In this document: positions 1 to 64,000 of the stretch, piece by piece
Position numbering within the stretch: the stretch's first letter is position 1
Layout: the number at the start of each line of letters is the position of its first letter
DNA from: Burkholderiaceae bacterium
GTDB taxonomy: Bacteria; Pseudomonadota; Gammaproteobacteria; Burkholderiales; Burkholderiaceae_C
Direction of reading: 5' to 3'
Assembly (NCBI GenBank): GCA_026125795.1
Contig: JAHCKM010000003.1
Coordinates: 682,001 to 746,000 of the forward strand
Length of the DNA: 64,000 nucleotides
Position numbers and translations under genes: made by a program
The notes under the pieces: generated by a model
Database searches by the model: none
Told to the model about the DNA's origin: nothing
What the model saw: the letters and a program-made list of their open reading frames with translations, nothing else

Positions 1-321
1 GCTGAACAAGACAGGCGCGGCCGTGAGCGAGCTGCCGCTGCCCCACAACAACGTGTAGCCGTCGGGCTTCGCCAGCGCGACCGACTTGGTGCCGATGCGG
101 CCACCGGCGCCGGCGCGGTTCTCCACCACCACCTGCTGCTTCAGGATGCGGCCCAGCTCCTGCGCCACCACGCGCGCAGATACGTCGGTGGAGCCGCCGG
201 GCTCGAACGACACCACCAGCGTGATCGGGCGCGTGGGGTAGGAGTCGGCGTGGACGACGCTGCATGCGCACAGGGCGAACAGCCACCCGGCAAAGCGGGC
301 GATGCGGCGCCAGGGTTTCAT
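1..321 (-). CDS. Bug/TctC-family substrate-binding protein (partial, C-terminus outside window)
   Basis: Periplasmic binding protein of the tripartite tricarboxylate transporter (Bug) family, which bind small carboxylates. Only the first 107 codons are inside the window. A signal peptide of about 25 residues, ending near the SVVHA sequence, is followed by the family's conserved opening (YPTRPITLVVSFEPGG) and a GRIGTK segment. The ATG overlaps the stop of the FMN reductase gene by four bases (ATGA), so it is the last visible gene of the catabolic operon that begins at 9766. It may bind the operon's substrate; no TctA/TctB membrane gene is seen here, as is usual for orphan Bug proteins. Confidence 0.85.
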   Translation of the reverse strand, partial: MKPWRRIARFAGWLFALCACSVVHADSYPTRPITLVVSFEPGGSTDVSARVVAQELGRILKQQVVVENRAGAGGRIGTKSVALAKPDGYTLLWGSGSSLTAAPVLFS

Positions 322-884
322 TGGCGCGCCGCCGTCGGTGCCGTGCTGCGCACCCACTGCGCGAAGCTCGTCAGGAACTGCTCGGCGAATTGGCGTGTCG
401 ACGCATTGGCGATGTCGCCTTTGTCGTCGAACAGCGTCGCCGCGTTGCCGATGTAGGCCTCGGGCTGCTGCATCGCCGGCATGTCGAGGAACACGAACGA
501 CTGGCGAATCTGGTGGTTGGCACCAAAGCCGCCGATCGCGCCCGGGCTGACGGTGATCACGCCGGCCGGCTTGCCGCGCCAGGAGTTCTGGCCGTACGGC
601 CGCGACGCGACGTCGAGCGCGTTCTTCAGCACGCCGGGCACGCCGCGGTTGTACTCGGGCGTCACGAACAGCACGCCGTCGAGCGACTCGATGCGCCGCT
701 TGAACTCGACGCTCGCCACCGGCAGCGACGCTTCGTCGTCGGCGTTGTAGTGGGGAAGCTGGCCGATCTCGACGATCTCGAGCTTCAGCGTCTCGGGCGC
801 GAGCTTGATCAGGGCGTGGGCCAGCTTGCGATTGAGCGACTGCTTGCGCAGGCTGCCGACGATCACGCCGATGCGGTGGGTCAT
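318..884 (-). CDS. NAD(P)H-dependent FMN reductase family protein
   Basis: A 188-residue flavodoxin-fold protein of the NADPH-dependent FMN reductase family. The N-terminus shows the FMN phosphate loop (GSLRKQSLNRKL, residues 10-21), and the middle shows the family motif PEYNRGVPGVLKNALD near residue 95, which contacts the isoalloxazine ring. It lies 22 bases after the aldehyde dehydrogenase gene and overlaps the Bug gene by ATGA. In this operon it could supply reduced flavin or reduce a quinone or azo intermediate; the substrate is not readable from sequence. Confidence 0.85.
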   Translation of the reverse strand: MTHRIGVIVGSLRKQSLNRKLAHALIKLAPETLKLEIVEIGQLPHYNADDEASLPVASVEFKRRIESLDGVLFVTPEYNRGVPGVLKNALDVASRPYGQNSWRGKPAGVITVSPGAIGGFGANHQIRQSFVFLDMPAMQQPEAYIGNAATLFDDKGDIANASTRQFAEQFLTSFAQWVRSTAPTAARQ

Positions 885-906
885 GGTGGCTCTCGTTGGT
901 GAAAGA

Positions 907-2352
907 TCAGTTCAACTGCGTCACGAACTTGGTGACGAGGTAGCTGTCGAAGGTTTCGGTGCCGCCTTCGCTGCCGAAGCCGCTGTCCTTGATGCCGCCG
1001 AACGGGATCTCGGCGGGCGCCATGCCGAAGTGGTTGATGTTCACCATGCCGGCCTCGATGCCGGTGGCGATCGCATGCGCGTTGCGCGTGGAGGTGGTGA
1101 AGGCGTAGGCGGCCAGGCCGAACGGCAGGCTGTTGGCGCTGGTGATGGCCGCGTCGAGGTCGTCGAACGGCACGATGCCGGCCATCGGGCCGAACGGCTC
1201 GTCGCGCATCAGCTTGCTCGTTGCTGCGGGGTTTACCACCACGGTGGGCGCAAAGAAGTTGCCCCGCGTGCCGATGCGCCCGCCGCCGAGAGCGATCTCC
1301 CCGCCGCTCGCCCTCGCGTCGGCTGCGAAGGCGATCATCTCGTTCAAGCGGCGCTCGCTCGCCACCGGCCCCATCGCCACGCCGTCGTCGAGGCCCGAGC
1401 CGACGCGGATCGCACGTGCCCGCTCCAGAAAGCGCGCGACGAAGCGGTCGAACACCGGCCGTTGCACCATGAAGCGCGTCGGCGAGACGCAGACCTGGCC
1501 GGCGTTGCGGAACTTGTAGGGCGCCAGCAGGTCGGCCGCGCGGTCGACGTCGGCATCGGCGCAGACGATCACCGGCGCGTGGCCGCCGAGCTCCATCGTC
1601 GTGCGTTTCATGTGCTGTCCGCACAAGGCGCCGAGCTGCTTGCCGACCGGCGACGATCCGGTGAACGACACCATGCGCACGATCGGCGACTCCACCAGCC
1701 GGCGCGAGATCTCGTCGGCCGAGCCCCAGAGCACGTTGAGGCAACCGGGCGGCAGGCCCGCGTCATGGAAGATCCGGGCCAGTGCCACGATCGCGCTGGG
1801 CGCCTCGGAAGGGCCCTTGAGGATCACCGTGCAGCCGCTGGCCAGCGCCGCCACGACTTTGCGCAGCGCCTGGTTGAACGGAAAGTTCCACGGCGAGAAC
1901 GCCGCGCACACGCCGATCGGCTCGCGCACCACGAGCTGCCGCACGTCGGGCGAGCGCGGCGGCACCACGCGGCCGTAGATGCGGCGGCCTTCTTCGGCAT
2001 GCCACTCTGCATGCTCGGCACTGGACGAGACCTCGATCGTCGCTTCGGCCCGTGGCTTGCCTTGGTCGAGCGTGATGTTGCGTGCGATCTGCGGCGCGCG
2101 TTCGCGAATGAGCTGCGCGGCGCGGCGCAGGATCTCGGAGCGCTTCATCGGCGACTCGCGGCGCCACAGCGTGAAGGCGCGCTGAGCCGCTTGCAATGCG
2201 CGATGAATGTCGGCCGCGGTGCCGCGCGGCAGGTGCCCGAGCACGCTGCCGTCGGCTGGGTTGAGCACCGGCTGGGTCGTGCGCCCGCCGGCGTCGATCA
2301 ACTCGCCATCGATGTATTGGGCGAGCGCTTCGTACGCTGCCGTCTGGCTCAT
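907..2352 (-). CDS. NAD(P)-dependent aldehyde dehydrogenase
   Basis: A full-length (481 aa) aldehyde dehydrogenase that oxidises an aldehyde to the acid. The catalytic residues are visible: Glu254 in MELGG and Cys288 in GQVCVSP; SPWNFP near residue 153 and FTGSSPVG near 230 are the cofactor-binding motifs. It resembles the succinate-semialdehyde dehydrogenase branch. The ATG at 2352 was chosen because it overlaps the stop of the NIPSNAP gene (ATGA); a longer upstream reading is only a shadow of that gene. A likely partner is the ThDP-dependent decarboxylase-like enzyme at the head of the operon, whose aldehyde product it could oxidise (inference). Confidence 0.9.
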
Positions 2353-2669
2353 GGCGCAACCTTTGCAGGCTGGCCCGCGGGCACGAGGATCGAGTTCTCC
2401 TGCCGCAGCACGAGGTGGCGGATCTTGCCGCGGAAGACCTTGAAGTCGGGGTCGGCGGCCAGCTCGGCGCGGCGCCGCGCGCGCTCGTCCATCGACGCGA
2501 ATTGCCAGAAATACACGAGCTGGTTCAGCTCGCCGACCTCGCGCGTGTAGTAGCCGAGCAGCGCGCCCAGGATGCGCTCCTGCACCGCGCGGCCCAGCTC
2601 CTCGTAGATCTTGATGTACTCGGCCGTGCCGCCAGGCACGAGCGAGTAGACGCGTTGTTCGACGAACAT
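2349..2669 (-). CDS. NIPSNAP-family small protein
   Basis: A 106-residue protein with the ferredoxin-like alpha/beta fold of NIPSNAP/antibiotic-monooxygenase-type proteins: it opens [10 protein letters not shown], has a central [13 protein letters not shown] segment and a charged helix ([14 protein letters not shown]). Members are often found beside oxygenases and CoA-dependent catabolic genes; their function is mostly unknown. It is placed 2 bases after the MhpA-like hydroxylase and overlaps the aldehyde dehydrogenase start by four bases. It could be an accessory protein or a cofactor-free monooxygenase; neither is proven. Confidence 0.75.
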
Positions 2670-2671
2670 GG

Positions 2672-4297
2672 TCAGGCGGCCATCCTCTGTTGATGAGCGG
2701 CAACCGGCGTGAAGGCGCGAAACCGCCGCGTCACCTCGATCGCCTGGTTGGGGTTGAATTGCGCCGCCACGTAGCGGTCGGGCCGCACCACGGCGATCGA
2801 CCCCGGGTGCTCGGCAAACCAGTCGGCCAGGCCGTTGTCGACGTCCTGCACGCAGGCGGTGCCGCTGGCGCCTTCGGCCGGCATGTCGGGGCAGCGCGAA
2901 CGGCGCACGTGGACGAAGCGCGCGCCGAGCTCGAGCCAGAACGCGCGGTCCTCCGGGGTCATCACGCTCTGCGGGTCGACCTGCCAGCCGAGCACGGCGA
3001 ACCAGGGGCCCAGCACGTCGTCGAGCTTGCACCGCATGCCGCTGCGCTCTTCGACGTCGGGCTGGATCAGCATGCGGCCGACCGCGCTCGATCCGCCGAT
3101 GGCCACGACCATGCCGTCGCGGTACGACGGCATCGGCTTGAAACGCATCTGCAGCACGTAGTTGCGGATGCCGGGCCACAGCCTGACGGCGCTGAAGAAG
3201 CCGTCGCGCATCCAGGCCTTGACGCGGCTGGTGGGCATCAGCATCGCGCCGAAGGTGTCGGCCAGATCGATCATCGCCTTGGAATGCGCCTGCCGCTCCT
3301 GCTCGTAGCTGGCAAGCACCGACGGATGCAGCCGGCCTTGCACGATGCCGGCCAGCTTCCACGCGAGGTTGCCGGCGTCGCGCAGACCCGCGTTGAGGCC
3401 CTGGCCGATCCACGGCGGTGAGAGGTGCGCGGCGTCGCCGATCAACGCGACGCGACCGACGACAAAGCGCTCGGCCACGCGCGAATGGTGCGTGTAGGTG
3501 CGCGCACGCACGATCTCGATCTTGCTCGGGTCGGCGACGTACGGCTGCAGCAGGCGCCGCACCGAGTCCGGCGCTGCGATGGCCTGCTCGTCCTCGTGCG
3601 GATAGACCAGGAACTCCCAGCGACGAAAGCCGTAGGGCAGATAGATGCAGACATTGGGGCGGCGCGGGTCGCAGTTGAGTGCGGTGTACGGGGCATCGAC
3701 GCCGGCGTTCTTCACGTCGACCACCACCCACTTGATGGCGTGCGTCTTGCCGGCGAGCTGGACGCCCAGCATCTCGCGCAGCGGGCTGCGGCCACCGTCG
3801 GCGGCGATGCAGTAGTCGGCTTGCAGTGAATAGGTGGCACCGTCGCCGTCGCGCACGCGCAGCGTGACGGCGCGCCCGTCCTGCGCGAGTTCGATCACTT
3901 CCTCGCCGAGCCGCAGGTCCACGTTGCGATAGCGCGCCAGACCCTCGCGCAGCGTCTTCTCGGCGAGCTGCTGCATGAAGATGTTGCGCCGCCACCAGCC
4001 GAACTCGCGCGTCGCCGGGCGGATGTGTGCGAAGCACTTGCCGTCGGCGCGGAACATGCGCATCGGCACGTTCTGGATCATGTCGCGCAGCAGCGGCTCG
4101 GCCAGGCCGACGGTCTGGAACAGGCGCAGCGCCTCGTCGTCCATGCCGACCGCGCGCGGATACTCGAGGATCTGCCGTTCGCGCTCGATCACCACGGTGT
4201 GGATGCCGTAGGCGCCGAGCAGGTTGGCGGCAGCGATGCCGTTGGGCCCGCCGCCGACGATGGCGACCGACGCGTGGCGCACGGTGGTCGAACCCAT
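2672..4297 (-). CDS. FAD-dependent aromatic hydroxylase (MhpA/PheA family)
   Basis: A 541-residue single-component flavoprotein monooxygenase of the p-hydroxybenzoate-hydroxylase fold, most like 3-(3-hydroxyphenyl)propionate hydroxylase MhpA (about 550 aa in Escherichia coli). The N-terminal FAD motif GGGPNG is at residues 15-20, and the second FAD motif [16 protein letters not shown] lies near residue 290. It would hydroxylate a phenolic acid ortho to an existing hydroxyl, preparing it for extradiol cleavage. The ATG at 4297 overlaps the hydrolase stop by one base (TGATG), which fixes the start. The true substrate is unknown. Confidence 0.85.
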
Positions 4298-5175
4298 CAC
4301 TTGTGGCTCGACGCCCACGGGGCGAGCGCGGCGCGGCCGAGAAAGTCGTGCAGCGCGGCCTCGAAGCCGGCCAGGTTGTCGTCGTGCACGTAGTGGCTCG
4401 CCCCAGCCACCGTCTGGCAGCGGATGTGCGGGTTGCGCCGCGCCATCTCGTCGGCGGTCTGCGCCGAAAGGAAGTCCGACTGCGCGCCGCGCAGCACCAG
4501 CGTCGGCGCCTGCACCGCCTCGACGTGCGGCCACAGGTCCACGAGCTGCTCCGGTGTGGCATGGAGACGCGCGTGCGCGATGCCCTGCGCGTCATGGCAC
4601 CAGACGATGGCGCCATCGGCGCTCTCCAGCATCGAGTGCCGCACGCGCGCTTGCAGGGCTGCCTCAGCGATGTTGGGACGCTGTCGGCGCCAGAACGCGG
4701 CCGCGTCGTGCCAGCTCGCGAAGCGGTCGGGCGTTGCGAGCAGCTCGCGACGGATGCGCTCGGCGCCGGCCGATGCGGCCGACGCGCCGGGCCCGATGTC
4801 CTCGATCACCAGCGCTGCCACGCGCTCGGGATGGCGCGCGGCGTAGATGAACGCGTTGGCGCCGCCCATCGAGTGCCCGAGCAGCATGAAGCGCGTGAGC
4901 TCGAGCTGGTCCACCAGTGCCTCGAGATCGCGCACGTATTCCTGTGCGTGGTAACGGCGCTGCGGATCCCAATCGCTCAGCCCGCGGCCGCGCTGGTCCA
5001 GCGCCACGACGCGGAAGCGGTCGGCCAGCGGCAGCGCCACCGGTTCCCAGGTGTAGGCAAAGCTGCGCAAACCGTGCAGCGCGACGATCGTCGGTGCCGT
5101 GACGGCGCCCCACTCGACGTAGCGCAGCCGCAGCCCGTTGCGCGTGACCCAGCCTTCACGTGCGTGCGTGTGCAT
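4297..5175 (-). CDS. alpha/beta hydrolase
   Basis: A 292-residue alpha/beta-hydrolase with an intact triad: nucleophile Ser102 in GHSMGG, an acid in the LRGAQSD segment and His in GASHYVHDD. The oxyanion region LHGLRSFAYTWEP is near residue 34. In this operon, next to an MhpA-like hydroxylase and a VOC protein, it may be the C-C bond hydrolase of a meta-cleavage route (MhpC-like) or an esterase. It is separated from DUF1185 by 2 bases and overlaps the hydroxylase gene by one base. Confidence 0.85.
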   Translation of the reverse strand: MHTHAREGWVTRNGLRLRYVEWGAVTAPTIVALHGLRSFAYTWEPVALPLADRFRVVALDQRGRGLSDWDPQRRYHAQEYVRDLEALVDQLELTRFMLLGHSMGGANAFIYAARHPERVAALVIEDIGPGASAASAGAERIRRELLATPDRFASWHDAAAFWRRQRPNIAEAALQARVRHSMLESADGAIVWCHDAQGIAHARLHATPEQLVDLWPHVEAVQAPTLVLRGAQSDFLSAQTADEMARRNPHIRCQTVAGASHYVHDDNLAGFEAALHDFLGRAALAPWASSHK

Positions 5176-5177
5176 GA

Positions 5178-5783
5178 TCAGGTCAGGCCGTCCTGGCCCT
5201 TGATCTCGCTGGCCTTGAGTCCACCGAGTCGCGCGTTCAGGCGCCCGCGCGTTGCGAACGCCCACACGATCAGCACCTCGTCGCGGCTCGGCGCATCGTT
5301 GAAGGCCACGCTGATGGTGTCGTAGTGCGAGCGCACGTACAGCGCGTCCTTGTGCGCCAGCGGCACGTCGAGGATCGTGCCGGGCCCGCCGCGCTTGCCG
5401 GTGGACGGCACCCACGACTTGCCGCCGCCCACGGCGTCGCGCACCGGGTTGGCAGCCGGGTTCGTCAGCAGCGCGTTGCCGTGCTCGTAGTCGCCGTCGC
5501 TGCCCACCAGACAGGCCTTGCCGTAGCTCTGGATGCGCTGGTCGCCCGCGGCGGCGCGGATGCGCCGGCCGAACTCCTGCCCGAGTGCGGGCGAGGCATC
5601 GATCCATGCGTTGAGGTCCTGCTCGTAGCGCCCGGCGTACGGGTTGTGCAGGCAGGCGGCGAGCACGATCTTGCGCAGCGGCTCGCCGTCGGCCAGCGCG
5701 CCGCTCTCGGTGGCGAGCGTGTCCTCGATCTGCAGGTACCACTTGCGGATGTGGAAGGCGTGGAAGTTCGCGGCTCGGGTCAT
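5178..5783 (-). CDS. amino acid synthesis family protein (DUF1185)
   Basis: A 201-residue protein matching the 'amino acid synthesis' family PF06684 (DUF1185) by its opening HIRKWYLQIEDT, the ACLHNPYAGRY segment near residue 43, and GKACLVGSDGDYEHGNALL near residue 88. The family name comes from an old complementation report and its biochemistry is not settled. It is common in proteobacterial catabolic clusters with Bug proteins and SDRs. It is translated immediately before the alpha/beta hydrolase (2-base gap), which implies a coupled role; no mechanism can be read from the sequence. Confidence 0.75.
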   Translation of the reverse strand: MTRAANFHAFHIRKWYLQIEDTLATESGALADGEPLRKIVLAACLHNPYAGRYEQDLNAWIDASPALGQEFGRRIRAAAGDQRIQSYGKACLVGSDGDYEHGNALLTNPAANPVRDAVGGGKSWVPSTGKRGGPGTILDVPLAHKDALYVRSHYDTISVAFNDAPSRDEVLIVWAFATRGRLNARLGGLKASEIKGQDGLT

Positions 5784-5795
5784 GGCAGATGGTCT

Positions 5796-6299
5796 TCAGT
5801 CGAAGAGGGGATCGAGGTGCATCGGATCGCTGGCGGCGCTGTACTGGGTCATCAGCGCCTTGCCGTGCGCGTCGTCGCGTGCGGTCTCGCAGAAGAACTC
5901 GAGCCGGTTGCCGTCGGGATCGGTGAAGTAGACGCCGACGCCCGCCTTGTGGTCGGTGACCTTCACGATCGGCACCTGGCGGCGCAGCAACATCCCGTAC
6001 AGGCGCCGCAGCTCCGTGAGGTCGCCGTCGATCTCCAGTCCGTAGTGCTGCAGGCCGATGGTGCCGATCTCGGCCGGCGTCTGCGCCTTGATCAGCGCCA
6101 CGTCGTGGTGCTTCTGCCCGAACGACATGAACACCCAGCGCGGCTCGCGCGCGACTTCTTCCATGCCCAGCACCTCGGCATACCAGCGCGCGGACACATC
6201 AGGGTCGCGCACGTACAGCGCGACGTGCGTGCGCACGATGCGCGGCTTGGGCAGCCGGGTGTCGGCAGTGATTGGCGGCACGACAACATCGCGGGTCAT
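5796..6299 (-). CDS. VOC-family protein, possible extradiol dioxygenase
   Basis: A 167-residue vicinal-oxygen-chelate protein. The paired beta-alpha-beta modules supply a plausible 2-His-1-carboxylate metal site: His25 (THVALYV), His85 (LQHYGLEI) and Glu134 (GNRLEFF). The FTDPDGNRLEFF motif is typical of catechol 2,3-dioxygenase-like and glyoxalase-like enzymes. The start at 6299 is supported by a GAGGAG ribosome site. It sits between the BNR protein and DUF1185 in a hydroxylase/hydrolase operon, so ring cleavage of a dihydroxy-aromatic is a reasonable but unproven role. Confidence 0.8.
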   Translation of the reverse strand: MTRDVVVPPITADTRLPKPRIVRTHVALYVRDPDVSARWYAEVLGMEEVAREPRWVFMSFGQKHHDVALIKAQTPAEIGTIGLQHYGLEIDGDLTELRRLYGMLLRRQVPIVKVTDHKAGVGVYFTDPDGNRLEFFCETARDDAHGKALMTQYSAASDPMHLDPLFD

Positions 6300-6309
6300 C
6301 GGGGACTCC

Positions 6310-7347
6310 TCAGTCGGTCGATTGCGCGTGCGCCACCAGCGGTGCCTTGGTCGGCGTCCACGCCACCGCGGTGATCTCTGAGAACTCGCGCCACTCCTTC
6401 TGCCAGCTGTACCCGCCGTCGGTGGAGCGGAACAGATCGCCGTACTTGGTGCCGGCATAGAGCCGGCGCGGGTCGGCGTCGTGCGCGCCGATGGCCCAGA
6501 AGGTGGAGTTGGGCGCCGTCTCGAGCTGCGTCTCGGACCAGTTGCGACCGCGGTCGTCGGAGCGCATCAGGCGCGTCTTGTGGCCCGGCGTGCCGTCGCC
6601 GATGGCCAGCAGCAGCTCGGTCGCGGAGCGTGCGATCGGCGTCACGGTGCGCGTGTAGTACAGGCCGTCGAAGCGCTGCTTGGACAGCTTGCCGTCCCAG
6701 GTGTCACCGTCGTCGTCGCTGACGTACACCGCGTTGACCGTCAATACGAGGATCGTCTTGGGCGCGCTCGCCGTCGCCGGCAGGATGCTGATCGCATGGA
6801 TGTCGGAACTGCGGATCGGCTTGCGCGGGTCGTCGAGGCGCTCGAAGTGCTGGCCGCCATCGCGGCTGCGCCACGCGCCGCCTTCCTCGACGCCGAACCA
6901 GACCTGCGCGCTGTCGTCGGGGTCGACGCAGATCGTGAGCAGGCGCGGGCGGTTGACGCCCTGGCAGAACTCCGGCATCTCCGGTGGCAGGCGCAGCCAG
7001 GTTTCACCGGCGTCGGTGGACTTGAACAGTGCCGCGCGCGACGGTGCGCCGGTGCCGGCGTACAGCACGCGCGCGTCGTTGGGATCGATCGCGATCGACC
7101 ACACCGTCATGCCGGCGATCGCGCCCTGAGCGAGCCGCCAGTGCGCACCGCCGTCGTCGCTGATGCACAGGCCGGCGTCGGCGCCGGCGTACACGCGCCT
7201 GGGGTTGCCGGGGTCCACGGCCAGCGCGCGCACCACGCCGTCGAACTCGATCGCCTCCTTGAGCCCGAGCCGGTGCCAGGTCTTGCCGTCGTCGTTGCTG
7301 CGCAGGATGCCCTGCCCAGCGGTGGCCACCATGATCGTGAAGTCCAT
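6310..7347 (-). CDS. BNR/sialidase-repeat beta-propeller protein
   Basis: A 345-residue protein built of repeated Asp-box (BNR) units: SNDDGKTWHRL, SDDGGAHWRL, STDAGETWLRL, SRDGGQHFERL, SDDDGDTWDG, SDDRGRNWSE and STDGGYSWQK. About seven repeats suggest a complete beta-propeller. There is no signal peptide, so it is predicted cytoplasmic. It resembles glycosyl hydrolase/exo-alpha-sialidase-annotated proteins, but the catalytic pattern of a true sialidase is not evident. Its place between the SDR and VOC genes in an aromatic-type operon is unexplained. Confidence 0.8.
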   Translation of the reverse strand: MDFTIMVATAGQGILRSNDDGKTWHRLGLKEAIEFDGVVRALAVDPGNPRRVYAGADAGLCISDDGGAHWRLAQGAIAGMTVWSIAIDPNDARVLYAGTGAPSRAALFKSTDAGETWLRLPPEMPEFCQGVNRPRLLTICVDPDDSAQVWFGVEEGGAWRSRDGGQHFERLDDPRKPIRSSDIHAISILPATASAPKTILVLTVNAVYVSDDDGDTWDGKLSKQRFDGLYYTRTVTPIARSATELLLAIGDGTPGHKTRLMRSDDRGRNWSETQLETAPNSTFWAIGAHDADPRRLYAGTKYGDLFRSTDGGYSWQKEWREFSEITAVAWTPTKAPLVAHAQSTD

Positions 7348-7361
7348 TGCTTGCGGTCCGT

Positions 7362-8171
7362 TCAGAGGAAGATGCCGCGCGTGAGGCCGCCGTCGCAGCC
7401 GAGCGATTCGCCGGTGATCGAGGCCGAGCGCGGCGATGCGAGGAAGGCGATGATCCAGCCCATCTCCTCGGGCTGCAGCACGCGGCGGATCGGCGTGGCC
7501 TTGACGTAGTTGGCCTCCACTTGGGCCGCGCTGAGGCCCTGCTTCAGCGCCTCTTTCTCGTACAGCTCGTGGATGTGCGGCGTCTCGACCACGCCGGGGT
7601 GGATCGTGTTGACGGTGATGCCGTCGGGGCCGAGCTGGTCCGACAGGGTCTTGGTCATGTGCACGATCGCCACGTTGCGCATGCCCGAGAGCTGCTTGCT
7701 GCCCCGGCCGGTGAGCCCGCCGATGTTGATGATGCGGCCGTAGCGCTGCTCGCGCATGTACGGCGCAACCGCCTTGGCGCAGCGCAGGTAGCCGACCACC
7801 TTGATATCGATGTCCTGCAGCAGCCCCTGCGGATCGGCGTCGGCCAGCTCGCTGCGCACCAAGCCGCCGGGATGCGCGGCGCCGTTGACCAGGATGTGGA
7901 TGCGACCGAAGGCCTCGGCCGTGCGCGCCATCGCGGTGCTCACGGAGTGCATGTCGGTGGTGTCGACGGCCACCGGCACCACCTCGCCCGCGTCGGGTGT
8001 GTCGGACAGCGCTCGGCGCAGCTCGGCCGCGGCCTCCTCGAGCAGCGGCATGCGCCGCGCCGCGATCGCGACGTGCACGCCTTCCTTGGCCAGCTCGAGC
8101 GCGGCGGCCTTGCCGATGCCCATGCTGCCGCCGGTGATGAAGGCGACTTTTCCTCGCAGTTGCAGGTCCAT
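7362..8171 (-). CDS. SDR-family protein with altered active site
   Basis: A 269-residue short-chain dehydrogenase/reductase. The dinucleotide motif TGGSMGIG (residues 13-20) and the NGAAH segment near 96 are normal. The usual YxxxK catalytic pair is missing: by alignment of the following helix (VAIVHMTK), the Tyr and Lys positions are Ser162 and Asn166 in the sequence LSGMRN. It therefore belongs to a divergent SDR branch that may bind NAD(P) with a different chemistry. It lies 23 bases after the ThDP enzyme and 14 before the BNR gene. Confidence 0.8.
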   Translation of the reverse strand: MDLQLRGKVAFITGGSMGIGKAAALELAKEGVHVAIAARRMPLLEEAAAELRRALSDTPDAGEVVPVAVDTTDMHSVSTAMARTAEAFGRIHILVNGAAHPGGLVRSELADADPQGLLQDIDIKVVGYLRCAKAVAPYMREQRYGRIINIGGLTGRGSKQLSGMRNVAIVHMTKTLSDQLGPDGITVNTIHPGVVETPHIHELYEKEALKQGLSAAQVEANYVKATPIRRVLQPEEMGWIIAFLASPRSASITGESLGCDGGLTRGIFL

Positions 8172-8194
8172 GTGTCCTCGGTGAGTCCTTGGCT

Positions 8195-9766
8195 TCAGTT
8201 CAAGCGCATCTCGATGAGCGCCGGGCCGTCTGTGTGCTTCAGCGCGTCACCGAGCAGCCGCTGCAGCTCGGCACCGGTGGCGGCTTGCCACGCGGGCACG
8301 CCGTAGCCGCGCGCCAGCGCGATCCAATCGAGCGGCGGGTCGTCGAGCACGGTGAGCCGCTTCGCTTGTGGGCCGGGCTCGATGCCGGCGCGAGTGAGCT
8401 CGGTCTGCAGAATTCCGTAGCGCCGGTTCGACGTGATCAGCATCACCACCGGCAAGCGCTCGCGCGCCATCGTCCACAACGACTGGATCGTGTACTGCGC
8501 GCTGCCGTCGGACTGCAGCGCGAACACGCGCCGATCGGGGCAGGCGATCGCCGCGCCGAGCGCCACCGGCAGCCCCTGACCGATGGCGCCTCCGGTGTTG
8601 GTGAGGATGGTGTGGCGCGCCGCCGCGGCCGACGCGGTCACGAACGGATAGCCGCAGGTGCCGCCTTCGACGGAGACGATCGCGCCGTGCGGCAACGCGT
8701 TGGCGAGCACGCGGCCGACCGTTTGGGGCGTTAGCGACCCGCTGTCGAACGCCTGCTCGGATCGAGCGACACCCGTCGCGCCGCGTGGCGCGCCGAGCGC
8801 GTTGGCCAGGCGCTCCAGCGCTTCGTCGGCGGGATCGCCGGGCTCGGCGAGCGTCAACAGCGCGGATGCAGGTGCCAGTTCGCTGGGCAGGCCTTCGTAG
8901 CCGAAGTAGGCCACCGGCGCGATCGCGCCGGCGAGCAGGACCACCGCATCGGCCAGCGCTGCGATCGCGGCCTCGGGAAAGTAGGGCAGGCGGTCGATGT
9001 CGGGCAAACCGCCGCCGCGCTCGGTGCGCGCCGGAAAGGTCTCGCTGTACAGCCGCGCGCCGGTGGCCGCGGCGATGTGGCCGGCAGCCACCTGCCCGCG
9101 TTCGCTCAGTGCGCGGTCCCCCAGCAGGATCACCGCCTTGCGTCCGGAGCGCAGCGCGCGGTGGGCTTCGGCGACGCGCGCCGCGTCGACCGTGCGCAAC
9201 GCGGCCGGCTCAGCACCGCGACGCGCTTGAACGGGTGCGCTCCCTTGCTGGAAATCCACCGGCACGACCAGCGTGGCCACTTGACCGGGCGCGGCACTCG
9301 CGGCGGCGATGCTGTCGACGGTGTCGGCCCACAAGTGCTCCGGCGATGACACGGCGCGGTACCAGCCCGACATCGGCCGCGCGAGCGACTGGATGTCGGA
9401 GGTGAGCGGGGCGTCGTAGCGCAGGTGCCAGCTCGCGTGGTCACCGACCACATTGACGATCGGCGTGCGGGCGCGGCGCGCGTTGTGCAGATTGGCCAGC
9501 CCGTTGGCCAGCCCGGGCCCGAGGTGCAGCAGCGTCAGTGCCGGCTTGCCGCGCATGCGGCCGTAGCCGTCGGCGGCACCGGTGCAGACTCCCTCGAACA
9601 AGCCGAGCACGGCACGCACGCCCACCGGCGTGTCGAGCGCGCCGACGAACGGCATCTCGGTGGTGCCCGGGTTCGCAAAACAAACGTCGACGCCGCACGA
9701 TGCGGCGGCCTTCAGCACCGTGGTGGCGCCGCTCGAAGCGGGATCGGAGGTCTTGCTAGCGGACAT
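8195..9766 (-). CDS. ThDP-dependent enzyme (acetolactate synthase/benzoylformate decarboxylase-like)
   Basis: A 523-residue ThDP enzyme with the usual Pyr, central and PP domains. Glu58 (LFEGVCTGAADGYGR) is the ylide-forming glutamate of the Pyr domain; the cofactor motif near residue 425 is a variant SDGSAQYTIQ followed by TSNRRYGI. Such proteins are annotated as acetolactate synthase large subunit, but the length and context fit a 2-oxoacid decarboxylase such as benzoylformate decarboxylase. It is the first gene of the minus-strand operon, divergent from the Bug gene at 9983, so its promoter lies in 9767-9982. Confidence 0.8.
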   Translation of the reverse strand: MSASKTSDPASSGATTVLKAAASCGVDVCFANPGTTEMPFVGALDTPVGVRAVLGLFEGVCTGAADGYGRMRGKPALTLLHLGPGLANGLANLHNARRARTPIVNVVGDHASWHLRYDAPLTSDIQSLARPMSGWYRAVSSPEHLWADTVDSIAAASAAPGQVATLVVPVDFQQGSAPVQARRGAEPAALRTVDAARVAEAHRALRSGRKAVILLGDRALSERGQVAAGHIAAATGARLYSETFPARTERGGGLPDIDRLPYFPEAAIAALADAVVLLAGAIAPVAYFGYEGLPSELAPASALLTLAEPGDPADEALERLANALGAPRGATGVARSEQAFDSGSLTPQTVGRVLANALPHGAIVSVEGGTCGYPFVTASAAAARHTILTNTGGAIGQGLPVALGAAIACPDRRVFALQSDGSAQYTIQSLWTMARERLPVVMLITSNRRYGILQTELTRAGIEPGPQAKRLTVLDDPPLDWIALARGYGVPAWQAATGAELQRLLGDALKHTDGPALIEMRLN

Positions 9767-9793
9767 GATGGTGTCTCTCGGGGGCCGATCATA

Positions 9794-9809
9794 ATCCCAC
9801 TATGGGGAA
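9794..9809. promoter_or_regulatory. imperfect palindrome in divergent promoter region
   Basis: A TCCCA...TGGGGA inverted repeat lies about 30 bases upstream of the ThDP gene start, in an AT-richer stretch. It may be an operator or promoter element for the minus-strand operon. The match is imperfect and no binding data exist. Confidence 0.3.
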
Positions 9810-9910
9810 CAGCAAGCAAACGAACTATCCGCAATCGGCACCTCGTGCGACGCCCGGAGGCAGCAGGTGCACCGTGATAACCACGCGTGAACGAGGGATT
9901 GATGGGGGTG

Positions 9911-9938
9911 CTTGCCCTATCTGGACAGATATTGCAAG
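9911..9938. promoter_or_regulatory. 28-bp palindrome, candidate IclR-family operator
   Basis: Two 14-base arms, CTTGCCCTATCTGG and ACAGATATTGCAAG, are inverted repeats matching at 11 of 14 positions, including CTTGC/GCAAG at the ends and TATCTG/CAGATA inside. The site lies 45 bases before the Bug gene start and about 145 before the divergent ThDP gene. The nearest regulator is the IclR protein encoded two genes on, which makes it the first candidate to bind here (inference). Confidence 0.5.
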
Positions 9939-9982
9939 AATCCCGTAAAGTGGCAACGCAATCACATCACCGGAGGACACGC

Positions 9983-10969
9983 ATGACCGCTGCACTTCGA
10001 CGCGCCTGCGCCGCACTGTTCGCCGTGCTGGCCTGCGCGCTGCCATCGACCCACGGCTGGGCGCAGGCATCTGACTGGCCGAGCCGGCCGGTGCGCATCG
10101 TGGTGCCGTATCCGCCGGGAACCGGGCCGGACATCATGGCCCGCCTGGTCGGCGAGAAGCTCGCCAAGGAGCTGAAGTCGACCTTCATCGTGGAGAACAA
10201 GGCCGGCGTCAACGGCAGCATCGGCACCGAGATGGTCGTGCGCGCGCCGGCCGACGGCTACACCTTCCTGCTCGTCGACCGTCTCACCGTGTCGGTCAAT
10301 CCGCTGCTCTACAAGCTGAACTACGACCCGAGAAAAGACCTCGCGTCGGTGAGCAACATCGCTGACGTGAGCCTGTACCTCGTGGTGTCGGCCGCGCTGC
10401 CGGTTACCGACTTCAAGTCGTTCGTCAGCCACGTCAAGGCCAACCCCGGACGCGTCACCTTCGGCAGTGGCGGGGTCGGCAGCATCATGCACTTGAACAT
10501 GGTGCTGCTCGAGGAGGGGACCGGCACGTCGCTGATGCACGTGCCGTACAAGGCCTTCGCGGAGGTGATCCCGGCGATGCTGTCGGGTGAAGTCAATGCG
10601 TCATCCGGCGGCGTGGAAGCACTGCAGCAGCACGTGGCGCAGGGCAAGCTGCGCCTGCTCGCGGTGGGTGCTCCATCCAGGACCACGGCCGAGCCGAACG
10701 TTCCGACGATCGTCGAGGCCGCGGGCGGCGACTACATGATTTCCACGTCGTACTCGATGCATGCCAGGGCGGGAACGCCGCCGGATGTCATGGCCAAGCT
10801 GCAGGGCGCGTTGCAGAAGGTGCTTGCGGATGCTGAGGTCCAAGGGTCAGCGACCAAGCGCGGTCTGAAGGCGTATGCCACGACGCCATCCGAACTGGAC
10901 CGGGTCATCGGGAACGACAGCGCCCGCATCGGCAAGCTGGTCCGCGATCACAACATCAAGGTGCAGTAA
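9983..10969 (+). CDS. Bug/TctC-family substrate-binding protein
   Basis: A complete 328-residue Bug-type periplasmic binding protein. A signal peptide (MTAALRRACAALFAVL..., cleavage near GWAQA) is followed by SRPVRIVVPYPPGTGPDIMAR and GSIGTEMVVRAPADGYTFLL, both hallmarks of the family. The ATG is preceded by GGAGG six bases upstream. It is divergent from the catabolic operon and 56 bases ahead of the IclR regulator. Bug proteins capture carboxylates such as aromatic or dicarboxylic acids; the ligand here is unknown. Confidence 0.9.
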   Translation: MTAALRRACAALFAVLACALPSTHGWAQASDWPSRPVRIVVPYPPGTGPDIMARLVGEKLAKELKSTFIVENKAGVNGSIGTEMVVRAPADGYTFLLVDRLTVSVNPLLYKLNYDPRKDLASVSNIADVSLYLVVSAALPVTDFKSFVSHVKANPGRVTFGSGGVGSIMHLNMVLLEEGTGTSLMHVPYKAFAEVIPAMLSGEVNASSGGVEALQQHVAQGKLRLLAVGAPSRTTAEPNVPTIVEAAGGDYMISTSYSMHARAGTPPDVMAKLQGALQKVLADAEVQGSATKRGLKAYATTPSELDRVIGNDSARIGKLVRDHNIKVQ

Positions 10970-11025
10970 GGCGCAGCGCGCCTCCACTAAGATGCCGGCG
11001 AGGAACAGCAACCGCAGATCCAGTC

Positions 11026-11925
11026 GTGTCCAGTCTCAGTCGCATGCTCTCGGTCCTGGACCTGTTCTCCCGCGAGCACACGACCATGACGGCCGACCAG
11101 ATCGCCGCTGCGCTCGGCCTCACGCGAACCACGTGTTATCGCTACACGCGTGAGCTCGGGCAGGCCGGCCTGCTGGTGAGCGACGGCGGGCTCTTCATGC
11201 TGGGCCCGCGCATCATCGAACTCGACCACCGGATCATCGAGTCGGATCCGCTGCTGAACGCCGGAAGCCCGGTGGTGTCGGCGCTCGCCGAGTCATTGGG
11301 TGCCACCGGGCTGCTGACCACCTGCTATGGCGATCGCATCATCAACGTGTTTCAGCACGAAGGCGCGTTGCAGCGGCTGCCGATGTCGTTCGGCCGCGGC
11401 ACGATGATGCCGATCTTCCGCTCGGCGAGCTCCAAGGTGATCGTCGCTTCCATGAGTCGCGGGCGGCTGAAGCGGCTGTGGAAGGATCACCAGCACGAGC
11501 CGGACTGCCGGTCGATCGGCGCCGATTGGCTGTCGTTCTGGAGGAACCTGCAAGCGATCAAGCGGCAAGGCTATTGGACGTCGAGCGGCGAGCTCGACAC
11601 CGGCTTGGCAGGCATCGCGGCGCCGATATTGTTCGGTACGGGCGAGGTCGCAGGCAGCATGTCGCTGGTGTTTGCACTCAAGGACTTCAAGAACTACGAC
11701 ACCGAGTTGCTCGGTGCACGGCTGCGCGGTGCGGCCGCGCAGCTTTCGCAGAAGCTGGCCGAGTTGCGGCGTTCGGAGTCCATCGCGTTGCGCAACCCTG
11801 CCGCAACCGCCAAGGGCAAGCCGCGGTCGCGTCGTGTCGATGCGAAGCCAGGCAGCACAAAAGCTCGGCAGCCACAGTCGGCTGCGAAGTCTCGCGCTTC
11901 GAGCAAGCGTCCGGTCCGCGTCTGA
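11026..11925 (+). CDS. IclR-family transcriptional regulator
   Basis: A 299-residue regulator with an N-terminal winged helix-turn-helix (ADQIAAALGLTRTTCYRYTRELGQAGLL, residues 24-51 in two parts) and a C-terminal effector-binding domain ending in AGSMSLVFALKDF. A basic, Ala/Lys/Arg-rich tail of about 45 residues (from near 250) is longer than usual for the family. The GTG at 11026 is the only upstream start in frame; ATG 11044 is an alternative, and neither has a clear ribosome site. It probably controls the two divergent transcripts around 9767-9982. Confidence 0.85.
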   Translation: MSSLSRMLSVLDLFSREHTTMTADQIAAALGLTRTTCYRYTRELGQAGLLVSDGGLFMLGPRIIELDHRIIESDPLLNAGSPVVSALAESLGATGLLTTCYGDRIINVFQHEGALQRLPMSFGRGTMMPIFRSASSKVIVASMSRGRLKRLWKDHQHEPDCRSIGADWLSFWRNLQAIKRQGYWTSSGELDTGLAGIAAPILFGTGEVAGSMSLVFALKDFKNYDTELLGARLRGAAAQLSQKLAELRRSESIALRNPAATAKGKPRSRRVDAKPGSTKARQPQSAAKSRASSKRPVRV

Positions 11926-12285
11926 GTCGCACTGATGCCGAGGTCAGCACTGGACGCGCTGACCGCTATTTGAGCCATAGCGAGTGCAGATTGATCACGC
12001 GGCCCTGCGCGCCGGACAACGGCGGTCATCCACTTTCACGACCTCGGCCATGCGCGCAGATGGCAGCTTGACAATCGTGCACCTCGGCATCGGCGCATCG
12101 GCGGCCAGCGCGGCGTGCCCAAAACTGGGTCGAGCAATGTTCGGAGACGACTTGATAGGGCCAAACGAACGTCTGCAATGCCGGGACACAATGGTCCGCT
12201 TCGGGTCGGGTCGAGCCTGTCGCGCAAACGAGGACCGGTCACTCACTGAGCGAGGCGGCGCTGCGGCATAACGAGAGTCTGCTGA

Positions 12286-12440
12286 CCGCCGCCTTGCAGA
12301 CGTCTTGCAGGCGCCTTTGCGTCGGCTTTGCGCCAGGACGAGTCGCCTCGCGGTCGGCAAAGCGTCACATGCGTCGGCTATGCGCCGCCTTGCAGACGCC
12401 TTTGAGTCACGTTGCGTCGCCTTTACGTCGCCTTCGCGTC
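12286..12440. repeat. degenerate 11-13 bp short-repeat block
   Basis: Variants of a GCGTCGCCTTTGC-like unit recur roughly ten times with changing spacing, one of them inverted (GGCAAAGCG). A 15-base copy, GCCGCCTTGCAGACG, appears exactly twice, at 12288-12302 and 12384-12398. The block lies about 110 bases before the candidate nic site. It could be iteron-like binding sites of a mobilisation protein or decayed repeats. Confidence 0.5.
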
Positions 12441-12551
12441 GATCGGCAGGCGTGCTGCACCAGCAGTTGGTCGGCGACTTGACGAATTGCGGGCCGAAAT
12501 CGTCGGTCCTGCGACGTCGATTGAGACCAATACTCCATGCGTAGATTGATT

Positions 12552-12573
12552 GCAGGATAGGCTGGCCGCCAGC
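12552..12573 (-). other. candidate oriT: MOBP/IncP-type nic site with adjacent hairpin
   Basis: Read on the minus strand, positions 12559-12552 are TATCCTGC, within the ten-base match CCTATCCTGC to the nic region of IncP plasmid RP4 (core YATCCTG/Y). Directly 5' on that strand is a GCTGG-CGG-CCAGC hairpin (12561-12573), the arrangement seen in MOBP origins. It lies 38 bases before the MobC-like gene and close to a MOBP relaxase. The match is read by eye; nicking is not shown. Confidence 0.6.
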
Positions 12574-12610
12574 GAATGGATGCCACGCCGCTTCGCACGC
12601 GAGTCATGAC

Positions 12611-13132
12611 ATGGCGACATCGCGCGATCGCGTGACGATCGACCTGCGCGGCATCGGCGATGCCGTGCGCTCCGCGGCGGCCGGGCAGTGCATCACCGTC
12701 TCGCAACTTGCGCGGCGGGCGCTCGTTGCGAGCCTCGACTCATGCACGGCATTCGTGGTGCCATCGGGGTCTGACGGTCAGACCCCGGAGCGATCGATCA
12801 CCAAGCTGACGCTGCGCCTGCCGCGGCTTCACGCCGAGGCGCTGGTCCTCCATGCAGGCACGTTGGGTCTTTCGTACGGCGAATACGTCGCCCGGCTGGT
12901 CGATGGCAGCTCACTGCCGCAACCCGTTGCCCAGCGTGAAGCCGACCGCGCGGCGCTGCTCGGCTCCAACGACCAACTGGCCACGCTGTCGGCGGACCTC
13001 AGCGCGCTCGTGGCGTTGCTTCGCCAGGGGAAGTCAGTGCAAGCCCGGGCCTACCGCCACCGCCTCGAGACAGCAGATGCGGAGATCCGCCGCCACCTCG
13101 ATCGTGCTTCGGCGCTGATCGCCCACCTGTGA
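12611..13132 (+). CDS. MobC-like plasmid mobilisation accessory protein
   Basis: A 173-residue protein with the features of relaxosome accessory proteins: an N-terminal ITVSQLARRALVASL helix region, a second copy-like KLTLRLPRLHAEALVLHAGTLGLSYGEYVARLV segment (residues about 68-100, in ribbon-helix-helix style) and a helical C-terminus. Such proteins bind oriT and help the relaxase. It is 12 bases upstream of the relaxase and directly downstream of the candidate oriT. Family assignment rests on pattern and context. Confidence 0.65.
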   Translation: MATSRDRVTIDLRGIGDAVRSAAAGQCITVSQLARRALVASLDSCTAFVVPSGSDGQTPERSITKLTLRLPRLHAEALVLHAGTLGLSYGEYVARLVDGSSLPQPVAQREADRAALLGSNDQLATLSADLSALVALLRQGKSVQARAYRHRLETADAEIRRHLDRASALIAHL

Positions 13133-13144
13133 AGGAGTCTTGCG

Positions 13145-14118
13145 ATGCCCAATACCCTCGACGGCGTGCTCGTGCAGTGGGGCGATCGGCTGTTCTACCC
13201 GTCGAACCGCAGCAGGGCGTCTCGCAGCCCGGTGCTGACCGGCCTGACGCTGCAGCAGCGTGCGCAAGCCGTGCGCCAGCGCATCCGCGCGACGGTGGTT
13301 CACCGCGCGCCACAGGTGATGGTCAAGGTCACAGGCGGTGGACGCGGCATGGGTGCCATCGCAGCGCACCTGCGCTACATCGCCAAGGCCGGGCGGCTGC
13401 CGATCGAGGACGACCGCGGTGTCGTGCGCGAGGGCAAGGAGGCGCTGCGTGCGATCGTCGATCAATGGCGGTTCGGCGGCTCGCGCATCCCGGAGATGAG
13501 CCCGCGGCGCGAAGCCTTCAACATCATGCTGTCGATGCCCGCGGGCACAAGGCCGGAGTTCGTCCGCAGCGCGGCACGCGAGTTCGCTGCGGCCGAGTTG
13601 GCCGGCCACCGCTACGCGATGGTGCTGCACACCCACCAGGCGAACCCGCACGTGCACATCAGCGTGCGGGCGGAAGGTCGTGACGGCAGGCGCTTGAATC
13701 CGCGCAAGGAGGATCTTCGCCGGTGGCGCGAGGTGTTCGCGGAGAAGCTGCGAGGGTGGGGCATCGAGGCCGAAGCCTCCTCACAGATGACTCGCGGCAC
13801 GCGCCACCGAAACGAACGGGTGTGGGAAAGGAAGCGACTCGACGCCTCGGCGCGCTCGGTCAGGCGAGGGGCGAACCCTGGCAGCCCGAGCCGGGAGCGT
13901 TCACTGCGTGCGTGGTTCGAGGTGGGTCGCGCGCTCGCAGCATCGTCCGACGCTTCGGACCGCAAGCTCAGGAGGCGATCGTGCGCTTCGTCCGCGAGGC
14001 TCCGGCGCTGTGCGAGTTGCTCGACGCGAAGGCAGCGCAGAGGGAGCTGCCGGGCATCGCGCGCGTTTCGCAGCCGCCTCCGACGCGATCGCGCCTGGGG
14101 CCGGAACTGTCGCGGTGA
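13145..14118 (+). pseudogene. MOBP-type relaxase, frameshifted
   Basis: The N-terminal half is a clear relaxase of the MOBP group: catalytic Tyr78 in HLRYIAKAG (motif I) and the metal-binding histidines 162, 164, 169 and 171 in LHTHQANPHVH (motif III). A strong AAGGAG site lies 5 bases before the ATG. Near 13965-13975 the coding signal jumps to the -1 frame: DRKL gives way to AQEAIVRFVREAPALCELLD, ending with a stop at 14116. Read on in the first frame, the ORF becomes a nonsense stretch running into tacT. It is either a true mutation, a sequencing error, or recoding at the AGGAGG sequence (13970-13975). Confidence 0.75.
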
Positions 14119-14200
14119 GCCAGAAACAGACTCACTGTCGTGCGGGTACGGTCCGGACCACGACGGCGCACAAGTTGCGAACATGCCGCCATGGCCTCGT

Positions 14201-14217
14201 GTATGCTATTGTCATAC
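14201..14217. promoter_or_regulatory. palindrome upstream of tacA, candidate autoregulatory operator
   Basis: GTATG and CATAC form an inverted repeat with a 7-base centre, 17 bases before the tacA start, overlapping a TATGCT hexamer that could be the -10 box. TacA-type ribbon-helix-helix antitoxins repress their own promoters through such palindromes. Confidence 0.5.
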
Positions 14218-14234
14218 CGTCTCAGGAAGCTGCC

Positions 14235-14507
14235 ATGCCCCGCGCCACCCCCGCCGTACTGAGTGTCCGTGTCAGCCCCGACGAACGTGCCTTACTGGAG
14301 GCTGCGGCGGACCAGGCTCGCACGAACCTCAGCGACTTCATCCGGCGGCGTGCCATCGAGGCTGCCGAGGCGGATTTGTTGGAGCGTCGCGTCGTGACGA
14401 TCCCGGGCAAGGACTGGGCCAAGTTCGAGGCCTGGGCCAGCGCGCCGGCGAAAGAGGCTCGGGCGCTGCGCAAGCTGGCCAAGACCCGGCCTCTTTGGCA
14501 GAAGTGA
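14235..14507 (+). CDS. tacA: TacA-like antitoxin (DUF1778, ribbon-helix-helix)
   Basis: A 90-residue DUF1778 antitoxin. The N-terminal ribbon-helix-helix is visible in VLSVRVSPDERALLEAAADQ with the second helix TNLSDFIRRRAIEAAEADL; the C-terminal tail (IPGKDWAKFEAWASAPAKE) would wrap and neutralise the toxin, as in Salmonella TacA. A CAGGAAG site is upstream of the ATG. The stop overlaps the toxin's GTG start, so the pair is translationally coupled. It probably represses the promoter at 14201-14217. Confidence 0.85.
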   Translation: MPRATPAVLSVRVSPDERALLEAAADQARTNLSDFIRRRAIEAAEADLLERRVVTIPGKDWAKFEAWASAPAKEARALRKLAKTRPLWQK

Positions 14508-15025
14508 CGGCAGCGCTGACGCCGCCGCGGCCGCTCGAGGCAGCCGATGACACGACGGGGTTCGACTGCGGGCGCGATGCGCTGAACCACTGGTTCCGGC
14601 GCCATGCGTGGCGTAACCAGCAGTCGGACGTATCGCGCACGAGCATCGTTTGCGATCCGGTCACCGGCGTCATCGTCGGGTACGTGAGCCTGTCGGCCGC
14701 GCACATCGAGCGCGCCTGGTTGCCCAAGGCCCGGCAACGCAACCGCCCCGACCCGGTGCCCGCTGTGCTGCTGGGCCAGTTGGCGGTGGACCGGCGATGG
14801 CAGGGGCGAGGTGTGGCGCGGTCGCTGATGTTCTATGCACTGACCACGGCGGTGCGCTTCTCGAAGGAGGTCGGCTGCTTCTGCGTGCTCACGCATCCCC
14901 TGGACGACGACGTGCGGACCTTGTACCGCTCCTTCGGATTCGAGGATCTGCCGTTCGATCCCTCCCGCAGCATGGCGGTGCGCATTGCCGATCTGGTGCA
15001 CAACGGCTTCGATGCTGAAAGGTGA
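14504..15025 (+). CDS. tacT: TacT-like GNAT acetyltransferase toxin
   Basis: A 173-residue GNAT-fold acetyltransferase of the TacT/AtaT toxin group, which acetylate the amino acid on charged tRNA and stop translation. The acetyl-CoA loop is intact (LLGQLAVDRRWQGRGVARSL), and the conserved ADDTTGFDCGRDALNHWFRRHA opening and LYRSFGFEDL end are present. The GTG at 14504 overlaps the antitoxin stop (GTGA); this, not the upstream relaxase frame that runs into it, is the true start. The pair may stabilise the surrounding mobile segment. Confidence 0.85.
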   Translation: MTAALTPPRPLEAADDTTGFDCGRDALNHWFRRHAWRNQQSDVSRTSIVCDPVTGVIVGYVSLSAAHIERAWLPKARQRNRPDPVPAVLLGQLAVDRRWQGRGVARSLMFYALTTAVRFSKEVGCFCVLTHPLDDDVRTLYRSFGFEDLPFDPSRSMAVRIADLVHNGFDAER

Positions 15026-15076
15026 GGTGGGATCAGCCGGTACAGCGCAACGAGGCCCGTGTCCTCGCCGCCGGAC

Positions 15077-15118
15077 GGGCTCGGGGGCTGGTCGCTCAAG
15101 AGCCGCCAGCCCGAGCCC
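15077..15118. other. long hairpin downstream of tacT
   Basis: A 13-bp stem (GGGCTCGGG...GCTGG with CCAGCCCGAGCCC, two-base bulge) follows the toxin gene by about 50 bases. There is no T-run, so it may be a rho-assisted terminator or an element-specific structure. Confidence 0.4.
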
Positions 15119-15215
15119 TAAAAGCGTCGGTGCCCCAGTGCGCTGCGTCAAGGGTGCGTGACGCCGGGCTGCGCCCGCCCTTGACTCAGCGCCCCGCGCG
15201 CAAACGGCTTCGCGG

Positions 15216-15440
15216 TCAATGGTGATCGGTGGCACGCGTGGCGCTCCACTGTTCGAGGTCGGACCAGCGCCACGCGACCGCGCGCGGACCCAGGTGCACC
15301 GGTCGCGGAAACGCACCGCTCGCGACCAACCGGTAGATGGTCGAGCGGCCCAGGCCGGTGGCCCGGATCACCGCGGGCAACCGCGCGAACAGGCGCGCCG
15401 GCTCGACGGTGTAGGGGGAAGTGGATGTGAGGCGATTCAT
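15216..15440 (-). CDS. alpA: AlpA-family regulator/excisionase-like protein
   Basis: A 74-residue MerR-like winged-helix protein of the AlpA family: LPAVIRATGLGRSTIYRLVASGAFPRPVHLGPRAVAWRWSDLEQW is the complete domain. AlpA proteins regulate prophage or island integrase and excision genes. The ATG at 15440 was chosen because it starts just before the domain; an in-frame ATG at 15482 would add 14 residues. No integrase gene is visible beside it, which suggests the element is incomplete or uses one elsewhere. Confidence 0.8.
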   Translation of the reverse strand: MNRLTSTSPYTVEPARLFARLPAVIRATGLGRSTIYRLVASGAFPRPVHLGPRAVAWRWSDLEQWSATRATDHH

Positions 15441-16060
15441 GCGAGTGGGATCCTCAGCCGGCAGTCCCGGCAGCGTAATCATGAACAGGTCGATTCGATG
15501 CGATGAGTTCTCGGCGAATGTCATCGGCGGTTTCGGCCCGACCAATGTATGTGCGAGCGCTCGCAAGACCGGCGCTGGAATTCGCCTCGATTCAGGCGGA
15601 AGGGTCCAGACGTTGTCGCCGTTCCATGTGCAGAATCGATCACTTTGGCGTTGATTTCGCATATGCCCCGACGTTGATCGAGCAGCTCCGACCCATGCAC
15701 TTCGGTCTTCTCGCACGACGGACGCCCATGGAATGCTCGCGCCAGCGACTGAGCACACCGACGCCTGAGTTCGCTCGGGGCGAAGCGGCCCGCAACGCCA
15801 TCGGTTTGGGGCCATCGTGGCCCCATGGAAAGTCGTTCAGAATGGGGCCAAGGATCGGGCCATGCCGCACGGGTTTGCCAGTCGAAACTGAGCATCCATG
15901 CGCCTCTCCGCCCGATTGGAAAGTGTTGATCGAGCACATGTGAGGCGGTCACTCCCCTAGACGTCGCATGGCGTCCCGCGAGGCCCCGATTGAAGCAATC
16001 GGGGCCTTGTCATTTCAGGGTGTCTCAAGCCGGACCGCGCTCAACGCCATCGTCCACGAA
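15441..16060. other. non-coding stretch at the right side of the mobile segment
   Basis: No frame resembles a known protein. The stretch contains a perfect 8-bp-stem hairpin (15807-15825, TGGGGCCA tcg TGGCCCCA) and a terminator-like hairpin (15982-16006). It may include the right end of the inserted element; flanking direct repeats could not be identified by eye. Confidence 0.4.
15982..16012 (+). terminator. intrinsic terminator-like hairpin
   Basis: A 10-bp stem GGCCCCGATT / AATCGGGGCC with a 5-base loop (GAAGC) is followed by TTGTCATTT. The T-tract is interrupted. No gene immediately upstream on the plus strand is recognised, so what it terminates is unclear. Confidence 0.5.
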
Positions 16061-16310
16061 TCAGAAGGGCGTCGTCCGCCGCGGCAGCAGCACCGCAACC
16101 AGCGTGATCACCGTCAGCGGCAGCACGAACCCGGTCATTGCCCACGTGTAGGTGCGCAGTGCGTCGTGCTGCTGTGCGGCGAGGATCAGGTAGGCCACAA
16201 AGGCCACGTTGTACAGCACAAAGACCTCGCCCTCCCAGCAGCAGCTCGGGCAGCAGCGCGGCGTCGAGCCCGGAGATGCGGCCGTCCAGTCCAAGCAGAA
16301 GCAGCAGCAT
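16061..16310 (-). pseudogene. small membrane protein gene, probably frameshifted
   Basis: Two frames together make a plausible 82-residue membrane protein. The first (from ATG 16310) reads MLLLLLGLDGRISGLDAALLPELLLG; near 16220-16245 the signal passes to another frame, EVFVLYNVAFVAYLILAAQQHD followed by a second hydrophobic helix GFVLPLTVITLVAVLLP. The switch lies in a repetitive CAGCAGC-rich stretch where indels are easy. No family is recognised. It could equally be a sequencing error in an intact gene. Confidence 0.4.
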
Positions 16311-16556
16311 TGCGGCGTGCGCGCGGTCGGCGCCACACCCGAGGTCTTGGAAGAGTTCTTCGCCATCTCGGTCGAGCGCCGCATCACTCACCCTTGCGTG
16401 ACGGCGATCACCGAGGCGGCACGCAATGAGCTGTTTGCGCCTCGCGCGCGGCGTGCCATGCGGCCTGCCGCGTGAGCGCTGGCGGACGTCCGAGTGATCT
16501 GCATCAGCCCAAGGCCATGACCCGTGCATCTGCTGCCTGCGTCCCGGGAAGCTCTG

Positions 16557-17882
16557 CTACCGCGACGTCACCCCGGGCACGCCCGTTTCGAGCATCTCGG
16601 GTGTGATCAGAACGATGCCGCGTTCGGTGACGTGGAAGCGTGCCCGGTCCTCCTCGGCGGAAACGCCGGCCACGAATCCGTCGGGCAGCACGCAGCGCTT
16701 GTCCACCACCGCGCGCTTGAGCACCACACGGCGTCCGATGATCACGTTCGGCAGCACCACCGAGTCCTCCACGAGGCTGCCCTCGCCGACACGCACCTTG
16801 GCAAAGAGGATCGAGCGTCGGATGAGCGCTCCGCTGACGATGCATCCGCCGGACACCAGGGAATCCAGGGCGGTCCCGCGCCGCGTGTCGTCGTCGAACA
16901 CGAACTTCGCCGGGGGCAGCTGGGGCTGCAGGCTCAGGATGGGCCAGTGGTCGTCGTAGAGATTGAGTTCCGGAACGACATGGGTCAGGTCGATGTTCGC
17001 CTCCCAGAACGCGTCGATCGTCCCGACGTCACGCCAGTACGGCTGGTCGCCGACCATGTTGACGCAGCTGTCGGCAAAGCGGTGCGCCATGACCCGGGCT
17101 CCGCGCCGGACCAAACCCGGTATCAGGTCCCTGCCGAAATCGTGGCTCGACGCGGTGTCGCCGGCATCTCGTGAAAGTTCTTCAGACAGGAACTTCGTTC
17201 CGAAGACGTAGATGCCCATGCTCGCCAGCGCGCGAGTTTCGTTTCCGGGCTGCGGCGCCGGCCGGGCCGGTTTCTCCTGGAAATCGACCACGCGCCCCTG
17301 CGCATCGACCGCCATGACGCCGAAGCTCACCGCGTCTGCGAGCGGCACCTCGACGCAGGCCACGGTGACATCGGCGCCACTGGCCACGTGCTCGGCGAGC
17401 ATCACCGCGTAGTCCATCTTGTAGACGTGATCGCCGGCGAGTACGAGGACGTAGTCGGCGTCTGCCTCGTGCAGGAGGTTCAAGTTCTGGAGCACGGCGT
17501 CCGCCGTGCCGCTGTACCAGGTATCGCCGAGGCGCTGCTGCGCCGGCGCCACGTCGACATACTCGCCCAAGTCGACGGCGAGAAACCCCCAGCCGCGTTC
17601 GACATGCCGAATCAGGCTCTGCGCCTTGTACTGGGTCAGCACGGCGATGCGGCGGATGCCCGAGTTGACGCAGTTGCTGAGCGCGAAGTCGATGATCTTC
17701 AGCTTGCCGGCAAAGGGGACCGCCGGCTTGGCCCTGCGATCGGTCAGCTGCTTCAGGCGCGCGCCGCGGCCACCGGCCAGCACGAAGGCGACGGTGCGCT
17801 GCGTCAGATCATGGACGCGCGCTGGCTTCGCGCCACCAGTGCGGGCACGGTACAGAGGGGCGGCCGGCGGCACCTCGGACAT
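16557..17882 (-). CDS. glgC: glucose-1-phosphate adenylyltransferase
   Basis: ADP-glucose pyrophosphorylase, the committed step of glycogen synthesis (441 aa, normal for the bacterial enzyme). The nucleotide-binding motif is [24 protein letters not shown] (two parts, residues about 34-57), followed by [18 protein letters not shown]; the catalytic region [12 protein letters not shown] is near residue 150, and the C-terminal left-handed beta-helix repeats ([19 protein letters not shown]) are intact. The ATG at 17882 has AGGGAG upstream; a longer frame exists but is unlikely. It stands alone, with no other glg genes nearby. Confidence 0.95.
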
Positions 17883-18172
17883 CTCGAGTACTCCCTTCGC
17901 GGACAAGGAACCACTGCACCGGATCTCCATTTGCAGCGCAGCCAGCTTAGGCATGCTGTCCGCCGCGGCCTTGCGACAAGTCAATCGCGCGGCGCTCCAG
18001 GGTCCAAGCCACGCCGCACTCGTGTCGATGCCCAGCGCCACCCGGCTCGCGCCGGGGCGGCGGGGCCTCGCGCAAGGGCGGCCGCTCGCCAGTTCGTCTT
18101 ATGCAGGCGGTTGGGCAGACCGGTACAGCTGACTCGCGACGTGCCGGACGCCGTGGGCGCGGCCCGCCACCT

Positions 18173-19069
18173 TCAAGCGGCGCGCGTGCTCGACACGAGC
18201 ACGTCGCTGCTGCACTCCGACATCACCATGCGGGTGGTGCTACCGAGCAGCAGCTCCTCGAGCGCGTTGCGGCCTTGCTTGCCGATCACGATCAGGTCGC
18301 AGTCGTGCTCCTGCTCCTGCTGCGCGATCAACATCCATGGATCGGCGCCGTCGGGCGTGGTCACCTGAACCCTTTCAGGCGGCAGCCCGGTTTGGGAGGC
18401 CAGCGCGTGCAGGCGATTGCGCGCCTCGTTGCGCGCCGCATCGCGGTAGCGCGTGACCGTGGCCTGCGCCACGCCGGCCAGGCGCAGCTTGCCCTCATAT
18501 GGCAACTCCACCGCATGCATCAGCACCAGAGTGGCCTGCGGGACCAGCTGCAGCGCCAGCGCGATCGCGCCGGCGCTCCAGGGCGAGAAGTCCACCGGCA
18601 CCAGCACACGACGATAGGGTTCGTGGGCGGTCTGCCGCACCATCAGCACGGGACGCTCGGCGCGCTTGGCGATGCGCTCGGCGGTGGAGCCGATCACCAC
18701 GCCGCGGAAGAAGCCGGCGCCGCGTGTGCCCACCACCAGCAGGTCGGCATCGATCTCGACGGCATGGCGGGTCACCGCCTCCACCGGGTGGCCGGTCGCC
18801 ACGTGTTCACCGACGGCGATGCCGTGGCGCTGCGTCAGCTCGAGGGCGAGCGCATGCAGCCGTTGGCCGGCTTCTGCCTGCACGGCGTCGCAGGTGTTGT
18901 CGGCGTCGCCGAGCCAGCGCTTGAGGTCGGTCAGGGCGCTGGCGGCCAGCGTGTGGACGAGCGTGAGCGCGGCGCTGCTGCCGCGCGCGAGGCGCGCCGC
19001 ACGGTCGGCCGCATGGCGCGACGGCGCCGACAGATCGGTCGCGGCCACGATGGAGCGAAGGCGTTTCAT
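18173..19069 (-). CDS. tandem universal stress protein (UspA family)
   Basis: A 298-residue protein of two UspA domains in tandem. The first starts RSIVAATDLSAPSRHAADRA and ends with the ATP-binding pattern VVGTRGAGFFRGVVIGSTAERI; the second starts RRVLVPVDFSPWSAGAIALA and ends VIGKQGRNALEELLLGSTTRM. Both keep the G-x2-G-x9-G-S/T signature, so ATP binding is likely in each. It lies downstream of the Mrp operon on the same strand, 118 bases after mrpG, and may be co-transcribed with it. Confidence 0.9.
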   Translation of the reverse strand: MKRLRSIVAATDLSAPSRHAADRAARLARGSSAALTLVHTLAASALTDLKRWLGDADNTCDAVQAEAGQRLHALALELTQRHGIAVGEHVATGHPVEAVTRHAVEIDADLLVVGTRGAGFFRGVVIGSTAERIAKRAERPVLMVRQTAHEPYRRVLVPVDFSPWSAGAIALALQLVPQATLVLMHAVELPYEGKLRLAGVAQATVTRYRDAARNEARNRLHALASQTGLPPERVQVTTPDGADPWMLIAQQEQEHDCDLIVIGKQGRNALEELLLGSTTRMVMSECSSDVLVSSTRAA

Positions 19070-19148
19070 GGCAAGCCCTTCGAGGCACAACGCGACCAGT
19101 GTGCACGATCGTGCGCCGGGCCGGTGGCGGCTCCAGGCTGAAGAACGG

Positions 19149-19177
19149 CTGCATCGGGTGCATCGGGTGCATCGGTG
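19149..19177. repeat. 9-bp tandem repeat
   Basis: The unit TGCATCGGG is repeated about three times between mrpG and the UspA gene. It is short and non-coding; slipped-strand variation is possible but there is no downstream promoter obviously affected. Confidence 0.6.
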
Positions 19178-19187
19178 CCTGGCGGCT

Positions 19188-19526
19188 TCAACCCCGGCCG
19201 CCGAGCGGCGGCGGCAGCGCGTCGCCGGCGCGCCGGCGGCGGAACAGCGCGGCACGGGCGAGCACGATGGTCGTCACCGGCGCGGTGATCGACAACACGA
19301 TGATGATCAGCCACGCGTGCAGCGACAGGGATCCTTCGTGTGCCGTGAAGTGCACGATCGAGGCCAGCGTGACGACCCATGCCGCCAGCGTCGACGCCAG
19401 TGCCGGTGCGTGCATGCGCAGGAAGAAGCTCGGCAGCCGCCACAGGCCGAGCGCCGCGACCAGCACGAGACCTCCGCTGCCAACCAGCAACGCCGCCACG
19501 GCGACATCGACCCACAGTGTGGTCAT
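19188..19526 (-). CDS. mrpG: Mrp/Pha cation/proton antiporter subunit G
   Basis: A 112-residue membrane protein with three hydrophobic helices and the MrpG signature GLWRLPSFFLRMHAPALASTLAAW. It is the last subunit of the seven-function Na+(K+)/H+ antiporter complex in the inner membrane. Its start overlaps the mrpF stop by four bases, so it is translated in a coupled series with the rest of the operon. Confidence 0.9.
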   Translation of the reverse strand: MTTLWVDVAVAALLVGSGGLVLVAALGLWRLPSFFLRMHAPALASTLAAWVVTLASIVHFTAHEGSLSLHAWLIIIVLSITAPVTTIVLARAALFRRRRAGDALPPPLGGRG

Positions 19527-19801
19527 TCGATCACCTCGCCGCGTAGCAGGAACTTGGCCAGCGCCATCGAGCCGACAAAACCGAACAGCACCATCAGCAG
19601 TGCCGCTTCGAAATACATGCGGCTGTCGTAGCGGATCGCCAGCACCAGCATCAGCAGCATGCCGACGATGTACATGAAGTCCAGCGCCAGCACACGATCC
19701 TGCGCGCTCGGCCCGCGCAGCAGGCGCAGCAGTGCGATGCCCATCGCCAGCCCGTACATCACCAGCGTGAAGGTGATCGCGATCGACAGCACGGCACTCA
19801 C
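19523..19801 (-). CDS. mrpF: Mrp/Pha cation/proton antiporter subunit F
   Basis: A 92-residue membrane protein with three helices; GPSAQDRVLALDFMYIVGMLLMLVLAI (two parts) is the MrpF hallmark. The GTG at 19801 was chosen because it overlaps the mrpE stop (GTGA), matches the family length and starts right before the first helix; no ATG is available. Confidence 0.9.
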   Translation of the reverse strand: MSAVLSIAITFTLVMYGLAMGIALLRLLRGPSAQDRVLALDFMYIVGMLLMLVLAIRYDSRMYFEAALLMVLFGFVGSMALAKFLLRGEVIE

Positions 19802-20280
19802 TGGTAGATCTCCTTCAGCGGCTGCACGTAGTCGCGGATGAAGTGCTCGAGAAAGCGCGCCTCGTCGTCGAGGTCGAACACGTGCAGCAGCAGCGCGCTG
19901 CGGTCGGGAGCCAGCTCGGACCACACGGTGCCGGGAATCACCGTCGTGATCATGGCCAGCGCCGCGAGGGCATGCGCATCGTGCAGCTCCAGCGGCACGA
20001 CGACAAAGGCGTCGCGCGGCGGCTGCGGGCGCAGCACCGCGCCGGCGACCCCGATCGCCGACCTGACCACCTCGCGACCGACGCGCAGGATCAGCCGCGC
20101 CAGCACGCCAAGGCGCCGCAACGGCCCGGCGCGCGGGCGCAGCGGTGCCGTCAGCAGTGGCGCCACCACCGCCAGCAGCGCGGCCAGCAGCAGGTGGCCC
20201 GGACCCAGGCTGCGGTTGAGCAGCAGCCAGCCGCAGAAGATGCCGAACGAGAGCCAAGGCGCGGGCAGCAGTGATTTCAT
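19798..20280 (-). CDS. mrpE: Mrp/Pha cation/proton antiporter subunit E
   Basis: A 160-residue MrpE subunit. Two N-terminal hydrophobic segments are followed by the conserved VVRSAIGVAGAVLRP, the ITTVIPGTVW motif and a soluble C-terminal part with HVFDLDDEARFLEHF. It assists assembly of the antiporter complex. The ATG overlaps the mrpD stop (ATGA). Confidence 0.9.
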   Translation of the reverse strand: MKSLLPAPWLSFGIFCGWLLLNRSLGPGHLLLAALLAVVAPLLTAPLRPRAGPLRRLGVLARLILRVGREVVRSAIGVAGAVLRPQPPRDAFVVVPLELHDAHALAALAMITTVIPGTVWSELAPDRSALLLHVFDLDDEARFLEHFIRDYVQPLKEIYQ

Positions 20281-21908
20281 CGCCCGCCTTTCGCGCCGCG
20301 GCCAACCGGCTGCGCACCGAGCACGGCACCGATGTAGCCGGAGGGTTGGTGCAGCGCTTCGGCGGTGGCCCGTGTGGCCGCCAGCGCGCGATCGCCGTTG
20401 ACGACCAGCAGGATCGCCGCGGCCAGCAGCAGGCCGATGGGCAGCGTCTCGATCACCCGCAGGTGCGGCGCGGGCCGGTCCTGCGTGGTCCAGAAGTGGC
20501 GGATGCCCACGCGCACCAAGGCCAGCGCCGCCAACAGCCCCGACACGATGAGCAGCGCGAACAGCCCCCAAGCCGCCGTGCCGCCGACATCGGTCAGCGC
20601 GGTCAGCATCGCCAGCTTGCCGACGAAGCCCGACAGCGGCGGCAACCCGGCGATGACCAGTGCGCACAGCGCGAACGCCACGCCGAGGAAGGCGAGCGCG
20701 GCCGGAATGGCACGGCCGATCAGCGCCACCTCGTAGTCATCAAGATTGGCGCCCGGCGGCGGCTCGGCGTCGGCAAACGCCGGCAGCGCGTCGGCACCGT
20801 CGTCGACCTGTTGCGGTCCCAGCTCGACTTGGCGCGCGCGCTCCAGCAGCTCGACCAGCAGGAACAACGCGCAGCCGGCCAGCGTCGAGCTGGCGAGATA
20901 GAACAGCGCGCCTGCGCTGAGCGCCGGCGCGTCGAAGCCGATGGCGGCGATCACCGTGCCCGACGACGCGATGATGCTGTAGCCGGCCAGGCGCGCCAGG
21001 CGCTGCGACGCGAACATGCCGAGCGAGCCGAAGGCCAGCGTGGCCAGACCGCCCCAGACCAGCACGTCGGCGCCGAACCCTGCCGAGGCGCCCGCGCTGG
21101 ACGGGAAGCACAACGTCCACAGCCGCAGGATCGCGTAGACGCCGACCTTGGTGAGGATCGCGAACAGCGCTGCCGCCGGCGCGCTGGCGGCGGCGTAGGC
21201 CGGCGGCAGCCAGAAGTTCAACGGCCAAAGTGCGGCCTTGGCCAGGAAGGCGATCGCCAGCAGGGCCGCGCCGGCGTGCAGCAGACCGCGGTCGCTGGCC
21301 GGCACGTCGGGCAACTTCTGCGCGATGTCGGCCATGTTGAGCGTGCCGGTCACGCCATACAGCACGGCCACGCCGATCAGGAACAGCAGCGAGGCGGTCA
21401 AATTGATGGCGATGTAATGCAGGCCGGCGCGCACGCGCTCGGCGCCGCCACCGTGCAGCAGCAGGCCGTAGCTGGCGGCGAGCAGCACCTCGAAGAAGAC
21501 GAACAGGTTGAACAGGTCGGCGGTCAGGAAAGCGCCGTGCAGACCCATCAACTGCAGCTGAAACAGCACGTGGAAGTACGCGCCGGCATGCTGCCAGCGT
21601 GCGGTCGCGTACAGCAGCGCGGCCAGCCCGACGCTGCCGGCCAGCACCGCCATCAGCGTCGACAGCCGATCGGCGACGAGCATGATGCCGAACGGCACCG
21701 GCCAGTTGCCGGGCGAGTACACGACCGGCGCGTCGCGCGCATCGACCCAGATCCACAACACCACCGCCAGCGCCAGGCCGGCGGCGGTCGACGCGAGGTT
21801 CACCGCGGCCTTCAGCGAGCGCCGGCCTTCGCCGAGCAGCAGCATCAACGCCGCGGTGGCCAGCGGCAGCAGCACGGGCGCGACCACGATGTGATTCGAG
21901 AGGTTCAC
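20277..21908 (-). CDS. mrpD: Mrp/Pha cation/proton antiporter subunit D
   Basis: A 543-residue polytopic membrane protein homologous to the proton-pumping NuoM/NuoN subunits of complex I. The conserved channel segments HGAFLTADLFNLFVFFEVLLAASYGLLLHGG and IAFLAKAALWPLNFWLPPAYA (with the key Lys) are present. It acts with MrpA in the proton/cation exchange path. It is coupled to mrpC and mrpE by four-base overlaps. Some residue inserts near 350-390 (acidic, Pro-rich) are longer than in Bacillus MrpD. Confidence 0.93.
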   Translation of the reverse strand: MNLSNHIVVAPVLLPLATAALMLLLGEGRRSLKAAVNLASTAAGLALAVVLWIWVDARDAPVVYSPGNWPVPFGIMLVADRLSTLMAVLAGSVGLAALLYATARWQHAGAYFHVLFQLQLMGLHGAFLTADLFNLFVFFEVLLAASYGLLLHGGGAERVRAGLHYIAINLTASLLFLIGVAVLYGVTGTLNMADIAQKLPDVPASDRGLLHAGAALLAIAFLAKAALWPLNFWLPPAYAAASAPAAALFAILTKVGVYAILRLWTLCFPSSAGASAGFGADVLVWGGLATLAFGSLGMFASQRLARLAGYSIIASSGTVIAAIGFDAPALSAGALFYLASSTLAGCALFLLVELLERARQVELGPQQVDDGADALPAFADAEPPPGANLDDYEVALIGRAIPAALAFLGVAFALCALVIAGLPPLSGFVGKLAMLTALTDVGGTAAWGLFALLIVSGLLAALALVRVGIRHFWTTQDRPAPHLRVIETLPIGLLLAAAILLVVNGDRALAATRATAEALHQPSGYIGAVLGAQPVGRGAKGGR

Positions 21909-22248
21909 GGCGCCTCCTCGCGACCGTCGACATGGTCGCCGCCGCTCAGGCCGCGCAGCGCCAGCAGCACGACCAGGAACAGCGCCGTGGTGGCGAAGCC
22001 GATCACGATCGCCGTCAGCACGAGTGACTGCGGCAGCGGGTCGGTGTAGTGCGCCAGATCGGCGGGGACGCCGGGCTCGACGATCGGCTCGCGATCGATC
22101 GCCAGGCTGCCGACGCTGAAGATGAACAGGTTGACGGCGTACGACAGCAGCGACAGGCCGATCAACACCTGGAACGTGCGCGGACGCAGCACGAGCCAGA
22201 CGCCTGCGCCGCCCATCACGCCGATCGCCAGCGAGATGACGATTTCCA

Positions 22249-22249
<1 letters not shown>
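21905..22249 (-). CDS. mrpC: Mrp/Pha cation/proton antiporter subunit C
   Basis: A 114-residue homologue of NuoK with three helices. The pattern LRPRTFQVLIGLSLLSYAVNLFIFSVG (two parts) and DPLPQSLVLTAIVIGFATTALFL is typical of MrpC. Its ATG overlaps the stop of the large subunit by one base (TGATG). Confidence 0.93.
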
Positions 22250-25155
<2,906 letters not shown>

Positions 25156-25239
25156 CGTGCGAGTCTAGGGTGACCCGCAACTCGGCCTTGCGTCAGCGCT
25201 CGGCCGCACCGGCGAGCTCAGGCCGGTCGTGCGACCCGG

Positions 25240-27153
25240 TCATTCAATCTCATGGCGCACCACCAGCGGATCGAGCCGCTGGGTCACCGCAAGGGCCAGA
25301 CGTGTTCGCTCGTCTCCCTGGGCATCGCCGAGCCACACGCGGATCACGTGGCCATGCCGCGCGTCGTCGGCCACCTGCACGCGCAGCGGCTGGCCGTCGG
25401 CTGCCAGGCCTTCGAGCAGCTTCTGCGCCACACGGCGCATCGCGTCGACGCGCAGCGCCGGCTTGAAGATCTTGCCCACCGCGGTGAGCGGCATCGGATC
25501 GACGAAGTGCAGCGCCACCGGTAGCGCGGCGCGCTCAGGCGTGTGATCGCGCAGGTAGCCGATCAGCTCCGCGGGCGATGCGCTCGCCCCAGGCTTGAGC
25601 TGCACGTAGGCCACGGGCAGCTCGCCGGCGTACGCATCCGGCTGACCCACCAGCGCCGCCAGCGCCACCGCCGGATGCTGGTACAGCAGTTCTTCGAGCG
25701 GTGCGGGGTCGATGTTGTGCGCGCCGCGAATGATCAGGTCCTTGGCGCGGCCGGTGATCCACAGCTGGCCGTGTTCGTCGAGGCGGCCGAGGTCGCCGGA
25801 GTTGACCCAGCCCGGCTCGACGAACGCGCCGCGGTTGTGCTGCTCGCTCAGGTAGCCGGCGAACACGCCGGGACCCGCCATCGTGACCACGCCGATCTCG
25901 TTGGGCGCGCAATCGCCGATCAGGCGGCCTTCGGCATCGAGCTTCACGACACGCGTGCGCGCATGCGGCAGCGGCCGGCCAACCGAGCCGGCCTGGTAGG
26001 CGATGTCGGGATAGCTCATGGTGTGCACGCTCGAGGTTTCGGTCATGCCGTACACCTCGAGCACGGGCAGCTTCATCTGGCGCTCGTAGGCCTGGATCAC
26101 GGCCACGGGGATCGCCGAGCCGCCGCCCGATACGTGCCTCAAGCTGCTGACGTCGGCGCCGTTGACCGGTACCTGCAGCGCACCGGCCAGCACGGTGGGC
26201 ACGGCGCCGAACAGCTGCGGGCGGTAGCGCTGCACCAGGCGCCACACGTTGGGCAGCGCATGAGGGTCGCGCCAGCCCGCGGGGCTCATCACGATCACGT
26301 GGCCGCCGTTGGCCAGCGGCGACAAGCCTTGCGTGAGCGCGCCGCCCACATGGAACAGCGGCAGTCCGAACAGCACCCCTTGTCCCGGCCCGGCGAGCCC
26401 CATCAGACGCAGCCCCCAGGCCTGGGACACCTGGTTGGCGTGCGTGTGGCGCACCAGCTTGGGCGTTCCGGTGGTGCCGCCGGTGTGGAAATAGCCCGCG
26501 TCCTCTTCTGCGCGCGGCATGCGGCCGCTCAGCAGCTGCGTACCGGGCTGGGCGTCGAGCCGCGCGTCGAAGTCGTCGGACTCGAGTCCGCGGTGCTGCG
26601 CGCCACCGACCACGAGTACGGTCTTCAACGACGGCACCGCGCCGCGCAGTGCCGCCACCTTGTCCCACAGGTCCGATCCCTCGGTGGGCGCGCTCGTCAC
26701 GAGCACGCGGGTGCCCGCGGCGCGCAGGATGTCGGCGATTTGCGCGGCCGACAGCATCGGGTTCACTGGGTTGGCCACGCCGACGGCTTGCGCGCCGAAC
26801 AACGCGACGAAAGCCTGCGGCAGCAGCGGCAGCAGCAGGCTCACCACGTCGCCGCGACCGACGCCGAGCACGTGGAACGCGTTGGCCGCCTGTGTGACCC
26901 GGCACATGAACTGCGCGTGCGTCAGTGTGGACGGCTCTTCGTCGGGGTCGGCGTGCTGCAGAAAATGCAGCGCCACCGCCTGCGGATCGAGTGACGCGCC
27001 GAGCTGCAGCGCCTGGTACGTGCTGTGCGCGGCGACGCGCTCGGCATAAGGCGCCTGCGCTTCGAAGGCGCGCACCTGATCCATCGATGCAAAACGCGGC
27101 AGTTCGCTGCCGATCAGCTTGTCGAGCACGTGGGCGCGTGTCGGGGCGGGCAT
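25240..27153 (-). CDS. acyl-CoA synthetase (AMP-binding)
   Basis: A 637-residue acyl-adenylate-forming enzyme that activates a carboxylic acid to its CoA thioester. The phosphate loop is GGTTGTPKLVRHTH, the adenine motif YGMTETSS, the hinge GDLGRLDEHGQLWITGRAKDLIIRGA and the catalytic Lys in TAVGKIFKP. It resembles fatty- or cyclohexane-type acyl-CoA synthetases; the substrate is unknown. The ATG at 27153 is supported by an AGGAG site and the family opening. It is monocistronic, back to back with the DUF6607 gene. Confidence 0.9.
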   Translation of the reverse strand: MPAPTRAHVLDKLIGSELPRFASMDQVRAFEAQAPYAERVAAHSTYQALQLGASLDPQAVALHFLQHADPDEEPSTLTHAQFMCRVTQAANAFHVLGVGRGDVVSLLLPLLPQAFVALFGAQAVGVANPVNPMLSAAQIADILRAAGTRVLVTSAPTEGSDLWDKVAALRGAVPSLKTVLVVGGAQHRGLESDDFDARLDAQPGTQLLSGRMPRAEEDAGYFHTGGTTGTPKLVRHTHANQVSQAWGLRLMGLAGPGQGVLFGLPLFHVGGALTQGLSPLANGGHVIVMSPAGWRDPHALPNVWRLVQRYRPQLFGAVPTVLAGALQVPVNGADVSSLRHVSGGGSAIPVAVIQAYERQMKLPVLEVYGMTETSSVHTMSYPDIAYQAGSVGRPLPHARTRVVKLDAEGRLIGDCAPNEIGVVTMAGPGVFAGYLSEQHNRGAFVEPGWVNSGDLGRLDEHGQLWITGRAKDLIIRGAHNIDPAPLEELLYQHPAVALAALVGQPDAYAGELPVAYVQLKPGASASPAELIGYLRDHTPERAALPVALHFVDPMPLTAVGKIFKPALRVDAMRRVAQKLLEGLAADGQPLRVQVADDARHGHVIRVWLGDAQGDERTRLALAVTQRLDPLVVRHEIE

Positions 27154-27286
27154 GGAGGCTCCTGAGCAACGCCTGGGAGTGTAGGAACGTGGTCTCGCCC
27201 GTGGGCTTCCGGATTTCCCGCGAGCCGGCGTCCCGGCGTGGATCAGGGACATTGGGTCGGCTCGCCGCATTGCGCAGAATGCAGCC

Positions 27287-28435
27287 ATGGGATCACGACT
27301 GTCCGTCTGGTTGGCCGCCGCGTCGTTGGCGGCAATTGCCGCACCGGCGGCCTCGGTGTCACCGGCACCGGAATCGGCGGCGCCGCCGCGCTACACGTTT
27401 GCATGGCCCATCGACGCGCAGCACCTCAAGCCACGAGGCGGCAGCACGCGCGGCGCACCGGTGACGCTGCAGCGCGAGCCCACAGCCGCCTGGCGCGCGC
27501 TGCAGGAGCGCGGGCTGAGCGCTCTCGAGCGCGACCGTCGCGCCATCCTGGCCATGGCCGGCACGTTCCGCGTGACCTTCGACTTCCTCGAGATCGCCGC
27601 GTACGGCGGGCCAGCCAAGGCGATCGCGCCGTATCAGTCATGGGCGACCGAGAAGGTCTATGTCGACCAGGACCGGCCCGGCTTCATCAGCCTGGTGCAC
27701 ATCCTGGAGATTCGCATGCTCGACAAGGAGGGTGCGGTCTCCGAGCCGATGGTCACCAAGCACTGGCGGCAGGACTGGACCTACGAGCCGGCACAGATCG
27801 TCGAATACAAGGGCCGCGACCGCTGGCAACGGCGCGAGCTCGGCGACGCCGAGCGGCGCGGCGTGTGGCTGCAAGCGGTCTACCAGGTCGACGAGTCACC
27901 GCGCTACGCCAGCATCGGCCGGTGGCAGCACACCGCCAGCTTCTCCAGCTGGCTCAGCGGCGACACCTGGCGCCCGCTGCCGCGGCGCGAATGGAGCGTG
28001 CGCGACGATTACCACGTGTTGGTCGGCACCAACCGTCACACGATCGACCCGACGGGCTGGCTGCAGGAGGAGAACAACCTCAAGGGAGTGCTCGATGAGG
28101 CTCGGCAGCTCGACGCGAGCCGGCCCTATGTCGGGCGCGAGTACGGCGTGGCGCGCTACGAGCGCATTCGTGATTTCGACTTTGCCGCGGCCGACCGCTA
28201 CTACACCCGCACGCGCGGGTTCTGGGACCGCGTGCGCGACGCCTGGAGCCAGACGTTCGCCCAGCAGGGCACGGTCACGCTGCGCGGGCCGGTGGACAAG
28301 CTCGGCCTCTTCATGCCGCTGTTTGCGCGCGCCAGCGAGATCGAGGCGCAGTCGGGCGAGGCCAAGCCGGCCGACACGCACGACAGCGACAAGGTGATCC
28401 GCGCCGTGCTGGCCGACATGGGCGCGCTGCGCTGA
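27287..28435 (+). CDS. DUF6607 family exported protein
   Basis: A 382-residue protein with an N-terminal signal peptide (WLAAASLAAIAAPAA) and the DUF6607 features: MAGTFRVTFDFLEIAAY, TKHWRQDWTYEP, RRGVWLQAVYQVDESPRYASIGRW (in two parts) and RDDYHVLVGTNRHTIDPTGWLQEENNLKG (two parts). Such proteins are predicted secreted or periplasmic; their function is unknown. It is convergent with the histidine kinase gene, with only 16 bases between stops containing a perfect 12-bp palindrome (GCGGCCGGCCGC). Confidence 0.85.
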   Translation: MGSRLSVWLAAASLAAIAAPAASVSPAPESAAPPRYTFAWPIDAQHLKPRGGSTRGAPVTLQREPTAAWRALQERGLSALERDRRAILAMAGTFRVTFDFLEIAAYGGPAKAIAPYQSWATEKVYVDQDRPGFISLVHILEIRMLDKEGAVSEPMVTKHWRQDWTYEPAQIVEYKGRDRWQRRELGDAERRGVWLQAVYQVDESPRYASIGRWQHTASFSSWLSGDTWRPLPRREWSVRDDYHVLVGTNRHTIDPTGWLQEENNLKGVLDEARQLDASRPYVGREYGVARYERIRDFDFAAADRYYTRTRGFWDRVRDAWSQTFAQQGTVTLRGPVDKLGLFMPLFARASEIEAQSGEAKPADTHDSDKVIRAVLADMGALR

Positions 28436-28451
28436 AGCGGCCGGCCGCGGT

Positions 28452-30683
28452 TCAAGAGTCGCTGCCGGCCCGTCCGGCCGGTGTGGCCTGTGCGCTGGGC
28501 GCGCGGCCGCGTGCCATCGCCTTGCCAATCGCCTCGGCCAACATCGTTGGGGAACAAGGCTTGGGCAGCACGTCCATGCGCTGACGCACGGCCTGCTCGA
28601 GTCGCACGGCGTAGCCTGTCATCAGCACCACGGGCACCGGCGGTTCGCGCTGCAGCAACTGCGCCGCCAGTGCGATGCCGTCGATCTCGCCGGGCATCTC
28701 GATGTCGCTCAACACCACGTCGATCTCGGCGGCGTGTGCGTCGAGATGCTGCAGCGCCGCCGCGCCGCTGTCGGCGCGGTGGACCCTGCAGCCCATCGAC
28801 TGCAGCAGTTCCCGCGTGGCCTGCCCGACCGCATCGTTGTCCTCCACCAGCAGCAGACCGCAGTTCAGGTCGTGCGCCACGCGGCGTTCGCTGCTGCCGG
28901 CCTCGTCGGGAGCACCGCCGCGCTTGAAGTACAGCCGCACGCGTGCGCCGCCGCCCGGGCGGGAGTCGATGTGCGCCGAACCCCCGGCGCTGTGGCACAG
29001 GGCCTGCACCTGGCTCAACCCGAGACCCGTGCCCTGGCCCTGCGGCTTGGTGGTGAAGAACGGCTCGAACGCCTTGCCGATCGCGCCTGGGTCGAAGCCC
29101 GGACCGGTGTCGAGCACCTCGAGCATGACGAATGCGCCGGATCCGGGGGTGGGATCCGTGGCCACGGCATTGCGCGCGCGGATGTCGAGCCGCCCGCTGC
29201 CGCGCATGGCGTCCTTGGCGTTGACCGCCAGGTTGATCAGCGCCAACTCGAGTTCGGCCGCGTCGACCTCGATCGGACCGGTGTCGCCCGACACGTCGCA
29301 CGACAGCGCAACCGAAGAACCGAGCAGCGGCTTGAGCAGGTCGAGCAGGGCCGGCAGGCGCTCCTGCAGCACGATGCGCTCCGGCAGCAGCGCCTGCTTG
29401 CGCGCAAACGCCAGCAGCTGGCGCGTCAGCTTGGCGCCCGAGCCGACCGCGCGTTCGATCGCCGCCAGCTGGGTGCTGTCCGCCACGTCGGGGCGCAGGC
29501 GCCGGTGCAGGTAGAGGTTGCTGTTGACCACCATCAGCAGGTTGTTGAAGTCGTGCGCCACGCCGCCGGTGAGCCGTCCCATAGCCTCGAGCTTCTGCGA
29601 CTGCATGAGCGCCAGCTCGACCCGCTGGCGCCGCGCCCGCTCGTCGTCGAGACGCTGCAGCGCGTCCAGCTCTTCGCGCGTGCGCCGCAGCGCCAGCCAC
29701 GCCATCCAGGCAAAGCCGAGCGCGGTCGGAAAGACAAATGCCGCCAGCAGGGTGCACTGGCGCCGCCAAGCGGCCAGGACGATGTCGCGGTCCAGCGCCG
29801 CGACCACCGCCACCGGATAGCCGACCAGGCTGCGGAACGACTGCAGACGGTTCACGCCATCAAAAGGCGACAGGCCCTCTTCGTCGCCGCTGCTTTGGCC
29901 GGCGGCGATCCGGCGCAGGACCGGCGCGTCGGCGGGCAACTGCGTCGGCTCGCCGTCGGCCTCTGGCCAGCGCGCCAGCACATGGCCGTCGGTGCGCATC
30001 AGGAACGTGCGCAAGCCCGGGGACGTGGCGGCGAGCTCCCGGTAGAAGTCGGTCAGGTACTTTGGCCGCAGGCTCACGTGCACGCTGCCGGCGAAGCTGC
30101 CGTCGGCGAACACCCGGCGCCGGCTGATGTCGAACGCCGGTTCGCCGGTCGACCGGCTGACGATGGCTTCGGAGACGAACACCGCCGATCCGGTGTTGTC
30201 GCGGTGCGCGCGATACCACTGGCGATCGCTGTAGTCGATCTGGCGCGGCGGTGGGTACACGCGGCTGTTGCCCAGCGATCGGCTGTCGGCGCCGTGAATG
30301 AACAGGCCCTGCACCTGGGGCAGGTTGGCTGCCATGTTGCGCAGCCGGTTGTGGATTTCTTCGCCGCGCGCCAGCACTTCAGCGTCCGGCATGCTGCCCG
30401 CCAGATCGAGCATGCGCTCCAGCAGCATCGCATTGGTCTCGAACAGCTTGAGCGCGTGCTCCTGAGCGATGCGCGCGCCCCGATCCAGGAGCAGACGCGC
30501 GTCGTGGAACTCCTGGTGGTAGAGATACGTGGCCACCGCCACGAAGGCCGCCGATGGCAGCAGGATCGCCAGCACGATCACGGCGCGCAGCCGGGTCAGC
30601 GTGCGCAGACGGTTGACCCCGGGCGGTTCCGTCGAACCGGCACCGGGTTCCGCATGAGGGCTCGGTCGGTCGGGTCGACTCAC
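28452..30683 (-). CDS. hybrid sensor histidine kinase/response regulator
   Basis: A 743-residue membrane sensor. Residues about 25-55 form the first transmembrane helix, a periplasmic double-Cache-like sensor follows (about 55-300), and a second helix (LLAAFVFPTALGFAWMAWL) leads to a kinase core. The H-box is GGVAHDFNNLL near residue 375, and the ATP lid is LDTGPGFDPGAIGKAFEPFFTTK (in two parts). A C-terminal receiver domain carries the phospho-acceptor Asp in VVLSDIEMPG and Lys in VLPKPCSP. Its output partner is not encoded next to it. Confidence 0.92.
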   Translation of the reverse strand: MSRPDRPSPHAEPGAGSTEPPGVNRLRTLTRLRAVIVLAILLPSAAFVAVATYLYHQEFHDARLLLDRGARIAQEHALKLFETNAMLLERMLDLAGSMPDAEVLARGEEIHNRLRNMAANLPQVQGLFIHGADSRSLGNSRVYPPPRQIDYSDRQWYRAHRDNTGSAVFVSEAIVSRSTGEPAFDISRRRVFADGSFAGSVHVSLRPKYLTDFYRELAATSPGLRTFLMRTDGHVLARWPEADGEPTQLPADAPVLRRIAAGQSSGDEEGLSPFDGVNRLQSFRSLVGYPVAVVAALDRDIVLAAWRRQCTLLAAFVFPTALGFAWMAWLALRRTREELDALQRLDDERARRQRVELALMQSQKLEAMGRLTGGVAHDFNNLLMVVNSNLYLHRRLRPDVADSTQLAAIERAVGSGAKLTRQLLAFARKQALLPERIVLQERLPALLDLLKPLLGSSVALSCDVSGDTGPIEVDAAELELALINLAVNAKDAMRGSGRLDIRARNAVATDPTPGSGAFVMLEVLDTGPGFDPGAIGKAFEPFFTTKPQGQGTGLGLSQVQALCHSAGGSAHIDSRPGGGARVRLYFKRGGAPDEAGSSERRVAHDLNCGLLLVEDNDAVGQATRELLQSMGCRVHRADSGAAALQHLDAHAAEIDVVLSDIEMPGEIDGIALAAQLLQREPPVPVVLMTGYAVRLEQAVRQRMDVLPKPCSPTMLAEAIGKAMARGRAPSAQATPAGRAGSDS

Positions 30684-30737
30684 AAATGGCCTAAATGCAC
30701 ACTGCGGGGAGTGCGCATCCTAAGCCCTCACCGGCGC

Positions 30738-30959
30738 TCAGGACGTCGGTTCGCCCTCGACCAACTCGATGCTTTGGGCGAGGTTGCCTTTGGGGCCTTC
30801 GACCAGTTCATAACGCACGCGACGACCCTGCTCGAGGGTCCGGTAGCCTTCCATGCGGATGGCCGAGAAATGCGCAAAAACGTCGGGCCCGCCGCCTTCG
30901 GGCTCGATGAATCCGAAGCCCTTGGCATTGTTGAACCACTTGACGGTGCCGAACGGCAT
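30738..30959 (-). CDS. cold-shock domain protein (CspA family)
   Basis: A 73-residue single cold-shock domain that binds single-stranded nucleic acid. RNP1 (KGFGFIEPE) and RNP2 (VFAHFSAI) are both present. A GGGAGG site lies upstream of the ATG. A long intergenic leader (to about 31130) precedes it, as in other csp genes where the mRNA leader is regulatory, though no specific structure is claimed here. It is divergent from clpS. Confidence 0.95.
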
Positions 30960-31211
30960 GTCAGCCTCCCTCACTTCTTTGGTCTTGGCTCTTTTGGATG
31001 GAGCGCGAGCCGCAAATTCTTTGCAGGCGTTCACAAACGTGTCAAGCCGGTCCGACCCCGAGATGCCAACGATGACACTGCTGTGTGACGCGGTATCGCC
31101 GTCTTCGGGCAGCAAACAGCGTGGGCGGTCTGTCGCTATTTCACGCCTTGTCTTGGGGCGCGCAGCCACAACATCACACCACGGATACCCCGCTGGGGCC
31201 AACTCGATAGA

Positions 31212-31577
31212 ATGGGTTTCATGCCTCCGGAGCCGCCGAAACTGCCGCCCAAGGCCCCGACCGTCAACCGACCCGACGGTGGGCAAGGAGCGGTCGTGGC
31301 CGAGCGCAAAACGGCCAAGACCAAGCCGCCGCGCATGTTCCAGGTGGTGATGTTGAACGACGACTACACCCCGATGGAGTTCGTCGTCATGGTGCTGCAG
31401 CAGACCTTCAAACGTGACCTGGAGACGGCTACGCAGATCATGCTCAAAATCCATCACGAGGGCCGCGGCGTCTGCGGGGTTTACTCCAAGGACGTGGCGG
31501 CCACCAAGGTCGAACTGGTCCTGGCGGCAGCGCGCCGCGCAGGACATCCCCTGCAGTGCATTATGGAGGCTGCATGA
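31212..31577 (+). CDS. clpS: ATP-dependent Clp protease adaptor ClpS
   Basis: N-recognin adaptor that delivers N-degron substrates to ClpAP. The protein (121 aa) has the conserved [21 protein letters not shown] with the residues that hold the N-terminal amino acid, and [25 protein letters not shown] (two parts). Two in-frame ATGs exist (31212 and 31221); a TAGAAT hexamer overlaps the first, so the second may be the true start. The stop overlaps clpA (ATGA). Confidence 0.95.
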
Positions 31578-33874
31578 TCGCGCAAGAGTTGGAAGTCAGT
31601 CTGCACATGGCCTTCGTCGAGGCCAGGCAGCAGCGGCACGAGTTCATCACCGTCGAGCACCTGCTGCTCGCGCTGCTGGACAACCCGTCGGCCGCCGAGG
31701 TGTTGCGCGCCTGCGCCGCCAACATCGAAGACCTGCGCAAGAGCCTCACCACCTTCATCAAGGAAAACACGCCCACCGTGGGCGGCACCGAGGAGGTCGA
31801 CACCCAGCCCACGCTCGGCTTCCAGCGCGTGATCCAGCGCGCGATCATGCACGTGCAATCCACCGGCTCGGGCAAGAAGGAAGTCACCGGCGCCAACGTG
31901 CTGGTGGCGATCTTCGGCGAGAAGGACTCCCACGCCGTGTACTACCTGCATCAGCAGGGCGTCACAAGGCTCGACGTGGTGAACTTCATCGCCCACGGCA
32001 TCAAGAAGTCTGATCCACCCGAGGCGCCCAAGTCCAATGAAGGCAGTTCCGAGGGCGAGAAGGAAGAGAGCGGTGATTCCAAAGGCTCGCCGCTGGAGCA
32101 GTTCACGCAGAACCTCAACCAGTTGGCGCGCGACGGCAAGATCGATCCGCTGATCGGCCGCGAGGCTGAAGTTGAACGTGTTATCCAGGTGCTGTGCCGC
32201 CGCCGCAAGAACAACCCGCTGCTGGTGGGCGAGGCCGGTGTGGGCAAGACCGCGATCGCCGAAGGCCTGGCCTGGCGCATCACGCAGTCCGACGTGCCGG
32301 AGGTGCTGGCGCAGAGCACCGTCTACGCGCTCGACATGGGCGCGCTGCTGGCGGGCACCAAGTACCGGGGCGACTTCGAGCAGCGCCTGAAGGGCGTGCT
32401 CAAGTCTCTGAAGGACCAGCCGCACGCGATCCTGTTCATCGACGAGATCCACACGCTGATCGGCGCCGGCGCCGCCTCCGGCGGCACGCTGGATGCGAGC
32501 AACCTGCTCAAGCCCGCGCTGTCCACCGGCGCCATGAAGTGCATCGGCGCCACCACCTTCACCGAGTATCGCGGCATCTTCGAGAAGGACGCCGCGCTGT
32601 CGCGGCGCTTCCAGAAGATCGACGTCGTCGAGCCCACCGTGGAGCAGACGGTGGAGATCCTCAAGGGCCTGAAGACGCGCTTCGAGGACCACCACAGCGT
32701 CAAGTACGCGATCGGCGCGCTGCAGGCGGCTGCAGAGCTCTCTGCCAAATACATCAACGACCGCCACCTGCCCGACAAGGCGATCGACGTCATCGACGAG
32801 GCCGGCGCCGCGCAGCGCGTGTTGCCGCTGGCCAAGCGCAAGAAGACCATCACCAAGAGCGAGGTCGAGGAGATCGTCGCCAAGATCGCGCGCATCCCGC
32901 CGGCCAGCGTGTCGAGCGACGACCGCAGCAAGCTGAAGAACCTCGACCGCGACCTGAAGAGCGTGGTGTTCGGCCAGGATCAAGCCATCGAGGCGCTGGC
33001 CGCCGCGATCAAGATGGCCCGCTCGGGCCTGGGCAAGCCCGACAAGCCGATCGGCTCGTTCCTGTTTTCAGGCCCCACCGGCGTCGGCAAGACCGAGGTG
33101 GCCAAGCAGCTGGCATTCATCCTCGGCATCGAGCTGATCCGCTTCGACATGAGCGAGTACATGGAGCGCCACGCGGTGAGCCGCCTGATCGGCGCGCCGC
33201 CGGGATACGTGGGCTTCGACCAGGGTGGCCTGCTCACCGAGGCGGTGAGCAAGAAGCCGCACGCGGTGCTGCTGATGGACGAGATCGAGAAGGCGCACCC
33301 GGATGTCTTCAACGTGCTGCTGCAGGTGATGGACCACGGCACGCTGACCGACAACAACGGTCGCAAGGCCGACTTCCGCAACGTGATCATCGTAATGACC
33401 ACCAACGCGGGCGCCGAGACGATGGGCAAGGCGACGATCGGCTTCACCACCAAGCGCGAGCAGGGCGACGAGATGGCCGACCTCAAGCGGCTGTTCTCGC
33501 CTGAGTTCCGCAACCGCCTCGATGCCACGGTGAGCTTCCGCGCGCTCGATCAGGAGATCATCCTGCGCGTGGTCGACAAGTTCCTGCTGCAGCTCGAGAG
33601 CCAGCTCGCCGAGAAGAAGGTCGAGGTCACCTTCACCGATGCGCTGCGCAAACACCTGGCGGTGAAGGGCTTCGACCCGATGATGGGCGCGCGGCCAATG
33701 CAGCGCCTGATCCAGGACACCATCCGCCGCGCCTTGGCCGACGAGCTGCTGTTCGGCCGCCTGGTCGACGGTGGCCGCCTCACGGTGGACATCGACGACA
33801 AGGGCGAGGTGCTGCTCGACATTCAGCCGCCGCGCAAGAGCGACAAGCCGAAGGCCGAGACCACGCAGGTGTAG
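31574..33874 (+). CDS. clpA: ATP-dependent Clp protease ATP-binding subunit ClpA
   Basis: A 766-residue AAA+ unfoldase, the normal ClpA size. It has an N-terminal double Clp repeat, a first AAA+ module with Walker [10 protein letters not shown] and Walker B LFIDEIH, and a second with [11 protein letters not shown] and [14 protein letters not shown]. The ClpP-binding loop region lies between the second module's motifs. The ATG at 31574 was chosen over an upstream in-frame ATG because it has GGAGG four bases upstream and overlaps the clpS stop. Confidence 0.97.
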
Positions 33875-33897
33875 CGCCGCTGCGCACACACCGCATG

Positions 33898-33927
33898 GAC
33901 GGGCCGCGACGCGGCCCGTCTTCTTTT
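33898..33927 (+). terminator. intrinsic terminator of clpSA
   Basis: A 10-bp stem GACGGGCCGC / GCGGCCCGTC with a 3-base loop is followed by TTCTTTT, 23 bases after the clpA stop. Confidence 0.85.
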
Positions 33928-33931
33928 GTCC

Positions 33932-34717
33932 TCAAGCCTGCGGCGCGGCGGGGTCCTGCTGAAAGTAGCCGGCGAACAACGCGTACAGCTGCGGGTGCTG
34001 CCCGCGCATGTCGACCGGTGCGACGAAGAACGCTTCGACGGCCACCGCGAAGAACTCGCCGATCTCGCTCGCACCGTAGGGGTCGAGCACGGTGTCGCGA
34101 CCTTCGTCGGTCCAGCGGCAGAACTGCTCGTACTCGGCTTGGATCAGCTCGCGCCAGCGCCGGCGTGACTCCACGCCCGACAGGGGCGGCACGCCATCGG
34201 CCTCACCGTCACCCATGTCGATCACGTGCGCGAACTCGTGGATCACCACGTTGTACGCCCAGTCGGCGCTCTCGCCAGCGGCGTGCACGTCGGTCCACGA
34301 CAACATCAACGGGCCGCCTTCCATCGCCTCGCCGGAGAGCACCTCGTCGTAGTTGTGCACCACACCGTCGTCGTCCATCACCTCGCGCGGGGCCACCACC
34401 TCGTCGGGATGGACCACGATGCCGACGAAGCCGCGGTACGGCTGCACCCCGAGGCGCAGCACCGGCAGGCAGGCCTGCACCGCAATGCGCACGGCCATCG
34501 CGTCGGTCACCTCGAGGCCGCCGGCGCCGGCGAACTCCTTCTCGTCGAGAAACAGGCTGGTCATGCGACGCAGCGCTTCGAGGTCGGCCGCGCTCCAACG
34601 CGCAAGAAAAGGCAGCGAAGCCAGGGTTTCGAGCCACAGCTCGTCGGAGATCGCTCGGCGCCGCACGATGCGCTGCTCGCGCTGCGCGCGCAGCCGCGAC
34701 AGCCAGCCGCGGATCAC
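33932..34717 (-). CDS. zinc metallopeptidase of the M90/MtfA family
   Basis: A 261-residue peptidase of family M90; Escherichia coli MtfA, which controls the glucose phosphotransferase repressor Mlc, has 265. The zinc motif HEFAH is in VVIHEFAHVIDMGDG near residue 160, and the later glutamate ligand is likely in SEIGEFFAVAVEAFF. The GTG at 34717 overlaps the lpxH stop (GTGA), and the product starts VIRGWLSRLRAQRE. No ATG fits. Whether it acts on Mlc here is unknown. Confidence 0.88.
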   Translation of the reverse strand: MIRGWLSRLRAQREQRIVRRRAISDELWLETLASLPFLARWSAADLEALRRMTSLFLDEKEFAGAGGLEVTDAMAVRIAVQACLPVLRLGVQPYRGFVGIVVHPDEVVAPREVMDDDGVVHNYDEVLSGEAMEGGPLMLSWTDVHAAGESADWAYNVVIHEFAHVIDMGDGEADGVPPLSGVESRRRWRELIQAEYEQFCRWTDEGRDTVLDPYGASEIGEFFAVAVEAFFVAPVDMRGQHPQLYALFAGYFQQDPAAPQA

Positions 34718-35517
34718 GCGCGCTCCGCGTCGAGCGCAAGCGCGGGCACGGCCTGCACGCCGCGCGCCGTCAGGCGCAGCACGTTGCCGCGCGGTGCATC
34801 GCCATCGAAGTCCCAGTCGCTCAACACATGGCGCGCCGCGGTGGCCGACAGCATGACGCGGCCCGGGCGGTGCGTGTGGCCGTGGATCAATGTGTCGCTG
34901 CCGGCAGCGTCGAGCAGTTGCAGCGCGGCGGCCGGATCGACGTCGGCCCACAGAGCCGGCGACTGCTGCGCTTGGTGCGCCGTGCTGGCATCGCGCATCG
35001 CACGCGCCATCGCCCGGCGCTCGGCGAGCGGTCGCTGCAGGAACCCGGCCTGCCACGCCGGCTCGCGCACCATGGCGCGGAACCGCTGGTAATCGGTATC
35101 TTCCAGACACAGCGCGTCGCCGTGCGTCAGCACGGCGCAGCGCCCGAAGGCATGCAGCACGGTGGCATCGGGCAGCGCCCGCGCACCGCAATGCGCGAGC
35201 AGCACCTCGCCGATCAGGAAATCGCGGTTGCCGTGCATCACGGCGACCGTGCGCAGCGATGCGGCCTCGCGCAGCACCTCGACGCACGTTTGTTCGAACT
35301 CGCCGTCGCGCGCGTCGTCGCCGATCCACGCCTCGAAGAGATCGCCCAGGATGAACAGCGCATCGGCATCGCCGCCCAGCATCTGCATGCGCCAGGCGTC
35401 GAACGTGCGCGGCGCATCGGCCATCAGGTGCACGTCGGACAGGCACTCGATCACCTGCCAATGCGCCGGCGCATCGAAGCGGTGCAGCGCCAACGGCGCG
35501 AGGGGGGAGTCCGCCAT
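34714..35517 (-). CDS. lpxH: UDP-2,3-diacylglucosamine hydrolase
   Basis: The lipid A pathway enzyme that cleaves UDP-2,3-diacylglucosamine to lipid X (267 aa). All metallophosphoesterase motifs are seen: SDVHLM, LGDLFEAWIGDD, GNRDFLIG, THGDALCLEDT and HGHTHRPG. It precedes the M90 peptidase with a four-base overlap and follows two cyclophilin genes, a common Burkholderiales order. Confidence 0.95.
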   Translation of the reverse strand: MADSPLAPLALHRFDAPAHWQVIECLSDVHLMADAPRTFDAWRMQMLGGDADALFILGDLFEAWIGDDARDGEFEQTCVEVLREAASLRTVAVMHGNRDFLIGEVLLAHCGARALPDATVLHAFGRCAVLTHGDALCLEDTDYQRFRAMVREPAWQAGFLQRPLAERRAMARAMRDASTAHQAQQSPALWADVDPAAALQLLDAAGSDTLIHGHTHRPGRVMLSATAARHVLSDWDFDGDAPRGNVLRLTARGVQAVPALALDAERA

Positions 35518-35540
35518 GGCTCCCGGCCCGATCCAGCCGG

Positions 35541-36044
35541 TCAGGCGACCTCGGTCGCCTTGACGATGGTCACGTCCTCGATCGGCACGTCGTCATGCAT
35601 GCCTTTGCGGCCGGTGGCGACGCCTTCGATTCTGTCGACCACGTCGGTGCCCGACACCACCTTGCCGAACACGGCGTAGCCCCAGCCCTGCGGCGACTCC
35701 GACTTGAAGTTGAGGAAGTCGTTGTCGACGGTGTTGATGAAGAACTGCGCGCTCGCCGAATGCGGCGCCGAGGTGCGCGCCATCGCCAGCGTGTACTTGA
35801 CGTTCTTCAAGCCGTTGTTGGCTTCGTTGGTGATCGGCGCGCGCGTGGCCTTCTGTTTCATGCCCGGCTCGAAGCCGCCGCCTTGCACCATGAAGCCCTT
35901 GATCACGCGGTGGAACACCGTGCCGTCGTAGTGGCCGGCACGCACGTAGTCGAGAAAGTTCTGCGTGCTCACGGGCGCCTTGGCGTCGTCGAGCTCGATG
36001 CGGATCGTGCCCGCGCTGGTCTGCATTTCGACGGTCTTGCTCAT
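35541..36044 (-). CDS. ppiB: cytoplasmic peptidyl-prolyl cis-trans isomerase (cyclophilin)
   Basis: A 167-residue cyclophilin without a signal peptide. The active-site pattern [18 protein letters not shown] (with Arg and Phe) and the [13 protein letters not shown] motif are intact, and the family end [15 protein letters not shown] is present. It overlaps the second, exported cyclophilin by four bases (ATGA) and is 24 bases before lpxH. Confidence 0.95.
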
Positions 36045-36607
36045 TTGTCGCTCTCCAAAGTGGCCTTCTTGATGACCACGGGTTGCTGGGGCACGTTCTG
36101 GTGGCCCGCCTTGTCGCCCACCGGCACGGCGCGGATCTTGTCGACCACATCCATGCCCGAGATCACCTTGCCGAACACTGCGTAGCCGTTGCCGTCGGGC
36201 GAGTTGGCGGCGTCGAGGCGCTGGTTGTCGACCACGTTGATGAAGAACTGGGACGTGGCCGAATCGGGCACCATCGTGCGCGCCATCGCGATCGTGCCGC
36301 GCAGGTTGCTCAGGCCGTTGCGGCTCTCCAGCGGGATGCTGGCGCGCGTGGCCTTTTGTTTCATGGCGGGGTCGAAGCCACCGCCTTGAATCATGAAGGT
36401 GGGGATCACGCGGTGGAAGATCAGTCCGTCGTAGTGGCCGTCCTTCACGTACTGCACGAAGTTGGCCACCGACTTCGGCGCTTTCTCGGCATCGAGCTGG
36501 ACCACGATGTCGCCCATGCTGGTGGCGAGCTTGACCTTCTGTGCCAGCACCGTCGGCGCGCCGGCCAACAATGCCAAGGCCACGAGCCCATGAAACGCAC
36601 TCATCAT
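36041..36607 (-). CDS. periplasmic peptidyl-prolyl cis-trans isomerase (cyclophilin)
   Basis: A 188-residue cyclophilin with an N-terminal signal peptide ([16 protein letters not shown]), so it acts in the periplasm, like PpiA. The active site [18 protein letters not shown] and [14 protein letters not shown] is conserved. Two adjacent ATGs (36607, 36604) are possible. It lies between the TPR protein and ppiB on the same strand. Confidence 0.93.
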
Positions 36608-36633
36608 CTTCTCGATCTCCAGCAGGAAAAGTT

Positions 36634-37152
36634 CTAAGGACGCGCCGCGCGCCCGGCCGTCAGCTCGCGGGTGAGGCGCAGCTTGCGCTGCAGGTTTTCG
36701 TCGCTGCGGGTCAGGCTGGCCCGCTCGAATGCGCGCAGCGCCAGGCGCAGAAAGACGTCGCCCAGATTCTCGTGCGCCACCGCATAGGCCGGGTCGTGCC
36801 GCAGGGCGGTCTCGAGCAAGTCGCGCGCCGCGTCGATGCGGCCTTGGGCGGCCAGCAATACGGCGAGGTTGTTGTACGGCTCGGGCAGATCGGGAAAATC
36901 TTCGATCAGCTTGTTGAGGGCGTCGATGGCTTCGGACGTGCGCTGCAGCTCGGTCAACATCACAGCGCGCAGAAAGCGCATCGACGCGTCGCGCGGCCGC
37001 TCGGCAATCGCCTTGTCGGCGCGCTGCATCGCCAGCGCGGCATCACCGCCGCGAAAGAGCTTCTCGACCTCCCGCGCGTCCTGGGCGTGCAGTGCCCCGG
37101 ACGCGGCCAGCGCGAGCAGGGTCAGGAAGCCGTGGCGCCAGAGGTGGAACAC
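36634..37152 (-). CDS. exported tetratricopeptide repeat protein
   Basis: A 172-residue protein with a signal peptide ([17 protein letters not shown]) and three TPR units: [56 protein letters not shown] (two parts) and [27 protein letters not shown] (two parts). It probably scaffolds a periplasmic or outer-membrane process. The GTG at 37152 is preferred because it places the signal peptide correctly; a longer frame with ATG 37227 would run into the cysS promoter. Confidence 0.8.
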
Positions 37153-37188
37153 GGGTGTAATCGGTGTGGTCGTTGCGTGGTGCGCCGC

Positions 37189-37194
37189 TATACT
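37189..37194 (+). promoter_or_regulatory. candidate -10 box of cysS
   Basis: TATACT lies 46 bases upstream of the cysS start; the -35 region is weak. It is in the divergent spacer with the TPR gene. Confidence 0.45.
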
Positions 37195-37239
37195 GAATTC
37201 ATTGTATCGAGCCCCGGCGCGCGCCATCTCACTGGGCTT

Positions 37240-38616
37240 ATGAGCCTTCAGATCTACAACACACTGACGCGCCGCGTCGAACCATTCTTGCCACTCGAGC
37301 CCGGCCACGTGCGCATGTACGTGTGCGGCATGACCATCTACGACCTGTGCCACATGGGGCACGCGCGCATGATGATGGCCTTTGACGTGGTGTACCGCTG
37401 GCTGCGCACGCTGGGCTATCGCGTGACCTATGTGCGCAACATCACAGACATCGAAGACAAGATCATCAACCGCGCGCTCGAGCGCGGCATCACGATCCGC
37501 GCGTTGACCGACGAGATGATCGCCGCGATGCGGCAGGACCTCGCCGCCATCGGCACCGCGCCGCCCACGCACGAACCGCGCGCCACCGATTACGTGCCGC
37601 AGATGCTGTCGATGATCGGCACGCTGGAAGCAAAAGGCCTCGCCTACCGCGCCCCCGGCGGCGATGTGAACTTCGCGGTGCGCAAGTTTCCCGGCTACGG
37701 CAAGCTCTCGGGCAAGTCGATCGACGATCTGCGGGCCGGCGAGCGCGTGGCCGTGGGCGAGGGCAAGGACGACCCCCTGGACTTCGTGTTGTGGAAGGCG
37801 GCCAAGCCCAACGAGCCCTCCGACGCGCAGTATCCAAGCGTCTACGGTCCGGGGCGTCCCGGCTGGCACATCGAGTGCTCGGCGATGAGCTGCGCGCTGC
37901 TCGGCGAGCAGTTCGACATCCATGGCGGCGGCATGGACCTGCAGTTTCCGCACCACGAGAACGAGATCGCGCAGAGCGAAGGTGCGTTGGGCAAGCCGTT
38001 CGTGCGCTACTGGCTGCACAACGGCTTTCTCAACGTCGACAACGAGAAGATGTCGAAGTCGCTCGGCAACTTCTTCACCATCCGCGATGTGCTGAAGCGC
38101 TACGACGGCGAGACGTTGCGTTTCTTCATGCTGCGCACGCACTACCGCAGCCCATTCAACTTCAGCGACGCCAACCTCGACGATGCGCGCGCCGCGCTGG
38201 CCCGGCTGTACACCACGATGCAATCGGTGCCGCCGGCCGAAAGTGCGCAGCTCGACTGGTCGGCCAAGGCACCGGCGGCCTTCCGGGCGGCGATGAATGA
38301 CGACTTCAACACCCCCGGCGCGCTGGCAGTCCTGTTCGAGCTTGCAAACGAAGCCAACCGCACGCGCGATGGGCAGGCCAGCGCACAGATCAAACAACTC
38401 GCCGCGACGCTCGGCTTCCTGCAGCAGGCGCCGCAGGCCTGGCTGCAAGGCGGCGCAGCGCTCGATGGCGACACGATACAGGCGCGCATCGCCGCGCGCG
38501 CGCAAGCCAAGCACGACAAGAACTTCGCCGAGGCCGACCGCATCCGCGACGAGCTGCTGACGCACGGCATCGTGCTGAAGGACTCGGCTCAGGGCACGAC
38601 CTGGGTCAAGGCCTGA
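37240..38616 (+). CDS. cysS: cysteinyl-tRNA synthetase
   Basis: A 458-residue class I synthetase. Zinc ligands begin with Cys in [10 protein letters not shown]; the HIGH motif is HMGHARM; other zinc ligands are in HIECSAM and [14 protein letters not shown] is the second ATP motif. Length and order match family norms. The ATG at 37240 begins [12 protein letters not shown], the usual start. It is followed closely by the DNA glycosylase gene (16 bases). Confidence 0.97.
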
Positions 38617-38632
38617 GAGCCTGAGGCAACCC

Positions 38633-39286
38633 GTGGCCACACGAGCCGTCACCGCCGTCGTGCCCGAGTACTGGGACGACGCATGCCGCCATCTCGGCCG
38701 GCGCGATCGCGTGATGCGCAAGCTGATCCCGCAGTTCGGCGAAGCGCGCCTGCAGAGCCGCGGCGATGCCTTCACGACGCTGGCCCGCTCGATCGTCGGT
38801 CAGCAGATCTCGGTCAAGGCGGCGCAGTCGGTGTGGGGCAAGTTCATCGAGGTGATCGGCGGTCCCTCGGCGCGCGTGTCACCGAACTCGGTGTTGGTTT
38901 GCGACAACGAGTCCCTGCGGCGCGCCGGTTTGTCGGCGCGCAAATGCGAATACCTGGTCGACCTGGCGCAGCACTTCGAGGACGGCCGTGTTCACGTGAA
39001 ACAGTGGCAGGTGATGGAAGACGAGGCCATCATCGACGAGCTGGTGGCCATCCGCGGCATCGGCCGCTGGACGGCCGAGATGTTCCTGATCTTCCACCTG
39101 ATGCGCCCCGACGTGATGCCGCTCGACGACCTGGGACTCATCAAGGGCATCAGCGTCAACTACTTCAGCGGCGAGCCCGTATCCAGGGCCGAAGCGCGTG
39201 AAGTCGGCGAGGCTTGGGCGCCTTTCCGCTCGGTGGCCACATGGTACATTTGGCGCAGCCTCGACCCGCTGCCGGTGGACTACTGA
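38633..39286 (+). CDS. DNA-3-methyladenine glycosylase (AlkA-like HhH-GPD)
   Basis: A 217-residue base-excision glycosylase of the HhH-GPD superfamily. The helix-hairpin-helix is ELVAIRGIGRWTAEMFLIF and the catalytic Asp is in MPLDDLGL. It lacks the N-terminal domain of E. coli AlkA, as in other short AlkA-type enzymes. The GTG start at 38633 is 16 bases after cysS. It removes alkylated purines from DNA. Confidence 0.9.
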   Translation: MATRAVTAVVPEYWDDACRHLGRRDRVMRKLIPQFGEARLQSRGDAFTTLARSIVGQQISVKAAQSVWGKFIEVIGGPSARVSPNSVLVCDNESLRRAGLSARKCEYLVDLAQHFEDGRVHVKQWQVMEDEAIIDELVAIRGIGRWTAEMFLIFHLMRPDVMPLDDLGLIKGISVNYFSGEPVSRAEAREVGEAWAPFRSVATWYIWRSLDPLPVDY

Positions 39287-39387
39287 AAGTCGCAGTCCGC
39301 TGAAGCGTTGGAGCCGCGCGAGACGGCACTGCGGTTCGAGGCGGCCCGGCAGCAACCGATGGCCTTCACGCAGGTCATCCGCCCACG

Positions 39388-40359
39388 ATGAGCAAACGCC
39401 ACTTCCTCGAGTTCGAGCAACCGATCGCCGAGCTCGAAACCAAGATCGAGGAGCTGCGCTACGTCCAGAACGAATCGGCCGTCGACATCTCCGAGGAGAT
39501 CGACCGGCTCGACAAGAAGAGCCTGCAGCTCACCAAGGAAATCTATTCCAGCCTGACGCCCTGGCAGGTGACGCAGATCGCGCGCCACCCGCAGCGACCG
39601 TACACGCTGGACTACGCCGCCGAGATCTTCACCGACTTCGCCGAGCTGCACGGTGACCGCGCGTTCGCCGACGACGCGTCGATCGTCGGTGGCCTGGCGC
39701 GCTTCAACGGCCAGGCCTGCATGGTCATCGGCCACCAGAAAGGCCGCGACACCAAGGAGCGCGCGCTGCGCAACTTCGGCATGCCGCGTCCCGAGGGCTA
39801 TCGCAAGGCGCTGCGTCTGATGAAGCTGGCCGAGAAGTTCGGCCTGCCGGTGTTCACCTTCGTCGACACACCCGGCGCCTATCCCGGCATCGGCGCCGAG
39901 GAGCGCGGCCAGTCCGAGGCGATCGGCCGCAACATCTACGAGATGAGCCAGCTGCAGGTTCCGATCGTCACCACCATCATCGGCGAGGGCGGCTCGGGCG
40001 GCGCGCTGGCCATCAGCGTGGCCGACCAGGTGGTGATGCTGCAGTTCTCGGTCTACTCGGTGATCTCGCCCGAAGGCTGCGCCTCGATCCTGTGGAAGAC
40101 CGCCGAGCGTGCCGCCGACGCGGCAGAGGCGCTCGGCATCACCGCGCACCGGCTCAAGGCACTTGGCCTGATCGACAAGATCGTCAGCGAGCCGGTCGGG
40201 GGTGCGCACCGCGATCCCAAGCACATGTATGCGCAGTTGAAGCGTGCGCTCGGAGACGCTCTGCGGCAGGTGTCCGACCTCGACGTCAAGGCGTTGCTCA
40301 AGCGGCGCCACGAGCGGTTGATGGGTTACGGCCGCTTCACCGACACCAAAGAGCGCTAG
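39388..40359 (+). CDS. accA: acetyl-CoA carboxylase carboxyltransferase subunit alpha
   Basis: The alpha part of the carboxyltransferase that makes malonyl-CoA for fatty acid synthesis (323 aa, usual length). Conserved [23 protein letters not shown] (two parts) and [11 protein letters not shown] form the biotin/CoA site. It starts [13 protein letters not shown]. It lies 101 bases after the glycosylase gene and before tilS. Confidence 0.97.
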
Positions 40360-40361
40360 TG

Positions 40362-40532
40362 ACCCCCTTGCTCACTGCGCTCCAGCCGCGCGGCCTGCGT
40401 GCCGCGAGGCGCTCGCCAGCCGCTCGCGAGCGCGCAGGCGTTCGCTCGGCGCGGGCTCGCTCTCCCCGAGGGCGAACAGGCCTCTTCGGCCGGCCGGGCG
40501 AGGCCTGAGGCAGCCTCCGGGCTTGCGGCGCG
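40362..40532. repeat. palindrome-rich intergenic element
   Basis: A GC-extreme spacer between accA and tilS with many nested palindromes, for example GCTCGCGAGC and CGGCCGGCCGGG. Its style resembles the spacers at 55253-55322, 57434-57518 and 62768-63113, suggesting a dispersed repeat family; identity between copies was not computed. Confidence 0.4.
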
Positions 40533-41858
40533 GTGGTGCGCGGCAAGGCAGCGTCCGCTCGCCCCGTGGTGGCCGTGGCCTACAGCGCCGGGCGCGACTC
40601 CACCGCGCTGCTGCATGCCATCGCGCGTGCAGGACGGGCCCAAGGTCTTGACGTGGTGGCGCTGCACGTGCACCACGGTCTGATGCCGCAGGCCGACCAG
40701 TGGCTCGAATGGGCAGAAGCACAGTGCCGGCGCTGGTCCAAGAGTGGCCTTCCGGTGCGCCTGGTGTCCACTCGACTGGAAGGCCGGCCACCCAAGGGCG
40801 ACAGTGTCGAGGCGTGGGCTCGCCGCAAGCGCCGCTCGGCTCTGGCGCGCATGGCGCGCGAGGCCGGCGCGAGTGCCATCGTGCTGGCGCACCACCGGCG
40901 CGACCAGGCCGAGACGGTGCTGCTGCAGGCGCTGCGTGGTGCCGGTGCGGCCGGCCTGGCCGCGATGCCGCGCGCGGTCGAGCGCGAGGGCCTGTGGTGG
41001 CTGCGCCCGTGGCTCGAGCAGCCGCGCGAAGCCGTCGAGGCCTATGTGCGGCAGCACAAGCTGCACTACGTGGACGATGCATCAAACGTCGATGCGCGCT
41101 TTGCGCGCAGCCGGCTGCGCAGCGCGGTGTGGCCGGTGCTCGGCACAGCGTTTCCCGATGCCGAGGCCGCGCTGGTCCAGGTGGCACGTCGCGCACACGA
41201 GGCGAACCGGCTGCTGGCCGAGGTGGCACAAGAAGACCTGGAGGCCATCACCGACGGCCCTCAGCTCGACGTGCCGCGCTGGCGCAAGCTGAGTGCGGCG
41301 CGCCAGCCGAACGCGCTGCGCGCATGGCTGCAAGGCGTGCTCGGGCGCGGTGCGCCCGAAACGCTGGTGCAACGCCTGCTCGACGAACTGCCGGGAGCGC
41401 GTCAGGCGCGCTGGCCGGTTGACGGCGCGCACCAGTTGGCGCTGTACCGCGGCCGCCTGCAGCTCCATGCCATGCCGGCCGCCGCGCCCCTGGCCGGGGC
41501 GCAGCGCAGCGCGATCGATCTGTCGCGCCCCGGCATCTATGTGCTTCCGCAGTGGTTCGGCGCGCTCGAGGTCAAGCATGCGCAAGCCGGTGTGCCGGCC
41601 CGGGTCTTGAGAGATTGCACGCTGCGCACGCGCAGCGGCGGAGAGCAGTTCCAGCGGGCGCCACGCAGCACGCCGCGCAGCCTCAAGAAGCAGTATCAGG
41701 CCGCCGGAATCGCTGCCTGGCAGCGCGAGGGCCCGCTCGTGTACTCGCAAGACAAGCTGCTGTTCGTGCCCGGCCTTGGCATCGACGCGCGCTGGTTGAG
41801 CGCCGAGACCCGCACGCGCGGACTCACGCTGCACTGGCACGCGGACGCCGCCCCCTGA
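40533..41858 (+). CDS. tilS: tRNA(Ile)-lysidine synthetase
   Basis: Modifies C34 of tRNA-Ile(CAU) to lysidine, making it read AUA; essential. The PP-loop is a variant AYSAGRDSTALLHA (the usual SGGxDS is SAGRDS). The N-terminal ATPase domain is followed by helical and C-terminal domains (441 aa). The GTG at 40533 begins the conserved region; no closer ATG is in frame. The context (accA-tilS-lysC) is typical of Burkholderiales. Confidence 0.92.
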   Translation: MVRGKAASARPVVAVAYSAGRDSTALLHAIARAGRAQGLDVVALHVHHGLMPQADQWLEWAEAQCRRWSKSGLPVRLVSTRLEGRPPKGDSVEAWARRKRRSALARMAREAGASAIVLAHHRRDQAETVLLQALRGAGAAGLAAMPRAVEREGLWWLRPWLEQPREAVEAYVRQHKLHYVDDASNVDARFARSRLRSAVWPVLGTAFPDAEAALVQVARRAHEANRLLAEVAQEDLEAITDGPQLDVPRWRKLSAARQPNALRAWLQGVLGRGAPETLVQRLLDELPGARQARWPVDGAHQLALYRGRLQLHAMPAAAPLAGAQRSAIDLSRPGIYVLPQWFGALEVKHAQAGVPARVLRDCTLRTRSGGEQFQRAPRSTPRSLKKQYQAAGIAAWQREGPLVYSQDKLLFVPGLGIDARWLSAETRTRGLTLHWHADAAP

Positions 41859-41880
41859 GGGGCAGCCGCGGTGCCGCGGC

Positions 41881-41886
41881 TAAAAT
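41881..41886 (+). promoter_or_regulatory. candidate -10 box of lysC
   Basis: TAAAAT follows a GCCGCGGTGCCGCGGC palindrome, 56 bases before the lysC start. The -35 region is not clear. Confidence 0.4.
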
Positions 41887-41941
41887 CGCGGGCTCCGCAA
41901 CCTTCGGGCGCCTTCGCCCGCCTGCGCATCGAGCGTTTGCC

Positions 41942-43213
41942 ATGGCACTGATCGTCCACAAGTACGGCGGCACCTCGATGGGCTCGACCGAGCGCATCCG
42001 CAACGTGGCCAAGCGCGTGGCCAAATGGGTGCGCGCTGGTCACCAGATGGTGGTGGTGCCGTCGGCGATGAGCGGCGAGACCAACCGCCTGCTCGGCCTG
42101 GCCAAGGAAGTGTCGCCGGAGAAAGCCACGCCGCAGACGATGCGTGAGCTCGACATGATCGCCTCCACCGGTGAGCAGGTGTCCGTGGGTCTGCTTGCCC
42201 TCGCGCTGCAGGCAGAGGGCGTGGCGGCGGTGAGTTACAGCGGCTGGCAGGTGCCCGTGAAGACCGACAGCGCCTACACCAAGGCGCGCATCGAGAGCAT
42301 CGACGATGCACGCGTGCGCGCCGATCTCGCGGCGGGCAGGGTGGTGATCATCACCGGGTTCCAGGGCATCGATGGCGATGGCCATGTCACCACGCTGGGC
42401 CGCGGCGGCAGCGATACCAGTGCGGTTGCGGTGGCCGCCGCCATGAAGGCGGCGGAGTGCCTGATCTACACCGATGTCGACGGTGTCTACACCACCGATC
42501 CGCGCGTGGTGCCCGAGGCACGGCGCCTGCCGGTCATCAGCTTTGAAGAGATGCTGGAGATGGCGAGCCTGGGCAGCAAGGTGCTGCAGATTCGCTCGGT
42601 GGAGTTCGCCGGCAAGTACCGCGTGCCGTTGCGCGTGCTCTCCAGCTTCACGCCGTGGGACATCCCGCTGGCCGAGGAGGCGGCGTCGGGCACGCTGATC
42701 ACTTTCGAGGAAGACGAGAAGATGGAACAGGCCGTTGTTTCAGGCATCGCGTTCAATCGCGACGAGGCCAAGGTGACGATCATGCGGGTGCCCGACAAGC
42801 CCGGCATCGCGTATCAGATCCTGGGTGCGGTGGCCGACGCCAACATCGACGTCGACGTGATCGTGCAGAACGTGAGCCACGACGGCAAGACCGACTTCTC
42901 GTTCACCGTGCACCGCAACGACTACGCGCGTGCGATCGACCTGCTCAAGACCAAGGTGGGTCCGGCGCTCGAGGCCAACGAGGTGGTGGGCGATGCCAAG
43001 ATCTGCAAGGTGTCGATCGTCGGCATCGGCATGAAGAGCCACGTGGGCATCGCGGCCAAGATGTTCCGCACGCTGGCCGAAGAGGGCATCAACATTCAGA
43101 TGATCACCACGAGCGAGATCAAGACCTCGGTGGTGATCGACGAGAAGTACATGGAACTCGCGGTGCGCGCGCTGCACAAGGCGTTCGATCTCGAGTCGCC
43201 CCAGGCGGCGTAG
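41942..43213 (+). CDS. lysC: aspartate kinase
   Basis: Phosphorylates aspartate, the first step to lysine, methionine and threonine (423 aa). The kinase motif KYGGTSMGS is at the N-terminus, GRGGSDTSAVAVAAA binds ATP, and two ACT domains (from about residue 270) give feedback control: PDKPGIAYQILG and GIGMKSHVGIAAKMF. The ATG at 41942 gives the family start MALIVHKYGG. Confidence 0.97.
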   Translation: MALIVHKYGGTSMGSTERIRNVAKRVAKWVRAGHQMVVVPSAMSGETNRLLGLAKEVSPEKATPQTMRELDMIASTGEQVSVGLLALALQAEGVAAVSYSGWQVPVKTDSAYTKARIESIDDARVRADLAAGRVVIITGFQGIDGDGHVTTLGRGGSDTSAVAVAAAMKAAECLIYTDVDGVYTTDPRVVPEARRLPVISFEEMLEMASLGSKVLQIRSVEFAGKYRVPLRVLSSFTPWDIPLAEEAASGTLITFEEDEKMEQAVVSGIAFNRDEAKVTIMRVPDKPGIAYQILGAVADANIDVDVIVQNVSHDGKTDFSFTVHRNDYARAIDLLKTKVGPALEANEVVGDAKICKVSIVGIGMKSHVGIAAKMFRTLAEEGINIQMITTSEIKTSVVIDEKYMELAVRALHKAFDLESPQAA

Positions 43214-43260
43214 CCGTCCCATTGCAGCGCAGGGCTAGAATGCGCCCCACCTGGCCTTCA

Positions 43261-43353
43261 GGAGACGTGACCGAGTGGCCGAAGGTGCTCCCCTGCTAAG
43301 GGAGTATGCGGGCAAAACCTGCATCGAGGGTTCGAATCCCTCCGTCTCCGCCA
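43261..43353 (+). tRNA. tRNA-Ser (anticodon GCU)
   Basis: A class II tRNA: the acceptor stem GGAGACG pairs with CGTCTCC, followed by G and encoded CCA. The anticodon GCT (43295-43297) sits in a CTCCC/GGGAG stem; the long variable arm TGCGGGCAAAACCTGCA and T-loop GTTCGAATC are canonical. A TAGAAT hexamer at 43236-43241 may be the -10 box. The 3' end could serve as an integration site. Confidence 0.97.
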
Positions 43354-44295
43354 AGACCCCCGCGACCGTTCGCCGTGTGAGCCGCAGAAGCTGACACATG
43401 GTGTGAGGCGCGTGCGGTCGCTCGGTCCCGCGCGATCTCAGGTGGGTCCTCTCCCGGGCGGCTGCGTTTCCGACCCTGCCCGCAACACCTGATATGTGCC
43501 GATCGGCCATTTTGCGCGCAGAATTTGCCAGGTAGATCCTTCGCGAGCGGGAACGCCGATTGCCTCATACCGGCCTCGTCTCGGCTGGATGGCTTCATGA
43601 GCTGGTCAACACGCCCCGCGCCTCCGATGCTGGCGCCACCGACGGTGGCGAACAGCTGTGCGTTGGCTGCCACGCAGGTGTCCGGCATCGCTGCGCGTGC
43701 CGGCATAACGTCCCCTGCAGGCCGCGACGGCGCCGAAGGACATGTCCGGTCCGAAGCCGAGGCAGACCGGGTGAACGTTCCCGGTCCCGTCCATGCGCTG
43801 ATGGCGGGTGGAGCCGCCGCGGTGCTTGTCGGCATCGCCGTCGGCGAAAGCGGCGAGGACGCGTTGGGCAAGTGGATCGTCGCCTTGGGCGCGCTGGCCT
43901 ACCTTCTCGGCCGCCTCTTTGTCTGGTCACTGGTTTGGCGTCCACCGCACTCGAGAAGCGGTGCGATCTTGTCTCTCGAGAGCGAGCTCCTGCGCGCCGA
44001 GAGCCGTCATCTCCATGCCGGGGATCGCGCCGGTCACTTCGCGTCCGCGGCACCGGTTCTGCGATCGGTCGGGGGCCGGCGGCGCCAGGGGCTGCATGCC
44101 CGACGAGCGCTCAGCTCGCTTGAAAGGGCCGCGCGCTTTCGAGCGCAGCGGGGCGCTTCTCAAAGGCCATCGCAGCGCGCCAATGCCGGCGGTTGGTGGG
44201 TCGTCTGACCCCAATCACCGGCGGCCGGCGTACCCAAATGTCGAGCCGGCAGAGGGGTTTGAATCGTGCACAGCGGCGAGCGAGGAGGTAGAACC
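43354..44295. other. poorly coding stretch after tRNA-Ser
   Basis: No frame matches a known family on either strand. One plus frame (from 43525) has a single credible transmembrane segment and is listed separately at low confidence. The minus-strand frames across the tRNA are the well-known false translations of tRNA-Ser. The base composition is mixed and many frames are open, as in decayed or foreign DNA. Confidence 0.45.
43771..44208 (+). CDS. hypothetical protein with one or two transmembrane segments
   Basis: A possible gene with GTG at 43771 or ATG at 43801. The product has GGAAAVLVGIAVG and WIVALGALAYLLGRLFVW as hydrophobic segments, then a basic, low-complexity tail (GGRRRQGLHARRAL). 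The tail looks like out-of-frame coding, so only the first half may be real. No family recognised, no clear ribosome site. Confidence 0.25.
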   Translation: MNVPGPVHALMAGGAAAVLVGIAVGESGEDALGKWIVALGALAYLLGRLFVWSLVWRPPHSRSGAILSLESELLRAESRHLHAGDRAGHFASAAPVLRSVGGRRRQGLHARRALSSLERAARFRAQRGASQRPSQRANAGGWWVV

Positions 44296-44406
44296 GTGGC
44301 CATGCCCAGATGGGAAAAACTGATGTGGTGCAGCGCGGCGCTGCTGTTCGTCGTGGCGATGCTGGCCAAGTTCGCGACACAGATGTCTTCCTTTCTCCGC
44401 GGTTGA
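44296..44406 (+). CDS. 36-residue single-pass membrane peptide
   Basis: A short gene with a perfect AGGAGG ribosome site (44283-44288) seven bases before a GTG; an ATG lies in frame two codons later. The product is MAMPRWEKLMWC followed by the hydrophobic helix SAALLFVVAMLA and a KFATQMSSFLRG tail, a typical small inner-membrane peptide. It lies 110 bases before a terminator-like hairpin. No family recognised. Confidence 0.55.
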   Translation: MAMPRWEKLMWCSAALLFVVAMLAKFATQMSSFLRG

Positions 44407-44515
44407 TTCGCTCGGGTCCGTCGTCCGGGGTGTCGCAGCCGCGGCGCCGGCGTGGGATCATCCGCGTGTTCCGGCCTTGGCGCGCCCCTTGATCGACACC
44501 TACTCCGCCAGCACC

Positions 44516-44541
44516 AACGCCCCGCCAGGGGCGTTTGCTTT
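44516..44541 (+). terminator. intrinsic terminator-like hairpin before solA
   Basis: An 8-bp stem AACGCCCC / GGGGCGTT with a GCCA loop is followed by TGCTTTT. It would end the transcript of the small membrane peptide or tRNA region. It also ends only 16 bases before the solA start, so it could attenuate that operon. Confidence 0.6.
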
Positions 44542-44556
44542 TGCGTCGGCAGCCCG

Positions 44557-45684
44557 ATGAGTTCGGACCCTCTGTACGACGTTGCGATCGTCGGCCTGGG
44601 GGCCATGGGCAGTGCCACCGCGCTCGAGCTGGCCCGCCGCGGTATCGGCGCGATCGGCTTCGACCGGTTCACCCCGCCGCACCCCTTCGGCTCGTCGCAC
44701 GGCGACTCGCGCATCATTCGCGAGGCGTACTTCGAGCATCCGGTCTACGTGCCCATGGTTCAGCGCGCCTTCGAGCTGTGGCGCGAGCTGGAGCGCACAT
44801 CGGGTGCCGCGTTGCTGCGCTGCACCGGCGGCTTGATGATCGGCGCGCCGGGCAGCACGTTGGTCGCCGGTGCGCTGCGCAGCGCAAGGCTGCACGGCCT
44901 CGAGCACGCGTTGCTGTCGGCTGACGATATTCGCGCACGCTTCCCAGTGCTTCACCCGGAGTCGGCGATGGTGGGGGTGTGGGAACCGCGCGCCGGCATC
45001 TTGTCAGCCGAGCTTTGTGTGAGCGCGCAACTCCGGCAAGCTCAACGGCATGGTGCGACCCTGCACCTCGACGAGCCGGTGCAGCGTTGGCACGCCGATG
45101 GCGATGGCCTCGCCGTCGTCAGCGCGCAAGGCCGCTATCGCGCGCGGCAGTTGATCCTGAGCGCGGGTGCATGGGTGAACACCCTACTGGCCGATAGCCC
45201 GCTGCCGGTGCGCGTCGAGCGACAGGCGCTGCACTGGTTTGCGCCGGCACGCGATGCCGGTGCATTCAGCCCCGAGCGTTGTCCGATCCACCTGTGGCAG
45301 TTCGACGGCCAACGCTTCTTCTATGGTTTTCCGGATCTCGGCGCCGGGGTGAAGTTGGCGTTTCATCATGGCGGCGAAACCACCGATGCGGCCGATGTGC
45401 GCCGCGACGTGGCGCCCGACGAGGTGAGTGCGGTGCGCGCGGCGCTGCGGCGTTTCGTGCCCGCGGCGGACGGCCCTTGCCTCTCGTCGGCGGTTTGTCT
45501 CTACACCAATGCGCCCGACGAGCACTTCTGGATCGACCGCCACCCGGCACATCCCAATGTCTGGGTGGCCAGCGCGTGTTCGGGCCACGGCTTCAAGTTT
45601 GCGCCTGTCATCGGCGAGATCCTGGCCGACCTCGTGCAACACCGAAAACCGCGGTTCGAGCTCGGATTGTTCCGTTGGCGCTGA
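44557..45684 (+). CDS. solA: N-methyl-L-tryptophan oxidase-like flavoprotein (monomeric sarcosine oxidase family)
   Basis: A 375-residue flavoprotein amine oxidase (E. coli SolA is 372). The FAD motif VGLGAMGSATALELARRG is at the N-terminus, RIIREAYFEHPVYVPM is the family's substrate-loop signature, and the covalent-flavin Cys region is near SACSGHGFKFAP. It would oxidise a secondary amino acid such as N-methyltryptophan or sarcosine, releasing hydrogen peroxide. It is the first gene of a four-gene operon; the real substrate is unknown. Confidence 0.88.
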   Translation: MSSDPLYDVAIVGLGAMGSATALELARRGIGAIGFDRFTPPHPFGSSHGDSRIIREAYFEHPVYVPMVQRAFELWRELERTSGAALLRCTGGLMIGAPGSTLVAGALRSARLHGLEHALLSADDIRARFPVLHPESAMVGVWEPRAGILSAELCVSAQLRQAQRHGATLHLDEPVQRWHADGDGLAVVSAQGRYRARQLILSAGAWVNTLLADSPLPVRVERQALHWFAPARDAGAFSPERCPIHLWQFDGQRFFYGFPDLGAGVKLAFHHGGETTDAADVRRDVAPDEVSAVRAALRRFVPAADGPCLSSAVCLYTNAPDEHFWIDRHPAHPNVWVASACSGHGFKFAPVIGEILADLVQHRKPRFELGLFRWR

Positions 45685-45739
45685 CGTGCGCGCCGCGCAT
45701 TGCACAATGGCGCGCCAGCATGGCTTGGAGCGGCAGCGC

Positions 45740-46813
45740 ATGAAGATCGCGATCCTCGGCGGCGGCAACGGTGCCTATGCGGCCGCGGCCGATCTGGCGC
45801 AAGCAGGCCATACGGTGCGGCTGTGGCGACGCGACGCCGCCGCGTTGCAGCCGCTGGTCGATGCCGGCTCCATCGAGCTGAAGGACGCCGATGGCACTCG
45901 CGACGTGCCACTCGCGCTCGCCAGTGCCGACATCGGCGCGGTGCTGCGCGATGCAGCGCTTATCGTGATCCCGTCGCCGGCGACGGCACAGGCCGACATC
46001 GCGCGCCAGATGGCGCCGCACCTCGAGAACGGCCAGGTGGTGTTCCTGCCGCCCGGCACGTTCGGCAGCGTGGTGATGTCGCGAATCGCACGCCAGGCCG
46101 GCGCGCGGGCCGACGTGGCGTGGGCCGAGACCGGCACGCTGCCGTACCTTGCGCGCAAGCACGGCGAGCGCACCATCAACGTCACCATCCGCGCGGTGCG
46201 CCTGCCCACCGGCGTGTATCCGGCGCGCAAGGCCAGCGAGGCGCTCGCGGTGATCCGTGCCGCCTACCCGAGCGTGCACGGCTGCGGCGATGCGCTGTCG
46301 GGCGCGCTGATGAACGCCGGGCCGATCATCCACCCGCCGCTGATCGTGCTGAACGCCGCACCGCTGCAGCACTTTGAGCGCTGGGACATCCACAACGAGG
46401 GCACGCAGCCCGCGGTGCGCGCGGTGACCGACCGGCTCGATCAAGAGCGCATCCGCGTGCGCGAGGCGCTCGGCTACGGCGCGCCGCACTATCCGCTGGC
46501 CGATCACTACGCGAACGACCGCTGGATGTATGGCGACGCGCACAAGAAGCTGGTGAAGTCGGGCGACTGGCGCGAGCACATCGACCTGCACCGTCACCGC
46601 TACATCACCGAGGACACCGAGCTCGGGCTGGCGTTTCTCGCGTCGGTGGCCCGATGGGCGGGCAGCGACGCGCCCATCGCCGAAGGGTTGCTGGCGATCG
46701 TCGGCGGTTTTCTGGGGCGCGATCTGCGCGCCGGGCCGCGCACGCTCGAGGCGCTGGGTCTGGCAACGATGAGCCGGGCGGCGCTGCTTCGGCTGCTGCA
46801 CGAGGGGGAGTGA
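45740..46813 (+). CDS. NAD/NADP octopine/nopaline dehydrogenase family protein
   Basis: A 357-residue protein with an N-terminal Rossmann domain (MKIAILGGGNGAYAAAADLA) and the C-terminal opine-dehydrogenase domain (SGALMNAGPIIHPPLIVLN, with the conserved His). Opine dehydrogenases interconvert an amino acid plus a 2-oxoacid with an opine. Together with the amine oxidase upstream it may handle a secondary-amine substrate (inference). It ends 4 bases before the next gene. Confidence 0.85.
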   Translation: MKIAILGGGNGAYAAAADLAQAGHTVRLWRRDAAALQPLVDAGSIELKDADGTRDVPLALASADIGAVLRDAALIVIPSPATAQADIARQMAPHLENGQVVFLPPGTFGSVVMSRIARQAGARADVAWAETGTLPYLARKHGERTINVTIRAVRLPTGVYPARKASEALAVIRAAYPSVHGCGDALSGALMNAGPIIHPPLIVLNAAPLQHFERWDIHNEGTQPAVRAVTDRLDQERIRVREALGYGAPHYPLADHYANDRWMYGDAHKKLVKSGDWREHIDLHRHRYITEDTELGLAFLASVARWAGSDAPIAEGLLAIVGGFLGRDLRAGPRTLEALGLATMSRAALLRLLHEGE

Positions 46814-46817
46814 CCCG

Positions 46818-47804
46818 ATGGCGCGATTTGCCGCCGTGGGCGCCGGCCGCATGGGGCGCGGCGTGGCCATTGCCTTTGCGTACGCAGGGCACCGCATCGC
46901 GCTGGTCGACCTGAAGCCGCGCACCGCCGAGGCCTGGCAACGGTTGCGCGACGATGCGCAAGCCGAGATCCGATCGAGCCTGCAGGCGTTGGCCGTCTTG
47001 GGTGCGATTGACGAGGCGCAGGTCGATGCGATCGCGCAGCGTGTGGAGCCCGTGCCGGCTGAAGCTGCCGCGCACGCGCTCGGCGACACCGAGCTGGTGT
47101 TCGAAGGCGTGCCCGAGACGATGGCCGCCAAGCAAGACGCGTTCGACAAGCTCAACGCCTGGTGCGGCGACGACGCCATCCTCACGTCGACCACCAGCAG
47201 CATCCTGGTGACGCAGCTTGCCGAGCGCGTGCGCAAGCCCGAGCGCTTCCTGAACATGCACTGGCTCAACCCGGCCTACGTGATCCCGGTGGTCGAGCTG
47301 AGCACGCACGCCGGCACCAGCGCGGCCACGCTGGCGCGCACGCGCGAAATCATGCAGTCGATCGGCAAGCTGCCGGTGGTGTGCGGGCCGGCGCCCGGCT
47401 ACATCGTGCCGCGGCTGCAGGCGCTGGTGATGAACGAGGCGGCGCGCATGGTGCAAGAGGGCGTGGCCAGCGCCGAGCAGATCGACCTCGCCACACGCTA
47501 CGGGATGGGATTGCGCTTTGCCGCGCTCGGCGTCGTGGAGTTCATCGATTTCGGCGGCTGCGACATCCTGCACCACGCAAGCCGCGAGATGGCGGGCTCG
47601 ATCGACGCAAAGCGCTACACCGCGCCGGCGATCGTCGAGCGCATGATGCAGGAAGGCCGGCTCGGCTTGAAGACCGGCAGCGGCTTCTATGACTACACCG
47701 GCCGTGACGTGGCGGCGTACCGTCGCGACGTGCTGGCCCGCACGCTGGGCATGCTGCGCCACGCCGGGTTGTGGCGGCCGCCGGCCGACGCGACCCAGCC
47801 ATGA
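46818..47804 (+). CDS. 3-hydroxyacyl-CoA dehydrogenase family protein
   Basis: A 328-residue two-domain dehydrogenase of the 3-hydroxybutyryl-CoA type. The NAD motif VGAGRMGRGVAIAFAYAG is at the N-terminus, and the catalytic His is in NMHWLNPAYVIPVVE. The C-terminal domain (RFAALGVVEFIDFGG) is typical of the family. It overlaps the next gene by four bases (ATGA). It would oxidise a 3-hydroxyacyl substrate of the same pathway. Confidence 0.87.
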   Translation: MARFAAVGAGRMGRGVAIAFAYAGHRIALVDLKPRTAEAWQRLRDDAQAEIRSSLQALAVLGAIDEAQVDAIAQRVEPVPAEAAAHALGDTELVFEGVPETMAAKQDAFDKLNAWCGDDAILTSTTSSILVTQLAERVRKPERFLNMHWLNPAYVIPVVELSTHAGTSAATLARTREIMQSIGKLPVVCGPAPGYIVPRLQALVMNEAARMVQEGVASAEQIDLATRYGMGLRFAALGVVEFIDFGGCDILHHASREMAGSIDAKRYTAPAIVERMMQEGRLGLKTGSGFYDYTGRDVAAYRRDVLARTLGMLRHAGLWRPPADATQP

Positions 47805-48601
47805 CGATCCGTCGCGGCTACGTTGACCTGCCGCACGGCCAGGTGCACTACGCCGAATGCGGCCACGCCGGTGCACCGGCCGTGCTGTTGCTGCACCAGA
47901 CACCGCGCAGCTGGGCCGAGTACCGCGCGGTGCTGCCGCTGATCGGCGCGCGGTATCGGGCGCTGGCGATGGACACCGCCGGCTTCGGCAACTCGGATCC
48001 GTTGCCGGGGCCGGCATCGATCGAAGAATGGGCTGGTGTGGCGGCGCGTTTGCTGGGCGCGCTCGGCATCGCGCAGACCCATGTCGTGGGCCATCACACC
48101 GGCGGCGTCATCGCGGTGGAACTGGCAGCACGCCACGCGCCGCGGGTGCGCTCGCTGGTGCTGTCGTCCACGCCGTACACCGACGAGCCGTTTCGCCGCG
48201 CGCGCGCCGAGCGTCCGCCGATCGACGCGGTCCCGGCGAGCGAGGACGGCGAGCATCTGGCGCGGTTGTGGCGCCAGCGCCAGGCGTTCTACCCCGCCGG
48301 GCGGCCCGAACTGCTGCAGGCGTTCGTCGCCGACGCGTTGAAGGTGCAGGGCGATCTCGAGGCCGGTCATCGCGCCGTGGCGACGTACCGGATGGAGGAG
48401 CGCATCGGTGCCATCGGGCAACCCACGTTGGTGATCCGCGCCGCCGACGATCCGTTTTCCGCGCCGCACGCGGCGGATTGGCTGCAACACCTGCCGCAGG
48501 CGCGGCTCGTCGACATCGCGGGCGGCATGGTGCCGCTGCCCGATCAGTTGCCCGAGGCGTTCGCACGGGCCGTGATCGGATTTCTCGACACGCTGCGTTA
48601 G
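47801..48601 (+). CDS. alpha/beta-hydrolase-fold protein lacking the catalytic residues
   Basis: A 266-residue alpha/beta fold protein. The nucleophile elbow, normally GxSxG, reads GHHTG (residues 97-101), placing His99 where Ser should be. The usual catalytic His near the end (GH in the final loop) is also absent: the sequence reads IAGGMVPLPDQLPEAF. The Asp-containing LVIRAADDPF is present. So it is probably not an ordinary esterase; it could be a divergent enzyme or binding protein. It is translationally coupled to the dehydrogenase; its stop overlaps the convergent marR stop. Confidence 0.85.
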   Translation: MTIRRGYVDLPHGQVHYAECGHAGAPAVLLLHQTPRSWAEYRAVLPLIGARYRALAMDTAGFGNSDPLPGPASIEEWAGVAARLLGALGIAQTHVVGHHTGGVIAVELAARHAPRVRSLVLSSTPYTDEPFRRARAERPPIDAVPASEDGEHLARLWRQRQAFYPAGRPELLQAFVADALKVQGDLEAGHRAVATYRMEERIGAIGQPTLVIRAADDPFSAPHAADWLQHLPQARLVDIAGGMVPLPDQLPEAFARAVIGFLDTLR

Positions 48602-49077
48602 TCGTCCGCCGATTCGACCGTCGGCGACGACCGGTGCAGCTCGATCAGCTTGCGCAACGTGGCCTTCAGGTCTTCGGACCGTTGCCGGCCAAAGGGTTCC
48701 AGCACCCGGCGCTCATGCTCCTGCGCCTGTGGAATCAGCTGGGACACCAGCTGCGTGCCGGCGGGGGTGATGCGCACCAGCGTGACGCGGCGGTCGCCGC
48801 CGCTGGGCAGGCGCTCGACGAGGCCGCGCGCCTGCATGCGGTCGAGCACGCGGGTCACGGTCGGCTGCTTCATCGTCGTGATCTGCGCCAGCTGCCCGAT
48901 GTTGATCGGCTCGCTGCCGGCCAGCGACGCCAGCACTCGCCACTCGGAGACGGTGAACCCCTGCGCGGTGACAACGAGGTGGAACTCTGCGGAGATCAAC
49001 CGGCTCGCCTGCGCCAGCAGCGCCGGCAGGTAGTCGTCGACGAAGTGGGGCTCGGCGCGTCGCGCTTTGGTGGGCAT
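48598..49077 (-). CDS. MarR-family transcriptional regulator
   Basis: A 159-residue winged-helix repressor. The recognition helix region is NIGQLAQITTMKQPTVTRVLDRMQARGLVER (in two parts) and the wing GGDRRVTLVRIT. The ATG at 49077 gives the family length. It is divergent from the iorA operon and convergent with the hydrolase gene (stops share 48598-48601). It probably represses the 49236 operon by binding near 49146-49175, released by an aromatic or CoA-ester ligand (inference). Confidence 0.88.
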   Translation of the reverse strand: MPTKARRAEPHFVDDYLPALLAQASRLISAEFHLVVTAQGFTVSEWRVLASLAGSEPINIGQLAQITTMKQPTVTRVLDRMQARGLVERLPSGGDRRVTLVRITPAGTQLVSQLIPQAQEHERRVLEPFGRQRSEDLKATLRKLIELHRSSPTVESADD

Positions 49078-49152
49078 CGGCGCGATTGTGCTGCCCACGG
49101 GCTGATCCCGACATGCCCGGCCGGCTCGGCGCAAAACGCTTGACGTATGAAT

Positions 49153-49166
49153 TTGCATATGTTCAA
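49153..49166. promoter_or_regulatory. candidate MarR operator in an AT-rich divergent promoter
   Basis: TTG-CATATG-TTCAA is an imperfect 14-bp palindrome centred on CATATG. It lies in a short AT-rich island, between TTGACG (49140-49145, plus) and TTTACA (49174-49169, minus), which could be the two -35 boxes. MarR sites commonly overlap divergent promoters in this way. Confidence 0.5.
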
Positions 49167-49235
49167 CTGTAAATCATCGCGCGGGCCGCAACCGCAACCC
49201 GCCGCGCGGCACGCACCCGCGTGCGAAGGGGCACG

Positions 49236-51395
49236 ATGGCAGAGCGCTCGTTCGTCGAAGAGGTCAAGAAGCTGCGGCTCGGCGCCGGCGAGGTGTTCCG
49301 GGGCGAGGGCATCCTGGCGGTGACCAAGGCGCTGCTGGAGTCGGGCGTCGGGTATGTTTCCGGCTACCAGGGTGCGCCGATCTCGCACCTGATGGATGTG
49401 CTGGCCGACGCACAGGACATCCTGGCCGAGCAGGGCATCCGCTTCGAGAACAGCGCAAGCGAGGCCACCGCCGCGGCGACGCTGGCGGCATCGGTCAACT
49501 ACCCGCTGCGCGGCGCCGCCACCTTCAAGTCGACGGTCGGCACCAACGTCGCATCGGATGCGCTGGCCAACCTGGCCTCGGGCGGCGTCACCGGCGGTGC
49601 GCTGATCGTGGTGGGCGAGGACTACGGCGAGGGCTCGTCGATCATGCAGGAGCGCGGCCACGCCTTTGCGATGAAGTCGCAGATCTGGCTGCTCGACCCG
49701 CGGCCCAACCTGCCTTCGATCGTGCAGGCGGTCAAGCAGGGCTTCGCGCTGTCAGAGGCCAGCCGCACGCCGGTGATGCTGCAGCTGCGCATCCGCGCCT
49801 GCCATGTGCACGGCGAGTTCATCGCGTCCGACAACGTCAAGCCCGCATTCACCGTGCGCGATGCGCTGCACCACCCGCAGCGCGACACCGGCCGCATCGT
49901 GCTGCCACCGGCGAGCTTCGTACACGAGCAGGAGAAGATCAAGGATCGCTGGCCCGCGGCCGTGCGCTTCATCGAGCAGCACGGGCTCAACGAGTTCTTC
50001 TCCGAGGCGGCCGACGACGTCGGCATCGTCGTGCAGGGCGGCAACTACAACACGGTCATTCGCGTGCTGTGCAACCTCGGCCTGGCGGACGTCTACGGCA
50101 ACACGCGCATCCCGCTGTACGTGATGAACGTTGCCTATCCGGTGATTCCCGGCGAGGTGCTGCGCTTTTGCTCGGGCAAGCGCGCGGTGCTGATGATCGA
50201 GGAAGGGCAGCCCAACTTCATCGAGCAGAACGTCGCCACCATCCTCCGCCAGGCCGGGTGCGGCACCGCGCTGCACGGCAAGGACATGCTGCCGATGGCC
50301 GGCGAGTACACCGCGGCCGAGATGTTGAAGGGCACGCGCGCGTTCCTCGAACGTTATGGTCGCGTGCAGCCGGCCCTCTCTGCGGCGCGCACCGCAGCCA
50401 GAAGCGCGGTGATCCCGCTCAAGCCGCTGTCCGAAAGCGTCAACGCGCGGCCCCCCGGCTTTTGCACCGGCTGCCCGGAGCGGCCGATCTTCACCGCGAT
50501 GAAGCTGGTCGAGCGCGAGCTGGGGCCCCACCACGTCAGCGCCGACATCGGCTGCCATCTGTTCTCGATCCTGCCGCCGTTCAACATCGGTAACACCACG
50601 ATGGGCTATGGGCTCGGCGCGGCCGGCGCCGCGGCGCTCAACACGGCCAATGGTGCTCCGAGCGGAAAGCGCGCGATCAGCGTGATGGGCGACGGCGGCT
50701 TCTGGCACAACGGCCTGACCAGCGGCATCGCCAACGCGGTGTTCAACCGCAGCGACAACCTGACCATCGTGGTCGACAACAGCTACACGTCGGCCACCGG
50801 CGGGCAGGACATCCTGTCGTCCAGCGCGCACAACGCCACCCGCAGCACCGGTCATGCGATCGAGTCTGCGGTGCGCGGCGTCGGCGTCAGCTGGGTGCGC
50901 ACGATGCGCCGGACCTACGACGTGGCAGGCATGCGTGACGCGCTGAGGGAGGCGCTGACCACGCGCGAGCAGGGCCCCAAGGTGCTGATCGCGCAAAGCG
51001 AATGCATGCTCAACAAGCAGCGCCGCGAAAAGCCGCAGCAGCGCCAGGCGGTGGCGGCGGGAAAGCGCGTCGTGCGCGAGCGCTTCGGCGTCGATGCCGA
51101 CACTTGCACCGGAGACCACTCCTGCATCCGGCTGTCGGGCTGCCCGTCGCTGTCGGTCAAGCCCAACCCGGATCCGCTGCGCACCGATCCGGTGGCCACA
51201 GTGCTCGACTCGTGCGTCGGCTGCGGCTTGTGCGGCGAGGTGTCGCACGCGGCCGTGTTGTGCCCGTCGTTCTACAAGGCGCAGATCGTCAGCAACCCCA
51301 CGGCCTGGGATCGGATGCGCCAGCGCGTGCGTGGCGCGGTGATCGGCTGGCTGCAACGGCGCGATGCGCGGCAACGCGCGCGCCACGCGTTCTGA
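49236..51395 (+). CDS. iorA: indolepyruvate ferredoxin oxidoreductase alpha-like subunit
   Basis: A 719-residue subunit of the 2-oxoacid:ferredoxin oxidoreductase family. The pyrimidine domain starts GEGILAVTKALLESGVGYVSGYQGAPISHLMD (two parts); the ThDP motif is GDGGFWHNGLTSGIANAVFNRSDN (two parts). The C-terminus carries iron-sulfur cysteines: CTGDHSC, SGCPS and CVGCGLC...LCP. It decarboxylates an arylpyruvate-type acid to an acyl-CoA with IorB. The ATG at 49236 follows AAGGGGC; an upstream GTG (49221) is an alternative. Confidence 0.88.
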   Translation: MAERSFVEEVKKLRLGAGEVFRGEGILAVTKALLESGVGYVSGYQGAPISHLMDVLADAQDILAEQGIRFENSASEATAAATLAASVNYPLRGAATFKSTVGTNVASDALANLASGGVTGGALIVVGEDYGEGSSIMQERGHAFAMKSQIWLLDPRPNLPSIVQAVKQGFALSEASRTPVMLQLRIRACHVHGEFIASDNVKPAFTVRDALHHPQRDTGRIVLPPASFVHEQEKIKDRWPAAVRFIEQHGLNEFFSEAADDVGIVVQGGNYNTVIRVLCNLGLADVYGNTRIPLYVMNVAYPVIPGEVLRFCSGKRAVLMIEEGQPNFIEQNVATILRQAGCGTALHGKDMLPMAGEYTAAEMLKGTRAFLERYGRVQPALSAARTAARSAVIPLKPLSESVNARPPGFCTGCPERPIFTAMKLVERELGPHHVSADIGCHLFSILPPFNIGNTTMGYGLGAAGAAALNTANGAPSGKRAISVMGDGGFWHNGLTSGIANAVFNRSDNLTIVVDNSYTSATGGQDILSSSAHNATRSTGHAIESAVRGVGVSWVRTMRRTYDVAGMRDALREALTTREQGPKVLIAQSECMLNKQRREKPQQRQAVAAGKRVVRERFGVDADTCTGDHSCIRLSGCPSLSVKPNPDPLRTDPVATVLDSCVGCGLCGEVSHAAVLCPSFYKAQIVSNPTAWDRMRQRVRGAVIGWLQRRDARQRARHAF

Positions 51396-51403
51396 GAGCA
51401 ACG

Positions 51404-52909
51404 ATGGCCGGCGTGCAACCGATCAAGATCGCGGTCCTCGCGATGGGCGGCGAGGGCGGCGGTGTGCTGGCCGACTGGATCGTCGACCTCGGCGAGCACA
51501 ACGGCCACATCGCGCAGACCACCTCGGTGCCCGGCGTCGCGCAGCGCACCGGCGCCACGATCTACTACGTGGAGCTGTACCCGCGCGCGCAAGCCGAACG
51601 CGACGGCGGCCTGCCGGTGCTGGCGTTGATGCCGCTGCCCGGCGACGTCGACGTGGTGCTTGCCTCCGAGCTGATGGAGGCCGGGCGGGCCGTGCAGCGC
51701 GGCCTGGTGACGCCCGAGCGCACCACGCTGATCGCCTCGACGCACCGCGTGTACAGCATCGCCGAGAAGACCGCCATGGGCGACGGCCGCGTCGACAGCG
51801 AGCAGCTGATCGGGCACGCGCAGGCCGCGGCCAAACGTTTCGTGCGCTTCGACATGGCGCAGGCCGCCGAGGACGCCGGCAGCGTGATCAGCGCCGTGCT
51901 GTTCGGCGCACTGGCCGGCACCGGCGTGCTGCCGTTCTCGCGTGCGCAGTTCGAGGCCACGATCGAGCGCGGCGGCGTCGGCGTGAAGCCCAGCCTTAAG
52001 GCGTTTGGCGCGGCCTACGGGCGCGCGATGGCTGACGATGGCTCCGATCGGCCGCCAGCCGCACCCAGCCCCGTCATCGCTCCAGGCGCCGTGCGCGAGG
52101 AGCGCGTGCGTGGCGTGCTGGAGCGCATCGACGGCAGCTTCCCGGTCGAGGCGCGCCATGTGCTGATCGAAGGCGTGCGCCGGCTGATCGATTACCAGGA
52201 TCCGGCCTACGCCGAGCTCTACCTGGATCGCCTGGCCCGCATCGCCCAGCTGCCCGCGCAAGGCGAGCCGCTGCTGCAGGAAACGGCCCGCCACCTCGCG
52301 CTGTGGATGAGCTACGAGGACACGATCCGGGTCGCCGAGTTGAAGACGCGCGGCACGCGTTTTGCACGCGTGCGCGACGAGGTACGCGCGCGCGACGACC
52401 AGGTGCTCGCGATCAACGAGTTCATGCACCCGCGGCTGGAAGAGATCTGCGACACGCTGCCCGCAGGCCTGGGCCGTTGGCTCGCGGGCTCCGGCTGGCC
52501 GCGCCGTGTGGTCGAGCGTTTTGCGCGTCGGGGCCGGGTGGTGCCCACGAGTTCGCTGCGCGGCTTTCTGATGCTGTTTGCGCTGGCCGGGCTGAAGCGC
52601 TGGCGCCGCGGCACGCTGCGTTTTGCGGTCGAGACGCGGCGCATCGAGCAGTGGCTCGAGCAGATCGTGCGCAGCGCGGCAACCAACCCTCAGCTTGCCG
52701 TGGAGCTCGCGCGGTGCCAACGCCTGGTCAAGGGCTACAGCGACACGCACGCGCGCGGCTGGCACAACTTTGAAACCTTGATGAGCGCCGCACAGCGCGC
52801 CGGATCCCAGCTGGCGCCGGCCACGCTGCGTGAGCTGCGCGATGCCGCATTGGCCGACGAGCAAGGCCATGCGCTGCGCAGTGCGCTGACGCATCACGCT
52901 CTGGCCTGA
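51404..52909 (+). CDS. iorB: indolepyruvate oxidoreductase beta-like subunit
   Basis: A 501-residue partner of the alpha subunit. Residues 1-200 are the gamma-type domain (MGGEGGGVLADWIVDLGEHNG and TTSVPGVAQRTGATIYYVEL); the remainder is the DUF6537 region common in fused IorB proteins of aerobic bacteria. The ATG is 9 bases after the iorA stop. The pair probably passes electrons to a ferredoxin or directly to the operon's redox chain; the acceptor is not evident. Confidence 0.87.
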   Translation: MAGVQPIKIAVLAMGGEGGGVLADWIVDLGEHNGHIAQTTSVPGVAQRTGATIYYVELYPRAQAERDGGLPVLALMPLPGDVDVVLASELMEAGRAVQRGLVTPERTTLIASTHRVYSIAEKTAMGDGRVDSEQLIGHAQAAAKRFVRFDMAQAAEDAGSVISAVLFGALAGTGVLPFSRAQFEATIERGGVGVKPSLKAFGAAYGRAMADDGSDRPPAAPSPVIAPGAVREERVRGVLERIDGSFPVEARHVLIEGVRRLIDYQDPAYAELYLDRLARIAQLPAQGEPLLQETARHLALWMSYEDTIRVAELKTRGTRFARVRDEVRARDDQVLAINEFMHPRLEEICDTLPAGLGRWLAGSGWPRRVVERFARRGRVVPTSSLRGFLMLFALAGLKRWRRGTLRFAVETRRIEQWLEQIVRSAATNPQLAVELARCQRLVKGYSDTHARGWHNFETLMSAAQRAGSQLAPATLRELRDAALADEQGHALRSALTHHALA

Positions 52910-52913
52910 TCCC

Positions 52914-53906
52914 ATGTCGAACACCCCAGCCCTGCTGCAGCTGCGCGTGACCGAGGCGCGCGAACTGAACCCGCTGATCCGCCTGTTGCGCCTGCGTGCC
53001 GACGATGGTGCAGCGCTGCCGGGCTACAGTGCCGGCGCGCACCTGCGCGTGCGCGTGGAGCTGCCGGACGGCAGCCTCGACTGGCGCCACTATTCGCTGG
53101 TGAACCTCGCGCCGCATGCGGACGCCGGAGCGGATCCCGGCGAGTACGTGATCGCGGTGCGCCGCGACGACGACGGACGCGGCGGCTCACGTTTCATGCA
53201 CCAGCGCGTGCAGACCGGACAGCTGCTCACCATCGAAGCGCCGAAGAACGAGTTTCCCCTTCGCGAACACGGCGGCTGCGCGGTGCTGGTGGCGGGCGGC
53301 ATCGGCATCACGCCGCTGGCCAGCATGGCGGCGCAACGCGTCGCGCTCGGCGCGCCGGTGCGCCTGCACTACGCCGGCCGCACGCGCGAGCTGATGGCGT
53401 TCGTGCCCGAGCTGCAGCAGCTGCTGGGCGAGCACCTGCGGCTGCACGTCGATGCCGAAGCAGGCGCTCCGTTGAACGTCGAGGCGCTGCTCGACGCCTG
53501 CTCACCCGAGGACCAGCTCTATGTCTGCGGGCCCAAGCCGATGCTCGACACGCTGCTCGCGCGCACGCAGGCGCGCGGCTGGACGCGCGAGCGTGTGCAC
53601 TTTGAGGTGTTCAACGCGCCGGCGGTGGGGTCGGCCGAGCATGCTTTCGAGGTGGTGCTGGCACAAAGCGGCCGCAGCGTCGCGGTGCCGGCCGATCGTT
53701 CGATCCTCGATTGCCTGATTGACGCCGGCGTCGATCCGCTGTTTGACTGCAAGCGCGGCGAGTGCGGCGTCTGCGGCACGCCGGTGATCGAAGGCGAGAT
53801 CGACCACCGCGACTATGTGCTGAGCGCGCTCGAGAAGCGCGAGGGCGGCGTGATGCAGATCTGCGTGTCGCGCTGCAAGGGCACGCGCCTGGTGCTGGAC
53901 CTGTGA
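52914..53906 (+). CDS. VanB-type flavin/[2Fe-2S] reductase
   Basis: A 330-residue class IA-like reductase: an FAD/FMN domain (RHYSLVN-type: DWRHYSLVNLAP), an NAD domain (VLVAGGIGITPLASMA) and a C-terminal plant-type [2Fe-2S] domain with Cys ligands in CKRGECGVCGTP and the last in VSRC. It would feed electrons from NADH to the Rieske oxygenases that follow. Only one reductase is seen for two oxygenases, so it may serve both. Confidence 0.9.
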   Translation: MSNTPALLQLRVTEARELNPLIRLLRLRADDGAALPGYSAGAHLRVRVELPDGSLDWRHYSLVNLAPHADAGADPGEYVIAVRRDDDGRGGSRFMHQRVQTGQLLTIEAPKNEFPLREHGGCAVLVAGGIGITPLASMAAQRVALGAPVRLHYAGRTRELMAFVPELQQLLGEHLRLHVDAEAGAPLNVEALLDACSPEDQLYVCGPKPMLDTLLARTQARGWTRERVHFEVFNAPAVGSAEHAFEVVLAQSGRSVAVPADRSILDCLIDAGVDPLFDCKRGECGVCGTPVIEGEIDHRDYVLSALEKREGGVMQICVSRCKGTRLVLDL

Positions 53907-53920
53907 TCGGAAGGGATGCC

Positions 53921-55252
53921 ATGAGCAAGTACCGAGGCCAACCCGATGCCGTGCGCGCGCTGGTGCGCGACACCGAGGTGCACAAGGACCTCTACGTCGA
54001 TCCCGAGCTGTTCGAGCTCGAGATGGAGCACCTGTTCGCCAACACCTGGGTCTACGTCGGCCATGCCAGCCAGGTGCCGAACAAGAGCGACTACTACACC
54101 ACCACGGTGGGCAACCAGCCGGTGGTGATGGTGCGCCACACCGACGGCAGCGTGAAGGTGCTGTACAACCGCTGCCCGCACAAGGGCACCAAGGTGGCCG
54201 GCGAGGTGCACGGCAATGCCGGCCGCTTCTTCCGCTGCCCGTATCACGCTTGGACGTTCAAGACCGACGGCAGCCTGCTGGCGGTGCCGCTGAAGAAGGG
54301 CTACGACAACACCGGCTTCGAGAGCTGCGAGGCCAGCAAGGGCATGGCGCCGGTGGGCGCGGTGCACGTCTATCGCGACTTCGTGTTCTGCCGCCTGAAT
54401 CCGCAGGGAATCGCCTTCGAGGAGTTCTTCGGCGAGTCGCTGTCCACGCTCGACAACATGGTCGATCGTTCGCCTGAAGGCAAGCTCGAGGTCGCCGGTG
54501 GCGTGCTGCGCTACATGCACCGCTGTAACTGGAAGATGCTGGTCGACAACCAGACCGATACCTGCCACCCGATGGTGGCGCACGAGTCGTCGGCCGGCAC
54601 CGCCGTGCGCGTGTGGGAGCAGTCGCCCCCCGGCACGCCCAAGCCGATGGCGGTGGAGCAGTTCGCGCCGTTCATCAGCTCGTACGAGTTCTTCGAGAAC
54701 ATGGGCATCCGCGTCTGGGGCAACGGCCACGGCCACACCGGCGTGGCCGACTCGATCCATGCCGCGTATTCGCCGGTGCCGGGCTACCAAGAGGCGATGG
54801 TGGCGGCGTACGGTGAGCAGCGCGCCAAGGAGATCCTCGGGCTCGTGCGCCACAACACCGTCTACTTCCCCAACATCATGGTCAAGGGGCCGATCCAGAC
54901 CTTGCGGCGCTTCCTGCCAATCGCGGCCGACAAGACGATGGTGGAATCGTGGACCTTCCGCCTCGTCGGCGCGCCCGATCTGCTGCTGGAGCGCACGCTG
55001 ATGTACAACCGCCTGATCAACGCGCCCACGTCGATGGTGGGCCACGACGACCTCGAGGTCTACGAGCGCGCGCAAGAGGGCTTGCATGCGCGCGGGCTCG
55101 ACTGGATCAACGTGGCCCGGCTCTACGACCCGGCCGAGCGCGGTCAGACCAACGTGGCCACCAACGGCACCAACGAGTGGCAGATGCGCAACCAGTTCCG
55201 CGCCTGGAGCCGCTACATGCTGGCGTCGATGCGCCAGGAGGCGGTGGCGTGA
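53921..55252 (+). CDS. Rieske ring-hydroxylating oxygenase, alpha subunit (first copy)
   Basis: A 443-residue catalytic subunit. The Rieske cluster ligands are Cys85, His87, Cys106 and His109 (CPHKG and CPYHAW). The mononuclear iron site is Asp213-x2-His216-x4-His221 in NQTDTCHPMVAH; the Asp213 equivalent also links the two centres. It adds molecular oxygen to an aromatic acid. A GGAAGGGA site precedes the ATG. The beta gene follows after a 70-base hairpin spacer. Confidence 0.92.
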   Translation: MSKYRGQPDAVRALVRDTEVHKDLYVDPELFELEMEHLFANTWVYVGHASQVPNKSDYYTTTVGNQPVVMVRHTDGSVKVLYNRCPHKGTKVAGEVHGNAGRFFRCPYHAWTFKTDGSLLAVPLKKGYDNTGFESCEASKGMAPVGAVHVYRDFVFCRLNPQGIAFEEFFGESLSTLDNMVDRSPEGKLEVAGGVLRYMHRCNWKMLVDNQTDTCHPMVAHESSAGTAVRVWEQSPPGTPKPMAVEQFAPFISSYEFFENMGIRVWGNGHGHTGVADSIHAAYSPVPGYQEAMVAAYGEQRAKEILGLVRHNTVYFPNIMVKGPIQTLRRFLPIAADKTMVESWTFRLVGAPDLLLERTLMYNRLINAPTSMVGHDDLEVYERAQEGLHARGLDWINVARLYDPAERGQTNVATNGTNEWQMRNQFRAWSRYMLASMRQEAVA

Positions 55253-55322
55253 TCACCGCACGGCCGTTCCGAAGGCGATGGCTCCCCCTCGGGGGGAAGG
55301 CCCGTAGGGCCAAGGGGGCGAC
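55253..55322. repeat. double-hairpin spacer between oxygenase alpha and beta genes
   Basis: Two stems, CCCCC/GGGGG (55284-55295) and GGCCC/GGGCC (55299-55311), lie directly before the beta gene's AAGGGGG ribosome site. It resembles other GC-extreme spacers in this window and may tune the ratio of subunits or protect mRNA ends. Confidence 0.5.
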
Positions 55323-55796
55323 ATGACCAACCAGGAGCTCATCGACTTCGTCTATGCCGAAGCGCGCTTGCTCGACGACCAGCGCTTCGACGAGTGGCTC
55401 GATCTGTTCACCGACGACGGCCACTACTGGATGCCGCTGGCGCCGGGCCAGCAGGATGCACGGTTGCACGCATCGCTGATGTACGAGGACAAGCTGCTGC
55501 TTCGCGTGCGCGTGGAGCGCCTGGGCGGCGCACGCACCTACTCGCAGCAGCCGCGCAGCCGCTGCCACCATCTGCTGCAGCAGCCGAGCGTGGAGAGCGC
55601 CGATCGTGATGCCGGTCGCTACACGGTGCGCACGCCGTTCCACTACGTCGAGACGCGGCTCGACGAGATGACGCTTTTTGCCGGCTGGGCCACGCACGAG
55701 CTGGTGGCGGTCGACGGCAAGCTGCGCATCCGGCTCAAGCGCGTCGACCTCGTCAACTGCGACGCGGCGTTCGGCAACATCAACCTGTTCATGTAA
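55323..55796 (+). CDS. Rieske ring-hydroxylating oxygenase, beta subunit (first copy)
   Basis: A 157-residue structural subunit of the SnoaL-like fold. Family features are FVYAEARLLDDQRFDEWLDLFTDDGHYWMP (two parts), MYEDKLLLRVRVERL and RTYSQQPRSRCHHLL. It forms an alpha3-beta3 hexamer with the preceding gene product. It ends 2 bases before the CoA ligase gene. Confidence 0.92.
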   Translation: MTNQELIDFVYAEARLLDDQRFDEWLDLFTDDGHYWMPLAPGQQDARLHASLMYEDKLLLRVRVERLGGARTYSQQPRSRCHHLLQQPSVESADRDAGRYTVRTPFHYVETRLDEMTLFAGWATHELVAVDGKLRIRLKRVDLVNCDAAFGNINLFM

Positions 55797-55798
55797 CG

Positions 55799-57433
55799 AT
55801 GACATCGGCCGGCGTCACCGTCGCCCAGGCGTTCGCGTCGTCGGCGCAGCGCTTTGGCGCGTTGCCGTTCCTGTGCGTGCTGCCCGAGACGGCCGATGTC
55901 TACGGCGTCCTGGCGGGCGAGATCTCGTATGCCGACATGCAGCGGCGCGTCGACGCCTTGCGCGCCGCGTATGCGGCCGCCGGCTACGGGCATGGCCATC
56001 GCGTGGGGCTGCTGCTGGAGAACCGGCCCGAGTTCTTCGTGCACTGGTTCGCGCTCAACGGCCTCGGCGTGTCGGTGGTGCCGATCAACGCGGAGCTGCG
56101 ATCGGCCGAGCTCGAGTACCTCGTGGGCCACTCGGAGATCGCGCTCGCGGTCGCGTCGGCCACGCGGCACGAGGCGCTGCATGCCGCCGCCGGCGCCGCG
56201 CGGCGCACGATGGCGGTGATGCGCGCGCACGACACGCCGCCGCCTGCGCCTTTCGTGGCCCCACGGGCCGACGCGCCGATCGGCATCCGCACCGAGTGCG
56301 CGCTGCTCTACACCTCGGGCACCACCGGCCGGCCCAAGGGCTGCATCCTGCCCAACCGCTACTACCTGCATGCCGGCGCCTGGTACGCCGCCATCGGCGG
56401 GCTGGCGCAGCTGCGCGAAGGTCAGGAGCGATTGCTGACGCCGCTGCCGCAGGTGCACATGAACGCGATGGCGTACTCGACGCTGGCAATGGTGATGACC
56501 GGCGGCTGCCTGATCGCGCTCGACCGTTTCCATCCCAAGACCTGGTGGCAGAGCGTGCGCGAGTCGCGTGCCACCGTTGTGCATTACCTCGGCGTGATGC
56601 CGGCGATGCTGATGAAGGCGCAAGCCGCTGCGCAGGACCGTGAACACGCGGTGCGCTTCGGCTTTGGCGCGGGTGTCGATCGCAGCCTGCATGCGGCCTT
56701 CGAGGCGCGCTTCGGGTTTCCGCTGCTCGAAGCGTGGGCGATGACCGAGACCGGTGCCGGCGCGGTGGTGATTGCCAACCGCGAGCCACGGCAGGTCGGC
56801 ACGAGCTGCTTCGGCCGCGAAGGCGCGGATGTCGAGGTGAAGCTGGTCGGCGAGAACGGTGAACCCGTCGGCATCGACGAGCCCGGCGAGCTGCTGGTGC
56901 GCCACGCGGGCAGCGACCCGCGCGACGGTTTCTTCGCCGGCTATCTGAAGGATCAGGCCGCGACCGACGAGGCCTGGGCCGGCGGCTGGTTCCACACCGG
57001 CGACATCGTGCGCCGAGGCGCCGAAGGGCAGCTGCACTTCATCGACCGGCGCAAGAACGTGATCCGCCGCAGCGGCGAGAACATCTCGGCGGTGGAGGTC
57101 GAGAGCGTGCTGCTGCAGCACCCGCGCGTCAAGGCGGCGGCGGTGGCGCCGGTGCCCGACGCGATGCGCGGCGACGAGGTGCTGGCATGCATCGTCGGCG
57201 ACGGCATCGCGGCCGATGCCGATGCGCGCCGCGCCGCCGCGGCCGATATCGTCGACTGGTGCCTGGCGCGCCTGGCGTACTACAAGGCGCCGGGCTACGT
57301 GGCCTTCGTCGATGCGCTGCCGCTCACCGCGTCGCAGAAGGTGCAGCGCGGCGAGCTGCGCGTGCTGGCGGCCGCGGTGGTCGGCCAGCCGCACTGCATC
57401 GACACCACGGCGATGAAGAAGAGGGCGACATGA
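55799..57433 (+). CDS. AMP-dependent acyl-CoA ligase
   Basis: A 544-residue adenylate-forming ligase. The phosphate loop is TSGTTGRPKGCILP, the adenine motif WAMTETGAG, the hinge HTGDIVRRGAEGQLHFIDRRKNVIRRSGENIS (two parts) and the C-terminal catalytic Lys is in TASQKVQRGEL. The branch is that of 'ATP-dependent acyl-CoA ligases' of aromatic or carnitine-type catabolism. It would activate a carboxylic intermediate for the thiolase-like/aldolase steps after it. Confidence 0.9.
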   Translation: MTSAGVTVAQAFASSAQRFGALPFLCVLPETADVYGVLAGEISYADMQRRVDALRAAYAAAGYGHGHRVGLLLENRPEFFVHWFALNGLGVSVVPINAELRSAELEYLVGHSEIALAVASATRHEALHAAAGAARRTMAVMRAHDTPPPAPFVAPRADAPIGIRTECALLYTSGTTGRPKGCILPNRYYLHAGAWYAAIGGLAQLREGQERLLTPLPQVHMNAMAYSTLAMVMTGGCLIALDRFHPKTWWQSVRESRATVVHYLGVMPAMLMKAQAAAQDREHAVRFGFGAGVDRSLHAAFEARFGFPLLEAWAMTETGAGAVVIANREPRQVGTSCFGREGADVEVKLVGENGEPVGIDEPGELLVRHAGSDPRDGFFAGYLKDQAATDEAWAGGWFHTGDIVRRGAEGQLHFIDRRKNVIRRSGENISAVEVESVLLQHPRVKAAAVAPVPDAMRGDEVLACIVGDGIAADADARRAAAADIVDWCLARLAYYKAPGYVAFVDALPLTASQKVQRGELRVLAAAVVGQPHCIDTTAMKKRAT

Positions 57434-57518
57434 GGCCCTGCTCGGCCGCTCCCGGACTCGCAGGGGCCTTGACAGGCCCGGGGGCCCGCACCGCAGTGCG
57501 GAGCACGGAGGTTCGTCG
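57434..57518. repeat. GC-extreme palindromic spacer
   Basis: Contains a GGCCCGGGGGCCC-type palindrome and a GCACCGCAGTGCGGAGC pair; it ends with the GGAGG ribosome site for the next gene. It is similar in style to the other intra-operon spacers. Confidence 0.4.
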
Positions 57519-58694
57519 ATGACGCGCGGTGGACGCATGTCGTACGAAGGCGTCGCGGTCGCCGTGCCGGTGACGGTGCCGTACGTGCGCTATTCGACGC
57601 ACAACGCGCACTGGTTCATCGGCCAGGCGCTGCACGCGCTGCTCGACGCGTCGCACCTGGCCAAGCAGCAGATCGACGGCCTCACCGTGAGCAGCTTCTC
57701 GCTCGCGCCCGACACGGCGGTGGGGGTCACGCAGCACATGGGCCTGTCGCCGCGCTGGCTCGATCACATCCCTACCGGGGGTGCGTCGGGCGTGATGGCG
57801 CTGCGGCGCGCGGCGCGCGCGGTGCAGGCGGGCGACGCCGACATCGTGGCCTGCGTGGCGGCCGACACCAACCATGTCGACTCGTTCCGTCTCACGCTCG
57901 GCTCGTTCAGCCAGTTTGCGCGCGACGCCAGCTACCCGTATGGCTCGGGTGGGCCGAACTCGATCTTCGCGTTCATCACCGCGAACTACATGCGCACATA
58001 TGGGGCCACGCGCGAAGACTTCGGCCGCATCGCGGTGGCCCAGCGCGCCAACGCGCTGAACAATCCGAATGCGCTGTTCAAGAAGCCGCTGACGCTCGAC
58101 GAATACATGGGAGCCCGGCCGATCGCCGAGCCGATCCACTTGTTCGACTGCGTGATGCCGTGTGCCGGCGCCGAGGCCTTTCTGGTGATGCGCGAGCCCA
58201 AGGCACGCGAGCTCGGATTGCCGCACGCGCTGGTGCGCGGCGCGATCGAGCGCCACAACGCCTATGCCGACGACCCGATCTTCGTGCGCGGCGGCTGGCG
58301 CGTGGACCGCGACGAGCTGTACGCGCAGGCCGACGCCACGCCGGCCGATGTCGACTTCGTGCAGACCTACGACGACTACCCGGTCATCGTGATGACGCAG
58401 TTCGAGGATCTGGGCTTCTGCGACAAGGGCAGCGGGCCCGCGTTCGTCCGCGCACAGACGCTGACGCACGACGGCACGTTCCCCAACAACACGAGCGGCG
58501 GGCAGCTGTCGGTGGGCCAGGCCGGCGCGGCCGGTGGCTTTCTCGGCATGACCGAAGCGATCCGCCAGCTCACCGGGCAAGCCGGTGCGCGCGCGGTGAA
58601 GGACGCCAAGCTCGGCCTCGTCACCGGCTTCGGCATGGTCACCTACGACCGCTGCCTGTGCACCGGCGCCGTCATTCTCGGAACAGCGCCATGA
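57519..58694 (+). CDS. thiolase-like protein (SCP-x/Ltp2 branch) lacking thiolase catalytic residues
   Basis: A 391-residue thiolase-fold protein. The loop that normally holds the nucleophilic Cys reads TGGASGVMAL (86-95) with no Cys. The usual catalytic His of GHPxG is replaced: NTSGGQLSVGQAGAAGG has Gln334. The motif TYDDYP (283-288) followed by EDLGFC matches the YDCFT...LEDLGFC of Ltp2-type lipid-transfer/aldolase proteins. With a DUF35 protein next door, a retro-aldolase role is plausible. The ATG at 57519 has GGAGG upstream. The stop overlaps the next gene. Confidence 0.87.
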   Translation: MTRGGRMSYEGVAVAVPVTVPYVRYSTHNAHWFIGQALHALLDASHLAKQQIDGLTVSSFSLAPDTAVGVTQHMGLSPRWLDHIPTGGASGVMALRRAARAVQAGDADIVACVAADTNHVDSFRLTLGSFSQFARDASYPYGSGGPNSIFAFITANYMRTYGATREDFGRIAVAQRANALNNPNALFKKPLTLDEYMGARPIAEPIHLFDCVMPCAGAEAFLVMREPKARELGLPHALVRGAIERHNAYADDPIFVRGGWRVDRDELYAQADATPADVDFVQTYDDYPVIVMTQFEDLGFCDKGSGPAFVRAQTLTHDGTFPNNTSGGQLSVGQAGAAGGFLGMTEAIRQLTGQAGARAVKDAKLGLVTGFGMVTYDRCLCTGAVILGTAP

Positions 58695-59944
58695 CGATGC
58701 CGCTGATGAAACCCAAGCGCAAGAACCCGGTCTTGCGCACGCGGCAGATCAACCTGCCGCCGTGGGGGCGCAGCCGCGTGGCGCTCGGCATGACGGCAGC
58801 CGCGGCCGAGGGCCGCTTCGAGCTGCAGGTGTGCGGCGACTGCAGCGCCGTGCAATACCCGCCGCGCGAGGCGTGCCACCGTTGCCTGTCGGCACGCCTG
58901 CAATGGCGCGCACAAACGGGTGAAGGCACCTTGCTCGGCCTCACCACCTTGCACCACAGCAACGACCTGTTCTTCCGCGAGCGCCTGCCATGGCGTCTGG
59001 GGCTGGTGCACCTCGACGCCGGCCCGTCGCTGATGGTGCACGTGCACCGCGAGGTCGGCGACGCGCCGGCGCGCGTGCACGTCGGCGCGCGGCTCGACCG
59101 CGCCGGGCAGGCGGTGCTGATCGGATTTCCCCAACAAGGGAGCGAACACATGGCTGACGACCCGATGCTGCGCGAGATGACCAGCGACCCCAAGTTCCGC
59201 AAGGTGCTCGTCACTGACGGCAAGACCGCGGTCGGGCAGGCGATCGTGCACGCGCTGGTGAAGGCCGGTGCCGACATCGTCTGGGTCGGCCATGCCGAGC
59301 CGTGGAAGAAGCTGCCCGGCTTCGACGACATCACCGCGCTGCCGCAGGTCACGCTGGTGCCGCTGGACCTGACCAATGGCCGCTCGGTGGCCGAACTGGC
59401 CGGCGAGATCGGCGGCAAGGTCGACATCGTGATCAACAACGCCGAGGTGCACCGCGCGTTCGGCATCGCGGCGCGGCGCGGCACCGACGTGGCCAAGGCC
59501 GAGATGGACATCAATTACTTCGGCGCGCTGCGTCTGGCGCAGGAGTTCGGCCCGGCGCTCAAGGGCCGCTCGGCCGACGGCGTGACGCATGCCGCGGCGT
59601 GGGTCAACCTGCTGTCGATCTACGCGCTCTCCAACTTCCCGCCGCACGGCACGTTCTCCGCGTCTAAGGCCGCGGCCTATTCGCTGGCGCAGTGCCAGCG
59701 CGCCGAGATGCGGCCGGCCGGCATCCGCGTGATCAACGTGTTCCCCGGGCCGATCGACGACGAGTGGAATCAGAACCTGCCGCCGCCGAAGGTGGCGCCT
59801 GCCGCGCTCGCCAGTGCGATCGTCAAGGCGCTGCGCGATGGCGTGGAAGACGTCTACCCCGGCGACGTGGCGCAGGAGTGGCTCGAACGCTGGCGCGACA
59901 ACCCCAAGGTGCTCGAGCGCGAGCTCGCGGCAGGAGGCCAGTGA
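58691..59944 (+). CDS. DUF35 zinc-ribbon/OB-fold protein fused to a degenerate SDR
   Basis: A 417-residue fusion. Residues 1-150 are a DUF35 protein: zinc ribbon Cys48, 51, 62, 65 (CGDC...CHRC) plus an OB fold. From Met154 follows an SDR whose glycine motif is TDGKTAVG, whose NNAG motif is NNAE, and whose catalytic YxxxK is FSASK (Phe322). An AAGGGAG site (59136-59142) lies seven bases before an ATG at 59150, so the SDR may also be made alone. The DUF35 part should bind the thiolase-like protein encoded just before (overlap ATGA). Confidence 0.85.
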   Translation: MTMPLMKPKRKNPVLRTRQINLPPWGRSRVALGMTAAAAEGRFELQVCGDCSAVQYPPREACHRCLSARLQWRAQTGEGTLLGLTTLHHSNDLFFRERLPWRLGLVHLDAGPSLMVHVHREVGDAPARVHVGARLDRAGQAVLIGFPQQGSEHMADDPMLREMTSDPKFRKVLVTDGKTAVGQAIVHALVKAGADIVWVGHAEPWKKLPGFDDITALPQVTLVPLDLTNGRSVAELAGEIGGKVDIVINNAEVHRAFGIAARRGTDVAKAEMDINYFGALRLAQEFGPALKGRSADGVTHAAAWVNLLSIYALSNFPPHGTFSASKAAAYSLAQCQRAEMRPAGIRVINVFPGPIDDEWNQNLPPPKVAPAALASAIVKALRDGVEDVYPGDVAQEWLERWRDNPKVLERELAAGGQ

Positions 59945-59946
59945 CC

Positions 59947-60735
59947 ATGACCTCTCAAGTGCTCACCGGCCTCGTCGCGTCGCTCGCCAGCGGCCGCATT
60001 CGCGTGATCGACCTGACGCAGACGCTGACGCCCGACTTCCCGCAGATCGCGCTGCCCCCCGAGATGGGCCAGTGCTGGCCGTTTCGCATCGAGGAGGTCT
60101 CGCACTACGACGAGCGCGGGCCCGGCTGGTACTGGAACAACTTCTCCTGCGGCGAACACACCGGCACGCACTTCGACGCGCCGATCCACTGGATCTCGGG
60201 CCGTGACCTGCCCAACAATTCGGTGGACACCATTCCCGCGCAGCACTTCGTGGCGCCGGCCTGCGTCATCGATTGTTCCGAGCAGGCCAAGGCCGATCCG
60301 GACTACCTGCTCGGCGTGATCGACATCGAGGCGTTCGAGGCCAGGCACGGCCGCATTCCGGAAGGTGCATGGGTGCTGATGCGCACCGATTGGTCCAAAC
60401 GCAAGGACCCCGAGGCCTATCAGAACTTCGACGAGACCGGCCAGCACACGCCCGGCCCGAGCGCCGAGGCGGTGAAGTTCCTGGTCGAGCAGCGCGGCGT
60501 GCTCGGCTTCGGCTCCGAGGCCATCGGCACCGACGCCGGCCAGGGCTACCACCTGCGGCCGCCGTATCCGTGCCACTACTACATGCATGGCGCCGGCCGC
60601 TACGGTCTGCAGTGCCTGAGCAACCTCGACCTGCTGCCGCCCACCGGCGCGGTGCTGATCTGCCCGCCGCTGAAGATCGAGAAGGGCAGCGGCAGTCCGT
60701 TGCGTGTGCTGGCATTGGTGGAGCAGGGATCATGA
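59947..60735 (+). CDS. cyclase-family metal hydrolase (kynurenine formamidase fold)
   Basis: A 262-residue cyclase-family protein. The metal-binding motif HxGTHxDxPxH is exact: His71, His75, Asp77, His81 in EHTGTHFDAPIHW. Family members hydrolyse amides or lactones (for example N-formylkynurenine). In a pathway with indolepyruvate-like enzymes an amide or ring-opened product is possible. The ATG at 59947 or GTG at 59941 may start it; the stop overlaps the SDR gene by four bases. Confidence 0.88.
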   Translation: MTSQVLTGLVASLASGRIRVIDLTQTLTPDFPQIALPPEMGQCWPFRIEEVSHYDERGPGWYWNNFSCGEHTGTHFDAPIHWISGRDLPNNSVDTIPAQHFVAPACVIDCSEQAKADPDYLLGVIDIEAFEARHGRIPEGAWVLMRTDWSKRKDPEAYQNFDETGQHTPGPSAEAVKFLVEQRGVLGFGSEAIGTDAGQGYHLRPPYPCHYYMHGAGRYGLQCLSNLDLLPPTGAVLICPPLKIEKGSGSPLRVLALVEQGS

Positions 60736-61463
60736 GTATTGATCTCGACGTCGCAGTCGTCACCGGCGGCAGCGTCGGCATCGGCCGCGCGATATGCGAA
60801 GACCTGCTCGTGCGCGGCTACGAGGTGGTGTCGCTGGCGCGGCGCGCGAGCGGGATCGACCACGCGCGCATGCACGACATCGAGGTCGATCTGATGGACC
60901 GTGCCGCCACCGCGCAGGCAGTGCAGGAGCTGGCGCGGCGCTTTGCACTGACGACGGTGATTCACAACGCCGGCGTGATCCGGCCCGCGCTGCTGTCAGA
61001 GGTGCAGCTCGACGACCTGGGCGCGCTGGTGGAGCTGCACCTGGGCGCGGCGATCCAGCTCGTGCAGGCCGCACTGCCGGCGATGCGCCAGCGCAAGTTC
61101 GGCCGTGTGGTGCTGCTGTCGTCGCGCGCCGCGCTGGGCGCGCAGACGCGCACCAGCTATTCGGCCACCAAGGCCGGCATGCTCGGCATGGCGCGCACCT
61201 GGGCGCTGGAGCTGGCGGCCGACGGCATCACGGTCAACGTGGTGGCGCCGGGGCCGATCCACAGCGACATGTTCTATGACGTGATCCCGGCCGGCAGCGA
61301 GCGCGAGAAGAAGCTCGCCGCATCGATCCCGGTGCAGCGCATCGGCGAGCCGGCCGACGTGACGCGCGCCGTGGCGTTCTTTGCCGACCCGGCGGCGGGC
61401 TTCATCACCGGGCAGGTGCTGTACGTGTGCGGCGGCAGCAGCGTGGGAGGGCTCACGCTTTGA
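60732..61463 (+). CDS. SDR-family oxidoreductase
   Basis: A 243-residue classical SDR. TGGSVGIG binds the nucleotide; NAG is HNAGV; the triad is Ser in LLSSRAA, Tyr and Lys in YSATK. It resembles 3-oxoacyl-ACP reductase/3-hydroxyacyl dehydrogenases. In contrast with the SDR part of the fusion two genes upstream, its active site is complete. The stop overlaps the TTG start of the second oxygenase. Confidence 0.9.
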   Translation: MSIDLDVAVVTGGSVGIGRAICEDLLVRGYEVVSLARRASGIDHARMHDIEVDLMDRAATAQAVQELARRFALTTVIHNAGVIRPALLSEVQLDDLGALVELHLGAAIQLVQAALPAMRQRKFGRVVLLSSRAALGAQTRTSYSATKAGMLGMARTWALELAADGITVNVVAPGPIHSDMFYDVIPAGSEREKKLAASIPVQRIGEPADVTRAVAFFADPAAGFITGQVLYVCGGSSVGGLTL

Positions 61464-62767
61464 GCCACACGGCAAGCGACATCGCGGCGCTCGTGAAGGA
61501 CGATCGCGTGCACCGCGACGTGTATATCAGCCCCGAGCTGTTCGCGCTCGAGCAGCAACAATTCTTCGTGCACACCTGGCTCTACTACGGCCACACCAGC
61601 CAGGTGCCGAACGCCGGCGACTACTTCGCGCAGGACATCGCCGGCCGCCCGCTGGTCATGGTGCGCCAGAGCGACGGTGGCATCCGCGTGCTCTACAACC
61701 GCTGCGCGCACAAGGGATCGCGCCTCGTGAGCGACGAGAGCGGCAACGTGGGCCGCTTCTTCCGTTGCCCGTACCACGCCTGGACCTACAAGCTCGACGG
61801 TGCACCGCTCGCGGTGCCGATCAAGGCGGGCTACGAGGGCACGCGGCTGCACGAATGCGAATCGGGCCGCGGCATGAGCGCCGTGCCGCACGTGGCGGTG
61901 TATCGCGACTTCGTGTTCATCAAGCTCGGCGACGCCGGCCCCGATTTCGAGAGCTACTTCGGCGAGGCGCTGCGCGCGATCGACAACCTGGTCGATCGCT
62001 CGCCGGTGGGCAAGCTGCGCATCGAGGGCGGCGTGCTGCGCAACATCGTGCACTGCAACTGGAAGATGTACCTCGAGAACATCAACGACACGGTGCATCC
62101 ACCCTCGACGCACGAGTCGGCCACCGCAGCAGCGGGCCGGCTGTGGGAGGGCCAGCCCACCGATGCGCCGAAGCCGATGGCGATGGAGCAGATCCTGCCG
62201 TTCGCCGCCAGCTACGACTTCTTTGACCGCATGGGCGGTCGCGTCTATCCCAATGGCCACAGCCTGCTCGGCGTCAACTTCAGCATCCACTCGGGCTACG
62301 CCGCGTTGCCCGAGTACGAGGCCGCGATGCGCGCCGCGCACGGCGACGCACGCGCCGCCGAGATCCTGGAGCGCTCGCCGCAGAACGCGCTGTGCTTCCC
62401 GAGCCTGGCGCTCAAGGGCTCGCCGCAAGCCATCCGCGTGATCCGGCCGCTGGCGGTGGACCGCACGCTGATCGAGGCCTGGAGCTTCCGCGTCGAGGGC
62501 GCCCCTGACATCCTGTTCCAGCGCTCGCTCACCTACAACCGCCTCGTGTTCTCGCCGATGTCGGTGGTGGCGCACGACGACGTGCACCTGTTCGAAAGCA
62601 TCCAGCAGGGCCTGCGCGCCGACGGCAACGAATGGATCAGCCTGCACCGCGGCTTCGATGCTCGGGAGTTGGAGCAGAGCACGGCCACAGTCGGTGGCAC
62701 CAACGAGCTGTTGATGCGCAACCAGTTCCGTGCCTGGGTGAAGTTCATGACGTTGGGGATGATGTGA
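61460..62767 (+). CDS. Rieske ring-hydroxylating oxygenase, alpha subunit (second copy)
   Basis: A 435-residue catalytic subunit, paralogous to the 53921 gene. The Rieske ligands are Cys82, His84, Cys103, His106; the iron site is Asp210, His213, His218 (NINDTVHPPSTH). The TTG at 61460 is the likely start: a GGGAGGG site lies eight bases upstream, and the frame begins SHTASDIAALVKDDRVHRDVY (two parts), matching the first copy's start. An in-frame ATG at 61427 would overlap the previous gene by 37 bases. Confidence 0.9.
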   Translation: MSHTASDIAALVKDDRVHRDVYISPELFALEQQQFFVHTWLYYGHTSQVPNAGDYFAQDIAGRPLVMVRQSDGGIRVLYNRCAHKGSRLVSDESGNVGRFFRCPYHAWTYKLDGAPLAVPIKAGYEGTRLHECESGRGMSAVPHVAVYRDFVFIKLGDAGPDFESYFGEALRAIDNLVDRSPVGKLRIEGGVLRNIVHCNWKMYLENINDTVHPPSTHESATAAAGRLWEGQPTDAPKPMAMEQILPFAASYDFFDRMGGRVYPNGHSLLGVNFSIHSGYAALPEYEAAMRAAHGDARAAEILERSPQNALCFPSLALKGSPQAIRVIRPLAVDRTLIEAWSFRVEGAPDILFQRSLTYNRLVFSPMSVVAHDDVHLFESIQQGLRADGNEWISLHRGFDARELEQSTATVGGTNELLMRNQFRAWVKFMTLGMM

Positions 62768-63113
62768 AGCTCGTGGAAGCCTCCAATCAGCGTGTGGCGC
62801 GGCGCGGTGAGCGGTACCCGGGGCGGGCTCCTACTGGGTCGGTCGGCGCTGCGCGCCGACTTCGCAGCGGTGCTCACTCCGAGAGGGCGGCTGCGATGCC
62901 GCTCGCAGCGGCCCTGAACGGGCCACTGCCTCATGGCTTCTCGCCGGTCCGGCCCCTGCGGGCCCGGACTTCCCCTCTCTGCGTTCCGCTCCTCGCCGCC
63001 CCACAAGTCGCCCACCCCGGATACCGCCCACCGCGCAGAGACGCTCGTGGTGTGCGTCGTGGAATACCCGGCCGCGGCTTTGCCTTGCTCGGTGTTTGCG
63101 TGGGAGTGGCCGA
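62768..63113. other. 346-base spacer between second oxygenase alpha and beta genes
   Basis: No credible gene. It contains stems such as GTCGGCG/CGCCGAC (near 62852-62870) and GGTCCGGCCCC...GGGCCCGGAC (near 62957-62974), like the other GC-extreme spacers. A spacer this long between alpha and beta genes is unusual; a promoter or processing site could lie here. Confidence 0.45.
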
Positions 63114-63602
63114 ATGATCGACTCCACCATTGAGCGCGAGTTGAGCAATCTCATCGTGCACGAAGCCGCGCTCATCGACGCGCGCCGCTTCGATGAATGG
63201 CTCGCCCTGTTCGCCGACGATTGCCGCTACTGGATCCCGCTGCAAGGCGCCGCGCAGGCCGAAGACGCGCAGCACAACGCGCTGGCCGACGAGGACAAGC
63301 TCCTGCTGAAGCTGCGCGTCGAGCGCCTCAAGAGCCCCAAAGCGCATTCGCAGCACCCGCCGAGCCGCTGCCAGCACGTGCTGCAGCAGCCTCGTGTCGT
63401 ACAGGCCGATCTCGCAGCCGGAAGCTGCGAGTTGCACACACCCTTCATCTATGTCGAATCGCGCGGCGAGCAGCAGTTGATGCTCGCCGGCGTGGCGCGG
63501 CACCGGCTGGTGCGGCGCGAGGAGAGTTGGCGGATCGCGTTCAAGCGAGTCGATCTGCTCAATGCCGGCGCTGCGCTGCCGGCGATCCAGTTGTTCCCGT
63601 GA
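63114..63602 (+). CDS. Rieske ring-hydroxylating oxygenase, beta subunit (second copy)
   Basis: A 162-residue beta subunit. It has LIVHEAALIDARRFDEWLALFADDCRYWIP (two parts), ADEDKLLLKLRVERL and KAHSQHPPSRCQHVLQQP, aligned with the first beta subunit. The ATG at 63114 follows a GGGAG site. It would pair with the second alpha subunit, 346 bases upstream, and possibly also exchange with the first pair. Confidence 0.9.
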   Translation: MIDSTIERELSNLIVHEAALIDARRFDEWLALFADDCRYWIPLQGAAQAEDAQHNALADEDKLLLKLRVERLKSPKAHSQHPPSRCQHVLQQPRVVQADLAAGSCELHTPFIYVESRGEQQLMLAGVARHRLVRREESWRIAFKRVDLLNAGAALPAIQLFP

Positions 63603-63635
63603 CGTTCGTCCATCCAACCCATCGGAGATGCCGAC

Positions 63636-64000
63636 ATGACAACCTTGATTCGCAACGCGGCACTGGCCACAGGGGCCCTGGCCTTCGCCGCAGCAACGCT
63701 CGCCGCTGACCTCAAGGTCGGCCTGAGCGTGTCGCTGTCGGGCCCGAATTCGTCGCTTGGCATCCCGTATGCCAAGGGCATGCAGGCGGCGGTGGCCTAC
63801 AAGCCCGAGATCAACGGCCGCAAGGTGCAGCTGATCGTGCTCGACGACGGCTCGGATCCCACCAATGCCGGCCGCAACGCGCGCAAGCTGGTCGAGGAGG
63901 AGAAGGTCGACATCCTGATGGGATCGTCGGGCGTGCCGGCCACGATCGCGATCTCGCAGGTGGGGCGCGAGAGCAAGACGCCGATGATCGGGTTGTCGCC
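63636..64000 (+). CDS. branched-chain amino-acid-type ABC transporter substrate-binding protein (partial)
   Basis: The first 121 codons of a periplasmic binding protein of the LivK type; the rest is outside the window. A signal peptide (ATGALAFAAATLAA) is followed by DLKVGLSVSLSGPNSSLGIPY and KVQLIVLDDGSDPTNAGRNARKLVEEEKVDIL (two parts), typical of the family. A GGAGA site lies before the ATG. In catabolic operons such proteins import aromatic acids; the permease and ATPase genes are expected downstream. Confidence 0.9.
   Translation, partial: MTTLIRNAALATGALAFAAATLAADLKVGLSVSLSGPNSSLGIPYAKGMQAAVAYKPEINGRKVQLIVLDDGSDPTNAGRNARKLVEEEKVDILMGSSGVPATIAISQVGRESKTPMIGLS

Follow-up and report, generated by a model that had tools for sequence, protein, structure and literature searches.

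Two adjoining genes in a 64,000-nucleotide stretch of Burkholderiaceae DNA (the window) raise the question of how bacteria remove the acetic acid side chain of auxin, a step which is assigned by annotation only in the accessible parts of the literature found. They encode a thiolase-like protein and a DUF35-SDR fusion, and the reading frames and Pfam domains (Thiolase_C_1, zf-ChsH2, OB_ChsH2_C and adh_short) bear out the description given in an earlier note on this DNA. The first reading frame spans 57519-58694 (391 aa), where the start at 57537 (385 aa), from which residues are numbered here, agrees best with the family alignment; the ATG of the second (58691-59944, 417 aa) overlaps its stop codon. 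By gene order and relatives, the two genes are iadG and iadH of the known auxin-degradation locus iad: between 48598 and 61463 the window holds the order C-D-E-F-G-H-I-J together with a MarR regulator, by which an iad locus was recognised (Table 1). The same C-D-E-F-G-H-I-J order is found in Variovorax loci such as L035, and both gene order and gene families agree with iad of Variovorax paradoxus CL14/CL014 (PMC12633357, PMC10374108), gene identifiers for which are given in PMC10374108. From its position, the MarR-family gene would be IadR-like. The Rieske oxygenase is close to a solved Variovorax enzyme, as the best PDB match of IadDE is IadDE of V. paradoxus CL014 (9o71, E 1.8e-188), followed by 7yls/8h2t (E 1e-186) and, as the next match, one at 1.4e-42. 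Neither IadG nor IadH had a close match in sequence searches of the PDB. The identity of the locus, the likely substrate and the loss of SDR motifs in IadH go beyond the earlier note.

Table 1. Coordinates of the iad genes, domains and active-site features in the window.
Feature	Position	Strand	Remarks
MarR-family regulator	48598..49158	-	divergent from iadA; best matches 7kki, 7kfo
IadA and IadB, indolepyruvate:ferredoxin oxidoreductase-like subunits	49236..52909	+	names from the literature
IadC reductase, IadD and IadE Rieske oxygenase	52914..55796	+	best PDB match 9o71, then 7yls/8h2t
IadF, acyl-CoA ligase	55799..57433	+	expected product dioxindole-3-acetyl-CoA
IadG, thiolase-fold protein, proposed dioxindole-3-acetyl-CoA retro-aldolase	57537..58694	+	alternative start 57519
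Gly82 of IadG	57780..57782	+	column of thiolase nucleophilic Cys (Cys in 7yvy, BbsB)
Tyr278-Asp279-Asp280-Tyr281 of IadG	58368..58379	+	alignment with Sal, Ltp2
Gln323 to Gln328 of IadG (QLSVGQ)	58503..58520	+	aligned with Sal Gln347, Gln352
IadH, DUF35-SDR fusion	58691..59944	+	start overlaps IadG stop
DUF35 of IadH, zinc ribbon (Cys48, 51, 62, 65) and OB fold	58775..59140	+	Pfam zf-ChsH2, OB_ChsH2_C
SDR-like domain of IadH	59198..59941	+	Gly motif and catalytic Tyr lost (TDGKT; FSASK)
IadI, isatin hydrolase (HTGTHFDAPIH, WYW, GLQC)	59947..60735	+	signatures
IadJ, SDR	60732..61463	+	catalytic motifs intact

According to the preprint PMC12633357, knockouts show that iadG and iadH are both required, and dioxindole-3-acetic acid (DOAA) builds up on deletion of iadF, iadG, iadH or iadI. 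The two Variovorax proteins are described there as ketothiolase and alcohol dehydrogenase, names inferred from annotation, and no assay of the G-H step was found in the available text of the Variovorax iad literature (PMC12633357, PMC10374108).

Alignment of IadG with solved relatives revealed that both canonical thiolase residues, the Cys of the N-terminal loop and the His of the GHP motif, are absent. The Cys column holds Gly82 and the catalytic His column (His in 7yvy, BbsB and 4u4e) holds Gln328, so that a search of the alignment for a correctly placed Cys or His agrees with the earlier note, which had reported no nucleophilic Cys and, counting from 57519, Gln334 in place of His. Its Tyr284, likewise retained, is Tyr278 here and aligns with the catalytic base Tyr302 of Sal and Tyr294 of Ltp2. 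The Ltp2 motif was misquoted there as YDCFT, since in PMC12329534 Ltp2 has YDHF, Sal YDCY and TbSLP YDCF. The position of the CoA-binding Arg216 is also retained; the roles of the Tyr base, Gln347/Gln352 and Arg are taken from PMC12329534.

As Gly occupies the Cys position in 91/91 close relatives and also in all 30 paralogues examined below 45% identity, the missing Cys was dropped as the key sign. The base Tyr of the YDxF/Y motif is present in the same 30/30 distant paralogues and is therefore not specific. What sets the IadG group apart is the Gln and the Asp rather than the absent Cys. Tyr278, Asp279, Asp280, Tyr281, Gln323 and Gln328 are invariant in 91/91 relatives of at least 45% identity, which speaks against a chance pattern, 80 of these loci coming from a scan with two patterns that included YDDY and was thus biased for it; in the less biased set from protein or profile search (L126-L129, L155-L174), YDDY is found in 24/24 loci. 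Three further tabulated loci, carrying YDDF, YDDF and YDCY, are distant paralogues added for comparison. A clean score gap between orthologues and paralogues (2.7e-176 to 6.4e-88) was considered and rejected, as four proteins that are not of the iad type, with values of 1e-127 to 1e-135, partly fill it.

The predicted structure of IadG (pLDDT 87.5) has as its top Foldseek match Sal-Shy(DUF35), the bile-acid side-chain aldolase of Comamonas testosteroni (9myr; PMC12329534; E 6.2e-34, TMq 0.89), which also comes first among solved structures by sequence and by profile. The putative thiolase 4u4e ranks second, Ltp2-ChsH2(DUF35) third and the thiolase BbsB 23rd. In a midpoint-rooted tree, IadG and the YDDF pair join Sal at weak support (86/75) and Ltp2 is placed elsewhere. 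Sal and IadG share the thiolase fold, a DUF35 partner, the lack of a Cys nucleophile, the Tyr base in YDxY, GGQLSxGQ with both Gln and the Arg for CoA phosphates. They differ in pathway, which is that of auxin for IadG, in sequence (~29% identity over the structural alignment), in Asp280 aligning with the catalytic Cys304 of Sal, in Phe144 for Tyr165, and in the fusion partner of DUF35, which is an SDR in IadH and a MaoC hydratase in the steroid system of Sal, with a C4 zinc motif in the former and C3H1 in the latter. Ltp2-ChsH2(DUF35), the cholesterol side-chain aldolase (6ok1), resembles IadG in fold, Tyr base, DUF35 partner and, as proposed here, the tertiary hydroxyl of the substrate; the DUF35 of ChsH2 is likewise carried on a domain that is non-catalytic within its own enzyme family (PMC11321319). 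It differs from IadG in the acid Tyr344, which is Gln328 in IadG, and in His296 at the position of Asp280.

As IadG lacks both known proton donors, Tyr344 of Ltp2 and Cys304 of Sal, it was filed neither as Ltp2 nor as Sal, and from its position Asp280 appears to be the donor in their place. The earlier proposal, a relative of the aldolases whose active site is altered and which has a DUF35 partner in an aromatic-type operon, fits sequence and fold, and the Gln that it placed at the second Tyr is present; the same state occurs in the proteobacterial aldolase Sal, however, and the real change lies at Asp280. Several observations speak against a retro-aldolase, among them the weakly supported join with Sal and the second rank of the putative thiolase 4u4e in the fold comparison. 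The Sal variants C304H, C304S and C304A had undetectable activity (PMC12329534), so another residue at this position is not automatically functional, and the proposed oxyanion-hole residue Gln161 of Sal is Pro140 in IadG.

An IadH match was present in 82/85 loci, the misses being L012, L013 (Sal-like) and L027, where the locus stops after IadG. The four zinc-ribbon Cys of DUF35 are present in 90/90 rows, and this domain is expected to bind and activate IadG. In the SDR region, all three Gly of the TGxxxGxG cofactor motif are found together in 0/90 rows (L011 has no residues there; the window reads TDGKTAVG), and Ser-Tyr-Lys is retained in 11/90, with Phe322 in the window. A decaying relic was not kept as an explanation because conservation is higher in the SDR region than in DUF35 (mean identity to the window 0.824 and 0.755, respectively; 88 rows). 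On these motifs, the domain is best described as a maintained pseudo-SDR in which the motifs for hydride transfer are lost. In two iad-type loci (L127, L162) DUF35 stands alone. That this form arose twice was rejected, as the two form one clade (100/94), and the tree fits either loss of the SDR or its never having been present.

Taken together, IadG and the DUF35 part of IadH probably form the CoA-thioester retro-aldolase of the auxin pathway, converting dioxindole-3-acetyl-CoA to isatin and acetyl-CoA. IadF, whose role was proposed in PMC12633357, would convert DOAA into its CoA thioester, a 3-hydroxyacyl-CoA that cannot turn into a 3-ketoacyl-CoA as its hydroxyl carbon is tertiary. Tyr278 would take the proton of the C3 hydroxyl, cleavage of the C3-CH2 bond would release isatin and leave the enolate of acetyl-CoA, and a proton returned by Asp280, which both Gln323 and Gln328 would hold in place, would complete acetyl-CoA; IadI would then convert isatin into isatinate, en route to anthranilate. 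We infer this reaction, the role of Asp280 and the binding of DUF35 to IadG; in the literature searched, as far as it was available, no aldolase assignment for the iad side-chain step and no match for dioxindole-3-acetyl-CoA or retro-aldol formation of isatin were found.

The next gene agrees with such a product. IadI carries all three isatin-hydrolase signatures defined in PMC6117287 (HxG[T/A]HxDxPxH, WxW/FxW and GLQC/GLAS), as do 78/78 of its homologues (at least 85% coverage and at least 40% identity), and the preceding step should therefore deliver isatin. Across nine genomes, a signature-bearing isatin hydrolase was found in 3/4 with an iad-type IadG and in 0/5 with only more distant YDD relatives; in the remaining one with an iad-type protein, G120 (94% complete, 6% contamination), IadG is present and no isatin hydrolase signature was found, which counts against the proposed reaction.

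The metabolite reported after F-G-H in PMC12633357 is C8H7NO2 (dioxindole), with two hydrogens more than isatin, which builds up both in the iadI deletion and in a strain expressing F-G-H; the formula of isatin, C8H5NO2, was not found in the available text of that source. The retro-aldol reading must therefore assume that isatin is reduced in the cell and that dioxindole is the reduced side product; PMC9613470 reports both compounds. This accumulation would suit a reductive removal of the side chain with dioxindole as the direct product, in which the IadH SDR domain would serve as reductase and IadI would act later or on dioxindole, and the good conservation of that domain and its closest PDB relative, 5u4s, solved with NADP, point the same way. 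Such a route is nevertheless unlikely, given the lost Gly and Ser-Tyr-Lys motifs, the two loci with DUF35 alone, one of which has a signature-bearing isatin hydrolase, and the signatures of IadI. From chemical reasoning, we know of no ordinary mechanism by which C3-CH2 cleavage of a 3-hydroxyacyl-CoA would give dioxindole.

An aldolase-type IadG acting on another CoA substrate, for example ring-opened DOAA-CoA whose lactam had first been hydrolysed by IadI, would suit the build-up of DOAA on iadI deletion (PMC12633357), and is improbable in view of the isatin hydrolase signatures of IadI and of the C8H7NO2 that accumulates without it, so that cleavage can precede IadI. Least credible is an ordinary ketothiolase (EC 2.3.1.16) with IadH as alcohol dehydrogenase, for which there are the names used in PMC12633357 and the matches of IadG to 18 NCBIfam models (thiolase, acetyltransferase or lipid-transfer types), 0 of them above its own cut-off, as IadG is rejected as an ordinary thiolase for want of Cys and His, the β carbon of DOAA is a tertiary alcohol and no ketone, and the cofactor motif of IadH is lost. 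Benzoylsuccinyl-CoA thiolase BbsAB (7pxp) also pairs a thiolase-fold subunit with a DUF35-type zinc subunit in one complex; a thiolase of this type was ruled out for IadG as BbsB keeps both Cys and His.

A wider reading, which we hold tentatively and at somewhat under even chances, is that the YDD branch represents a third catalytic solution of thiolase-fold aldolases, a Tyr-Asp pair, whose first recognised job would be the removal of the auxin side chain and which would also take in proteins paired with free-standing DUF35 proteins. In most iad loci DUF35 is fused to an SDR that, as part of the same joint reading, would have lost its chemistry and been retained, perhaps as a link between the aldolase and IadJ, the active SDR. 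In BbsCD, the dehydrogenase related to BbsAB, one SDR subunit is active and the other inactive, which may parallel the pair IadJ and IadH.

Transfer of the iad locus among root bacteria is under way to promote plant growth (PMC12633357), which gives reason to understand the C-C cleavage at the centre of the pathway. With a retro-aldol reaction at this point, the isatin hydrolase gene that follows is simply explained, and two proteins with one substrate would suffice for a direct test. If true, it would extend the thiolase-fold aldolase family beyond steroids, as the first such enzyme with a job outside steroid catabolism as far as the literature searched shows, and it would serve as a caution that the residues for acetyl-CoA acetyltransferase activity may be missing from many proteins of that name.

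The first Rieske alpha subunit of the operon matched the solved Variovorax IadD 9o71 (E 1.8e-188) and 7yls/8h2t (1e-186), the next match following at 1.4e-42, and the cyclase-family hydrolase matched isatin hydrolase A at 5.3e-112. The gene order C-D-E-F-G-H-I-J, described for iad in the accessible text of PMC12633357 and PMC10374108, was also found in the Variovorax loci compared. The operon is an iad locus for indole-3-acetic acid degradation, and through these matches and the gene order its thiolase-like protein was identified as IadG and its DUF35-SDR protein as IadH. The top solved matches of the regulator were the MarR proteins 7kki and 7kfo (~2e-60). The second Rieske alpha resembled solved IadD nearly as strongly as the first did (9.8e-179 vs 1e-186 for 7yls), and a second alpha/beta pair is present in many Variovorax loci too. 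The operon begins with the IOR-like IadA/IadB, for which isatinate, an arylglyoxylate, might be a substrate. The nine-gene region C-K2 nonetheless restored anthranilate formation in Variovorax, according to the accessible text of PMC12633357.

Genes of the iad locus and their positions in the window
Feature	Position	Arrangement
MarR regulator, minus strand, divergent from operon	48598-49158	
IOR-alpha (IadA)	49236-51395	co-directional operon
IOR-beta (IadB)	51404-52909	co-directional operon
ferredoxin reductase	52914-53906	co-directional operon
Rieske alpha, first	53921-55252	co-directional operon
Rieske beta, first	55323-55796	co-directional operon
acyl-CoA ligase	55799-57433	co-directional operon
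thiolase-like protein (IadG)	57537-58694	co-directional operon
DUF35-SDR protein (IadH)	58691-59944	co-directional operon
cyclase-family hydrolase (IadI)	59947-60735	co-directional operon
SDR (IadJ)	60732-61463	co-directional operon
Rieske alpha, second	61430-62767	co-directional operon
Rieske beta, second	63114-63602	co-directional operon

The earlier note had IadG without a nucleophilic Cys and with Gln for the catalytic His, and alignment with solved relatives bore this out, placing Gly82 and Gln328 in those columns. Tyr278 aligned with the Tyr base of the side-chain aldolases Sal (bile acids) and Ltp2 (cholesterol), Arg194 with the CoA-binding Arg216 of Sal, and Asp280 with Sal Cys304 and Ltp2 His296. 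The note had also taken a Gln at the second tyrosine as the change in the active site; Gln328 is indeed there, but as Gln323 and Gln328 correspond to Sal Gln347 and Gln352 this is the Sal arrangement, and on the alignment the real novelty is Asp280. Sal C304A, C304S and C304H had undetectable activity (accessible text of PMC12329534), so the role of Asp280 is a prediction and not an equivalence with Cys304. Pro140, at the position of Sal Gln161, counts against a Sal-like retro-aldolase.

We tabulated 121 IadG relatives after dropping two entries that duplicated the gene of the window itself. Y278-D279-D280-Y281 with Gln323 and Gln328 was present in 91/91 at ≥45% identity (among the matches listed), while the 30 below 45% all kept the Tyr (278) and Gly (82) positions, carried Asp (2), Cys (8), Ala (9) or Ser (11) at 280, and had His at 328 in 23 cases. 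As the patterns of the large scan (at least 587 relatives, 80 kept) included YDDY, the fairer test was 24 loci from protein or profile search (L126-L129, L155-L174; L163-L166 are not iad loci), and all 24 had YDDY. At E 1e-60, 6/369 genomes of the class gave an IadG match; one of these six proteins is 38% identical and carries YDCY, as Sal does. At 1e-100, matches occurred in 15/385 genomes from a different class in the phylum, four being non-iad in type, and in 9/300 genomes of the order.

The IadG model (pLDDT 87.5, pTM 0.92, 32-row alignment) matched Sal-Shy(DUF35) best (E 6.2e-34, TMq 0.89), followed by the putative thiolase 4u4e and Ltp2-ChsH2(DUF35), the thiolase subunit BbsB ranking 23. 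A midpoint-rooted tree was built from 45 selected rows, with long branches flagged. In it, IadG proteins formed one clade (100/99), and two proteins with YDDF and GGQIS-GQ joined this clade at 100/98; the whole group met the Sal clade at just 86/75, and Ltp2 and thiolases lay elsewhere.

Further IadG-like genes were also seen. Those of L163-L166 (41-47% identity, YDDYP and GGQLSCGQ) adjoin free-standing DUF35 proteins of 136-140 aa, that of L163 also a family III CoA-transferase; iad neighbours were not found at these four loci, save weak acyl-CoA ligase or SDR similarity. The YDDF/GGQISAGQ paralogues of L124 and L125 (the same genes as in L102 and L103), which join IadG in the tree, likewise adjoin free-standing DUF35, with an enoyl-CoA hydratase-like gene beside that of L124 and an ORF similar by look alone in L125. 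One genome (G1248) has two IadG genes, each adjoining a DUF35-SDR fusion, with isatin hydrolase-like matches close by. The window's own genome holds 13 more IadG matches, two within one ORF, with paralogues at 28-39% identity. As all seven aligned paralogues (L002-L008) have Gly at the nucleophile position, the names thiolase or acetyl-CoA acetyltransferase may often be wrong for such proteins.

DOAA-CoA, the thioester of dioxindole-3-acetic acid, is a 3-hydroxyacyl-CoA whose carbinol carbon is tertiary, and thiolysis requires a 3-ketone; on chemical reasoning, retro-aldol cleavage would yield isatin and acetyl-CoA. Isatinic acid is C8H7NO3. In the accessible text of PMC12633357, deletion of iadF, G, H or I makes DOAA (C10H9NO4) build up, C8H7NO2 builds up both when iadI is lacking and in a strain expressing F-G-H, the path to anthranilate likely runs through C8H7NO3 and C7H7NO, and the roles of iadG and iadH are drawn from annotation. 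As the metabolite in that text is C8H7NO2, and isatin (C8H5NO2) was not found there, dioxindole must on the retro-aldol reading arise by isatin reduction; dioxindole, isatin and isatinic acid are reported from Variovorax cultures (accessible text of PMC9613470). The signatures given for isatin hydrolase in the accessible text of PMC6117287 (metal, aromatic pocket and GLQC) are present in IadI and in 78/78 homologues. Among nine genomes checked, a signature-bearing hydrolase was present in 3/4 with iad-type IadG (G202, G244, G924) and 0/5 with just more distant YDD relatives; in G120, IadG was present and the signature was not found, which counts against retro-aldol cleavage. Past the window on the same contig (744000-760000, 1637-10557 therein) lie a solute-binding protein of branched-chain type (by an NCBIfam match under its cut-off), two ORFs resembling ABC permeases by look alone, a CoA ligase (PRK06155) and a salicylyl-CoA 5-hydroxylase-type protein (PRK08255), the last two passing their cut-offs; these genes are consistent with onward CoA-dependent anthranilate breakdown and suggest an anthraniloyl-CoA route.

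IadH starts within the IadG stop codon, and the four Cys of its DUF35 motif C-x2-C-x10-C-x2-C were kept in 90/90 rows. Its SDR fold (model pLDDT 87.6) was nearest to 5u4s, a structure with NADP. TGxxxGxG with all three Gly was found in 0/90 rows and Ser-Tyr-Lys in 11/90, the catalytic Tyr position being Phe in 69, Tyr in 15 and other or gap in 6; in contrast, IadJ kept YxxxK and three Gly in 71/71 homologues. A simple relic was rejected, as over 88 rows the SDR region was closer on average to the window's IadH (mean identity 0.824) than DUF35 was (0.755). With its motifs lost and the region well kept, it is best described, from these comparisons, as a retained pseudo-SDR. DUF35 without SDR occurred in two iad-type loci, L127 (150 aa) and L162 (157 aa, confirmed by Pfam), which form a single clade (100/94) and so count as one case; L162 also encodes an IadJ-like SDR and an isatin hydrolase that bears the signatures. 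In L126, Pfam found DUF35 and not the SDR domain. By analogy with BbsCD, our guess is that the pseudo-SDR may link IadG to IadJ.

The iad locus is known, and its central step seems to have been mis-assigned: IadG probably catalyses a retro-aldol cleavage, as Sal does, with a Tyr-Asp pair in its active site. It would act in the manner of Sal and Ltp2 but would stand outside both by its proton donor.
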